Assembly (NCBI GenBank): GCA_014871385.1
Contig: CM026425.1
Coordinates: 7,727,243-7,791,242, forward strand
Direction of reading: 5' to 3'
Source: Ceratodon purpureus
Taxonomy: Eukaryota > Streptophyta > Bryopsida > Pseudoditrichales > Ditrichaceae
Length of the DNA: 64,000 bases
The position numbers and the translations under genes were made by a program. Shown piece after piece: positions 1 to 64,000 of this stretch (its first letter is position 1; every line of letters begins with the position of its first letter). The notes under the pieces were generated by a model. That model was not told the origin of the DNA. It did no database searches and saw only the letters and a program-made list of their open reading frames with translations.

Positions 1-1
1 G

Positions 2-490
2 GACAGTATTGTACAATTGGAACTAGCTATGGGTGTCGAAGTCCAAGCCTTAGAAGGTGCAAACGAAGAGCTTCAGATCTGTAAGGCAGCGGTCAATGTT
101 GCAAGGGGCCACATGCTTACTATAAAAACACCAAGAGTGTTCGAATACCCAAAGATGTATTCTATTCCACCACTGGGATATCCAGGTAAAGAGGTTTGTG
201 CATATTGTGGTCATGGATTCATTTGGAAGGCAGCTGTTCTTTCCTCCTGTGGTTGTTTTCTTCACCCTCCGTGTGCAGCAGAGATGGTATCTTGCGGGAG
301 TTATCGTTGCAAGGTTTGCAAGGACCTACTGCTAGCATCTTCTCCGATTCATCTTGCGGAACCATGGGTTGCACAGTTTGGTGGGAAGTTAAATACTCAA
401 CAAGAAATCGAGTGTACAAGCTTTGTTGCTGTTTTGAAGGCTGTTAGTGATAGTGATAATGCTCCAACTGTTTCTGGAACCAAGAATTGA
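2..490 (+). CDS. 3' part of a gene with a RING-like zinc finger (truncated at window edge)
   Basis: The frame is open from the window edge to a TGA at 488-490, so the 5' part lies outside and the true start is not visible. The stretch around residues 60-105 (counted from position 17) has the spacing of a treble-clef/RING-like finger: VCAYCGHGF, then SCGCFLHPPC, then YRCKVCKDLL, giving CxxC, CxC-x3-H-x2-C and CxxC ligand pairs. Fingers of this type usually bind zinc and often act in ubiquitin transfer. The spacing is not a textbook C3HC4 RING, so the E3 role is only a guess. The tail after the finger (EPWVAQFGG onwards) has no recognised domain. The gene converges on the ParB-methyltransferase gene, with the G-rich minisatellite between them. 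Confidence 0.6.
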   Translation, partial: DSIVQLELAMGVEVQALEGANEELQICKAAVNVARGHMLTIKTPRVFEYPKMYSIPPLGYPGKEVCAYCGHGFIWKAAVLSSCGCFLHPPCAAEMVSCGSYRCKVCKDLLLASSPIHLAEPWVAQFGGKLNTQQEIECTSFVAVLKAVSDSDNAPTVSGTKN

Positions 491-839
491 CAAGACCTAG
501 TCCTAATATCGTAGAGCACGACAATGCTCTATTTCAGTTGGAGTTTGGAGCAGCACTTAGCTATACATATATATAGTTTTACTTTTCGTACATCTTGCTA
601 AACTACGAGGGGATACATTCTAGGCATATCTAAGACAGATTCATTTTGTGGACAAACTGCAAATACAATTGACTGAAGCAGAGCTTGTTAAGGATTAGGG
701 TCGGTCATGTGGTCTAAAAAACTTTAACGAAACTGATTTGCTTGTTAAGGCTAATAATTTCAAAAACTGATTATATATTGATACAATTATGTATGTTGAG
801 AAATTAAAATATTGTAATGCTAGGTGTTGATGGACAGGG
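491..839. other. Spacer after the RING-like gene
   Basis: AT-rich DNA with no ORF of note. It probably contains the 3' untranslated region of the upstream gene. The G-rich array begins abruptly near 836. Confidence 0.5.
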
Positions 840-2215
840 TGCAGGAAGTGAGGAAGGGTAAAGGGGTAGTCACAGGGAGTTAGGAGGGGTGAGAGGGAGG
901 GGTAGGGACAGGGAGTGAGGGGGAGGGGTGAGAGGGAGGGGTAGGGACAAGGAGTAAGGGGGAGGGGTGAGCGGGAGGGGTAGAGACAGGGAGTGAGGGG
1001 GAGGGGTAGGGACATGGAGTGAGGGGGAGGGGTAGGGACAGGGAGTGAGGGAAGGGGTAGAGACAGGGAGTGAGGGGGAGGGGTAGAGACAGGGAGTGAG
1101 GGGGAGGGGTAGGGACAAGGAGTTAGGGGGAGGGGTGAGCGGGAGGGGTAGAGACAGGGAGTGAGGGGGAGGGGTAGAGACAGGGAGTGAGGGGGAGGGG
1201 TAGGGACAGGGAGTGAGGGAAGGGGTAGAGACAGGGAGTGAGGGGGAGGGGTAGAGACAGGGAGTGAGGGGGAGGGGTAGGGACAAGGAGTTAGGGGGAG
1301 GGGTGAGCGGGAGGGGTAGAGACAGGGAGTGAGGGGGAGGGGTAGAGACAGGGAGTGAGGGGGAGGGGTAGAGACAGGGAGTGAGGGGGAGGGGTAGGGA
1401 CAAGGAGTTAGGGGGAGGGGTGAGCGGGAGGAGTAGAGACAGGGAGTGAGGGGGAGGGGTGAGCGGGAGGCGTAGGGACAGGGAGTGAGGGGGAGGGGTG
1501 AGAGGATGGGGTAGGGACAAGGAGTGCGGGGTGGAGTGGAAGGGACAGGGAGTGAGAGGAGGGAGGGGGTGAGAGGGAGGGGTAGGGACAGGGAGTAAGG
1601 GAGAGGGTGAGAGGGAGGGGTAGGGACAGGGAGTGAGAGGGAGGGGTGAGAGGGAGGGGTAGGGACAGGGAGTAAGGGAGAGGGTGAGAGGGAGGGGTAG
1701 GGACAGGGAGTGAGAGGGAGGGGTAGGGACAGGGAGTGAGGGGGAGGGGTAGTGACAAGGAGTAAGGGGGAGGGGGTGAGAGGGAGGGGTAGGGACAGGG
1801 AGTGAGGGGGGAGGGGTGAGAGGATGGGGGTAGGGACAGGGAGTGCGGGTGGAGTGGAAGCGACAGGGAGTGAGGGGGAGGGGTGAGAGGGAGGGGTAGG
1901 GACAGGGAGTAAGGGAGAGGGTGAGAGGGAGGGGTAGGGACAAGGAGTGAGAGGGAGGGGTAGGGACAGGGAGTGAGAGGGAGGGGTAGGGACAGGGAGT
2001 GAGGGGGAGGGGGTAGTGACAAGGAGTAAGGGGGAGGGTGAGAGGGAGGGGTAGGGACAGGGAGTGAGAGGGAGGGGTAGGGACAGGGAGTGAGGGGGAG
2101 GGGTGAGCGGGAGGGGTAGGGACAGGGAGTGAGAGGGAGGGGTAGGGACAGGGAGTGCGGGTGGAGTGGAAGGGACAGGGTTGTAAGGGAGAGGGTGAGA
2201 GGGAGGGGTAGGGAT
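836..2215. repeat. G-rich minisatellite (about 26-bp unit), G-quadruplex-prone
   Basis: About 1.4 kb of tandem repeats. The core unit is 26 bp, built around GGGAGTGAGGGGGAGGGG followed by TAGGGACA. Some units carry an extra block such as GTGAGAGGGAGGGG or GTGAGCGGGAGGGG, so a higher-order pattern is visible. The + strand is almost pure purine with runs of three to five G at short spacing, which suits G-quadruplexes on + and a triplex or i-motif on -. Reading the - strand gives long open frames rich in P, L, S and T. I do not call these genes because all frames are open only through the low complexity. The array lies just downstream of the ParB-methyltransferase gene, and a decayed relative sits in one of that gene's introns (about 3838-4290). 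Confidence 0.9.
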
Positions 2216-2429
2216 TGGAATTTCCGGATAGTGGCGAGAAAAGTTAATTGACAAAAAATCCGTGTTAACTAGTACGAAAGAAAAAAAATTAACAATCAAA
2301 CAAGTTATATATGAAGACAAAATAATAAAAGAAAGAATTCATATAAAAGAGGTAGAAGTATATAGATCAGGAATTAATATCCGGAATCCAGAACCTTGCA
2401 GAGTCTTATGGTCCAAGTACTATAGAGTC

Positions 2430-5400
2430 TCATGGTATAAATTCATCTTCACTCTCCGAGGCACTTACATCTAAAAAAATTCGAACCCTGGGATCAAATC
2501 TCTCATGAGTAGATGACGACTCGCTAGTACTTTGCGAAGATTCTTCAGCCATTCGGGTTGCCAAATTCTCTGCGTAGCAAGGGAGTAGAAGGTCGGAGGT
2601 AGTTGGTGACTTGTATCCTGTCCAAGAGGTAATAGGACTCAAAAGGTCGGAGTTTGCGGGTGACCGGTACCCACTCCAAGAGCTCATCTGACTCAAACTG
2701 CAGTACAGTGTGAAAGTTAGTTTTATATCTGATTCCGGAATTCAATATACGTACAACGGATTATTTGACATAAAAGAACTTACTTACAGAGGTCAATTTG
2801 CTCCATGTCGGGCAATGGTTCTTCATCGTCCTCCATGGTAGCATCAAGAACCTCTGGGGCCGGGGCGATTTGTAGAGGTTTTAGTACCTCTTGAAAGATA
2901 CCACTATCAGCTTCAAGGGCAAGTATGTGCCTGCCAGTACTCATGGCCGCGCGAATAGAAGCTCCTGAGAATGTTCACATAGTAAGGCGGTTGCTATGGA
3001 ATAACGCAATAAAATTAAATCGTAATATGAGTCAAAGGAAAAGGCCTCACCTGTTCCAGCAGTGAGGTCGACGACTATGCCTTCGTTTGGGCTAAGGCTC
3101 GTGATGAACAGTTCAAGTAGAGAAACTGATTTCTCTTTAGGACCCCTCCACATCGTCCCATCCTTTTTAACTTTCAGAGCTGTCTCCTCAGTTACAACGT
3201 TGTGGATACAATCATCTTTCAGAAGGTTAACTTTGCCAAAACAGGGGTCGGGACGTATCACCAAAGTCTTCGGTTGCCTCAAAGAAAGCTTCAAAGATCG
3301 AACTAGCAGTGTAGCTCTAAACATCAGGGTCTGAAACGAGAAGCACACAAGTGGTAAGAGATTTATGACTTGGAAAATAGAGATAAGGTATAGGGATAAA
3401 TGAAAACGAAAGAGTCGCTTACGTATTTGTCGGGAGTAGTGGGATGGGTTAAATGCATCGAGTTTACGATCATCCAGTCATCCTTGTGCTTCAGGTTGTT
3501 GTTGTTAAGCCAAGAGCCAATCTCTCTCTTCAGCTGCGGATTATCTGGGTGGAACAATAGAAGGGCCCCGTCGTCGTGCATAAACTTCCTACTGAAGCCT
3601 ATAACAATCTTCAGGAAATCAGGTACCAAGGCATTCCAAACTGGCACCGTCGAGGACTCGGTTGAGATTCCGGGGACAGGCATGCCATCTGGAATTTCAG
3701 CAATCACCAAGTCAGCAGCCGGTCGAATATGATGAATTCCTTCGAAGAAAAATTGTCTTTCTGCTCCAACCTGAGAAGCATAGAAATTCGTTAGAAGGTC
3801 CTTCAAAACCTATGCCGTTGCCGGCAGTGGCTTAGAAGGTATGGAGTGGGGGTAGAGACTGAAGAGTCAGGGAGTTACTTTGAGGGAGTAGGGAGTGAAA
3901 GGGGGAAACGAGGGGATGGTAAGTGATTGAAAGAGAATAGGGAGAGAGAGGATCAGGGAGTGCACGCGTGGGAGGATGGGGTGAGAGAAGGTCAGGAAGT
4001 GACCGCGGTGGAAGAGCAAGAGAGGAAGGGACAGGGAGTGGTAGATAGAGTGAGACGGGTTAAGAAAGGGTTATGGAGTGAAAGGGATATAAGGGGGTAA
4101 GGAAGTGACAAGGAGTGACTGCGAGGGAATATGGGGGAGGGGGGATTAGGGAATAGTAGTGAAGGGAGTGGGGATAAGGGATGGGACAGTAAGGGAAAGA
4201 AAGGGTGGTGGGAGAGAAAGGGACAGGGAGTGATGTGAGAGTTGGGGGAGTAACGTTGGGACAAGGAGTGACAAAAGGGAAAATTGAAATAATGTTCGTA
4301 CCTCACATAGAAACGCCAAGGAATTATCGAATGAATTTGGGAACTTCTTATGCAGTTCCTTGTACTTAAGCATGCTGTGGAAAGAGTCATTAATAATGAG
4401 AACTCTCGAGTGACTCCCGGATGAAGTGACCCCTTGAGAGATGGCCATACTCTTTAGCGATGGTGGAGTAAAATCTCGAATTTTCTCGGCAGGCGCTTTC
4501 CCAGGCTGTACTGTACCGCCAACTGATCGACCTCCAGATTGGCCTCGTTTCTTCGGCTGCGTTTCAAGAATGGTAGTGTCGTTTGGAGCAATCACTTCCT
4601 GCTCACCATGCTCACCCCGGCCAGTGCTCGCAATAGTATTGGCAGGGATGTCCTCGTCTTCTCCTTCATCCCCTGCCTCCATGGCTTTCCGCTTTGCACC
4701 ACGGGTTTTGCCCTTCTTCTTAGCTTTAGGGGCAGCTTCGACTGGAGACTCAGAAGCAGACCCAGGAGGAGTACTCGCTTGGAGCTTTGCCAGGGCTGGC
4801 TGGAGGGAATCCCGCAGAGGAATATCGAAAGAAGGTGGCTTCATTGGTGGGCAGTCCAAATACCACCCACAACGCTCGTAATGGCATGCATCCCAAGCCT
4901 TCAATATGGCTTGGGTGTACATACACTCCGAGCCACTAGTGTCGAGGTAATTGGGGAAAAATGCTGGCACCTTTGACACGGCCTTCCTTGGAAACAAAAT
5001 ATACTTGAAGTAACGGTAGATGACCCTCCGCAACGCCTGGTTGAAATTAGGTTGCTGCTGCGCTGTCTTGTTCTTGTGCACGGGATCTGGACCCTTAAAT
5101 TCCCGAAAGAATGCCGTGTCCCATAGATTACATCGCATCCCATCGACATAGTCAGATATTGTCTCTATAGGGTCCTGTCCATCAGGATTGTAGTTGATCT
5201 CCACACCCATATCCTCCACCACGCCATTGAAGTGCTCCTCTGCCTCAACAGTTAACTATAATAACAGGCAATAGGATGTAAGATAACAGGGCAATTAAAC
5301 TTCTCGCATGAACAAATATATTTTGCCCAACGCTCAACAGATATAAAGAAAGTTCCAAAATAGTTTCTATGTTTTAAAGAATAATGTAATATTGAAGAGG

Positions 5401-8400
5401 AATGTGAAACAAACCTGCGCCCACCAAGTCGCACGTTGTAGCCACGTCGAGAATACAAGGTCCGAGAAGTTCTTCTTTGGAAATCGGTGAGACTCCCTCA
5501 TTTTCTCAGACATGTTCCACCTCTGAAGCCATTTAATCTTCATTGGGGTTGGCATTGCTGAAATTGCAAAGTTGTAAAGCTTCTCCTTCAACATCTCAGG
5601 AGTGGAGAATTTTTCGTAATGGATTTTTATCTCTTCAAGAAAAGCTGATGTGAGTTCTGGATCAGCAATCGGAAGCAGTTTCTTCAACTCCGACTGTTGA
5701 CTGTCCTCCACCTTCTTTACGGCGTTAGACACCCATTCATCAACGGATTTTCGAGTCCATTGACGCTCCTCGGGATGCATCTCATAGAAATTCCGCTCTG
5801 CTGCTGCAGCCGCCTCTCCAAGCTCTTGCTGTAATCACGAAATTGATTTAGTAAAATATTAGCTTAGTTTATTATGTGAATTATAGATGTGAAAATGAGT
5901 ACGTAAAATAGACGAGACATACCTGATTGAGCACCGCATTAAGGGACTCCAATGTCAATGTGTACCAGGTTCGTGTTCGACCAGCTTGTTTTGCCCTTGA
6001 TGCTTCAAGCGCTGCCGTGGGTACAAGTCCCTCAAAGTACGAGAGAGGTTGTGGAGCAATGCTCTGAATGCGGTACAACTTGTGTACTATATTGCCTTTC
6101 ACGTGAGACATTTGGTTTCTCCTGCAATGTAACCAATTTGCATTTAGAATTTCAATGCATTTTTGCAAAAAGAGATTTGAGAAAATGCTTGAATCATACT
6201 GAAATTAATGATTCGGAAAAGTACCAATTGACATCGTGAAGTGCTGTGACAATCGATGGCACGTCTCCTTTGGGGTCCAATATAATGCTGTCCACCGAGT
6301 AGTGCCATGAAATGTCGCCTTTATGGAACTCCTCAATTATAGGCAACCAAGCCTGGAGTCGATGATTTCCATCCCATACCATAAACATAAAATTTGAAAA
6401 AACCTTCAAGTCTTCATCTGCCTGAAGTTTCATCTCGAATTCCTCATTTACTTTTCGCCACTCAGGGCTCCAAGACTCGGTGATATCACTCGTGACCACC
6501 CTTGAAAGGCCTTTTTCATCAACAGCCGCAACATAGAAAAAGCCATTGCCTTCCATGTATCCGCTCGAAATGAAATAGGAAGCAAGACTAGAGACATCAC
6601 TCTTAAGATAGGGTCGAACAACAGGCAGTGAGATCATCCTGCAAAGTGGGATACTTAATCGGCACTTCGACTTCGGCTCCCACTTCAATGCATCTAGCCT
6701 TGATGCTGTGTTCCCAGTGGCTGCCCCGACTAGATCATGAAGTTTTAAATTTACCTCACTCCTTGTAAGAAGAATCGGATCTCCCTCTGCAAAACAATCA
6801 AAGGGGTTGTTAGTGTCACCATCTAAAGTAATCCCGTTGCCAGCATTGGCACATAAGTGGGCATTTAGTTATACAAAAATAAGCTAAACAAGATACTCAA
6901 AAGCGTATCAGTGGCACGGCCCCAGGCGTGACCCTAATTAAAAACTCATCGATGTACACAGTTTCAGACCACGCGGGTGTATCCCGAGGCGGTGCCTTTG
7001 CCGGCACCCCCTAAAGTGGTGTCGATGACATCACGACCTCAATCGATGCGGGCACCACCTGAGGCGATGCCGGTACCGGCACCCCCTTGAGAGGTGCCGA
7101 ACCCGGCACGGCCTCAGTCGTTATCGGCACCTCCTGAGGTGGTGCCGTTGCCGGCACCCCCTTGAGCGGTGTCCAACACGACACGACCTCAGTCGATGCC
7201 GGCACCACCTGAGGCGATGCCGGTACCGGCACCCCCTTGAGAGGTGCCGAACCCGGCACGGCCTCAGTCGTTGTCAGCACATCCTGAGGTGGTGCCGTTG
7301 CCGGCACCCCCTTGAGCGGTGTCCAACACGACACGACCTCAGTCGATGCCGGCACCACCTGAGGCGATGCCGGTACCGGCACCCCCTTGAGAGGTGCCGA
7401 ACCCGGCACGGCCTCAGTCGTTGTCGGCACCTCCTGAGGTGGTGCCGTTGCCGGCACCCCCTTGAGCGGTGTCCAACACGACACGACCTCAGTCGATGCC
7501 GGCACCACCTGAGGCGATGCCGGTACCGGCACCCCCTTGAGAGGTGCCGAACCCGGCACGGCCTCAGTCGTTGTCGGCACCTCCTGAGGCGGTGCCGTTG
7601 CCGGCACCCCCTTGAGTGGTGTCCAACTCGACTCGACCTCAGTCGATGCGGGCACCACCTGAGGCGATGCCGGTACCGGCACCCCCTTGAGAGGTGCCGA
7701 ACCCAGCACGGCCTCAGTCGTTGTCGGCACCTCTTGAGGTGGTGCCGTTGCCGGCACCCCCTTGAGCGGTGTCCAACACGACACGACCTCAGTCGATGCC
7801 GGCACCACCTGAGGCGATGCCGGTACCGGCACCCCCTTGAGAGGTGCCGAACCCGGCACGGCCTCAGTCGTTGTCGGCACCTCCTGAGGTGGTGCCGTTG
7901 CCGGCACACCCTTGAGCGGTGTCCAACACGACACGACCTCAGTCGATGCCGGCACCACCTGAGGCGATGCCGGTACCGGCACCCCCTTGAGAGGTGCGGA
8001 ACCCGGCAAGGCCTCAGTCGTTGTCGGCACCTCCTGAGGCGGTGCCGTTGCCGGCACCCCCTTGAGTGGTGTCCAAGTCGGCACGGCCTCAACCGATGCC
8101 GTCATCACCTGAGGCAATGCTGGTACCGGCACCCCTCTGTGACTTGTCCTTTACGATAATAGACCTGCATATTATGAGCTGCATTTAGGTCGTTCTCAAG
8201 GCGATGCCAGTAAATGCATTGCGTATAGAGGCATCGAAGAGCAAAAAAGGACCCATTCAAGGACTGCCGTTGCCGGAATAGATTATCACGGCCTTCCTGT
8301 ATGGTCTAGCATGGAACTTGAATCCATGCCGTTGACGGCATCGTCATTTGCAAGGCAATATGCACTTCTAATATGCAACGGCGTGTATTCAGAGTACCGC

Positions 8401-9204
8401 AACTTAAGCCATGCCGTGAACGGCAGGACCACGACCGGCACCCATAAGATAAATGAAAGGCTTTCTGAAGAGCATAATCGACACCGACAGTAGCCCTACG
8501 AGGGCCTTAAAAATATTCCCTAGAGGTTTGTCGTGGCAGTGCCGTTAACGGCACTGCCCAACGCATCAGAATCCTCTGGAAGCCTACGCCATATTTCGCC
8601 AAGAAGTAAACCAAGATTAGCTTGCATTAGGTAGTTAAACTACTCCTTACAGAGCACCGCCGTCACCGACAGCGCTCCAGTGAAAGCCTTCATTTTTCTA
8701 CTAGCAAGGTTATCATGCTCGTGCCGTTAATGGCATTGCACTAAACAACACAAGACGCGGTCGTATGATACTAAGCAGGAGCTCCATACTGCGCGCAAAT
8801 GGCCTCCCTCAAGGCCATGCCGTCAACGGCACCGCCGATAGAAGGCTGGTCAATTATTTAAGTAGACACCCAAAGGAGCAACGGCGTTACCGACAGCGCC
8901 CTTTAGCAGGGGTCCTCATACTACGAAACCAGACTGACACATAAAGGCATCGCCTTTTCAAGCTAATTCAAGAATCACCCAAATGAAACCCAAGCAGCAT
9001 TTAGGTTAGAATCGAACCGCTCTGTTCAGGCTGCGTGGACTGAACGATACCGGTGTCATCTTCTACTCGCTCAGACTGTCTCTCGCTAAGCTCGTTGTCG
9101 ACTTCCATGTCGGTCTTCTTGTCACCGTCCAGTGCGTGATCCTTGTCGACCTCCTGTTCGTGATCCCCGCTGACCTCTTCTTCGCGATCCATGTCGACTT
9201 CCAT
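2430..9204 (-). CDS. ParB/sulfiredoxin-like domain fused to an N4/N6 DNA methyltransferase-like domain
   Basis: Proposed exons on the - strand: 9204-9018, 6786-6225, 6121-5923, 5828-5415, 5255-4302, 3770-3423, 3330-3051, 2964-2784, 2697-2430. The frame is kept at every join (3393 nt, 1130 aa). Residues about 105-210 look like a ParB/Srx fold: IPLCRMISLPVVRPYLKS, a helix ending LASYFISSGYMEG, then VWDGNHRLQAW, which matches the family's GxxR motif. Residues about 773-1000 look like a PF01555-type methyltransferase in beta order. First comes DLVIAEIPDGMPV, where DPPY is expected, then FLKIVIGFSRKFMHDDGALL, and finally the SAM-binding motif DLTAGTG and GRHILALEAD. The middle (exon 5) has a lysine-rich, NLS-like stretch. 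The catalytic DPPY is not conserved, so methylation may be lost. The first join uses a weak donor and the 5' end is uncertain. Domain calls are from motifs only. Confidence 0.62.
3838..4290. repeat. Decayed G-rich repeat inside an intron of the ParB-methyltransferase gene
   Basis: The intron between 3771 and 4301 contains many scattered GGGAGTG, AGGGACAGGGAGTG and GGGGGAGGGG motifs. They are the same words as in the 836-2215 array but with mutations and irregular spacing. This looks like an older or independently degenerated copy of that minisatellite. A TGCCGTTGCCGGCA palindrome sits just next to it, at about 3814-3827. Confidence 0.75.
7001..8135. repeat. 150-bp higher-order minisatellite (two 75-bp halves), about 7 copies
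   Basis: Units repeat with a 150-bp period. The word CCCCCTTGAGAGGTGC recurs at about 7083, 7233, 7383, 7533, 7683, 7833 and, mutated, 7983. Each unit is two related 75-bp halves, one with CTTGAGAGGTGCCGAACCCG and one with CTTGAGCGGTGTCCAACACG. Because 75 is divisible by 3, long frames stay open on both strands. The - strand frame 8132-7011 would give 25-residue P/T/V/A repeats such as APLKGVPVPASPQVV. My exon chain places this array inside the first intron (9017-6787) of the ParB-methyltransferase gene, so I treat it as non-coding, though a coding role in an alternative transcript is possible. The array is full of palindromic GGTGCCG/CGGCACC and CCGGTACCGG words. Confidence 0.9.
8200..8910. 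repeat. Dispersed palindromes of the TGCCGTTAACGGCA type
   Basis: Within the same intron and outside the tandem array, short imperfect palindromes recur every 60-130 bp. Examples: GCCGTTGCCGG near 8267, TGCCGTTGACGGCA near 8327, ATGCCGTGAACGGCA near 8410, TGCCGTTAACGGCA near 8542, CGTGCCGTTAATGGCA near 8722, TGCCGTCAACGGCA near 8818. Two further relatives near 8660 and 8883 read GTCACCGACAGCGC or GTTACCGACAGCGC. They may be worn copies of the 75-bp unit or protein-binding sites; the sequence alone cannot say. Confidence 0.7.
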
Positions 9205-9765
9205 TGATGCCGACCCCGTCGGTCTTGGGCGCACAGCACGAGGTCCCTGCAAGAAGTAGCGAAGAGGACCGTAAGAATCTGCTGATGGAAAGCAATCTAA
9301 ACCCTAGAAAGCTCATAAAGAACGCAAGTTCATATGATAATACCTTCCTTTGGCAGCACTGTTCGCGGCGCTCACAAGCTCGGGACCCTCAGCCACCAGC
9401 AACAAACCTTAATCCTAAGACGTTTTAGCTAGGTAAGCAATTCTCAGGCAGTGAGGAATGCCGGCGACGAAATAAGAGAATATCGAGACAGATTGTAAAT
9501 GCAAAGATATTTTCTACTTGGATGGACTTGTGGCAGGACTAAACATCACTATGTATACAATTATAATTTGGAGACGGGGTGGTCGAGATTGATACTGATA
9601 GTTGATGTGACATCCCTATATAATATGAAATGACAACCGTACCTTCCCATCATAATATAACCCACACTCTCAGAAGCCAATTCATTATTCAGTTTATACT
9701 CACTCAATCCTTCTCTACTCTATGCAATCACCTTAAATCAAATGATCACCGCTAGCTTAGCTTAC

Positions 9766-10030
9766 CGGTGAGTCGTTAGTTTCACTTTTCTCAGAGAGAA
9801 CTGTTTGTGCGTTTCTTCCACGACGCCCGTACTGCTTCGTTGGAGTGTGCTCCCCAGAATGTCCATCCGCTCGAAACACTACCTTTTCAAACTCTAGCAC
9901 CTTTGTAATCCCATCCTTCATAAAACGCTCACTCTGTTTCTTTGCTCTTGCCATTCTACTACTTGCTAATGCTTTTGGGTTACTAAAATATATACCTTTC
10001 TTCCTTCTCCTACTCCTCTTGTTAGTTGCC
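9766..10030 (-). CDS. Possible small basic exon upstream of the ParB-methyltransferase gene
   Basis: The - strand has an open stretch from an acceptor-like CATATGCAG (about 10030) to a good donor CCG|GTAAGC at 9766. It encodes a basic stretch beginning ATNKRSRRRKKG and continuing SSRMARAKKQSERFMKDG, followed by GEHTPTKQYGRRGRNAQ. This could be an N-terminal, nuclear-targeted exon of the gene that continues at 9204-2430, or part of an unrelated short gene. I could not find an intermediate exon that keeps frame with the 9246-9018 exon. No domain is recognised. Confidence 0.3.
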
Positions 10031-10054
10031 TGCATATCACAGAGAAACAACTAA

Positions 10055-10527
10055 CCCAACACAGACACACATTGTAACTATCCTTATATCACTAAGATCT
10101 AATACATGAGAGTCCTTCCATTAGTATGTAATACTTGATTTGTTGCTGTAACCCTAATGTAGCTTCCGGCTACTTACCTTTAATTTAAATGGATGACCAC
10201 TTGCCAGCAAGTCACGTCAGAAATATTTATGATTTAATTCCTATTTAAAACATTGTGTCTCTTTCAAACTAAAAAAGACGGCTTCGACTAATCTAAGATA
10301 ACACTTTAAACAAATAGAATATGCAACATGATGTGTTCATCAAAGCGACGGCTACATGATAAAAATAAACTTCGAGTTAGTTCACTAACAGAAAATAATT
10401 TTTTCATTCCAAAGTCGTTAATGCTGCCAACTCTGGTGGATCACATAAATTGATGAGCATCGAAGCAACATTCCTCTCATTCTAGAGTTTCAAATTCTTT
10501 ACTCTAGTCCTATCCTCTCTCCCTGCG
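10055..10527. other. Upstream region of the MULE-like transposase gene
   Basis: AT-rich, with no ORF. It should hold the promoter and 5' leader of the transposase gene. I looked for long terminal inverted repeats matching the region after 14.95 kb and saw none. Confidence 0.4.
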
Positions 10528-13500
10528 ATGGCTCATCTCCCTGCAGACAGAGTGTTAGGCATGGCCGTGCTCAGAGCACATGGTGTTGGTATTCCACTTA
10601 CAGTACGTGTAGATGAGGATGGGTTGGCACTTGTGACAGCACAACGCCTGAGCCTCAGATTTCACTACAGAGAGGAAACTGTTAGTATAGAAGAAGAGAT
10701 TTATGACGAAGAGACAGATGTGATCACTCATACGGTAGATCAGGTTTCTGAGAAAGATGATGATGATAACAGGTTGTGGAACCTTTATCCTGGTAGGTAC
10801 AGAGTTTATGGTCTCACAGAGTCACAAATGCAAGCGTCTACAGAGATTCTAACTCCTCGTCGTTCATCTACTTGTACTATTCAGACTCCTCTGCCTCGTG
10901 ATGTGAAGGTCAAGGTAGAGCCTGGCTTAGATACTCCTGCTGTTACGCCAGTCATATCCCTTTCATCAGACGAGGAGACTAGTCCTATGAAAGCATCTCC
11001 TGATGTTCCAAAAGAGGTTGTAGAATCTAGGCCGCCCAATACATTTCCAGTGAAATGTTCTAGTCTTTCCCAACCCTCAACAGAGGAGAATGTTAGTGTG
11101 ATTCCGCTCATTAGGAAACTTGCCGAGAGACCAGGGAGGAAAAACATTCTCAAAAAAATAGATTACTCCAGAGTGAAACACGAGAAGGTTGAGTACTTGC
11201 CTGCGGTGTTCAACGGTCCAGTAGTTTTTGAGCTTCCCCCAATTGGTGAAGGAGCTGCAAAGTTGCAGGCCAAGGCAATGCAAGGAATGGACAAGCGTTA
11301 CGATGGCCATGTCTGGACCAAGACAAAGACCACCAACATCACTAACGACGTTTGCCTTTCGTTTCGCTACTCAGTCTGCGCTGGTTGGCTGCGATGCAAC
11401 AACAAAGACTGTGACTTTCTGAACCGTCAGCCTCGAATCGCCAAGGTCAACGAGACAGAGTTTGAAGGATGTACCCTTCAAGCGTTTCTGGTGGGTCAAC
11501 CGCCCCCAACAAGTTCAACACTAGTCTGCAAGGTATGTAAGGAACCTCCTGCATGTATTGCTACATGTGGAGCTAAGATTTATTATGTTTATGGGAATCT
11601 AAATCAGACTAGGGCATGTATCCATGTTGGGACTCATGATCACCCAGTTAAGGTAGGGGACTATAGGGACTCTAAGACAGAAATCAATAGCCTGATCGAA
11701 GAACAAGTTGAGAATACTCCTGGAGCTAAGAAGAGTGCCGTCGTGTTGGAGGCAAGCAAGGTCCTGATAGGCAGTTATTTTCTTCAGCCTGAAGATGCAC
11801 CCCCGAGGAAACTGACGATGGAGGAGCTTGTTCCCGTACTTGACCGCTGCAAGGACATGGCTTCTCCAAATATCCGCAACAAGGTGATGACATTTAGGCT
11901 GCTGAGGAGGTACGGCGTCGTGGACGCCATCACCAAGCTCCGTGGTATCAGTCTATGGGCCTATGTCCAAGAGAACAAGTTCCCAGGGCAGGGGGCTGAT
12001 CTTGACAAGGTATTCCTCTTCAAGATGTCTGAAGTTGGACCTGGAAGTGGCGTCGACTTGGTGAGAAGAATGCAGCCCGGTGGAGATCTGCAAAACGCAT
12101 GGGTCATGTTTGATCATGTGAAAAGAGTAAAGTACTGGACCACGATGGCCTGCCATGTGTACGACTCAACCTACTGTCGTGTCATGACGATTGCCACATG
12201 TGACATGCAATCCGAGGATAGCGAAGCCCAAATTCTTTTTTGGCAAAACCTCAACCTAGTCATGGAAAGGAATGGCGTCAAGGCGCCAAACTTCAAGGGA
12301 TTCATGGCGGACAGCGCTCAAGCAAACTGGAATGCAGTTCGAACTGTGTATGGAAATGGCAAGAAGGAGGACCCGATGGTGGACAGAGAGAGAACTTGCC
12401 TGTTCCACTGGACACAATCCATGGTCAGTCACACGGAGAAGCACATCCCCGAGGAGCTGTGGGAACAGCACAAGAAGATGTGTCACCAGTACAGGAAAGC
12501 GCAGAGTATGGAAGAAGCGGATACCTTGTATAACGCCCTGCGCGCTTGGTGGGTATCCGCAGGAGTAGCGTCGGATAAGGCCTTGAACAAACTTGAGCTC
12601 TGGCTTGCATTCTGGCATTACCGTATTCGACAATGGGGTGGCTTCATGACCCAGGTACGATAATTCCTATCTAAATTGTTTTCCTACTTCTTCAATTTAG
12701 TCTCTCTCGTCAAGGTTGATTTATCAATTCTAAAGACTTTGTGTGCTTTCCTTGCAGAAATTTACAGAGGAAGAATTCTCAGAAATGCCTTCATGCAACT
12801 TGGCAGAAACTGTCCACAACAAATGGCTCCAAGCTTCAGGAAACAACGGCCAGGATTTGTATGTAGCTACTGTGGACGACTTCGTCCGTGCATTTCTACA
12901 GGTCGTAAACTTTTACCAGTTCCTGAAAGGTGATGTAGGCGGCACAGGACCGACCAAGAAGGAACTCAAGCTAAGGAACGCTGAACGCAGGGCAAAAAAG
13001 ACAGGAAACCCCATACTTTTAGAGGATGCGATGTTGGAGATGCCCGGTGCACATGAGTTCTGCACAAGACTGCCTCACATGCCAGGAGAAGAAGTGTTTG
13101 GGTCTATCAAGCGGAAGGCAGACCTTCCCATTGGAGCTGAAGAAGAATCACATCGTCCGGACAAGGTAAACTATTCTCGTCCTAAAGGTTCAGGACGTGC
13201 TGTCAGGGCTCGCACTATGGCGATGCCTGTCATAGTGGAAGATGACATCGAAGATGAGACAGAGGTAGTTGAAGTTCAACCTACGGCAGCAACATCCCAA
13301 GATACCCCATCATCACCAGTGAACGAGAAGGGGGTGCGACATGTCAATGCAGTTGAAGAAACCAGGGTAAATGTCAGGGAGTGGCACATTTCGAGACTGC
13401 TCAAGACTTCTGCCAAGTGCTGCTGGGCACAGAGAGCAGTTACGAAAAAGAAGTGTACCGAGAAGATTGTAAGGGGTGCTAATTCGACTGCAGCGCCTAC

Positions 13501-14251
13501 CTACACCGGAGTCTGGACCAACTTTCGCAGAAACATAGCTGAGAAGACAGAGTTCTTCTTCTGCTCCGACGACATTGAGAGGTGTGTAAAGGGTACGAGA
13601 CGCAGGTGGGTTGCCAAATACTCTAAGGACCTAGAGATGCCTCCGATTCCAGAGGTTTGGCCGGTGAAGCTAGGTACAAACCTAAACCTCACAGAAATTC
13701 GAGCACTTGAAGCGGCAGGGTTTCAACTCCCGAAGAAGATCCCCGTCTCCCCGAGACGCCTCTTCTCTGCTGCCCCGCCTCCTGCAAATCTGAGATCAGT
13801 ACCTGTTCCTGCTGAAGCTGACCGCTACCCTGGTAAGAGAGACGGCAAGATGGTGAAGCGCACTGCCACTCGTCCGAATCCGGCTCAGCGCCTCTCAATG
13901 GGTTCATCCGACTCCCTCAAAGCTCGCCTACGCTCAGTCACTATGATACCTCACCCGGGCCATGGTTGCATCATCGGGCTTGATTCCGGCGTTGCTCCAG
14001 CCATCACACAGTACCACATCACCATCAGCTCCTACCCAGCTTGCACTTGCCCTGCATTCAGAAAGACCATGACGAAGTTCAGAGGACGGACGCAATTCTC
14101 TTATTGCAAGCACCTTTATTATATTCTATTGAAGGTCTGCAATCGTGACCCTGATGCCGATCTTTTCATCCATGCGCCCACTTTTAGTTTCAACGAGGTC
14201 AAGATAGTCCTAGAGAGTGGAATCTTGACTCACCCTTTGGCAAAGAAATAG
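10528..14251 (+). CDS. MULE-like (MuDR/FAR1-type) transposase with C-terminal SWIM finger
   Basis: Two exons, 10528-12654 and 12758-14251, joined by a 103-nt intron (CCAG|GTACGA ... CTTGCAG), give 1206 aa. The N-terminus is acidic and includes VKVEP and VISLSSDEE, resembling a SUMO-acceptor and a SUMO-interaction motif. Residues about 285-380 are a cysteine/histidine region (CNNKDC, CKVCKEPPACIATC, HVGTHDHP), as in zinc-binding N-termini of MULE transposases. The likely DDE core follows: MFDHVKRVKYW near 526, GFMADSAQANWNAVR near 593, then CLFHWTQSM. A SWIM-type finger, CTCPAF ... YCKHLYYIL, lies near 1138-1165 and is typical of MuDR/FAR1 proteins. Mutator-family transposases cut and paste DNA in the nucleus. 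The ORF is intact, so the element may be recent, or the gene may be domesticated; no terminal repeats were identified. Confidence 0.72.
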
Positions 14252-14512
14252 TATCTAGAGTACTTTTTGTGGACATGTATTCACCTAGTGGACGGTGGTT
14301 TAGGGTGAGGCTATGTCTTTTGTGATTGAATTTTTCCTTGTACTGAGTCAGCAATACAAATCTCGTATTGCCTATTCCAATATAAAGGTTTTGTCATTCA
14401 CATTTATTACATTGTGTAACATTAGCTTTTGCATTGGACAAGTGCCCTCTGTTCTTTCTATCCACTAACAGTTGCACTGTACTAATGCCATCAATACATA
14501 TTAATAGCCATT
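14252..14512. other. Shared 3' region between convergent genes
   Basis: About 260 bp between the MULE-like transposase stop and the end of the convergent ORF. AT-rich and probably the 3' untranslated regions of both. No other feature seen. Confidence 0.4.
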
Positions 14513-14953
14513 TTATTCCTTGAACTTGATGCGTTTAGGTATGCCACTTGCATTTTCAGCATAATTAGCAACCTCCAGCTCAACCACAGGACTTGCTACA
14601 TCCACATTTACTCTTGGCACTTGTCGTAGGTGGGGACGCTTTAACAAAGGTCGAGCTACACTCTTTCCTCGCAATGCTTCCCTAGAATAAGTCCCAGGTG
14701 GAATCTTCCCAACCTTGGAATATGCATGAGGTGGCATTGGCACAACCGGCTCCTCTTCAAGTACTACGAGACAACTTGGCTCTTTAACAGCCAATGGTTG
14801 TCCTACCACGTCTAATGCTATATCGACGTCACCATTTCCAGTATGATCTTCAATGCACTCATTCTCCTCAGCTTCCCCCTCAACCTCTACAAACGGATGA
14901 AATGGGCCTTCCACATCATCCAATGAAAGAGCAGTATCCCCGGCTACTTCCAT
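14513..14953 (-). CDS. Unrecognised 146-aa acidic protein, convergent to the transposase
   Basis: A single intact ATG-started frame of 146 codons. The first half is strongly acidic (EGEAEENECIEDHTGNGDVD); the second half is more basic (RPLLKRPHLRQVPR) and the protein ends IPKRIKFKE. No domain is recognised. It converges on the MULE-like transposase with about 260 bp between the stops. This resembles the mudrA/mudrB layout of maize MuDR, in which a second non-transposase gene is transcribed toward the transposase gene. I see no sequence similarity to MURB, so the parallel is one of position only. It could also be a chance ORF or an exon of a longer gene. Confidence 0.4.
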   Translation of the reverse strand: MEVAGDTALSLDDVEGPFHPFVEVEGEAEENECIEDHTGNGDVDIALDVVGQPLAVKEPSCLVVLEEEPVVPMPPHAYSKVGKIPPGTYSREALRGKSVARPLLKRPHLRQVPRVNVDVASPVVELEVANYAENASGIPKRIKFKE

Positions 14954-15849
14954 AGCCTTAACACCTTCCTTCAGGAACTTGCTTCAAGAGGAGAATGAAC
15001 AAAGAGGAAGAGACCTTCCGTTGCCACCACTTAAATATCCATGAGGTAGGTGCTTGGCGCCCTTGAAAGCTGGAATATATAATGTTAAACGGATTTCATC
15101 CTACTCAATGGGTGACTCGGATAATAAACATTATATTCTTTAATTAAGAAACAAAAAAAAATATAAATAAAATAGTGCGTCACTTTAAAAAGATCGTTTA
15201 AAATTTTCAAAGGGAATAAAAAAAAAAAATTAAAGAAAAAACAAATGAGAAAATAAAGTCAAAGTTTGGAATTAACGCTCTAGATATGCAACTGAAAGAG
15301 GGTGTTTGTACACCAAGAGGAAAACAGGGCCAGAAATGAAAATTGAAATGGGAAAACAATATAAGAATTGAGAAAGAAAAAAAAATAGAGGTGGACATGG
15401 AAGAAGTTTTGTGAAAACAGTGTGAAACGAAATTTAAAAGAAAGTCATTAAAAAAATAAAAAATTAGAAATAATAACCAAAGGTTGAAAATAGAGATCAA
15501 GATAGGCAACTCAAACGGGGTGTTCGCAAAATACCCTTACCCATATGACCAAAAAGGAAAATTGGAATGGAATATTTAGAAAGTTAAAAAGGTTGAAAAT
15601 AAAAGTCGAGGATGAAACTCAAAGAGGGGCGTGTCCACCAAGGGAAAATAGGATCAACCAAAAAAATAAAATTAATTGGAAATAGATACCAAACATGAAA
15701 ATGAATTGAGAATATAAAGGATGAAAATGATAAAACAATTCATAAGATGAAACGGAAAAAAACTTAAGGCTGATAGAAAGATAAAATGGAATAATAGATT
15801 ATATTAGAAATAGTGAATTACAGTTCATTCTGTTCTACTCCTTATAATT
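14954..15849. repeat. AT-rich spacer with three degenerate copies of a short repeat
   Basis: A-rich DNA without credible coding. A loosely conserved word recurs three times: GCAACTGAAAGAGGGTGT near 15288, GCAACTCAAACGGGGTGT near 15507 and GAAACTCAAAGAGGGGCGTG near 15616. The first and third are followed by a conserved ACCAAG-GGAAAA block. This suggests an old tandem or segmental repeat now heavily mutated. Confidence 0.5.
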
Positions 15850-16361
15850 TCACCTATGCTTCGGAGAGACCCAAATACCTAGCCTTGGAGCAAGTATTTC
15901 ACCCGTCTGCAACCAAAGAAAGGCGTTCCTAGTGTCACTTAACACAGACCTCAACTCATCTAACTCACCACAGCTAAGTTCACCTAATGTCGCAGTCTGC
16001 AATGTATCATTGTTAATTGGAGTAGCTAGAGACCAAGAGCTATGGAAGATGTTCCAGTTCAAGTTAAATCGATCTGCTTCATAGTCTACCTTGGAGGTCC
16101 AATGCCATCCAGTATATGAATCGTAATCCCACTTGGCCAGGCAAGGGAAGCATATTCTGTACTGCTGTCAATCTCCCTCTTCCAAAGCTTCGAAACAGCA
16201 CGAGCATTTTCAACATCCTGAAATGTGACTGTCGATGCAGGATTAAAACATTCTGTTCTAGTAGAACCCACACACACCCAGAGGTCAAGGCCATTCGCCA
16301 TTCGTTGAAGCAAATACTGAAGAATTGTTTCACAAGCAATGACTTCAAGGGAATCGCTCAT
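15850..16361 (-). pseudogene. Unrecognised ORF broken by one frameshift
   Basis: The - strand frame from ATG 16361 encodes a protein-like sequence (MSDSLEVIACETILQYLLQR ... SGITIHILDGIGPPR) and stops at 16086. One base off, with no gap, the frame continues VDYEADRFNLNWNIFHSSWS to a stop at 15850. Both halves have normal amino-acid composition and no low complexity, so together they look like one protein of about 170 aa disrupted near 16087. No GT-AG intron fits between them. The family is not recognised. It could be a decayed gene copy or a sequencing indel. Confidence 0.45.
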
Positions 16362-17165
16362 TCTATCAGTATTGTGCCTATCAAATGTATTCTACAAATC
16401 GAAGCTCTGGTGGAGATGAAACCAGTGTGGTTTATATGGATATTTGCTTGACAGAAATGGCTCCAATTGATCTTATCGATTGAGATGAATTATTGATATA
16501 GACAAACACTTTCTCAAGGAATATATCTCGGTTTACGCAGTCCATTATCGTACAATTTTTTAATAATTCCAAGAAGTTTTGAAAGTTAATATTCTAGGCT
16601 TTTTGAAATATGCTTTTTCTTCGGATTCCAACTGTAAAGTGGCAATAGCTATGACTGTACTTTCACAGTTTTTTAGAAATTCATAAGGAACCACAGAAAG
16701 TATATGTACTATGAAGAGAAAATGTACATATAACGATTCATATATTAATATGACATCATCATGACGTCAGCCCTAATTTTACCACTTCAATGTTATCATG
16801 GTTCATAAAGTAATCTGAGGTAATAAATCCACGGTATTACATACAGTAACTTTTTTAAAATCTATAAAAAGACATCAAAATTTAGTATTTTCCCACGGTT
16901 ATAGGGTGCATTATTTTTCAAAAAAGATGTTGAAATGTCAAATTTCTGCTCTCTAATATCTGCTCTCCGCTCTCCGCTCTCCGCTCGCCGCTCGCATGCT
17001 AACTTTCCCCATCCAAGTGGAAAAAAAAAAAAAAAAAAAAAAAAAACACCATGCCCACGTCTACATGTCCCCGATACCTAGTATCATGTCTCAATGGGAT
17101 CTCATATGTCTTAAGTATGGTGCAGGCTCAAGAAGCCGCTATCTGTACAACGTAACGAAGCCCCA
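16362..17165. other. Spacer with CTC(T/C)CG tract and poly-A
   Basis: No coding seen. It contains a short repeat of CTCTCCG/CTCGCCG words at 16963-16995 and an uninterrupted run of 26 A at 17021-17046. A retrotransposed 3' end is possible on the + strand, but no source gene was recognised before the poly-A. Confidence 0.5.
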
Positions 17166-19509
17166 CTAAAGCACTACGTTCCCCTGTTCTACTTCTCCCC
17201 AGTATCCCATGTAATGCTTGTCGTCCACTACCAAGGGAAACTTGCAATTCCAGTCGGTGCAGTGACAGATATAGCCTGCGTTCTGAAGAGCTTCTCGGTC
17301 CGTCACTCCCGGTTTCTTCAGTTCTTCTACGAGTCCCTCAACTCGCGTGTTGAACTTCGACTCCCAAACTGAAAGCACGTGGTCAATGGTCTTGATTGTC
17401 CTCTCAAGGCGCAGTATTTCCCCGCGCTTAGTACGGACGTTAGAGTACGACTCGGTCACCTTCGCTGCAGCCTCTATCATTCGACGGAATGAATTCAGTT
17501 CTCGGTCCATGTGGTGGCCCTCATTCCCGTCATGCCCTTCTGTCTCCACAAAGTACTTCGTTACTGCCATCTCCATTTTGTGTTCGTCTCTGACTCTCTC
17601 CCTCCTCAAGTCCCACACCCTATAGCAGAGGTGAAGTTCCTCCTCCTTCAATTTCTCCATTTTCAGCATCGCCCTCTTTGAAAGCAGCGTGTCCTTCGCT
17701 GTAACGATCTTCCTCATAAGCTGCTCCCTACACGCTTCTTTTGTCGCAGAGAGGCGGTTCGTAGGTCGTGCGGGCTCACCTGTACAGGCATTATTTTCAA
17801 GAACACGTCAGTTAGGGTCCACCTCATGATGAATATCGCAGAATAGAACATCAATTACCATACTCAGATCATACGTTCACAACCGAATCATGCCTCCAAA
17901 GTAGTACTGAAATGGCAATTTACATTCTGGGGGAAAAAAGTACCGTCTTCCAGAGGTTCCGTCTTCACTGGCAACGTATCTGTAATCTCCACCTTCACGA
18001 CACTCTTCAATGCGGGATCTGTTTCTGGCAGGGGTGGTTCATTTCCCGTACCAAGAGTGCACCCCGTCATTGTATCAGAGTGGGCGCTGACTTCTGCAAC
18101 TGCGATGGCTGCATGGTAAGACGAAATGACCGACACAACATGAGTGCCGAATTACACTAAGTGCGTAGTTTATGTTTATCTAAACCGGGAAATATCAGGA
18201 ATACATCCACAGAGTCCGCCAGAACATTACTCATTTAATTTCATAGTAAATAGAATTTCTTACCTATTTCCGGCACTGTGGGTTCGTTATCCGCTGTTCG
18301 ATTGCAACCCATCAAATTATCTGAGTAGGCGCTGACATCTCCAACCGGGGCATCTGCACGTGGGGAAAATATAACCAACACAGTATGAGGTCCCAGGTAC
18401 AGGAAGTTCATACACCACGGTTCTGTATACCGGCAAATGCAGGAAAGCATGGATACACATTGCTCTAACAGTACGTTACTATTCTCAAATACAATAGAGT
18501 TACGTACCTATTTCTGGTACGATTATGCTATCAGCAGCAGGAGGTTCTGTCGCAAAGGAGACTTGTCTCCGAGTTAGTCGAGAACCCCGTCGTGCCGTAC
18601 ACCTCTTCCTCTTCATAACAGGCTTAGGAGGAGTGTCTGCCTCGTTCTCTACTGGTGCCGCAGGTGTCCCTGGGAAATACAGAAATGACAGTAATTAGAT
18701 TTGAAGTTCAATTCAAATTCTCACAAGTCTAATTGAACGGTGAAACCAGCTCCGTCGTCTAACTCGGGTGACGTGGTGAAGGAATGATTACCTTCTATGA
18801 CAGTCGTGGCTGAAGGGCAAAATGTTGACGGACCAGCGACATCCGGAACGTCTGTGGAGCACCCTCCCGTATGATGCGATGATGAGCGTCCATTCTCCAC
18901 TGCTCCGAAATGAACATTAATGTTCCAGTCGTCCTCCCTACCTTGCGCAGACTCCGTGTTCGAGTCTTCTTCATTCCTTGGCCACTTGTTCGGGGGTGTT
19001 GTTTTTCTCAGGTCCTCCATGGACACAAAGACAAAAGGCTTCCCCCCTTTCATCAAGCCCGCTACGGGAGCAGGGCAACCAGGTATGTGTGCCGTGTCTC
19101 CTGTTCCGCGGTGCGTCATCTTTCGTGCGTAGCCAGCCCAATCGACAGGATACCCTTTCTTCTCCGCGAGTAGTCCACGACCGAAGTGATACGGTATCGC
19201 ATCGTTCGCACCGATGGGTCGTTGAAACACAGATTGAAAGAGAAATCGGATGCGCTTACCCATCCTCTCCGAGACCCTCTTTCGGTATCGTCCCTCGTTG
19301 TTTACGTTCTTCTTTCCCCAGAAGTCCTCGTACTCTACCTTGCTGACGTGCTCTTCGCCAAGAGTTGTGCCTGGGATGAACCCGAGGGCGTTGAGACCAA
19401 TGACGACGGTGAACCACCAGCGGCTTCCTGGTGCCCTATCCTCCGAAGACCCATTTGAAGATGCCCCTGTTTCGGCCCCGCTGGAGCCCTTCGACCGAGT
19501 TCTCACCAT
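17166..19509 (-). CDS. Unrecognised 582-aa protein with duplicated exon module and C-terminal coiled coil
   Basis: Five exons on the - strand: 19509-18792, 18669-18508, 18353-18264, 18108-17944, 17779-17166 (1749 nt). All four introns are phase 1 with clean GT-AG ends, which strongly supports the model. Exon 1 starts MVRTRSKGSSG and carries a conserved-looking region (GSRWWFTVVIGLNALGFIPG ... FLFQSVFQRPIGANDAIPYH). Exon 2 has a basic NLS-like stretch (KPVMKRKRCTARRGSR). Exon 3 and the first part of exon 4 are tandem copies of one module: VSAYSDNLMGC...NEPTVPEIG and VSAHSDTMTGC...NEPPLPETD. Exon 4 ends with VKVE and VKTEP, resembling sumoylation sites. Exon 5 is a long charged helix, probably a coiled coil, followed by a YICHCTDWNCKFPL cysteine cluster. 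The gene lies among CACTA genes and may be a transposon-borne accessory protein. Function unknown. Confidence 0.55.
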
Positions 19510-21460
19510 CACGGCTAATGAAATACGGTGTCTCCCTGTAATACAGTCAGTTGGGTGAAAATCCATGCAACAGCATTCTTACACATTCTCAACTTCCACA
19601 ATTGAACCTGAAAGTTTAAGCGTAATTACAACAGACATGTGCCGTACGAAAGATGTATGATTTTAACATGTGCCTCCGTTTCCCAATTCATATATTCAGT
19701 ACTGTCAATCGGAGTTTACCGAAGATTAAAACACCACATCGCGTATAAGGAAACCCACATGAAGACGACTGACCAATTTTCCATTGTGCGTACCTGATAA
19801 TCGAAGCACCCCGTACTCCGCTCTTCACGGATTGTAAAACCCAATACCACTGCCGACGCTACTGGCACTTAATCTGCGGATTGCATAAACGGAGAGCACT
19901 ATGAATTCCGCTGCCGTAAACAAAAAGAGTCCGCACCCACATCAAAAACCGCGTTTCCAAGCAGTGCATATGACGAGAGATTACGGTCGGAACGGAAGTA
20001 ACGCATAACATGGGGCGACATATCAATACTCCCCACACTGTCCCGTTCCTAAGCACGGTTAGCGGTCTAAGGAATCTGACGAAAACAAAGCTACGCTGCT
20101 GTGGTAGAGAGCAAAACAAGAGTTTTCGCGAATCAAGTACCGGATTACCACCGCGGACAGCTCCAGCGTCGAATGCAATCGGATCATCTGCGGGGCCCTC
20201 GAGGATTGCTGCCTTCATTTATACCTGCGAGAATGCGGAGATGAAGTGCCATGCTCGCCTCATGTCCCCATGGCCATGAGATGGGTATGGACCCATAGCC
20301 ATGGCCCGCACTACCTATCGTATCATTCGATACTTGATTGCCACTTATTCCCCACTGCAGCGGAGTCCGACATCCCGAAAAGTACCATCATTACCCACGC
20401 AGTTCAGCCACCATTACCAGAGCGCCACGTAAGAGAAACTCGTATGCTCATGCTGTCGTAGTCTTCCCCACCTCATGTCCAAGGCTGTCGCTTCCAAAGT
20501 TCATGGAGTAATGGGTCGATATCACACTCATAACCCTGTACTCCACTCTCCCAATTGAAGTACATGGACGAATGGTGCCACCAGTCCATATCAGTCGCAT
20601 CCTTCCCTTCACTCGGATTCTGGAATATAACACTTTCAACGGATGGAAGTCGGCCATGCCCATCATATGCCTACACAGTTTTCAATTGAACATGATATAG
20701 ATATGTGCATCCTGAGAGTTCATCACTTGCTGTAATCTGTAATTCTTTCGTTATGACCGTCATAAAAATTTGTGAAGCACCTTCCACTCCCCAATACTCC
20801 CTGAATTACTGATCAACCGAAACTTCTTGCACACGAGTAATAAAGTTGTATGATGCCTGCTTTAGCTATAAGCGGTAGTTCTAATAGCAGGTGATCAAGA
20901 GGAAACAGTCACCCTTACGGATTTTAAACAGACTGAATATTCTGAGCAGAGGTGGTATTTTAAAAAATAAGAACTGATAAAGGAGGTTTCCTAACGACGC
21001 CTGGAGTTAAAACAGTAAACTGACGATGGGCTATCACTCACCTTCAAAACCCCCCTTTACTCCAGTCATGATAATGAACATATATGAATACGTATTCGTG
21101 TTTTTCCAGGACCTGGAGATCTGAAATCATGATGTCATTTTGTTTTAACTTGCCTCCACATCCAATCAGATGTCTTCAATAGCCGTTGTGTAATCGGACT
21201 CATTCCCATGCCCTGCACATTACCTAGGAATTATATCAGACTGAATTCCTCTTCGTCCCCTACTAGCACTAATAAAAAGTAACGACATGATATGCATTAC
21301 ATGATATAGGAGTCACCCAAAAGAAATCGTATCTACAGACACTCGAGTCTGGTTTTTTTTATGAAAAGAGGAACGTCCAGTACGTCCCTGGACATGTGAA
21401 GAGGTGGAGGGCTACTTTCGGCAATGGTAAGTTTAACTAACATGATGACATTACTCCCCC
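19510..21460. other. Transposon-block spacer; one possible isolated exon near 20218-20141
   Basis: About 2 kb without a convincing gene. On the - strand, ATG 20218 opens a short frame (MKAAILEGPADDPIAFDAGA) that runs to a donor-like CCG|GTACTT near 20141. It might be a first exon, but no downstream exon keeps its frame into the 19509 gene. The rest has only short random frames. Confidence 0.4.
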
Positions 21461-21616
21461 TCACACAATATAATACATTCGAAGATACAATGATGTACCA
21501 CAAATCTTGTGCTCCTTTAAAGGGAAAGAGTGGACCCTGCTATTGAGCAGTGTCAAATATAACCCTGAAATGAAAACTTTCTTCCCTACACATTGAATAA
21601 CAATTATAATTACCTC

Positions 21617-22200
21617 AGGTGAAGGAGCTTCATACTTGGATACTCGCTCCATTACTTGTGACATTACAGTCTTCACGTCCACTGCTGGCTGCACACGCAG
21701 TACATCTATTGTTTTGAGTGCCATGAGATTGAAAATCTCTTTATCAAACAGAAACGTGAAGTACAAAGTGACGGAAATAAAATACCTGCACTTGTGGGCA
21801 AGCGCTGAGAAGAATTTCTATTGTCTGCAGTTGGAAGTGGTCTGGAAAAACGAGGATGACACAGTCCATCAAATGAAATTGCGCTGCCTCATCATTATTC
21901 CTGACAATCAGCACCACAAACCCAAACAAGGTTTACTCTTACCCTTACATCTCAGTGAGATACTATGGAAGCCGAAAACGTAGTGAAACTCAGCTGTGCA
22001 TACATAGCGGAGTGAACTAGATAATGACATCACTCACATTCTGCAATTCGGCCGATCTAATCACTTCACAAAAATTATACAAACACAATCTATCATGTAT
22101 ACCTCGTTTTCCTGAACTGCTTAAGCAGTCGAGGGAGAACCACGTCTTGGTACATCTCCACGCCCACACTTCTAATTGGCTAAGCACATGCACATTTCTC
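21617..22200 (-). other. Possible exons of an unrecognised gene
   Basis: On the - strand, two frames are bounded by splice-like sites. One reads MDCVILVFPDHFQLQTIEIL ... ACPQVQ up to CAG|GTATTT near 21786. The next reads IFNLMALKTIDVLRVQPAVD ... YEAPSPE up to GAG|GTAATT near 21617. They can be joined in phase 0. A further open stretch near 22205-22030 ends in EVIRSAELQN before GTGAGT but does not join cleanly. The amino-acid content is protein-like, yet I recognise no family and find no start or stop, so this may be a gene fragment carried by a transposon. Confidence 0.3.
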
Positions 22201-22678
22201 TCCACTGGGACGACTAAGTACGAATTAATGTCAAATTAACGACATTCAGTGAATCAAATGAAATAAGAGTGACCCAAACAAGAACCTAGTCTACTGGCAT
22301 ACTGAAAAACAACACATGAAAAAGTACCTAGTGGTATAACAGTAATTACGCGGTAGTTATTCAACCACGTTGTCAGCCTTGTTTTCTGATAAAAAGGCTT
22401 ACGTTAAGATAGTACCTGTAACGTAGTATTTCTTACTGATGTAATGAAGTTTATTGGCTTCCCTTACACGGATGATGACCATGCGGGAAAAGGGGCAAAA
22501 ACCTGAAGGAGACAAGCGTGCGCAAGGAGAAATGACAGAATAAATCACAGTACATCAAATCATTGGAGATCATTACTAATCCACGGCGGTTAACCTATGT
22601 GATCACAATGAGTACCTGGTACACCGCACATTCAGTAAGATATTGCTCATTCGACAGTATTCGAAAGTGATTGCCTTT

Positions 22679-23992
22679 TTATTTCAGCGCCAAATATTCT
22701 CCCACAGGGAGTACCGTCTTTGCTGTAAGACACTCCTCTATCCAGTCATGGTAGACAACTTTTATTTTAATACCGCCAGGATTAAGAAATTCCGAAAAGG
22801 TAACCATGTCTTGCTCCGTCTGCCCTCCTAAGCTGCAAAATTTCCACAAGGACTGTTTCAGTGACTGAGAAGGTGAACCTCACATCTACGTGAAATAATG
22901 AACACATTGTTTTACGGCATGAGCTGAACACATTTGGAAGAGAACTATACCTACGCAATATGTTCTTTCGAGGAATTTCCTGTCCTTTTCTCCGGTAGAT
23001 GAGCACGTGCGTTACTCTGTCGAAGAGGTTTTCAGCTTCAGTAGCGCCGACGTAAGTAGCCTCCATTATGAGTCTACGTAAATTCACCGTAGCTATGGTT
23101 TTCGAATCCGGGTTACTGTAAAAAGAGAATTCTTCATTAAACGGAATAAAAATTCACCATTTTCACTTGAACATTTACAAAGTCTGAAAAAAGTCGACTT
23201 ATATATAACTCACATTGAATGAATCGGAGGATTCACAAACAGTCGAACCCCTGTGAGATAATGATGGCGGTTATATTCTTCATGGAATGCTTTTTCGATA
23301 TCTTCCAGTTCTTCTATAAGTTGGGTGCACCCACTCTCCACTCCTTCCCATCCTTCTGGATCTGATGTATTCAGTTTGCGTCGCTTCTTCGTCTTTCCGT
23401 CTTCACTGTGGGATACCTGGTGGTCAATTATGGAGGCATCCACGACACTCCTGTCTCCTGAACCCTGTACCTCCAGAGTTTTACCATTCCGACACGGTGC
23501 GTACAACAGAGTAATAGAAAACGGTGCAGGATCACAACGACGTCGGAACATCGCTGAAGACGTAATTCGCTAACTTACAACATTTAACTTGCAAGAGGCA
23601 ACAAAGTATTCATTACATATCAAGTACGGCATCGTACTCCTCAATTCACTTAGACACTTGGAGGAACATTGCATCAGGTACCTCATTGTCTAAGAACCGA
23701 ACATCGATGGCATGTTTTCTACAAACATAACTAGAACTCACCGGACATATCCAAAAACAATGTAAGATACAATGATTTCGAGGAGACCGTTACAAATACA
23801 GAAAATACACTTTCCACCCTGCTGCAGATGCAAATACACAAACATGCAAGAGTGGCGGTGTACCTCTGAATTCTTCGGCGGCCCCGAATAATCAAGACTT
23901 CCGGTAACGGCAGCCTCCTCTTCTACTGGAGCTCCAGGTTCGCTCTCCTCCTCTGCAGGAGGCTCCGAACCTCTAAGCATGCACGACTCCAT
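22679..23992 (-). CDS. Unrecognised 250-aa five-exon protein in the transposon block
   Basis: Exons on the - strand: 23992-23864, 23569-23214, 23115-22951, 22832-22774, 22722-22679 (753 nt including the stop). All introns are GT-AG and the frame holds through phases 0, 2, 2 and 1. The N-terminus is acidic (PPAEEESEPGAPVEEEAAV). The middle holds KTKKRRKLNTSDPEGWEGVE with a short basic run, then ELEDIEKAFHEEYNRHHYLT. The C-terminal part reads NLRRLIMEATYVGATEAENL and GGQTEQDMVTFSEFLNPGG and ends EYLALK. I do not recognise a domain. It sits about 600 bp beyond the 3' end of the TNP2-like transposase on the same strand and may be another gene of the same element. Confidence 0.45.
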
Positions 23993-24600
23993 TTGTACCC
24001 AGGTTCGGACTTACAATGTCTTCTTCATAAGTATGTCTAACACACAGGGAGGGTGAAAAAATGAAGGAACATAAGGGAGACGCATGTAGTAGCCTCTCAT
24101 TCATCTGAATGTACTCGGCACTCTCTTCTGGTTACACGGTGAATAGACTTGTATACCTGGATTTTATTTCCACTTTTGAAGGAAAATGCCCATACCTGAA
24201 CTGACCGTCACCTTCTAGTAAGGCCCACGTGTCGATCCACAGTATTAGCAACTTCCATAAACCATAATAGCAAAACAACACTCCAATGCACACGGATTAC
24301 CTTTCCCGCTAACGACGTTGACTACCCTGTGCAGATCACCGTGTGGGAATTTCCGCGGTCCACACCATTGCAGACATCGTCAATTAGATTCATAAGTTCT
24401 AATAACCTATATCGCGGGCTGGAATACAAAATCTTAACATCACCATAACCTGATCACTGACAGTAGTACGAGGTCATATCCTATCCTTTCCGGATCAATC
24501 AGCCGTGAATATAGTAGAGAAGGTAATAGAAGTCCACATTACCGGTACGTAAAATGTAGCTTGCTCTATATGCAATGACGGAATCAAGTACTCCACTGTA

Positions 24601-27600
24601 TTATAAAACGGAGTAATCTACTTCGACGTCGTCGAAACGGGGGATATCGTCGTCATCATCATCGTCTACGTGGTCAACATCATCGTATTCCCCATCCTCC
24701 GTCTGCTGTTCAACTTCAGCATCTACCATTGCAACCCGTTGCGCTGGTATGTTCTCTCCTTCTACTCCGTCATCCTCTCTTCTGTTATCAATGGACGATC
24801 TCATTCCGTCGTTCCTGGTCACTGGTTCCATGAAACCAGGGGCACCAATCACGCCTTCGTCGACATCATTCTCGTTCCGTCGAGAACGAGGCTCCTTTTG
24901 CAGAACCACACTCCAGGCTGGATTCTCTCGGTCGTCCACAAGGAATACCTGGTCAACGTCATTGAGTAAGTTTGATGGTACTGTAGTAATACATAGACAG
25001 CGAGGTCATTGAATTTCTTCTGTCACCGACGACTGAAAGAGAAAACAATTTAAATTATTATGCGGGACTACCTGGGATGCATGAGCTGGAAGAATGTATG
25101 GCTCTGAGTTGGCTCTTTGATAAGCTCCTCGTTTTATAAGCCAAAATCCATGAGCGTCCTTGCGCATGGTGGGGTTCGATGTGACGTTCGGCTTTATCCA
25201 GTCACAGCTCATTACATTTATCTGTAAGACGTTGTAGTCCAGCCGGATTATCTTTCGCAGAACACCTACGTATTCTAGATTTGCTTGAACAGGTCGGCGG
25301 TCAGTAGCCGAGAACTGACACAGCGTGGAAGCAATACACGCAACACCGCTGTCATACGTTTTATACGGGTTACCTTCCACTGGATCTTCTATTCTATAGT
25401 GGTTCCCATAAGCGGACATTCCCCTGTACTCTTCAATCTCTGATTTAGGCAAGTTAGCAAGATTCCTCACTTCAGGGCTGACATGTACATTCTGTGAAAC
25501 TAGCAGTTCGATCCGACTATCGAGCCAAATCGAGAACGACTGAAACTGCCTTCCTCCTCCTCTCTGCCTGTGTTGAAGCAAAAGAGTATCGTATTCCCTG
25601 TTGACAATAACAGCGTTAAATTGCGCTGTTCCATTGGTGTTAAATTGCGGTGTTCCATTCTCCCTATCGCACACATTATTTAGAAATCCATAGAAGGTGG
25701 TCATCATAGGAATCTTGCAAAGAATTCAGAACGATGAATTGAATACTACAGGGGATTTACTTATCGCCGAAGAGCTTCCGTAGCCTGGTAATTACTGATG
25801 ACAAATTCATGTATCATCCGTAGTTCAGCGTCCGGCATGACTCTTCTCAATGGGGCACCCTCTACAACTTCGCCATTAGTCCTGTCATCGTCCTCGGGAT
25901 CCCAAATCCTACGCCACCCCGGGTAAATGGAAAGGTGCTCAGCCATGAACCCTAGGGCCTCCGCATATAGATAACCAGTTGCAATAGAAGCCTCTGGTTT
26001 GTTTCGATTTCTGACGTACTTCTTCAGTACATATAAGTATCTTTCCGCTCCGTAACACCACCTTGCGTGGACAGGACCCAACCAGTCCAGCTCGTCGACT
26101 AAATGGAGAACCAAGTGGGGCATTATATCGAAGAAGGCCGGAGGAAACCATACCTCTAAGAGGCACATGGTCTCCGCAACATACTGCTGTAGAGGTAGCA
26201 TCTCATTTGGGTCGATAGCCTTTTGACATATTTTTTTAAAACAATGGCCCAGACGTATAACTGCATCCCTCGCGCCGCGACAAAGAAGACCTCTGATCGT
26301 CGCCGGAATAATGTCTTGAAGGAGGACGTGATGGTCGTGGCTTTTGAGACCATGGAGTTTCCTCTGGCTAACATGACGCATCATTCCCGCAGAGTAGGTT
26401 GAGGGTACCTTAACGGATTTCACTTGTTTCAGAAAAGCATCTAGCTCCTCTGATTTGAAAGAGTACGGAGGATGAGGTTTTAAGTAGTTGCCGCGTCCAG
26501 GACGGGGACGGAGATGTAGCTCTTCGTTCACGCCTGCAGCCTCCATGTCCTTTCTAACACTCACAGTGTCTCTCTCGCCTAAAAGGTATCCGAGGATACT
26601 TGCCGACACATTTTTTTCAACATGCATTATGTCAATTGTATGTCGTATTCGTAGTTTCTGCACAATGTACATACAGATTCATATCAGTTTTGTAAAAGAA
26701 CAGCTACTCATGAGGTTGAGATCACATCGGGTCCACCCACATTATCAATTGGCTACCGTTACACCTTCCTGAAGTCGTGACATGGAGATGCTGCAGATGA
26801 TACCGTAAACATGTATGTTAATCCGTACAGCTCTCCTATACAATGGTGGTTCTCCTCATATATGTGTGGTTCATGAACCTTTAGAAATTAGCCGCACCTA
26901 CTGGGTTCAACCAGCTACAAATTTAGAAAGATACTGAATATACTGAACTACTACTGCAGTATATATAACTTACATTAACATAATAATTAATGTTCCATAA
27001 ACTTACGACAAGAATTGAAACTTCCATAGAACAGAGAAACTAGAAGAACTCTGGTCTGTATGCGACGTTAAAGTCGAAATAAGTGTTTTGCCGACCTGTG
27101 GTGTTCTAATTGTCACTGTCGACGACGAATTCATATTACCAAATTATTTCTGCAGTCACTAACATTGAATTTTACACTTCTGATTTATCAAGACCTCTTC
27201 ACGGCCGAAGCCCGATTCTCCTACGAATTGCACAGGGTCTGTGAAATCAGTCATTTTGTACTGATGTTTTGGAATTCGTTTCTGGAATACGGTAATCCGG
27301 TAAATCAAACATTAACGATTACCGGATTCAGGAGAAACAAAAATCAACGTACATCTGTATCCGAAGGGGTCTCATAAATCGACGATGTCATCATATTTTA
27401 TAGTGCCAAGACGTCAATAAATTTTAATATTCATTTAATATAAAGACGTGGACACAAAAGTGCGAACACTGAATACGGTCGTTTCTATGATCTTCTTATA
27501 TTCCCCAAACCCCAATATGGCTACATTCTTATGGTGTATTATATGAATATTCCGTTCTGTCCTGAGGTTATTATATTCATGCATAACTAAGAAGAAGCTT

Positions 27601-29860
27601 CCTGAGTATGAAAATATATCCTGTCGAAACAGTAATGATTTACTCACCGGGAACCATTCATCAAGTGCATATGGAATTTCCATATGTACTGAACGTTGGC
27701 TCAAGTATATTAACGACTGTGACCAAAAGTGAGGACTAAGTGCGAACCTGCCAATAGGGTAACCAGAAGAGGATGGACTTCCTCTTAACGCCAGTTGCCC
27801 TCACCGGATCTCCATTCCCTCCTGGTTCTCCTCCGTTGTCAAGCCACCTCTGACGTTGCTCAGCGTACGCAACCACTTCGTCTCCGGTGATGCGTAACGG
27901 TGCAGCCCCGAGTTCTACTTTGCCTCTAAAATTCTCTGTGTTCATCTGCAACGGATGATCGTCCCTTAGATGTAGTCGCGCCTGATCTTCATATATATTT
28001 TTCTTCAGAAATTGTGACCTCCTGGACTTTGTGGAAGGTCCGCAGATAGGACAGCCACGGTATCCCTTTGTTACCTGTCCAGACACCATACCGAACGCAG
28101 GGAAATCGTGTATGCAGAATATGAGCATTGCTTTCATCGTGAACTGATGCTCTCCTCTGAATCTGGCCGCGTCGTGCATGATGACTCCCTCGTACCATAG
28201 GTGCTCAAGTTCCTCAACAAGTGGCTCTATCAGTGTATCAAAATCGTCTCCCGATGGCGCCTTCGGTCCTGGTATGAGGACAGACAGCATAATGAAATAT
28301 CGCTTCATCGTGAACCATGGAGCGATGTTATAGTTCATTAGCGTCACAGGCCACGTTGAATAAATGCTCCTCTTCTCAGAGAAAGGGTTCATTCCATCTG
28401 TGGACAGTGCAAGGAATAATCGACGGGGGTCCTCACAAAACTCTGGCCACTTCTCTCTGATATCATCCATGTGCTTGGATTGGGATACGTGTCGCACCAG
28501 CCCATCTGCTGGTCTAGGACGGGCAATCCATGTCATACACTGAGCTAATAGGCGGCTTGCAAACATCCTTCTCAATCTAGCTGTAAGTGGAAAGTAACGT
28601 AGTACCTTCTCAGACACCCATGATTTACCATGCCGTTTACGCCGCATTGACCCACAACTAGGGCAGAGTAGATGGTCTCGGAAAACCCCCCTGCACAAGA
28701 CACAATTATTCGGACATATGTCGATGTTCTCGAATTCCAAACCGAGCTTCCGCAGCATTTGCGACGCGGCGTATTCAGAGTCGGGAAGAGTGTTTGGTTG
28801 AGGTAGAAGGACTCTATGGTTCAGCTGGAAGGCCTGATCAATCTGGACATTACTTGAATTGTTAGCTCGATGTTGATTGAGCATTAAAATAACCGCCTGA
28901 AGACAAGTTAAAGTGGCACCCTCGAATAGAGGGACACTGGCCATGTCTTGCATCCTCTCGAGTTGTGCTGCCGTTGCCCTGTCAAGTCCCGATGCATCTC
29001 CCCACGCCAAGTCTTCGTTATCCACCTCTCTGTGATCGTTATTTCCAGCAGCTGCCCCATTTGATGCGTCATCCGTTTCGTCTTCAGTTTCCGCGTTCCG
29101 ACGTTCCTCCTCCCTCTCTTCCTCCTGCACATGGTCATCCTGAAATACTCCTTGTGCATTACGGGCATCTCCCTCCGATTGCTCTCCCCTTCTGTTCGGT
29201 GATAGGCCGCGTATATTTCTCAGATTTGCGGCTTCCGCAGCTTCGTGTCGAATCTGGTCTTCGATGCCAAATGCTTCGCGAACCGCTTCCACAACATCTA
29301 CTGTGGCTACGTCTGGATCCACCTCTACCGGAGCACGTCTACGAGCTACCTCCCCGAACTCCCTAGTGATATGATCGTCCCATTCTGTGTCCGACTCGTC
29401 AGGGTCGCAACCCTGTACGGTCATCACATCAACGATGAACAGTACAGGAAGTATCAGGAACGTACCTAAAAGGTAATGAAATTCTAAGAATGGAGTTCAT
29501 CAATACAGTCAAATCGGTAATTCATGATTCGTATTCGTCGTAGAGAAATGGTCATAGCCAGATTGCTAATTCACGCTATCACGAGACACATACATCAATT
29601 GCATAAACTGAAAATAATCTCACCTGTGTTGATCCCCTCTGCCAAGGATGAAAACCGAACCATCGAATGTGTCTCTTCACCGTGGCAGTGCATAAAGTCG
29701 TTCGGAGTCCTCTATTGCAAATCCGGCATGGACATTGAATCCGCTGCCTACCTTCGCGTTCTGCCTTTGCAAGTTCTCTTCGAAGTAACTTTACATCCCT
29801 GTCGGCGACCCGTGCCGCGTGCAAGAGTGGTAGACGACCTCTGTTTCGTCTTCTAGGCAT
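24601..29860 (-). CDS. CACTA (En/Spm) TNP2-like transposase
   Basis: The gene starts at ATG 29860. Clear exons are 29860-29624, 29412-27748, one starting at 26657, one ending at 25072, and 24948-24601. The join between about 25800 and 25700 is unresolved. Exon 1 is a short transposase-associated domain (RIQCPCRICNRG). Exon 2 has an acidic start, a zinc-like CVLCRGVFRDHLLCPSCGS, then the Transposase_21 core (LALSTDGMNPFSEKRSIYST, CIHDFPAFGMVSGQ). Its end splices to the next exon to give LPYWQ-KLRIRHTIDIMHVEKN, the usual TNP2 signature. The DUF4218-like region follows (KSHDHHVLLQDIIPATIRGL, VWFPPAFFDIMPHLVLHLVD, LYVLKKYVRNRNKPEASIAT). A DUF4216-like exon comes next (MSCDWIKPNV), then VFLVDDRENPAWSVVLQ and an acidic Asp-rich tail. 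The family excises and inserts elements with CACTA ends and 3-bp target duplications. Confidence 0.8.
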
Positions 29861-31220
29861 ATCTGATCTGTATAGCCACAGAGAAATCGTAAATGCACAT
29901 ACTCCTATCTGAAATGTCAAATTATTCTATGGACCACATCTCAAGAAACAGCAGAAATAGGCAATGCGCTTAATAACAGTCGATGACCATGCTAACCCAA
30001 AACCCTAATCGACTCGGTCAATGGAGGAACATAATCAATGTGGGAAGAGGTTTTAAAACACACCTCTGATCGGGGAAACGGAGACGGAGTAAGTGAAACC
30101 ACTACGTCTGGTATATTGTCATAATCGACATGGACAAGACCGAGAGAAAAATAACTGGACTATGCAACATCGATTTGAACTTAGGAAACAAGAGGACATG
30201 GCCGTCTGGTCCAGGAAAGCATGAACAGAGCATGTCTTCGTTCGATTACCGGGGCTTCCTTCGACGGAGCAGCCTAAACAGGTAAGAGAGTGACTGGTCC
30301 GATGACTGCGGATAGCTAATTAGACACCCAGCACAGACATAGAGAGAACGGACTGAAAACCCTTGGCCCCTCCCGATCGCAAATGAAGGACCTTTGGCAC
30401 CAATTAGCCGGGAATAGAGCCTAATTAACATAAGGTCTAAAAAAAGAGCATGAGGTGGGCACAAAAATTTGAAAAGACACTGCTACAGCTCCTAACTCTG
30501 TTGTCTGGAATAACATAATGGCACTCCATAGCCAAAAGGTATGGAACGGAAAAGATGGCAACCTGGAGGGATAGGGCAAACCATGAGACCGAGCCACAGA
30601 TGGAAGGAAGGTGGCGACGTGATCTTTTAGTAAAACGGATGAAAGAGCCTGTACCTCGCCAGCGAAGCAAGTATTCATCGCCTTTAAGATGAACTCTATC
30701 CCAGTTATTTCTCATCCTCTTCTTCATCCGACTTTAACGTGACCCATACTGGAAATGGACATCCTTGTACTCCTGATTTGACGCCACTGGCACTTACGTG
30801 GCCGTCATGTGTGTGATTCACTCCAGGTAAGTGTGAATGCGAGTGGGACAACTGCAGTAGGCAGTGGAATGACACATTGTCTCGGCCGTCGCTTCCCGTG
30901 GGGTTCGCTGAAGGAGTTGTATCTTCCTAGGTTTCTGCGTAACGGCGGCACGTACTGGACTCCATTAAACCTCCTTCGGAGAGTCCTCCATCTCTTAACA
31001 CTTTCGCTATTTCGACATGGAGAACATGGGTCAGGTAAGCTTGGAGTCGTGCTTAAGGCTTTACAGCAGTCGCCGGACTCTGAATTCCGCTATGTGCAGA
31101 AGTGATCATGAACTGGACCAAGCCTCCCACTCATGTTATTCATCTGCATGCTGAACTGAAAGTTGATGTTTCTAGCTGAGAAGGTTGAAACTTACCGGTA
31201 CTTTGGAATTGTTGCGGTCT
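29861..31220. other. Intergenic region between divergent transposon genes
   Basis: About 1.36 kb separates the start of the TNP2-like gene (-) from the coiled-coil gene (+), so it probably contains both promoters. Several short frames exist, the longest being + 30809-31105, but none has support from motifs or from a frame-keeping splice chain. Confidence 0.45.
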
Positions 31221-33700
31221 ATGATGCAGGTTGAGTTCGCATCCGTCGCGAATGCCATGGAATCCCATATGCGACAGGCAAGTCGTACAGAAGGAGGAAC
31301 GATGACCTCGGAATCAGCGGTTACTGATAGAAATGTAACCAGTACTGGTGTACAGGCTTATCCAGAGGCACATGGAGATTTCACGGCAGCGTTGATGGAG
31401 CAGATGCGAAGACTGCTGGAGGCTGCGCAACACAGTCGCTCACGTGAACCAGCGACTACGACGGAAATGCTTCGAAACGGGAGTGGCGGTGGACTCACGC
31501 AAGGTACACAACCGTCCAGTAGCAACTTCAGCGAGCTAAGCGGCCACACCATTCCGGTTCCTATGTCGCCTGTCCTGCAGCGAACGAACAGGTTCGTTGG
31601 TGATGGCAGAGAGACTACTCCTACGCCTCAGAACAGCTTAGCCGGAGAGAGTAGTGTCCCTAGAAGTACAGTAGACCACAGACGACACGCAGAGGTTGGA
31701 GCATTGTCGCAGTCGCAGAGAGTCGGGCGAGAGAACACGTTCTCTCCAACGCCGCCTAGGAATCGCGTCCCAAATAGCCCATTAAGCGTGACCAGCTCGA
31801 TGCAGATTCCACGGGACTCATCTCCAGAGGGATCAGGCAGCAAAGACCGACGCAACTACATGCGAAGACAACGGGTAGAGTATCTTCGCAACCAGAGAAA
31901 TGCAGGTACAGGGGGGGAGAAAAGCAGAATTCCAACTGATATGTATGGGAATGTGACTGGACTTCGGACTGTTCTAAATAGGGCGATTAGGGATAGCGCA
32001 GCGACTGCATTGGATGTTACATCGAAAGAGTTCGCCAGTCACCCAGAAGCGTCCTTCTGTGCAATCGAGAGAGACATTCACTCTAAATTCCGGTTCGAAC
32101 CACCTCTGAAGGAAGGTTACATCAAGGAATACCTTAACAAGTCCTTGTCGTGGACAAAGTACGAGTGGAAGAGTTTTTACTTTACTTTCAAGAGTCGACA
32201 TCCACAGTGCCCCGCCAAACGGTATCCAGCACTTGTTGCGCAGTGGGAAGCCGAAACTACGGACGATGAGGCCCAACGATTGCGTGAGATGAGATTGAAA
32301 AGGAAATCGAAGAAGAGAAGCACGAAGGTAGTGGGCGAGGCCGGAGAGGCCCCGCTTGAGGTATGACCATATGTCTGTCCACGGTTGTATTTGTAACTCT
32401 GTAAAGCGTCCTCGACAACTGTGCTTATGTATAGATATAAGTCATGTTAGTGCACTTTACGACAGTTAGCCATGCAGGACTCAGATAAGGTCCCCCCTGT
32501 TCCAGTCTTGTTCTGGATAACCTGTAGTTCAAGGACAGGCCAGGCTCTCTCCTTATAGAAACTGAACTTGCCTAAAGCGCGTATTGTTTACTGACATGGA
32601 AGTGTACATGTGCTTGATCTTGTCCTAGATGTACGGAGATATCAACGACGATCGGGATGAGGTGCTTGGGGACAATTACCTGCTAGACCCGGATGATGCT
32701 GAGCAACTCGAATACGAGAGCCAATGGGGGACCCCGTTGATGACAGTTATGAACGGTGTCGTAGCGGGGGTAGCTGGGACGTCGCCCATGCCATGCAACA
32801 CGACGACAGCGTTCATGGATAATCCGAGCGCTTCTTCGCTATAGGAGATGAGAGGCATGATCGAGAATCTCCGTGGGGAACTGGATGATTTGAAGGTGGA
32901 ACTGCATTGTACTAGGACGAATATCACATCGCTGGAGAGGGCTGCTGAGATATCAAGTTCAATTATATCCTCGAAAGTGGCTGAATCATTGAAACTGAAG
33001 AAGGAAGTTGAAGGTCTAACAATCACTGTGCGGGCACTCTCTATGTCGTCAAGAAATGGAGTGTTCCAGAGTAGAAGTAAACGCCGAAATGGAGTATTAG
33101 ATGATTCTCTCGCAATACATACTGAATTTGATGTCACCGATGAAGAGACACTCCCGGATCAGCCAGGAGCCTCCCGGTGGAATGTAGGTCTCCATCATCA
33201 AACATTGGCTCCCCACCCGTGGGAGCGACGGTGGATATTACATGCCTACAGGATGAAACCACATACACTGAAATCGAAGCAGACACTGTCCTCTGCACCC
33301 AAGGGGCATCCCAGCAGGAAACAGTTCCGAAGATCGTCGCCTGTGACAAACGCGACAGAGGTATGTGAACTAACTGAATTTTTCCTTGTTATTTATGCAT
33401 GAACCATGGACCTCAGCACGCCTGTAAAATAATGAACCCGGATCAATGACAGAAAAATCCGTAAGCGTTGGACGGCGAGGACGACCACCGGGATCCGCAG
33501 TGACCGGTCCTAAAAAAAAAAAACAAGTCCTCGCTAACGAGGCAGTTGAGAAGGGACTGCTGCTGCACCTGGCCGAGGACGAAGAGTCGTTAAGAAGTGC
33601 CGGGCACGCTCTCAAGCAGAAGTTAGCGCGCCAGAAGAGGAAGCCCAAAAGGCTCTCCGACGATACAGAGCCTTCGGACTTGACACCGAGATCGGGACAG
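31221..33700 (+). CDS. CACTA accessory protein: Ser-rich N-terminus, coiled coil, AT-hook; one apparent frameshift
   Basis: Proposed exons: 31221-32360, 32629-32769, 32845 to about 33370, and 33453-33700. The first exon is rich in S, T and R. It then holds a helical region, FRFEPPLKEGYIKEYLNKSL, followed by WTKYEWKSFYFTFKSRHPQ, which resembles the Transposase_24/TNPA-like second protein of plant En/Spm elements. The third exon has a heptad-like coiled coil (MIENLRGELDDLKVELHCTR onwards). The fourth carries GRRGRPPGS, an AT-hook that would bind the minor groove of AT-rich DNA, and a basic KKKK run. Near 33165 the frame must shift by one base to continue into SLPVECRSPSSNIGSPP and meet the donor G|GTATG at the correct phase. 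Either the copy is damaged or an exon boundary is missed. It is divergent from the TNP2-like gene. Confidence 0.48.
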
Positions 33701-33817
33701 GTACGACAGAGCCCGAACTCTTCATTTGTTATTGAAGCGTGAGTCTCTGAGTGATCTTTCTTCCGAATGTATTAGTATAGCATCTGAGTTTGACTCGAAC
33801 TGAACTGCGACTGTCTG

Positions 33818-34135
33818 TTGATGTCATTCCCGAAGGATCCGATTCGCGCACACAAGACAGTGTGGGTCCTACACCCGGAGCACCATGGAACAGCGATTGC
33901 GCAGGGGAAAGCAGGAGTGCACTTCCGGATGGCAAAGTCAAAAATTCCCGCAGACATGCCGTGCGACCATGGAGTGCAGTGGGTCCACATTCAATCTGTT
34001 TTTGTTCCAGGCATATCCCCGATGTATTCTTCGCGCCAACGTGAAGTCCAGATAATGGAGGATACAATATCCAGCGACAAGGGGCATGACGGATGGGTTA
34101 TGTGGAATACGGATTACCTACGCGAGGTTATGTGA
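33818..34135 (+). CDS. Unrecognised ORF or terminal exon after the coiled-coil gene
   Basis: An open frame starting at or just after 33818 (LMSFPKDPIRAHKTVWVLHP) encodes VWVLHPEHHGTAIAQGKAG, then HFRMAKSKIPADMPCDHGVQ and ends WVMWNTDYLREVM. The composition is protein-like. It may be the last exon of the preceding gene, but an in-frame TGA just upstream and no matching phase at the likely acceptors prevented a clean join. No domain recognised. Confidence 0.3.
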   Translation: MMSFPKDPIRAHKTVWVLHPEHHGTAIAQGKAGVHFRMAKSKIPADMPCDHGVQWVHIQSVFVPGISPMYSSRQREVQIMEDTISSDKGHDGWVMWNTDYLREVM

Positions 34136-36660
34136 GTTATCTTCTTTCGATTATGCAGTAGTTAATTACGGTATAAGAACTGTAGCACTCGATCACGGTG
34201 GATCTGGATTGGGTAGACACAGAACAGTTGGAGGAAGACTAGTGTGGGTTACATCGAATGTGTTCACGTGAATTCTTCTATTTTGTGTTCCTGTACTCCT
34301 TGTAAGGGGATTGTTTCGATCCTATCTGATAAATTGGGAGTTTCAACATCAAAGGTACTGCCAGCGCGGATGTAAGTTGATGACTGTTTCAGTAAGAGTC
34401 ATTGCTTGACAATGTATATGTGAGGGATTAATTCGTCACTGTTTCCAATATGATCACTAAGTGACGCTTGGTTCGGAACGAATCGTAAGCGTTGGGACGG
34501 TCACGGCGTTAGAACGGGCCACGCACTAAGGCCTTCAATTGCGAACATTTGTTTCAATCCTCAGGTGCATAATCATTTTGGGTGATTGCAATATTAGTAC
34601 TACAGAACTTTGGTAAGGTAAGCGTGTATGAGATTAGGACGATCTTTCTTACAATATCTTTGTGAATTAGCAGTCAGTGATAGAATTGGGACATCGTAAT
34701 CTACAGTTCAGTGTACAGGATTTGTATCATCCGTGGAGCTTTCCACGTCCCGACTGGGTGAATATTCGATCAATTCAACCGAATGATCACCAACGAAATT
34801 GAATCATAACCGTCGCATAAAATTTAGAAAATCAGCCTACGACCTCACTTCAGCCAAAAAGATTCTCTCCGAAATCAAAAAGGCCCTGATTATAAACATG
34901 GGACGGATGGCATGAAAATTATCCGACCATTCAAATGCGCTCATTCTGACGACCGAGATGGAACACATCGTACGGCCTGAATTATTTCAATTCTAGGGTT
35001 AGCCGGTGAAAATGAAGCGTCGTAGATTGAATCAATCGAACGGTCACTGGCTCCCGTATCGAATGGTGCTAAACTCTCCTTTTACGCCTAAATATAAACC
35101 ACAGGGACGGTTCCCTCGACACTCCGCGAACTTAATCGTGCGGTCAGAACACAGCCTCCTAGGTGGACAATGACTCCATATCCAACGACCCACAGTAACC
35201 GGACTGGAAGGAAATTTGGGCAGCCCAAGAGGGGGGGGAAAAAAAAATAACATGTACCGCAAGTGAAAAGCTGGAAAGTGAATCCCGATAGTAACTTCTC
35301 ATCGACCGTCGACGACGCCTTCTTCTACGGCAGATATATCCAAGTCCCCTGTCTCTTGCGGTTCTGTCCGATGGCTTGTTCGAGGAGAGTTCATTTCGAG
35401 GACAGCCGAAACCGTCACGTTCTACTGATAACCCCTTATGAAAGTGACATAGAAAAAACCCGATTCTCTACTAGTGATTTCAGCTACACATCCCAGCTAC
35501 ACATCTTCTCTACTCGCGACCCTGCAACATAAGTATAATCAGCTCGACGCCAACCCATCCTCAAACTCTTCCAGCTCCGTTCCACTCCTGAACCGCACTC
35601 ATCATCCTCCATCTCCTGATTCTCCAGATGATTCTTCCGAAGATCATTCTCCTAAATCTCCCGCACCATACCAGAAAACCTAGATCTCATCAACCCTGAA
35701 GCTCCAATACATGCTCTGTAAAATATTATCTGTAAATATATAAGCAATATTACTCCGTATTAGTGGGCGTATGTAAAATAGTGTGAGACCAAAACATCTG
35801 CGCACTCATCAGCAAGAATTTTTTGAAGCCAGATTTTACCTAGCTTTGTCTATGTCTTCCTTTCCGAGAAATTTCAAAAATTTGCTCTCTACACAAGCAT
35901 CGAGCCTAAAGAAGACCAAAAACTAAGATTTTAGTCAGAACCATGACATACACTACACACAACAAGATCAAAAGCAACATAGAGGAGGATATAGGACCTG
36001 TGTATAGAACCGTGGAACTGCGATCAGAGTATTCACGATATTGGTAAGAATGTTCCCCATCTGGACTCTGGAGGAGGATACGCATACCTGAAAAGGAACA
36101 AAAAGCAGCCCACACAGAAAAATCAAAATGAGGTTTTATTGATGTGTAAGAAAAGAAGTGAGTACCTACAAAACTCAAAAAAACTATATGATTTATACAT
36201 TAAACCCTTAAAAGGAACAGAAAAAAATACCTTGCCCAAGAATCTCAGCCTGTTACATTGGTCTTTGTTAAGAACAGCTTCAGCCACTAAATTCCAACAA
36301 GACAACAATGTAGAAAACAAACACATCTAGACCATGGCGCAAAGTAATTAGAAATCCTTTAAAGCACAGATACAGAAAGTTCAATTGGCTTATCTGGCTT
36401 TTCTTTTTGCTTTTGTTGGTTGCGTACGTCAAGCTTTTCAGCAATTTTGTGATGATTCCTTCCGAGTGTAACACTTCCTAGAGAGCATGACTGTGGTGAC
36501 CATCTTCTGCGTTTGCTTACATGTTGTCTTTAGCCCGAAAATACATAATTCGTGAAATCCGTTTTCAGACCATACTCATAAGTGCTTGCACATCGCCGCT
36601 CACGAGGTTCATATCTCTTTGCGATGATAAGATTTTGAGGCATTTGCCTAAAGCTCTGCG
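34136..36660. other. Spacer between the transposon block and the TAF7 copy
   Basis: No convincing gene. On the - strand near 36090-35990 a short frame (MRILLQSPDGEHSYQYREYS) and near 36300-36230 another (LVAEAVLNKDQCNRLRFLGK) have protein-like composition and sit beside splice-like sites, but they match no family I know. A possible CACTA-style end (TAGTG) occurs near 35758, without a recognisable partner. Confidence 0.35.
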
Positions 36661-36668
36661 TGTTTTTG

Positions 36669-37486
36669 CAGATAACCATGGTGCAGGAAGAAGGGGGTGT
36701 ACCTCCGGATGAGCCAGAATACAAGCATGGATTGACTCCACCCATGCGTGATGCCGGCGGCGACGGTTTCGTCGGGAACCAGATAACAATGTGAGTTTCG
36801 TTCAATTTTGATTCTCGGAAATGTATTGAAACTTGTTCTTCTTCAATTGTTTCCACGCCAAGGTGTAAGTGTGCTCATCATAAGATTTATTCCAAGGGTT
36901 TCAGCCATGCATTGCAAAACATGCCCGTGAGAGGACATTATGTAAATTTGATTTCTGTTTGGCGGTTCTTGATTACAGCCAGACTTGGTTCAGCAAGTCG
37001 AGAATGATCTGCAGAGTATCATGGCCGGACGTGGAACCGCACGTACGTGATGTCGATATCCTTTTACGACGTCCTGCCAAATCCTGTATGCTGCGTTGTT
37101 TAATTTGCTACTATATACTAAGGATTTCCCTGTTCAGCCTCTTTTTCAGGATGTATCTCTAGTCCTGTGTGTTTAAATTCTTTTTGGTTTCCGAAATCGA
37201 TGATGGACAGCCGTTATCCTTGACTGATAACCACATGTTGAGGTCGTGGAACAAGAGGAAGATGCAGACGACGATGCCGAAGCTGAGACTGAGGAACCTG
37301 CACCTTCCAAAAAAGCTTCTAGTGCTGCTGCTACCAAAAAGACGAAGGCCAAGGGGGCAGCAGCAGTCGCAGTTCCGGCTCCAACTCCAGCTCCATCTGC
37401 GGCTCCGCAGCTCCCCTGATGAAGCTTTGGGCGATGGAGACGATGATTTCGATGACCTCATGAACGAGGAAGACGACGAGGATTAG
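36669..37486 (+). pseudogene. TAF7: TAF7 (TFIID subunit) 5'-truncated, frameshifted copy
   Basis: After an acceptor TTTTTGCAG at 36668 the frame reads ITMVQEEGGVPPDEPEYKHG then LTPPMRDA, the hallmark HGLTPP segment of plant TAF7. The expected RRRRFRREPD follows only in another frame (CRRRRFRREPDNNV), so one base is missing near 36756. The next exon (about 36980) gives PDLVQQVENDLQSIMAG, again TAF7. A later exon from about 37231 is acidic and Ala/Pro-rich (VVEQEEDADDDAEAETEEPA) and stops at about 37420, while one base off the frame continues DEALGDGDDDFDDLMNEEDD to a stop at 37486. The N-terminal exons that form the TAF1-binding domain are not present upstream. TAF7 normally controls TAF1 within TFIID. 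Most likely a decayed partial duplicate, but sequencing indels could also explain the frame breaks. Confidence 0.6.
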
Positions 37487-38184
37487 TATTTGTATCTTAC
37501 ACCTTCCATAAAACTATCTCTTTGAACTTGTGGTAGCGTTGGAATGTTGGAGTTTGTATATAATTGCTCATTGGAATGCAGTGGTTTCTATTGCAGAGTT
37601 GTAGAAAAAAATAGAACATCATACTCTTACTCAAGTTTGACGACAATAGATTTACTGAATGTTTATTATATAGTATTGATGGTTACATTAACTTATCATC
37701 CACATGTATGACACCCACGTCTGTAGTCTGTAGTCTTGACGTACTACATGTCTATGATAACCGAGCTTGCATGACAACGATAACACAGGTTTCATTTTCG
37801 GCCTTGTAATTTCCTCAAGTCACATTTGGGAAGGGCATGTGATGATGTAAGGTTTGTTTGTCTATCATTGCAAAGTGTCTGCATTTTAGAGATACCTTTG
37901 AAATAAAACAAGTTTTTGAAGCGTGGTAATTGATATAAGATTCTTGATTGTAATATGCATTAATAGTACTTGTAACTCATAAATATCCACATTCTTTAAT
38001 TATGGTAATCTTAAAATGTTTAAAATTTTGAAATTTTAAAAACAAAAATGGTACATTAACAAACTAGTTATCCAATCGAGGTAAGCACTTAGTAATTTGA
38101 ATGTTGATCTATAAGAATATCTTTAATCGCCTTCAAAATTTGATTATTTGATAAAAATAAGGTAAATTTTTTAAAGGTTCATAT

Positions 38185-38240
<56 letters not shown>

Positions 38241-38814
38241 CTAAATGGAGATTTACAAAAAATATAATTTGATGACCTTGATTACAATAATAGATTTTGA
38301 AGCTTGTAGTTTTCAATATTACGAACAAAAATGTAATAAAAATTTTAATTGCAATTTTATTTTTTATTTTCAACATTTTAACTATTTAAAGTAAATGTTT
38401 TGTGGTTTCAAAATCTAATAGATAACATGAAGTTAGAGGATACAGAATAAGAGCAACATTGAATATTTTGTAATTTTTGTTTCTTGAATATTATATACTA
38501 ATCCATTTTTGGCTCTAACAAATAAATGTTTTTGTTTCAGATAATAATTGACTATCATTTATTTTGATGTAAAAAAAAATACAATGTTCTCTTACAACTT
38601 TTGCTTTTGAATCCACTTTCACTTTTAAAAATAGAAACTTTTATTATCATTTTTACTTTAGCTTCATTATATAAGATCTTTATTATATTAGATCATTTTA
38701 TATTACTCAAAGTATAAGGCTCGTGACCATTCTCATCAGTCTGCACGTATTCAATAGAATAAATTTATTTCATAAAGTGAAATAAGTTGATCTTATTACG
38801 TGAGTTATTATACG
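37487..38814. other. AT-rich spacer upstream of the F-box gene
   Basis: Very AT-rich DNA with no coding. It contains a long (AT)n microsatellite and, near its 3' end, the presumed promoter of the F-box gene. Confidence 0.6.
38187..38236. repeat. (AT)25 microsatellite
   Basis: An uninterrupted AT dinucleotide run of 50 bp. Confidence 0.97.
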
Positions 38815-40047
38815 ATGGCATTCAATGGTGCATTATGGAGTCAAGTTCCTTTGGAAATTGTTGAACAAATATTATCTTTTCTACCCATGCCGGATTTGTG
38901 TAGATATTGCTCTACATGCAAAACATGGAATGAGCTCATCAAGAACACCGCCTTTAGTGTGCTACAAGTGCGCAATAGGAATAAACATTCACCTTTTATA
39001 GCAATACACTCAATTACTATTCCCATTCGAGGTACATTTGCTCAAAGAAATGAAGTATATATTAATGGGAGCCAAGTACTCTGTTTCCTTGACATTGGCT
39101 CAAAGAAATGGTACTCGATGAAACCTCATGATGCTCTTGAAACGTCATTTCTATTTGACCCTCGATCCTTTGAAATTGTGGCAATGGATGGAGGGCTTGT
39201 GCTACTCAAAGCTATGAAGAAAGCTTCTAAACTATGTCATTATGAAAATGATTGTACACAACTATGTGTGTGGAATCCTATAAAAGACATGAAGATTCAA
39301 TTGCCATGTGTACCACCATATCATGACAATCTCGATTCACTCATAAATTTTGTTGTTGATGACATTGCCGAGACTTTCAAGGTTTTTATTGTGAACCGAT
39401 ATTGGAAAAGTCGTGTGGTGGGCATATATGATTCCGTTATGAAGGAGTGGAAGGCGTCAAGCAACCTTGGAATGAAGAATCCAAGAATTTGTGGAATCCT
39501 ACAAAGTATTGTATTTCAAAATCTTCTACACATTCTATGTTTTGTTTTTGATGGTAACCGTGAATTTGATAATAACTATGAATTATGGAGGTACAACCAT
39601 GTTGCAGATATTTGGGAAAGATTGCATTTTGCGAAGGGTTGGTTTGTCAAACCTAATTACACAATCTATAAATTCAATAAACAATTCGTTGTAAGCGGCG
39701 AGCGTCTTTTTATGATGTATTGGTGTAGAGAACGAAATGTATTTGAAGTGCATGAAATTGATATCCAAAGAAGGTCCACGAAGGTATTGTTGATATGGAC
39801 AAGGAGGCACCTTACAAGATTTTTTGATATAGAATTTAATCATTTTCCGAAGATACATGTTATTAGTTTCAATAAGTCCCTCATGTTTGTGTCCCATTTA
39901 TCAAAAAATATTGTTATTTTTGATCTAGAAACAAAAGAGACCAATTTTGAGTGGCCTCAACTTCCTTTGAGAGAATTAAAGGAGGGAGAGGAGTATTCAT
40001 TGATGGGGAAGCAAATGGACTTCCTTCTTCCTGGTACACTTAAGTAA
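38815..40047 (+). CDS. F-box protein (kelch/galactose-oxidase-like C-terminus)
   Basis: A single intact exon of 410 aa. I chose ATG 38815, which places the F-box right at the N-terminus: SQVPLEIVEQILSFLPMPDL then CRYCSTCKTWNELI, the usual LPxExxxxIL...CxxWxxL pattern at about residues 8-50. F-box proteins bind SKP1 and bring substrates to an SCF ubiquitin ligase. The remaining 350 residues lack a crisp repeat, but segments such as LCVWNPIKDMKIQLP and GIYDSVMKEWKASSNLGM match the C-terminal propeller-like regions of plant F-box proteins. There are no introns and no frame breaks, so it appears functional. The substrate cannot be predicted. Confidence 0.82.
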   Translation: MAFNGALWSQVPLEIVEQILSFLPMPDLCRYCSTCKTWNELIKNTAFSVLQVRNRNKHSPFIAIHSITIPIRGTFAQRNEVYINGSQVLCFLDIGSKKWYSMKPHDALETSFLFDPRSFEIVAMDGGLVLLKAMKKASKLCHYENDCTQLCVWNPIKDMKIQLPCVPPYHDNLDSLINFVVDDIAETFKVFIVNRYWKSRVVGIYDSVMKEWKASSNLGMKNPRICGILQSIVFQNLLHILCFVFDGNREFDNNYELWRYNHVADIWERLHFAKGWFVKPNYTIYKFNKQFVVSGERLFMMYWCRERNVFEVHEIDIQRRSTKVLLIWTRRHLTRFFDIEFNHFPKIHVISFNKSLMFVSHLSKNIVIFDLETKETNFEWPQLPLRELKEGEEYSLMGKQMDFLLPGTLK

Positions 40048-41606
40048 CCAATTATGTCACTTGATGTATACTTTATTCTCTACATAATAAAATGGTTATT
40101 TTATAGGCCTTTGTATCAAATATATGTTGATAAAATTTACTTTCTATGTCATTTACGATGGCTCAGCATATATATCTTGGGAAAATCCATAAGTGAGAGC
40201 ATCCATCCACAGAACGCTCTAAAAACTAGATTATGTTGAGGGGTGACCCAACGAGTCAAGACCCAGGAGTGTTATGAAACTTGCAAGTATGATTATGTTT
40301 AGAGCACAATCTGCATGCTCATGGTATTAAGACTAAGGTAGCTCAAATCTATGTGATTGAATGACACTACGGCATTGCAATGCAATTGTATGGACTCGGG
40401 CAAGACAACAAATGCCTCGGAAACACGAGAATCCTCAAAAGTATAATTGTATGAATTTCCTTGTTATAAGAATCGATCAATAGCTCAATGAAATAGCTAT
40501 CCGCATGACTCAACACCGGACCATTGATAGAGATGCGAGAAAAATAATCATTTGTTCTGCAAATTCCAGTGAATTCTTTAGTAATATATATCACTTCTTC
40601 CACACAAGATTTGTTACACAAACTCATCCAACCTGATGCACAGTTACTCAAGTGTCTAGTAATTTAGAGTTGTGTACATAACTACCACCTCTGCACCTTA
40701 TTTAAAGGGACACGTGAAAAACCTACACATTGCTACAAACATACTAGGAACGAAAATATGTACGACATCGGGTTTACATGTATTGCAGTAACAAATTAGC
40801 ATCTGTCTACAAGATTCCAACATTGTGCATCACAAGCACTTTGGATTCAGGCATATCCTCCATGGCGCACTTGCTGGATCCATGAGTCCTTGAGGCCTCC
40901 GTAAGGCTGACTGTCCACTCGTAGAGCTGGCGAATCATCGAGAATCACACCTCCCACCTACACATTCAAAAAGGATAATTGGAAGACATTTGTGTTTGTC
41001 CATCGCACAGCTCCGAAACTCAACAAGATTCTGTTCTGCATGCTCATTCCTCTGATGTTCAGACTACAGTCATCTGCATATCAAGCTACCATCACAAGTT
41101 CACAACCACCATCACCTGCACCTGCACATTCACCCCAACTTCCAGAACTCACCTCCTTCCTCCAAAACCACATCCTAACTTCAATCCCCAACACCACCAC
41201 CATAACTTCACATCTCCCAAAACCTCGTCACCATCCCCAAACCTCTTCACCACCTCCAAAAAAATTCCACACAATTCCTCAAAAAAATTTCATGAGGACC
41301 CCACTAATCACAAAACAGACCAAAACCAGCAAATTTGGACCCAACTCGGATGCCACGTCAGCAGAGACTCCGTGACATGGCAGCCACGGGACCCAGGCCA
41401 ACAATCGACGTGGCGATGGAGGTGCAGCGAACGGCCGGATGGTGGCGAGGGGAGGATGCGAGGGGACAAGGGCCGTCGATGAGTTAGGGTTCGGGGGTTA
41501 GGGGGGCGAGTATAGTCGTTGCAAGGAGCGTTAGAGTTTCTCTTTTTCCGCTGTGTTGCAGCATTAGCAGTGCATCCCCACGCTCCTGCTTCCACTGCCA
41601 ATCGAC
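40048..41606. other. Intergenic region and eS19 promoter
   Basis: Open frames near 40979-41482 are C-rich, Pro/Ser/His low-complexity sequence and not credible genes. The last few hundred bases become GC-richer, as expected for the promoter and leader of a highly expressed ribosomal protein gene. Confidence 0.5.
41484..41491 (-). promoter_or_regulatory. Telo-box-like element upstream of eS19
   Basis: The + strand reads TTAGGGTT (AACCCTAA on the - strand) about 115 bp before the eS19 start codon, with TTAGGG again near 41499. Telo-boxes (AAACCCTAA) are common in promoters of plant ribosomal protein genes. The match is one base short of the full box, so this is suggestive only. Confidence 0.45.
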
Positions 41607-42902
41607 ATGGCGAAGACCGTCAAGGATGTCTCGTCCCACGAGTTCGTGCGCAATTACGCCGCGCATCTCAAGCGCTCCGGCAAGGTCTGACCACTTTTCT
41701 CGAGCTCGTTTGGGTTTCTAGGATGATGGCGGGACTGACTTTTCGCTTCCTAGGGTTTTGTGTTTTTTGAGCTGGGTTGGGCACTTGGAGTTTGTGGTTT
41801 GGAGAAGGTTTTTATTGTTTTTAGAGTTTGATTCTTAAAGAGGACCTTAGTTGAGAGGTTATTGTCAGTGAGAGTTTGACCTAATTTCGTCGTTTAGGGT
41901 TTGTGATGGTGTTGTTTGGTTCCTGTTTGCGGTGCAGATTGAGGTTCCGGTGTGGGCTGATCTTGTGAAGACCGCGACCTTTAAGGAGCTCGCTCCTTAT
42001 GATGCGGATTGGTACTACATCAGAACCGGTACGCTTCGTTCTGCACTTTGTTGTGTGCGTGGCGCGGGGAGTCTTTTACTGCTGCATTGTTCTTTATCAG
42101 AAGCTCCTTTGTGTTTGGGGTCTCATGGGTTGTGTTCGTGTTATTTAGGATTTTGGGACTGGCAAGGGAATTAGATTGGTTTTGGTTCTTATTGGTGGAT
42201 TTGGAGCTAGATGTGGGTGTTAGTTGGAGTATGGCTGTTTTATTATGTCTGACGTGTGAAGTACTGTTTGTTTCATGCAGCCTCGATGGCGAGGAAGATT
42301 TACCTGAGGGGAGGTATTGGAGTGGGCGCTTTCAAGAAGATTTACGGTGGTCGTAAGAGCAATGGAGTGAGGCCGTCCCACTTTGCCAAGAGCAGTGGGT
42401 CCATCGCCAGGCATTGCCTCAAGCAGCTGGAGGTCCTCGACATTGTGGAGAAGGACCCCAAGGGGTAAGACTCGCATGCTCAGTCATTGGATTTTTTAAG
42501 GAAGTGGATGTTATTTACAGCTGTTAAGTGATTGTGCTCTTAATCGTTCTTGAGTACCATGCTCAGATGGTATGCCTCTTCGACTAGTCTTTATCGAAGC
42601 ATTCATTTGACCGCACCAATATTATCTGCTCCATCTGTTTAGTTGTTTCGATCAAATTTCAGATCCGTTAATTCCTAGTTTGCAATTCAGGGTCAATTTA
42701 GTCTTTGACAGTGGACTCAGGACGAAGTTAGTTGTGAAATATGCTTTAACAGCAGTGTTCAGTCTATGTACTGCCGCCGATAAGGATTTTGCTTTATGTG
42801 CTCATAATGCTCTGGATTTCTGGCAGAGGGAGACGTATCACATCCAACGGGCAGCGGGATTTGGACCAGGTCGCTGGACGTATTGCAGTTGATGCCGCTT
42901 AA
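41607..42902 (+). CDS. RPS19: 40S ribosomal protein S19 (eS19)
   Basis: Four exons, 41607-41684, 41938-42028, 42281-42464 and 42827-42902, give 142 aa, the normal length for this family. The start [20 protein letters not shown], the [20 protein letters not shown] segment, and [20 protein letters not shown] are all diagnostic of eS19. So are [20 protein letters not shown] and the end of the form [13 protein letters not shown]. The protein is part of the head of the small cytosolic ribosomal subunit and is needed for 18S rRNA maturation. All introns are GT-AG and keep frame. A telo-box-like site lies in the promoter and related TTAGGGTTT words lie in intron 1, in line with co-regulation of ribosomal protein genes. 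No damage seen. Confidence 0.96.
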
Positions 42903-43291
42903 ATGGTATAAATCAACAAAATGTGAAGTCTTGGTCTCCGAGCATTTATGTTGGTTGCACCTCTTGTAGGTCATTGCAATATACCGGAAATTGATAGAGA
43001 TTTTGTGTATTTTCAGTCTACTTTGAAATACACAATGAGTAACTCCATGACTTTTCACGTCTCCTGAATATGATATTCTTCCTAAATATGATATTTCTTG
43101 TTTTGAGTGAGCAGTGATATTTCTTGTGTTGTATAATGATAATTTGTATCTGTGATAATTAGGAGGGTATTCCGATAATGTGCAAAACCTTGTTACTTCA
43201 AATTTGATTCCTGTTACTTTTCATCTATCCATCTAGTGCTTAGTCTTTTTGCAGCTCTAACATTGTAGACTTCCAAGAAGTGACGAGAATA

Positions 43292-43400
43292 GACCCTTTC
43301 ACCTTGGAGAGCTACCAGGAATTTCCCCTATTCCCCTTCTATCTTTACACACAATTCGCAAACAGTCTCGAATTTCTAGACAGTGGATTCATTAAAATGC
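43292..43400 (+). repeat. Dispersed repeat, copy 1 (pair with 60403-60510)
   Basis: About 109 bp aligning with 60403-60510 in the same orientation at high similarity. Both contain GAGAGCTACCAGGAATTT, then CCTATTCCCCTTC and CAGTGGATTCATTAA. No ends or target duplications were recognised, so the class of element is unknown. Confidence 0.85.
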
Positions 43401-44486
43401 ATAGTCAGTGAGGTAGAGACATAATAATTATGATATACTCTCTGTATTTGTGTTATTCTCGATGACATCAGAGGTGTGACATCTGAAATGGGGGTTAGAA
43501 CCTGTGTGAAGCATCTAACTAGATCTGGCATAGAAATCATGAGCCGAATCACTACACTAATCAAACCATGGTTTAATCAATTTCAATCAAATCCATCTTA
43601 CCAGCTTAGATCCAAATTACTGCACCTGAATCTATTGATGATTTGGCTACCAAGGAGTAGTAACCAGGAAGTGTAATACTGTCTGTATTGCTGCTGCTGA
43701 GAAAAACTGGTGATTGTATAAAGGTAGAATAATAATATTTCCGATAATCATTCATTTAGTTCTGAAATTTTGATAATCATGGAAGCGTCTGCGAGCAACA
43801 AGCACCAGGCCAGCCTCCAGAGTGGATCATGCAAATGCAGACAGAACTTGCATACAATGAGCACGTTCGTTGCCCTCGGCTGGCACCTGCGTCAAGCTCA
43901 GCTATTGAGCATTGAGAGGTCTTTGCAACACTTCGCCTAGAGTAGGAGCTGATTACAGTCATGAGTTGGCAAAAACTTTGAATATTTGGCATTCATCATT
44001 TCATAAAAAATTGCCCTCACGGGCAATAATATGGACTATCCACTTTGTACATGAGCACGCTGAAGGTATGAAAGCTGGTCTCTTGCAAAAATCTGCAAAT
44101 CACTACTAATTGGTATTATGAGAAACTGATTCTAGCTTGAATGGTCTCATCTAGTAATTGTAATGCCGCATTATTCCAGCAGATTCATTGATGTGAGCTG
44201 GGTCGTCTGACACAAGTATAATACTCGAAAGACATTTTAAGTGACAGCAATATATCATCGCCAGATGAATGTTGGCCTGTTTCGCCAATACCAGCACCAT
44301 TTATAAGCTCGCAACTCGATTGATGTCACGCGCCACTCTTGAGAAGGTTCCATCCACTACAAGGAAAACAACGTCTGACCAAGAGATAATCAAGTAAACT
44401 CTCTGGGGCGCAAGAGGGGGCCGGTTTTTTCAATGTCATGTGATGTGAACAAGAGTCGCAGTAAGAGAGGTAACAGATACGTATTA

Positions 44487-44524
44487 GATAACCGGTCGAG
44501 CTGCGTAGCGGCGAGCCGGTTATC
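44487..44524. repeat. Inverted repeat GATAACCGG/CCGGTTATC with nearby AACCGGTT sites
   Basis: Nine-base arms (44487-44495 and 44516-44524) flank a 20-bp loop. Full AACCGGTT palindromes follow at about 44531-44538 and 44689-44696, and another lies at about 46461-46468. These could be transcription factor sites or simply transposon remnants. Confidence 0.6.
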
Positions 44525-47500
44525 GTACATAACCGGTTGTGCACCCTTTAATCACAACCCTTGATCTGCATGATCCAAGGGTGTAGGATACAAGTTGATA
44601 CGAGATAAGGTTATGAGTTATAATTTGTGATGGTGATGGGACGGGTTGCCCAATGGGATGAAGCCACGTAAGGATTGAAAGCGACAGCAACCGGTTATGT
44701 CTTGAATTCAAGAGAACCTTGGTGTGGAGGGCATAAGGGTCCAACAGTGGACATCGACGTGTCCAATTTACAGTGGAGATAGGACACAGCGGAGAGTGGA
44801 CGGTTTAGGGTGCGCCACGTGGAGGCGTGCGTGGAATACCTGGCTCGGAGGTTAGGGTTTGTTGTTGTAGTCGATACCCTGCGTATGTTCACGTAAATAA
44901 CGGCATTTACCTTCTTAGACTCTGTGGAGAATGTAGATAGTCACCCTGAAATTAATGAAATTTTATGTATAGTTTGTTAAATTTATGTAGGATTTTGGAA
45001 TCTTGCGAACCACATGCATTGGATTTTTTAATGTGATAGGCTCTACCTACTTGGTAATGTGGGAGTTTGTATGATAGGGTCTACTTACTCTTGCAAAAAG
45101 GGGAGTATGCATTTGTGTACAAAGTGAGTATATTTAACAAACCAAATTTTTAAGTCAATAGAAAAAATCTGTAATATAGATAAAATGTAATGCATAAAAT
45201 TTTATTTTATTTTGAAAAGAGTGGTTTTTCTTATAGAGTTAACAATGAATATAAATTAAGTTAATAAAAAATGCACATAAAAAAAAGATAGAAGGTTGGC
45301 TATTCAAATAACTATTATCTATAAAAAATGTGAAGTCCTAAAAAATTAGTATGTATAGATTTGTCAATGATAAACATTTTTCAAATTAAATTGGGTTTAA
45401 CTTTTCTAAGAGATATTGACAGGAATACACATGCACACACAATCAATGCTAATTAAATAACTTATGCTTTATTTTTTTATATCTAAAATTTAATAAACAG
45501 AATTCATATGATGTCCATCAATAGTTTTAGATGTTAAATCTTATCATAAAAAGGCTTAGATTATGAACATTGGTATTTTTTATGTTCAATCTAGTTTTAT
45601 TATCCAATGTCTAATTTTGAATATTATATACCCAATTGTAATTTAATAATTTTTAATATTAATATGAATTTAAAAACTTGTGGAATAGTAAAAAAATATC
45701 AAATTTATGAACAAATAATGATAAGAAATTATTGACAAATGAAAAGGAATATTTTAAAATTTGTATCAACATATTGTGGCACTAGTTGTAAATATCTATA
45801 TTTATTTAGATATACCACTTGCTTAGAAGTGCGGCCTTCTTTTACTATTTTTCAGTTGAATAATTGTTTTATCATTGTAAAGATTAAATCATTCATTTCA
45901 TGATGTTTGTGCATACCAAAAAAAAAAAAAAAAAAAACATACGAATATGTTGAATACATTTATCTAAAGGAAAAGTTTGAGATGGGCAAATAGAGTTAGG
46001 TCAAAAGTGATTTTATTTTACTAGCATGTGATTGAAAAAAGAAGATGCAAGACAAAGAAGGTGAATAGTATTGATGGAATTAGGGTTCCAAATGAATAGA
46101 GGCTATTCTTGTTTTATGTAAGTAGGCATCCAATTTAAAGACAAAAAAACAAAATTTGATAAGAAATTGTCCAAGATATTTTTTAAAACAACATGGATTA
46201 TCGTAGTGGATGAATCAACTTTATAAAATGTAGAAAACTCCTAATATTCCAACATAACTTTTGTTGTAAATAAGAGTTATAAGAAGAATTAGCATGTCAA
46301 CTCCTATGATAAGACTTAATTTCCTCCCCTCTCTCCATAATGAAGTCACCAACTCTCGTTCTAACACCCTCTAATAAATTTAACATATTATCTCTATTCC
46401 CTTTTGATCAAACAATCCCGATCTCACCCACTGGTGCCAATATCCGTTAGACAGAAGTTCAACCGGTTCAGGACAGGGTATATCGCGAGAATATCAAATT
46501 CGTGCCACCAAATTTAGTTCCGTTCGGCTTCTCTAAGAAGACACTTCGAGGGACACATCCAAATCCGTCCCTGCACCTAAACCCACTATCATCTACACTC
46601 TACGAACACTCTAATCCTTTCAAATCTACCTATTTGTAAGATGCACCGGCTGTTTTCCTGATTATTAAACCAAAGCAAAATGTTCGCTGGGGTTTGATTG
46701 AAGGTTTGGGAAACGAACATGGTGACGAGGTTGTGGGGAATCCGATGGCGGCGATGCGCGAGCCTTGAAGCGACCCCCAGGTGCTTCCCGCACTGATTGC
46801 TCCTCGCTCCGTGTGAGCATTGTGGCGCTCGCTCGCGCTTTGGAACCACCACCTCGAGAGCTTTCCCTTGGTGTAATTTTTACCCTCAGCCGTGGCCTGG
46901 ACGACGTGAATTCCTCTTTTTCCTGAACAGTGGGGTTTCCTTGCGCTTCTTGCCGTCTTCGCTTCTTCTCTTCGTATTCTCGTTCTGTGATTTCTTTTCT
47001 GGTTTCCTGAGTAGAGGCTCAGTGTGAAAATCTCACGACGTTGATTTCTGGGAGCTTTTGGAAGGGTTGGTTGTGGTGCGCAAATTAGGGCTTATGTGCT
47101 CTTGCGCGGATTTTATGGAATTTTTGTGGAATTTTGTGATGTTCTATGGATTTTGAGGGGCGTTTGGTGTGGAGTGTGCTCTTAGTGAGTAGTTTGTGCG
47201 AAATTCGAGCTTGGAGGGGGTGGTTTGATGGTTGTGATGCGATTTGATGACCGTTGAACCTTAGCCCTGGAATCTGATCGTACGTTTGGTCGTCAATTGC
47301 TGGGGTTTGTTGTGCGAAGCAGATGTGGTTTATTTGGAGTGATTGCAGTGGTCGTTGAGTGCGGAGGTGGATGAATTTCGACTTCTTGTCGACGTTGAAG
47401 ACAGACTCAAATGCACAATCTTGGAGCCAGCTGCCCATACTTGCACTTCCACCAGCTTCAATTATAGCAAGAATTCCTAAATATGAAACCCCGACTTGAA

Positions 47501-47540
47501 ATACTGGCAGAGTCTATTCCCAAGAAAGCAAGTACACTGC

Positions 47541-47934
47541 TAAGGTATACACACCCATGAGGGATCACTTACCCATGACTGATATGTAGGCTCCCCATTT
47601 CCAGAGCAATGAGAAACCAGTAAAGGATAATCAATGAACAGTAGATTTAGGATGCATCCTCCAATAGAATGCCTCTGTGAGTGTTATGGACATGTTGTTG
47701 TTCACTAATTTGAGTATGGTCGGTCATTGGTACACCTATATGTCAGCCATGGGTAAGTGCCACTTTTGGACAAAAAAAATTGTAGTAATTTGAATTTTAC
47801 TGAATTAATTTTGGAAAAATGCTCATTCTTCATGAACCTTATGATACTACGCACGAAAAATAACTCCTTACTGAAAACCCAAGATTTACTATGCTGAAAT
47901 GCTTAAGTGATCGGTCATAGGTGTGTATACCTTA
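47541..47934. mobile_element. MITE-like element with about 34-bp terminal inverted repeats
   Basis: The left end TAAGGTATACACACCCATGA (47541 on) and the right end, whose reverse complement begins TAAGGTATACACACCTATGA (47934 back), match over about 34 bases with few mismatches, continuing through GATCACTTA. A second inverted pair lies inside: CACTTACCCATGACTGATAT near 47567 against the complement of ATGTCAGCCATGGGTAAGTG near 47738. The roughly 394-bp element has no ORF, so it would need a transposase from elsewhere. TA flanks both ends if the TIR is taken to start at AGGTATAC, which would fit a Tc1/mariner-type (Stowaway-like) MITE, but TA is too short to prove it. Confidence 0.7.
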
Positions 47935-49327
47935 AAAACCATAGAAAAAACTAGGCTATCTCACTCATCAAAATTAATCTCGATACGAAAAAACTCAACT
48001 CAAGAATCATCCAACTAAACCTCTAACTCAAGAACAGCAGAACTAACAACAGCATTGCCCCGTCCGCGTACACTAGCGCAACACAATCGCCCGAATTTCT
48101 CCCCACCACACTCTATCATCAAGAAACTAGGGTAAAACCCGAATCAAAATCGCAGTCCCACTAACATTGCAATCAGGAGTCCAATCGTCGTGGTTTCACA
48201 AAACCTACACTCATCCACGCATCGGTTTCAAATCGCCCCGTACCGACACACTACCGACACACGAAACAAACCAAAAAAACAGAGTCGAGAGAGAGAATTT
48301 GCGCTCCCAATTGCGCACCACCCGTCGCGGCACCCTCACCGCCTCCCCCCTGTCCCGCCGCGACCCCGTCGACCGCTCCGCCCTCTCATACCTCTCCGAT
48401 CTCTCCTCCCCCCTCTCATACCTCTCCACCCTCTCCGCCCGCTCCGCCCGCTCCGCCCACTCCGCCCTCTCGTACCTCTCGTACCTGTCCATCGCACCTC
48501 GCTCCACTCACATCCTAATTCACGCAACGCCTCCCGCAAGATCGATCAAGTCCGAGCGCCACTCCGGCGAGCGAGAAACTGAAGACCAGCAAGCTCTTGC
48601 GGACCTCGGAGCTGTAAGCATTTGAGTTAGTGAGTTGTGGGCAATTGCTTCGGTGTCATGCTCTCACATCATGAGTTTTGGAGTTGAATCTCTGTTTTCA
48701 GTTTCCGGAGTCATCTGTGTTTGATTTAGGGATGTTTTGGAGGAATGGCAATGAAGCCGTGGATGGTGTGGGGTTTAGGGGTGACAGGGTTGATTGATTG
48801 TCATATGTTGTTGTGGCATTTGCAATTGATCACATTCTCTGTGGAGTTTTAGGATTGTAGTTGGAATTTGGGTTCGTGGAGCTATTTTGTGTGAAGGTTT
48901 TTGGTTTGTTTTGGTATGTTTTGATTTGATTCGAAGAGGCTGTTGATGGTTCAGGGTTCAGGAGGAGGTGAACTCGTTTTTGATTCTCTGCTGCATGCAG
49001 ATGTAGAGGCTGTTGACACCATGGCGAAGTTGATGGTGGATGTGTCTGCTCACAAGGTGATGTGATGTGGTTCATGTTCTCTTTGATGGTTGATTTCAAT
49101 CGGGAATAGTGTCGCAGTTTGGATGATGACCAGATGTTTGTTGTCCGGGGTTTTGGCGATGTGTAAGGACCAAGATTTTGCTGGGATTTGATGAGAGAGT
49201 GGGCTTACTGGAAAGCTTGTTTGAGTGATTGTTCGCCCTAATTGCTTGCGAGCGATGGAAGCTGGAGAGGTTGTCACGATGTGTTGATGCTTCGTTATCA
49301 AATTCTGTTGCAGGTTAAGGTTCCAGT
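47935..49327. other. Probable 5' untranslated region and leader introns of the tRNA ligase gene
   Basis: An open frame at 48167-48624 encodes a Ser/Arg/Leu-rich low-complexity stretch from a CTC/CCG-rich tract and ends next to a donor-like GCT|GTAAGC. A short exon-like segment at about 49001-49060 contains an ATG, but reading it through the next likely splice meets a stop at once. I therefore treat these as leader exons rather than coding. Confidence 0.4.
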
Positions 49328-52300
49328 ATGTTTGCAAACTTAAGAAGACCAATCGCCCTGATTATTTCATCAGCCTCCATTGCACAACCACGATTCCGCG
49401 TCGCGTTCCGTTCTAGCCTGCGTCTTCTGTCCTCAACTTCCGAGCCTCTCTTCTCTGAACCAATGCCGCAGGTATGATACCTCCTTTCAAAGTCCCCTAC
49501 AGACTCTTGATTCATGCTACTCTTTTCATTCCAGAGCTCACTCATCGTCTTCTACACCTTCTTCCATCTAGAACGTCTTTTCTTTTTGAATTTGACATCC
49601 CTCAATCATATACTGATTCCAGTGGCGACTCATGCCTTCCTTACCAGCCAATTATGCGCTCATTTGGACTCATGTTGATTGCAGGGTAAGCATGTGAAGC
49701 AGCAATGGGTGGCGAAGCCGAAATCCGAGGCTGCACATGAGGCTGGGCATGATAGGTCATCTTCAGGCTCCACCCATGGCTCCACTGCTCCTGGAAACAA
49801 GCCAGCCCATCCTGAAGAATATCGTTCACCTGTGGATGAGCATCCAGATTCGCATCCCGAACCTATTAAACACGCAGCCGACACATCGAGAAGCAACTCA
49901 AAGGGTAATGGATTCACAGACTGAGCCCATTTGTCTGCAAATGACTATTGAGTGGATGCCAAATAGTGCTTGTCTGCTTGAGGCCAACCTAAAATTAGAA
50001 CATGCATTCGCACGTTGATTCGTTTTTTTTATAATAAACTTACAGTTTCCGGGTTTTCTATTGCTTGGGATTCACGCATTGCACGCGTTTCGGGGAACAA
50101 TTGTCCCTGAATTGTCCCTGGATTCGTTGAATACACCGTCCGCTTGGGGCCCAAGTATATATGATGTTAGCTCGGTTTGGGTTTCAAGGACTCGCGCGTG
50201 TGATTGTCTGTGCGCCTCGATCAGTCAGTTTCATCTGCTCTTCTCTTTCAGGTGCTCGGGTAATCAACGCAGGATTAATGGCGACCACGACGACCCCAAC
50301 TATGGCGTCCGCTGCCTCAGCTCAGCTGTCGTTGGGTCAGGTGCGTGGTTTTTATGATTGTTGAATTGGGAGAATTTGGACTGTGGTGCAGAATTGAAGG
50401 TCTACGGTGCGAATATGTTGATTGTTGAATGACCATTCTTGTTACATTGAATGGATTTTCTATTTGTGCTATTAAAACAATCAGTAGGGGTTAAGGTTAC
50501 ACTTGAATTTCATTTCATCGCAGTAGGGTTTTGGGTTTTTCGCATTGCTAGGGTTTTACGTTTTTTTTTATATGGCAGGAGTACCTCGCCTTGGCGTACA
50601 AATTTTGTGGAATTTGAGACTTGATTTCAATGTATTTTGTGTGATGGTGCATAAAATTATTGCGTTTTATGCAGGATGATCTAGCGGACAGGGTTGAAAG
50701 GATGAAAATTGGTTCTAAGGAGGAAGAACATCAACACCAAGGGAAAAAGAAGGGGAAAATCAAAGAAGATGTCGTGACGCCTGAGAAAGTCAAGGGGACA
50801 GTGGCGGATGCTCAGCTGCGAGCTACATTTTACCCAAAATTTGAGAATGAAAAGTCTGATCAGGAGGTGATTCTCTCACTCACATTATTGATTAGCCAAT
50901 AGGACATTAACCTGTGCAACATGCTGATAGAACACCTGTTGGGTTTCGTTCTTGGGATGATGAGTCAGATGCACCTTGAACTGTGCTCTAATCAGCAGAT
51001 AGTGTCATCAAGTCCTGTGTGTTTGTATGCAATGCAGGTGAGAATTCGGATGCAGGAGGTTGTCGGTGCTGGGCATGGAGTTTTGGAGGTATTTGACAAA
51101 TTTCCTTTCCTGCTGAGGATTTTCATGTACAGAAACCCGTTTTAGTGCAGTCATAGGAATTTTCGAACTTGTTTATTATTGATATCATCGACCTCTTCAG
51201 GGGTAGTATATAATCAGCGTTCATTTTATGTGAGTACCCACGTTCGTCGCGTTGTCGTTGTGCAGGTGACGCAAAAACATTCTGGCTCGCTGTTCCTTTA
51301 TTCAGGTGACAATGGAGGAGCGTTTGCTAAAAATAGCTATGGAAATCTGTAAGTGCACAATCTGCTAGATTAGACTGCTCTAACGGACGAGGTCCCATGG
51401 TGATGAATTCACTTGTCTTGGTCTTGCAACACGTTTGATTGGCCTGCTTTTGGTTCTTTCGTTTCACAAAGTGGAGCACAAATTTATGACCTCCATTGAT
51501 AAATTTTCTGCATGTCTGCTGTGGAAATGACGACGTCTACATAGGTATACAGCAGTAGGTGTATTCGTTTTGGGACGCACTCTTCAGGAGGCCTGGGGTT
51601 CGCAGGCAGGTCAAAAACAACGAGAGTTCAACGCCTATCTGAAGGTTTGTTTTATTGATGTGCCTCACTTGTTAGTTATGAGTGGTGTGCAGTCGGTGTG
51701 CTCTGTGCGGTCGGTCTAGGAAATCTTGTATGGCTTGTAGCTTACTTCTATTCAACCTGTGCATAGCACAACATAAGTAGGAGTTGAAGCTGATTGAAAG
51801 AAAAACCTTATACCGTAGGAACATCGTATCTGCATTGGGATGGAGCTCGTTACTGCAGTGCTCGGGGATCATGGACAACGTCCTCTGCAAGATTATGGTA
51901 CGTCTTTGATTTCGGCATCTCTATGAAAATCGCGCTCTGTTCTATGAAGATCTTTTGCTGCACTTATCCTTCGTGTAGCTTTCTCTTCAAGAGCTGAGCG
52001 AGCTAGTTGGTGGAGAGCCTGCTATGGTTTACATAGGACCCATCTCGTCAGCGTCTAAAAGGCTTCTGAGGTTATGTTGGCATGGTGTGTGTGAGCAGTT
52101 GTGGTTACAGCAGTTACGAAATTGGTGGGCCGTCCGCACTTTATGTCTACTCCTGAGGTGGTTGCTTTCTGTCATCAATGGCGGCTACCAACAAATCACT
52201 ATTGGTTATTTTCCACCAAGTAAGTATCATCGGCTGAATGGTCCCTTGTGTGTTGCACTTGTTTGATTCTACCCTTGATGGATAGAGGCCAGTTGCAAAA

Positions 52301-55300
52301 CCGAAAAGATATGGGTCGCCTTCTACATGCGGAAGATACTGTCTTGTGATTTCCATCAGTCATCACTCGTCACTCGTAATTTGTAGTGTCTAGTGGAAAT
52401 TTATGCGATTGTTAGTTCAGAACAAATCCAGCGCCATACGACTATGATTATTGGTGCTTAAGGGAGCTTCTTCATACTTTCGGAGTTAACAGGTGTATGT
52501 GATTCTAACGATGCAGGGCCTCTGTCACCTCGTTCTTCACTGCTTATGATGCACTGTGTGAGGAAGGATTGGCAGGAACTGTGACAAATGTTTTGAATGA
52601 TATTGCCGATACTCATTTGCCAGGTATATTTGGTTATTTTCTTGGTGAATATAAAACTTTGTAGTCTCTGTTTTGGTTGTTTTTCATTGACCACCGTTTG
52701 GTTGGGCTTTTTAGAAACTGTTATCGGCTTGTTTAGGTCGTACTCAGAAGTTCTCTGATTCTCTTTAATTCAGAGGGTTTAATGTGACTTGCGTGGTATT
52801 CCAGCAACCAAGAGACATGAAGATATTCAAGGGGAGATCCTCGAAGGGCTTGTAGCTCGTATTGTGACTCCTGAGAGTTTAACCATCTTAAAGGAAGTTC
52901 TTGTTCAGTATCCGCCACCTCCAGTTCCTGAAAGTAAGCATGCTTGCTTCAGTTTTCCCAATTCTGTTAAAGACTATCGCGTTAATGCATCTACTCATAT
53001 ACGTTTGGCCTTGTGCGCATGTCATTGTCTTTTCTGTTTCGACTGCAATGCAGATCTTGATGTAAGATTGATCTAATTTACAGCTGCTTTCAGCGACTTG
53101 ATTTAGTTATTTGTTTGATTCTCCTGGTGCAGTTCCTTTTAGTGGAAAAGATCTTCGTGAAATATGTTCATCTCATCGGGACAGCGAAAATAAGGTAACC
53201 CGAAACCGGTGTTCAAATCGACAGTACGTTGACATAAATAGAATTGAGATGTCATCTTCCCATTGCCAATATGTTAGACCGCTATATGCATTGCTAGGCC
53301 ATTTTTCTCTTAGATGTTTAGGCCTATTTCTTTGGAATTTTTGTTTTGTCCAGAGCTGATTGGGCACATGGTTTCTGTATCAGCAAGTTGCGGCCCTCCT
53401 GAGAGCTGTGGGTTCAGACTTCTGTTCTGACACGGAAGATTGGCTTGAGGATAAACTTATAGAACAAGAAGGCAAAACGAAGACTCGCACATATCCTATG
53501 CTGGAAACTTTGCTGCACTCAACACCTGCTAATTATTCCACAAAAAAACTACAAGTAAGTGTCTCTCTCCACTAGCCTCAAGTAACTTTTGGTTCACTCA
53601 GTTAATTGCAGAGAAATATTGTCTTTTTTTGCTGCTATCATTGTTGGAAGTTCCGAACTAATATCCTTGATTTCTCTTGTTGTTGTTTGATCACGTAGAG
53701 TGCATATGCTTCACTAGATTTTGCCTGTTTAGAGTGCGCCTGTTGAACCGTTGTTTTCTAATCTTCTTTTCAGGAGATGATTCGTGTGATCCATAAATCA
53801 AAATTACCTGTTCGCTTCAAATGCCACAAAATTATGTCCAGCCAGAGTAGGAATGACCAAGACAATGTTGTTTCTCAATTTAAGATGACAGTACATGTCT
53901 TGTCTGATTCTGCGTTTCGGCGCTACCAAAAAGAAATGAGGTATCGTTTCGCATCTTCCCCACCTAGGAAGGTTTTTAAAATTTGAAGTTTTATGAAATG
54001 AAATTCTGGTTCTGTTTGCATCCTTTTATGACATAGGTGAAGTCATCCTGGTGTTTGTTTTCCTAAAAAACTTTTCAGCGTAGTAAAATCGGCTCTGTGG
54101 TGGAGTAAATGTGAGTATATTTGCGTCTTCAGTCCTGTGTTGCACATGATCATCGTATCAATAGTTGAGCCGTCCCCTCTATGACTGACAGAAAATGTTA
54201 CTAGAGCTTTAGTGGAGCTGCGTCTCTTGTTTCTGTTTGTTGCTTTTCATTATGTGGTAACGTGAATTGTTTTGTGTTCTGCAGTAAGCATGCAAGTCTA
54301 TGGCCTTTATATAGAGGTAAAACGACATACCGAATTCTAACATCTGTTTTTGTTCAATATTTCTTGTTGTTTCATTCATGCCTGGTATGATCATATTACT
54401 GAAGTTGATTCCAGTACCGTAACGTAGCCAGCGATTTGAACAGGACAGAGATTGATGCGATGGGTTAGATATGCATGGAACGATTTCGAATTTGAATGTG
54501 ATATTGGTTGGGAGAATGCAGGTTTTTTCGTGGATGTGCGAGTGTTTAACGCCAGCAATGCTCCGGCTATGATTGACAAGAAGAGCCTTACAGACGGTAA
54601 TGCTGAAGAAACAAGAGGCTCTGGTGAATGTGGGCAAGATGACTCAGTCGATGAATCGCAGAATTTAATGCTGAAGTTGAAATTTCTACCGTATAAGGTG
54701 ATGCTCAAGAATCAGATGCGCATTGTGAAAGCATGTTAGGTGTGAATTGTCTTTTCCGTATCACGGTGGCAGTCAGTGATAAGTACTTCTAGATTTTCAT
54801 GGCCTACGAGTTGTATGTATATGATTTATGTATGCTGAAATCGATAATGTGGAGTCTATTCTTTGCAGATCCGTACGTTTCTTATACGTAATGGCATAAG
54901 TGCGCTTTTCGATAAAGGTGTCGCTGAATATAAGGAGTACTATACGAGGTATATTGACCATATCTTTTACCAGTGGAGTCCACATATTTTTGATGCCAGC
55001 TAATTTGATGTTTTGGCAGATTTAACAATATTCTGGTGTAATTGTATCCTGGTGTTTCTAGTCAGACATTTTCAGTGAACTCCTTGATCTTCTTCCAACG
55101 ACTCCTGAAAAGTATTAATTTCGAGGACACATTAGTGAATTGTTGCATCCATTTCCGTCGGTCGGAATGAGGTAATTGAGGGTCCAGAATCGCCAATGAT
55201 TCTTTTGTTGTGGTATAGGCAGATGAAAATTTGGGGCACATCGCCAGAAAAACAGATGGAGTTGACGAAGCTTTTGAATGAATGGTAAGTAATTCACAGC

Positions 55301-58300
55301 ATATATCCGTATCTAGTGATATTGCAGCTGTTGTAGTTGAAAGTCTCTGGAACCGTTGCTGTGCAGTCCTAAGAGTATTATTGATCGAAGGTTTCTATGG
55401 TTTTTCCTCGGACGTGAAATATGATACAATCATTAGCAGTCTTTAGATCATTAGTGTTGCTGGACTTTCACCTTTGAGCTTAAGTTGTTGGCTTCATTGA
55501 TGCTGTTTCTCATTGTAGTGTTTTTATGTACTCTTGTTTTGCAGGGCTGGTTATATCAAGAAGAGAATGAATGGCAAGAAACTAAGTAGCAACACATATT
55601 TGACCGAAGCAGAGCCATTTCTCAAGCAATTCGCTGAACGAAGTCTTAAGAATAAGAAGCTGGTCGGTGCAGCTGGTGTAGATATTGACGTCGATGATTT
55701 TCTAGCAATTCAGCAAGGTGGTGAGGATGAATATATTTCGGAGGGTGAGCATGCGCCTTCGGCGGCCACACCTGCACCTGCTGCTCCAGCGATCAAAGCT
55801 CAAGGAATGCTTGTGTTCTTTCCTGGTACTTATTGAAGGCCCCCTTTTTCTGTTCCTGTCTCTGTTTCTTGGCCAAGACAATGAAGGAGTTAAGCCTTTT
55901 CCTTTAGCTTGGCTATTTACATTACATCATCCTGCTAAACTCTTTTTGTAATGGATGATCTTCAGGAATACCTGGCTGTGCCAAATCTGCTCTCTGTAAA
56001 GCAATTATGACTTCTACGCACGAACTTCCAACGCACAGTCTGATGGGTGATATGATAAAGGGTATTTTTCACTATGAATCCAAGCATGATGATGAAGTCT
56101 GAATAAGTTGTTTTTGTTTCTATTCCAACCCACGTATTTTTTGAATACGTTACTGGCTATGTATACTTTTCTTCAAGAGTGGCCCGTTTTCTATTGCGAT
56201 TGAACAAGACGTTGGTTCTCACGTTGGTGCTGTTCAGGAAAGTACTGGCCAAAGCTTAATGACGAAAGGGCTAAGAAGCCCCACAGAATTACTTTTGCTG
56301 ACAAGAACGCACCAAACAAGGAGGTCTGGCAGACAGTAAGTTACTCAGCCCATGGATCGTCAGAGATTTTGGTTCTTGCGTTTGTAAACTAAGAAGGTGA
56401 ATATCTGTGACCTACAAGACTACTGCTCCCTTCGCAATTAGAACGCAAGAGTGTCACGCATACACTACTTTATATCCGGCTCTGTAATATTCCGAATTGA
56501 TATTGCAGGTCCAGAAGATATGTAACACCACTCGTGCAATCGGTGTACCTGTTGTACCCGAATCAGAAGGTCAGTTGTTCCTCCAGACCTTTGTATCCTG
56601 TTTGTATGTTTCTTGAATATCAGCTCAAATTTATCTTTGAATACTTACAGTGTAACATGGTTCTCGAGATTTCCAGTTCCTTATTATTCACGGAATTTTG
56701 CAGGCACGGGTCTCAATCCATTTTCGTTGGACGTACTGGCAGTTTTTATATATAGAGTCCTACAGCGGACCAATCATCCGGTAATGACCTCCGCAGATTA
56801 CAGAATCATTTTTGAATTCCTTGAGTAGGTTTCTGTTTGTTGTTGTATAACTTAACAGCTACTTGATTCGTCTGAAGTTCCTTACGTGGTGGCACCTACA
56901 GGGGAAGCTGGATAAGAATACCCCAAATCCTGGATATGTTTTGTTGATGTTTTACAATCTGTATGACGGCATGGTAAGAATTCTGAGCAAGCAATATATT
57001 TGCGTCATCAGAGAGTGTTTTGCATACGTTTTTAGACTATTTTGATTCACAGGACACCCTTTTGCATAGACTCCATGTAATTACTGAGTTCCATCGACTT
57101 TCATTACCAATATATCCCTTATAAAACTATCCTCTTGGTGACCAGAATTTCTACTATACACATCGACTTGACGGATACTTAGTTGTTGTAGGGTATCTTA
57201 CTGAAATAGATGCTGTCAAGCAGCTGTAAACTTGCAGCATTTGTGTCAGTTTCCTGAGTGCTTCCCACAAACGGATGTAATGTGTAGTAGATGATCAAGC
57301 ACTTTCTATCAGCATGCTGAATTTGGGTTCATCTTTTCAGGACCGCAAGGAGTTTGAAGAAGAATTGACGTCTCAATTTGGACACATCGTGAAAATTCCT
57401 GTGCTTAAACTGAACAGGTCAGTTGATCGACTGCAGTTTGAGACACGGTTGTTGATATCACTCTTTGTAATCTTTGTACTCTTCTTCCAGTAGATTTGGA
57501 ACTAGCCTGTTCAAAGAGTATTCACACTGTATCTGATTGTTTAGGATCTGATATTTGTTCACATGTTGGTTTCCTGACTTCTAAGAGATTGTGTTGGGAG
57601 ACAGTCCTGATCATTTGTTGGCATCCAACTGTTTAGAGTCTATTTATTGAAGTTCATAATGTGATGTGTACTGTATAAATTGCAGATCACCAATGCCTAG
57701 AGCTGTCTTAAATTTTCTCGAGGAGGGTTTAGATCTTTACAACCGTCACACGAGGAAGCATGGAAGGTGAGAATGACCTTCAGGCTGCTTTCCTGCCATC
57801 ATTGCGTGAATGTCTATTAGTGCTATGATTGGTAAATGCGTCAAACACATAGCTAAATTTCTACAAGCTTTCAGACTAGATCTGATCGCATGGTGGTTGC
57901 CCGTATGTAACCTACACTACGCTAAGCCTTGTCTTTCTTTAGAACCATTCATGCATGTGTACTGTAATGCATTTATACTTGAGATGAATTGAGAAGATGT
58001 TTAGTAAAGTATTGCATGTTGCTTTGTTGCAGGCTGGAGAGTCTTCATGGATCCTTTAAAGATGAATGGATGGAATGGGAGAGGGGTCTGCGGAAAATAA
58101 TGGTAGAACACAAGGAATATCTTCTTGAAGTTCAGGTACTCCTTCCGAACAAGCGCTAAGTCCTTAAGATGCTTAAACTTCTTTTCCGCTTATTCCAGAT
58201 TGACTTTTGTGTAGGTTGCATTGGAAGTGTTCCGTGGCATTACACTTAATTCAAACCTCCATGTTTTGTGAGGCAGGTACCCTTTCAAGAGGTAGTTGAG

Positions 58301-59363
58301 ACTGTGCAACAGCAACTGAAAGCTATCACAAGTGGTGACTTTGTCATGCATGTTCCAGTTCACAAAGAGGAACGGTCGTTTCAGACGATCAGATTTGTCG
58401 CCATTGCCTTGGACAGTGACCAAGTTGTGGACGTTCTTCAGAAGGTGTGTGCACAGTGATGTTTTGTGGTATGCCTTGCAGGTTTTGGTAGATTTAGTAG
58501 ATGGAAGTTCACTTTTCGGGTTGACGAAGGATTACCGTTATGTATGCATGGAGAAAACCACTTCGACATGAGTGGCAAGTGGCCTCAATAGAAGTTTATG
58601 GGTAGCAGCTGGGAGAGCAAATGCAGTTGATAATTGCCGAAAATCGCTTATAAGATGATCAGAATGTTGTAATCTAGATCTCTGAATTTATTCGTTGTTT
58701 ATGTATTAGTTCACCCGTGTGTAAAATGATGGTGGGCATGCCTTCCCTGCAGGCATCGATACATAACCCTCAAGTGGGATCTGCACTATCAAATAAGGAC
58801 TTGAAAGGGTCCATTGGACAAGCTCACATTACTTTGGCACATAAAGCTTCTCATGGAGGAGCGGCAGTGGCAGCTTATGCTCCACAGCGCGGTTGTGAGA
58901 CTGAAGTGCAGCTGACTGCTCTCCTCTTTTCCGAGAAGCTGGTTGCTGTGGAAGTTCAACTCGCGGCTAGTGGGGAGAAAGCAGTAGTTTCAAAGAACGA
59001 GTGGCCCCACTTGACGGTACTGTGAACACAGAACTATCTCCGCTTGCTTTTGAGTGTACAATGCAAGTCATCGCATGATTAGCTTGATGATTTCAAACTG
59101 GGTTGACAATTGGAGATTCCTCTGAGCTGATCATTCTCGGAAATATCTCTCACCGCTACAGCCTCCGTAGGATGAGTCTGCTCCTAAGAGTTTCAAGCCT
59201 TAAAAGCGAACGTTTTTCTGGTGGTTCTCTTGTCCAGGTGTGGACTGCTCCTGGAATGAAAGCGAAGGACGCAAACAGGTTGCCACAAATGGCGGAAAGC
59301 GGAGAAGCTACTCGTGTGGAATTACAACCAGCGACATTAAGTGGACATATCAACTTCTACTGA
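49328..59363 (+). CDS. RNL: Plant-type tRNA ligase (ligase-kinase-cyclic phosphodiesterase)
   Basis: Thirty exons by my joins; all boundaries are GT-AG and the total is 3573 nt, 1190 aa, near the usual plant length of about 1100. Exon 1 (49328-49471) encodes MFANLRRPIALIISSASIAQ..., Arg/Ser-rich with no acidic residue until about residue 39, like an organelle transit peptide. The adenylyltransferase domain follows, with motif I KHSGSLFLYSG and then ICIGMELVTAVLGDHGQRPL and QWRLPTNHYWLFSTK. The polynucleotide kinase domain starts with the P-loop FFPGIPGCAKSALCKA (split by an intron at 55825/55966), then HSLMGDMIKGKYWPKLNDER and LADK-like TFADKNAPN. The 2H cyclic phosphodiesterase domain has both HxT motifs, AHITLAHK and PHLTVWTA, and the gene ends SGHINFY. 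The enzyme heals and seals tRNA halves after intron removal and joins bZIP60-type mRNA in the unfolded-protein response. All catalytic motifs seen are intact. Confidence 0.94.
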
Positions 59364-60402
59364 GACTCTTAAACAAGGCAACCTGGTAAGTATTCCAATC
59401 CTTCACTACTTTCTGGTGGCTTCCTGTCACGTGGATATAGCCAATCGTAAAATCCGACTGGTACTTGAATTCTCTGAATAGAGCACTGTACGCAATCTTC
59501 CAAGTTCTTTCTGCTAAGAGCTAATATCGAATTTGGTGGATAGCAGAGCACATCGTGATTCTGGAGAGAGCAATGGATGCAATATGTTCAAAAGAAACCA
59601 GCATGCGGCAACGCTAAGGATTGCATTCTTTTTCTACTGAAGCAATCCTGAAGCTACTTACTCTTCTAGCGTTCAGTAGTAATACTGAAGGAACTGTTTC
59701 AAGTTGATTTTTAATCTTGAAGCAGTTCCGGCTGACTCCCATTGTGATTTAGGGAGCAAGTGGACATACCATACTCTTGCTGTTCAACGTCCAATGTTTA
59801 AATTAGAACTTGATTGACGGCAGCCTTTCAAGTTTCCATATGTGTTCTGTCACAATGGTGACTTCCAAACTCTTCCTTTCTTCAACCTATTGTATAATTG
59901 TACAGTTGAACGCAATTCTAACGCGTGAACGATTTTGCTGACGTGGCCTTTTGAATGCTAATTTGCCTGTCTTTTCAAAAAAAGAGGACTTTACATCTTT
60001 GCAAAATATCAAATGCCTGATACAAGATTTTCATACTTGTAGTACCGGTAGTAGTAATTCATCATGACATCGACCATAAATTAACTCATAAATAGATTGG
60101 GTAGAACGTCGGTAATAAAACTACATCTTTAAAAATAACATATGCTTTTTGTAATTATTAGGATTGGATCTTAGTTATAGATTTGATTTTGAGGTTCAAA
60201 GTTCAAAAGAATTAAAGAACACAAGTAAATGTCATTTTTTAATAGTTCATGGCTATTAGAAGTTAGACCAAAAGTTCACTACTATCTTGTTATTGGTTTG
60301 GAGAAAGAAGATTGATACCTTTAGAGATCGATTAGATTAGGGTCACTATTTAGAGAAAACATAATTAGATATTTGTATAGACCTTCTCACCTACCTTGTA
60401 TA
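59364..60402. other. Spacer downstream of the tRNA ligase gene
   Basis: The first few hundred bases probably carry the 3' untranslated region. After about 60.0 kb the sequence becomes very AT-rich. No gene seen. Confidence 0.5.
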
Positions 60403-60510
60403 GACCTTTTACCATGGAGAGCTACCAGGAATTTCTCCTATTCCCCTTCAATCTTTACGCACAATTTGCAAACAGTCTCTCTCTAAACAGTGGATTCATT
60501 AATAATGCTT
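60403..60510 (+). repeat. Dispersed repeat, copy 2 (pair with 43292-43400)
   Basis: Same orientation and order of blocks as the copy 17 kb upstream, with scattered substitutions and small gaps. It lies just outside the eS19-tRNA ligase interval, so the two copies flank both genes. Confidence 0.85.
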
Positions 60511-60610
60511 TGTACAACAAGTCCACTGTGGAGATTTACAGAGAGGATTATATGTAGATTGAGGGCTATACAGATATTATAAGCCTCCATTATTGTATGG
60601 ACATTGTATG

Positions 60611-60860
60611 ACCATATTCGTTATTTTGAGACAATTTCATAACTTTGAGACTTTTTGCCTACAATTTCAGCAATTGTTTTTAGACAATTTGAACTTTTTT
60701 TTGACTTTCTAATTATAAATTATCCTTGACTCAAGGATAATCTTCCCATATATAGTCAAAAAGTTTTTGACAAATATAGAATCAATCAAGAAATCAATGA
60801 AATAGCTATAGTCAAGCATTAAATTGAGACTTTGAAAAGTCTCAATATAACGAATATGGT
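60611..60860. mobile_element. 250-bp MITE-like element with 22-bp terminal inverted repeats
   Basis: The left end ACCATATTCGTTATTTTGAG (60611-60632 in full) and the reverse complement of 60839-60860 agree at 21 of 22 bases. The middle holds an 11-base palindrome, ATTATCCTTGA-C-TCAAGGATAAT (60719-60741). There is no ORF. No clear target-site duplication was seen next to the ends, so the superfamily is not assigned. Confidence 0.72.
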
Positions 60861-60879
60861 GTTTTGTTGGTAGTTATTT

Positions 60880-61500
60880 CAATTCTAGCGCCTAGTCGGT
60901 GCTCTTTTAGTTTGTCATCTCCGTAGCCTTCTCAAGTTTTGGAATAATTTCTTCACTATTTTCAACAAGGTGGGCATAGTTCTAACAATTCTAGGGGTTT
61001 CATTTAAACATGTCTTTTGTATTTGTGAAAATACTTCATGAGTCAGCTCTTGATAGATTTTAATGATTTCAATCTCTCAATGGTTAAAGATTGTAAATTC
61101 AATGAATTCCAAAGCATCATGCACATCTCATGCACGTCTTCCACTCTAAATTTTTTATGGAAGAATCTCTGAGTCTCACTAAAGTTGAAGAAGTACACTT
61201 TAGTAGCTAGTAGTTTGATCTCAATGTCAAAAATATTTTGTTTTACAATACCCAACGTGCCGTGAAGAGCTGTGTGAAGCTATATACAATGATCAATTTT
61301 AGGTTGGGCCTTTTCATAAATCCACTTCATCCTATAAAATTCCACTCGACATTCTTTATGTTGGCAAGAATGCAGAGATTCCACCAGAGCTTCAAGCGGG
61401 ATATTCACTTGACTGTTTGAAAAGATAAGGTTATCGCCGGTGATTGTTAAAGCCAAACAGTGTTTTTTGTAAAACTCATTACAAATCAAACGCTTGCAAT
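60880..61500 (-). pseudogene. Decayed coding remnant, unrecognised family
   Basis: Three protein-like - strand segments follow one another in different frames. CNEFYKKHCLALTITGDNLI onward runs from about 61489 to 61280. ATKVYFFNFSETQRFFHKKF ... VHEMCMMLWNSLNLQSLTIE runs from about 61210 to 61080. ELTHEVFSQIQKTCLNE ... MPTLLKIVKKLFQNLRRLRR ends near 60915. They read like one helical protein broken by at least two frameshifts. The middle part, with VEDVHEMC and LWNSLN, reminds me of N-terminal regions of moss TKL-type kinases, but this is only an impression. Confidence 0.4.
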
Positions 61501-64000
61501 GTTAATGGGAGTTCTCAGCCATGAAGTTCTATACAAAAATCCACAATATTCCACAGTCATCTTCAAAGTAATTTATACTTTGCTTACAATCTCTGATATT
61601 ATTGTTTCATCACTATTATCTTAATAAAACCATGTTTAACAAATTGTAATTCAATCTCATTATGCCTTGAATTTGTTGAATAAATTTAGTTTTTTCACGC
61701 AAAGCTTGTTGAATAAAAGTTGTTGAATTTGTTGAATAAACTGTAGGCCTCTAGGGAGCAACTTGTATCTCAAATTTATTTCCATAGTACTTATTGAATT
61801 TGTTTCTCAATTCATTATATGAATGCAAAAACGTTCAACTTGCGTGTATATGACGTTCTTAAAGAACTTGCTTCTTCCTTATATTTGAATGTCATCATAT
61901 TTGCAAGGAGAACACCCATCGTTCCCTTTAACAGACAATTTAGAGCAAGCCCGGTACCTTATATTGGAGTTATATTAACTATTGAAAGCTTGTAGTTAGT
62001 ACTTCCATTTTTTAGATTTATTTTATTTTATTTTTAAGCTTCATTGTTGTATTACAAACGTAATTTAAAGTATAGAGCAATTTTATTGGATTAATATTTG
62101 ACCAAGCCAATCAAACATGGTTCATAATAATTTGGCTAAAACGTTATATTTTTGCCTTCTTTCCAATGCAAAAATGGTTATAGATTACACCCCTATAACA
62201 TACACACATGGATTAAATTGTCAATAAGAGGCTCCTTGTGCATATGCAGGTCTTAAACCTTTTTTTCCTTCTAAAACAAAAATTTTGAATACTACATTAA
62301 ATAATGAATAAACTATAATTTGCCCCTATCCACCTAGGTTATTGAATAACAATTTTGTATATTTCAATTTAAAATTAAACATCATTCATTCCAAGAAGAT
62401 CACAACTAAGTTTAAAAGTTGTAAAAATAAGTTGAATAATTAAACAAATATAAATAAAAAACATAAAAATATATCAAATTATTATATACATATATTGTAT
62501 TACTAGAGTAATTACCAAGAATAAGTACAATGAGCAATAAATGGGTGAGCCTTAAATGCTATTTCTGGAAGATGATTATAAAGCATCAAAATTAAAGGCA
62601 AAGTAAAAATCAATGCAAAGTTGTTACCATATAAATCAAAACCATACCAACCACAACATTCCTAAAATCCTTCAGAAGAAAGGTACACAGTTCCTCTAGT
62701 TTTTTCCATACAAACCCATCATGTGGATAGCAAACCATACGCCATCACTACATATGTTTATTGCCCACTACATTAACCTAAAATATTCTGGGCTTTTAAA
62801 ATAGCCAATAGTCAAGGGATTATTTGAAAATGCTACATGTTGTAAGTGCTTTATTGTTTGACGGTTTGTGCAATACGTAGAAAGCTTATGATTTTCTTTC
62901 AAACACTTGATTAATGCCTTGTAAATGTTCCCATGGTTCAAACAATTTTATAAAGGCATGCATCAATGGTAATATAATCAAAGCCTACTTCACGAATTAC
63001 CTTTTGGACTTTGGCGCAATTTAAGGAAATCTTGTTTTGGATGACACTATCCTTAAATTTTTGTTATATTTTCTATTGAAACAATATCTTCACATGATAT
63101 TTGTTAAATGTCATTCATAACAATGTCAGAAACTTTGTATCTTGCTTGCCAGCTTAAAAACTTGATGATTACATTTAATCTATTGTGCTTTGCTCCAATG
63201 TAAATAGGTTGAAGTTTGTTGTTCTATGTAAGTTGCTTCAAGTCTTCGGCTCCACTCTTAAAACACATTAAAAATTGAAAGGCATAGTAATTAAAGAATC
63301 CAAGCACATCATGGAGCATTAAGAAGTGTGGAGGTCATCAGGTGTAGAGTTCAACGAGGTCTTCTGCATGTGATTCTGAGTCTGCGGACAATGGAAGTAA
63401 GAAATTTGTCACTAAGAATGGAAACTTGTCCATATGGTCCACGAACTTTGGTTTGGAAGGCTTTTGTGTGAAAATAATACCGACAAACTATAAATCTTTA
63501 CCATTGAGTTTCCTCACACACAAACAACATGTGTTTTTTTTCACGTGTTTTTTCATAGTAAAGCAGTTGATGTTGATTTAATTTTGTTGTTTTTTTTTTC
63601 CAAAAAGAAACTCATTGTTGAAGTTGCTTGATAGTTGCCTTCAAATATTAGATTTTTCTTGAAAAAAATTATAATTTGAAACCACATTACAAATTCAAAC
63701 AAAAATGAGCATGTACACGTGACTATTCACTCATGTGCAAAGGTGCAACAATATTTATGAAACAAAAAAGATGTGGCTTTTGTGAACAAAAAAAATGTAG
63801 CCTTTGTGAACTCAGTTAAAAGATATCTTTCCGAAGAAAAAATGAGCAGTTGAATTGACGGTAGCTTCCGGACATGTCTTGGAATTCATAATATTCTCTC
63901 TTCTATATATTAATTATGTCGCATCAACCTTGCCTTGATGTACAATTTTGTATATATCCTGGTGCGAAGTATGGATGGAATTAATTTTAAATTGCAAAAT
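61501..64000. other. AT-rich terminal spacer
   Basis: Strongly AT-rich, with no frame above background and no recognised repeat family. A few short GC-richer stretches near 63.3-63.5 kb may be traces of old coding sequence but could not be read in any single frame. Confidence 0.5.

Follow-up and report, generated by a model that had tools for sequence, protein, structure and literature searches.

What a protein joining a ParB/Srx-like domain to an N4/N6 DNA methylase-like domain does in the genome of the moss Ceratodon purpureus is the question raised by this locus. In the window (the whole 64,000-nucleotide stretch of DNA analysed), the gene lies on the minus strand at 9204-2430, and its nine exons splice to a single frame of 1130 aa, as the sequence-only reading had proposed; the order of the two domains that it gave is also borne out by fold prediction. 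The exons are as follows:

9018..9204, minus strand: exon 1, acidic N-terminus, aa 1-62; copies C6a, C12, C2b, C2a and C3 share the acidic start and ...QPEQSG
6225..6786, minus strand: exon 2, ParB/Srx-fold domain, aa 63-249
5923..6121, minus strand: exon 3, downstream of the ParB core and highly conserved, aa 250-316
5415..5828, minus strand: exon 4, conserved, aa 317-454
4302..5255, minus strand: exon 5, aa 455-772, N-terminal half conserved, followed by a variable basic linker
3423..3770, minus strand: exon 6, aa 773-888, motif IV region of the methylase fold, EIPDGMPVPG at aa 797-806
3051..3330, minus strand: exon 7, aa 889-981, WRGPKEK and most of the SAM-site motif I, DLTAGT(G); backed by the PF01555 match and by hhalign
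2784..2964, minus strand: exon 8, aa 982-1041, end of the methylase fold (ALEAD)
2430..2697, minus strand: exon 9, aa 1042-1130, C-terminal tail ending in SESEDEFIP; similar C-terminus in C2a, C6a, C12 and C2b

The exon 1 donor, GTTCGATT, is weak in the window copy. A 1119-aa model with an earlier exon 1 donor was dropped, the other copies running on to QPEQSG, as was a 1076-aa model ending in another frame, since C6a, C12 and C2b do not share its stop; for exon 8, the longer donor was chosen because it yields the conserved C-terminus. The nuclear localisation stretch suspected earlier corresponds to an NLS-like stretch in the basic linker of exon 5, at aa 630-645.

This gene is not an ordinary plant gene; it comes, as an accessory gene, with a large moss transposon present in many copies, an element of 19.6 kb with terminal inverted repeats that spans window positions -2544 to 17010. 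Besides the ParB-methylase gene, its features in the window include the following:

1..17010, no strand: part of the transposon inside the window, a block common to two other insertions
17011..17019, no strand: right copy of the 9-bp target-site duplication, ATCCAAGTG
883..2214, no strand: G+A-rich minisatellite with periods of 26, 39, 91 and 168, similar arrays occurring in C6a, C12 and C2b
10528..12663, plus strand: transposase exon 1, coding for 711 aa, oriented divergently from the ParB-methylase gene and linked to it in copies, with conserved D, D and C-x2-H
12734..14251, plus strand: transposase exon 2, 505 aa, with a SWIM-like C-x-C...C-x-H
1..487, plus strand: 3' end of a third element gene with a Cys/His-rich C-terminus, a 572-codon ORF from window position -1228

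The ends and duplications can be read directly from the sequence: the element begins with GGGG... at -2544, the left duplication copy having its final base directly before that position, and finishes with ...CCCC at 17010. The same block occurs in three insertions, flanked by the 9-bp duplications ATCCAAGTG, AGCTTCGAA and GTCTCTGTA, and a fourth insertion has a duplication of 10 bp; the ends carry repeats of their own, GCGAGCGGCGAGCGGAGAGCGG, and the terminal repeat includes a perfect stretch of 37 bp. Copies are abundant, with all 125 scored exon 5 candidates (of 2067 first-look candidates) and all 150 scored exon 2 candidates (of 1870) matching; a 110-Mb chromosome holds 57 of the 125 scored exon 5 copies, and many moss copies have stop-free exons. 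The third gene is about 64-66% identical in C6a, C12 and C2b, and its sole match in Pfam is at chance level (E 0.9). Across these copies, the fusion protein is under strong purifying selection, with a dN/dS of about 0.1 (0.107-0.108 for C5 against C12, C2b and C6a; in the same comparisons 0.055-0.062 for the ParB part and 0.092-0.099 for the methylase part, regions being numbered on the 1119-aa model with exon 1 left out), and therefore works for the element.

It could be argued instead that the gene belongs to the host plant, which had it from a prokaryote, the transposon copies being captured duplicates. This would be in keeping with its intron-rich structure and prokaryote-type domains and with a scored transposase lying within 15 kb of only 48 of the 125 exon 5 matches, though just 63 transposase matches were scored, which leaves room for a stand-alone copy. 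Seen from the transposase, 59 of these 63 matches have a ParB-methylase exon in the same divergent placement no more than 15 kb away, and both genes are retained in diverged elements, so that we regard a host gene as very improbable. The sequence-only reading, which had suggested an old transfer from a prokaryote or virus into a plant gene, was right that prokaryote-type domains are present in a plant genome, but, with the gene being accessory to a transposon that exists in many copies, the locus is not best described as a plant gene acquired by transfer.

The partner transposase resembles those of Mutator-like elements, whose target-site duplications are 8-11 bp long: the moss element combines terminal inverted repeats with duplications of 9 bp (three insertions) and 10 bp (one), and its D..D..C-x2-H and SWIM-like motifs resemble those of MULE transposases. 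However, the transposase has no match to Pfam models at E <= 10, and a sequence search of its first ORF against solved structures found nothing; because the likeness is one of motifs and the Pfam match is absent, we call it MULE-like rather than classing it as a MULE. Sola elements, on the other hand, make 4-bp duplications, against 9-10 bp here, and the moss transposase therefore probably belongs to a different superfamily from theirs. The ParB-methylase transposon architecture itself is already known, since the pertinent passages of the Ectocarpus study (PMC12477816) describe the transposon Sola1-1_Ec32 with an accessory protein combining ParB-like and N4/N6 methyltransferase domains, cite green and red algal cases and include Petroll 2025 (Bostrychia) and Iyer 2011 among the references. 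As described there, the two systems are alike in protein length (1104 aa in Ectocarpus, 1130 aa in the moss) and domain types, in element size (21.5 and 19.6 kb) and in the accessory gene lying on the strand opposite the transposase, but the host is a brown alga rather than a moss, and the likeness is one of description; neither motif IV nor palindrome arrays come up in those passages. The moss element, with its 9-bp duplications, is a new variant of this architecture, and none of the results listed by searches of open-access literature showed a ParB-methylase gene of this kind in a moss or the palindrome TGCCGTTAACGGCA discussed below.

The ParB-like domain is predicted to adopt the ParB N-domain fold and carries G-x-x-R, the signature of the ParB/Srx-fold superfamily. 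Its GNHRLQA is invariant in all six copies of alignment A2 (copy L008, outside A2, has GNYR), and [DKN]GNHR..A occurs in 101 of the 120 homologues listed out of 261 for the ParB part; the methylase part has 67 homologues. Among these 120 and 67, the two with an organism name are both from Ceratodon purpureus; no donor emerged, though a prokaryote may be among the others. Sequence searches reach little beyond this family: no ParB model was among the Pfam matches of six members at E <= 10, the ParB alignment found nothing among solved structures, phage tblastn with the ParB part gave three matches at E 3-10, whole-protein phmmer gave no match at E <= 0.001 among 7994 scored candidates, and scans of viral contigs with the whole protein and with the ParB alignment confirmed a relative in neither case. 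Identity to the N-terminal CTPase domain of bacterial ParB, Noc and KorB is 10-16% over the aligned part, and the moss protein differs from these in being eukaryotic and multidomain.

For the second domain, prediction gives the fold and the IV-X-I motif order of the beta-class N4/N6 DNA methylases (PF01555). The PF01555 match to the domain has an E of 1.7e-5 and 25.3 bits, short of the gathering cut-off of 26.7 (22.6 bits for an earlier full-length model), phage tblastn with this part found phage DNA methylases at E 2e-4, and its alignment gave weak methylase matches among solved structures (best E 0.009). Motif IV in known active enzymes has an aromatic fourth residue, the general form being (D/N/S)-(P/L/I)-P-(Y/F/W), and enzymes such as CcrM, M.BceJIV, RsrI and the bdelloid N4CMT have a catalytic D-[PL]-P-[YF]. 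Where related enzymes thus have D-P-P-Y or D-L-P-Y, this family has [DE]-x-P-[DE] in 49 out of the 52 homologues that entered the count (the other 15 of 67 did not match the search pattern), the fourth residue being D in 29, E in 22, N in one and aromatic in none, and D again in all ten copies in the window's genome whose exon 6 was read that far; the catalytic form was found in none of these 52 homologues and ten copies. Three homologues outside the count, P0006 (NYPDG), P0045 (DIPEG) and P0024 (YFPDG), likewise have no aromatic residue. This unusual tetrapeptide appears to be new. Because motif IV never ends in an aromatic residue, we do not class the protein as an active methylase, and its activity, judged from sequence, is doubtful or altered; "DNA methyltransferase" here denotes a predicted fold, and a fold does not in itself demonstrate activity. 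The module recognised by the sequence-only reading thus stands as a fold, but not as an enzyme with the usual motif IV.

What such a domain could do may be read in two ways. It may be a dead methylase kept as a DNA- or SAM-binding scaffold that acts by occupancy or partners another enzyme, for which METTL14, with its EPPL motif, offers a precedent. The altered tetrapeptide in those 49 homologues amid an otherwise conserved fold agrees with this reading, to which we give slightly less than an even chance; against it, a pure scaffold would have no need of the SAM-site motif that is retained, and an enzyme may stay catalytic when the aromatic residue alone is lost. Alternatively, the protein may still transfer methyl groups to adenine-N6 or cytosine-N4 of the element that encodes it, as a self-mark, the published reading for the Ectocarpus relative in the passages concerned (PMC12477816). 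The DLTAGTG motif, the WRGPKEK region and the fold are all kept under selection, the first residue of motif IV is acidic in all 52 homologues (D 32, E 20), and five of eight related phage methylases have D-L-P-Y rather than D-P-P-Y/F; set against the D or E that nearly always replaces the aromatic residue, these points leave ordinary methylation rather unlikely.

A candidate target for the protein lies in the introns of its own gene, in palindromes that cluster as follows:

6982..8831, no strand: array of palindromes in intron 1, with 23 of the element's 24 sites (<=3 mismatches to TGCCGTTAACGGCA)
3813..3826, no strand: single palindrome TGCCGTTGCCGGCA, intron 5

Seventeen of the intron 1 sites form a 75/150-bp tandem array at 6982-8135. 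Genome-wide, the 14-bp palindrome TGCCGTTAACGGCA has 1344 exact copies against none for its reverse, and a second palindrome of the same composition has none (its reverse, two). Among 50 listed exact sites, all on C1, 37 are at most 6 kb away from an exon of the family, the windows so defined making up 0.34% of that stretch of C1, and 13 lie away from any scored exon. For the GGTACC-centred variant, 46 of 50 listed sites are within 6 kb of a family exon, and one of the other four, which are not near a scored exon, has a scored transposase of the family 3 kb away. Of 179 sites compared with the mapped exons, not one falls inside an exon. As a test of prediction, region L041, picked by its palindromes alone, contained a ParB exon and a transposase, and L042, another palindrome region, had no family gene. 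The intronic arrays appear to be new, and we propose that TGCCGTTAACGGCA is a candidate, parS-like binding site of the ParB-like domain.

Instead of binding a protein, the palindromes might serve as hairpins, in RNA or in DNA, with a part in intron splicing, in transcription or in replication, or might be a passive satellite expanded in introns. Their arms are as long as about 50 bp in L041 and L031, pairing is better between the two arms of a site than between arms of different sites, and the window array is largely a tandem repeat. Subfamilies with only 62-68% identity to the window in the ParB exon nevertheless have the identical 14-bp core, with different flanks and spacing, and selection for hairpins alone would not be expected to preserve a single core sequence; we consider this explanation unlikely, if a serious competitor. 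That the palindromes are internal sites for the transposase, as three of them in the L041 transposase intron could suggest, is less probable again, the sites being internal and the element ends having their own repeats.

Taken as a whole, two divergent genes of the element code for a MULE-like transposase and for an accessory protein of 1130 aa; the explanation that we favour, and hold to be evenly balanced between right and wrong, is that the latter recognises a palindrome and marks or shields the element copy. Along the accessory protein, a predicted ParB/Srx-fold domain is followed by a middle region that is conserved, then by a basic linker and by a predicted beta-class methylase-fold domain. 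The ParB-like part would recognise the palindrome TGCCGNNNNCGGCA where it stands in introns of the element itself, in a parS-like manner, perhaps loading and spreading like the CTP-dependent ParB clamps of bacteria, and would thereby bring the methylase-fold domain to element DNA. The copy may then be marked or shielded, most likely against host silencing, by analogy with VANC in Arabidopsis VANDAL elements; VANC itself is not known to contain either a ParB fold or a methylase fold. Given the degenerate motif IV, we consider shielding, or modification of an altered kind, more likely than ordinary N6-adenine or N4-cytosine methylation. The relevant passages on VANC (PMC10398659) present these anti-silencing proteins as DNA-transposon accessory proteins with target repeats in the non-coding regions of the element, and their role is the one proposed here for the moss protein; VANC targets are described there as diverging rapidly, whereas the moss core palindrome is common to subfamilies. 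More tentatively, and in our judgement unlikely, the system may be a partition-like module, in which a ParB-type clamp is joined to a (pseudo)methylase fold and parS-like arrays sit in introns of the genes whose activity is needed, so that transcription units would recruit and spread their protector.

From the standpoint of genome annotation, the altered catalytic motif is a warning against describing ParB-methylase genes as working DNA methylases. Transposons with their own DNA-modifying or anti-silencing proteins illustrate how parasites escape plant silencing, and, with a defined and strongly enriched candidate target site, the idea already in print that proteins of this kind bind the transposon that carries them, and modify it, can be put to a direct test. 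A partition-like module, if true, would be a eukaryotic counterpart of ParB-parS serving epigenetic self-protection rather than segregation.

The spliced nine-exon minus-strand frame (9204-2430, 1130 aa), proposed by the sequence-only reading as a fusion of a ParB/Srx-like with a methylase-like domain, is borne out as a real gene, the position and phase of its exon 2-8 splice sites being conserved in five other copies in the genome, three of which are about 20% different in exon 5. Exceptions to this structure are copy C6a, with a lost donor and internal stops, copy C3, with a frameshift, and a truncated copy with stops in region L004. The fusion is under selection: pairwise comparison of copy C5 with C12, C2b or C6a gave dN/dS values of 0.107-0.108 overall and, by region, 0.055-0.062 (ParB part), 0.092-0.099 (methylase part), and 0.25-0.30 (linker); C6a vs C12 gave 0.135, and the closest pair, C2b vs C12, gave 0.29, a value resting on few changes. 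As modelled, the protein contains both a ParB-like and a methylase fold.

The gene is carried by a mobile element in which genes are paired. One block, from -2544 (upstream of the window start) to 17010, is common to three near-identical copies; its termini, GGGG...CCCC, form a terminal inverted repeat including a 37-bp perfect stretch, and the three 9-bp target-site duplications are all different. Because the block is shared, has inverted-repeat ends, and is flanked by duplications differing per insertion, it is a transposon of ~19.6 kb. C12 is a fourth copy with similar ends and a 10-bp duplication. The features of the element and window are as follows.

Features of the element and the window
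-1228 to 487 (1-487 inside the window), plus strand: third element gene, ORF of up to 572 codons, conserved in other copies
883-2214: minisatellite, rich in G+A (minus strand: T+C), located downstream of the ParB-methylase gene, similar sequence in C6a, C12, and C2b
9757-10050, minus strand: candidate ORF in the element, 97 codons, no match in a Pfam search
10528-14251, divergent to the ParB-methylase gene: two-exon transposase, conserved in other copies
14513-14983, minus strand: candidate ORF in the element, 156 codons, no match in a Pfam search
25761-29496, minus strand: remnant of a CACTA-type transposon, with matches to Transposase_21 (PF02992, E 2e-60) and to DUF4218 (E 6e-29)
38815-40047, plus strand: F-box protein ORF (PF12937, E 7.9e-10)

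The third gene is ~64-66% identical in C6a, C12, and C2b and gave only a chance-level match against Pfam; its C-terminus is Cys/His-rich and RING-like by eye. The window element has its GGGGAAAG end on the side of the transposase. In C12 and C6a (L020-L025) this end is on the other side, meaning that their gene block is flipped with respect to the termini. Genome-wide, all 125 scored exon-5 candidates (out of 2067 first-look candidates) matched this exon, giving a true count of at least 125; the scored matches are 51-100% identical and mostly stop-free. Contig C6 (110.5 Mb; 30% of the genome), which by its size looks like the V sex chromosome, carries 57 of them (46%).

Using exon-5 matches alone, 49 of the 63 scored transposase matches have a ParB-methylase gene within 15 kb, always divergent, rising to 59 of 63 once exon-2 matches are included; conversely, at least 48 of the 125 exon-5 matches lie near one of these transposases. 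The D, D plus C-x2-H positions and a SWIM-like C-x-C...C-x-H are kept across aligned copies at identities down to ~49%. By these motifs and the 9-bp duplications the transposase looks Mutator-like; it matches no Pfam model. Next to element C2b lies another transposase of this family (L027 1701-6002; ~49% identical), probably a neighbouring or nested relative.

Inspection of the introns revealed repeated, near-perfect 14-bp palindromes, and arrays of these sites sit in introns of the ParB-methylase gene. The window element holds 24 sites with up to three mismatches to TGCCGTTAACGGCA in 19.6 kb and its surroundings two in 54.4 kb; 20 block shuffles of the element gave a mean of 0.6 and a maximum of 4. 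Genome-wide, the exact palindrome occurs 1344 times vs 0 for its reversed control, a control palindrome of the same composition 0 times and its reverse twice, and the GGTACC-centred form 72 times vs 5. Other copies carry the palindrome too: regions L030 and L031, with a ParB exon that shares only 62-68% identity with the window's, have seven and eight exact palindromes, respectively, within ~1 kb upstream of exon 2; L029 and L032 have near-matches only. Among 128 distinct sites from nine regions, selected by TGCCG/CGGCA arms, the commonest centers are TTAA (44), TTGC (28), and GTAC (16). Outside the core, opposite arms of one site are complementary at 56% of positions, vs 35% between loci and 48% between different sites of the same locus; flank palindromicity is highest in L041 (15.6 of 18) and L031 (14.7 of 18) and lowest in L029 (7.2).

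None of 179 sites assigned in 12 regions, which are non-independent owing to tandem repeats and near-identical copies, falls inside a mapped exon, the mapping having covered exons 2-9 and both exons of the transposase. Their places are the sequence preceding exon 2, intron 4, intron 5 and, in a single copy, the intron of the transposase, with one site falling outside the window element. The listing of exact sites comprises 50, all of them on C1; 37 have a scored family exon no more than 6 kb away, such neighborhoods making up 0.34% of that stretch, and for GGTACC-centred sites it is 46 of 50 listed. In a blind test, two C1 stretches of previously unknown content were picked by palindrome clusters with no scored exon 5 nearby, giving one success and one failure. 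L041 contained a ParB exon (62% identity) and a transposase (~75-77%), but L042 (C1:7084000-7090000) matched none of the three element genes (ParB-methylase, transposase, third gene) over the 6 kb retrieved, its cluster being either a fragment or palindromes used elsewhere.

The ParB-like domain may bind this candidate site, and the bound protein would thereby coat or mark the element, which might gain evasion of silencing or control of transposition. The closest functional precedent is VANC (PMC10398659), and the closest structural one is the Ectocarpus Sola1-1_Ec32 protein (PMC12477816), whose authors had already suggested that proteins of this kind bind to, and modify, the element encoding them. 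To this the present analysis adds a case from a land plant, where the element makes 9-bp duplications, together with a degenerate motif IV and, in the palindrome, a concrete candidate site.
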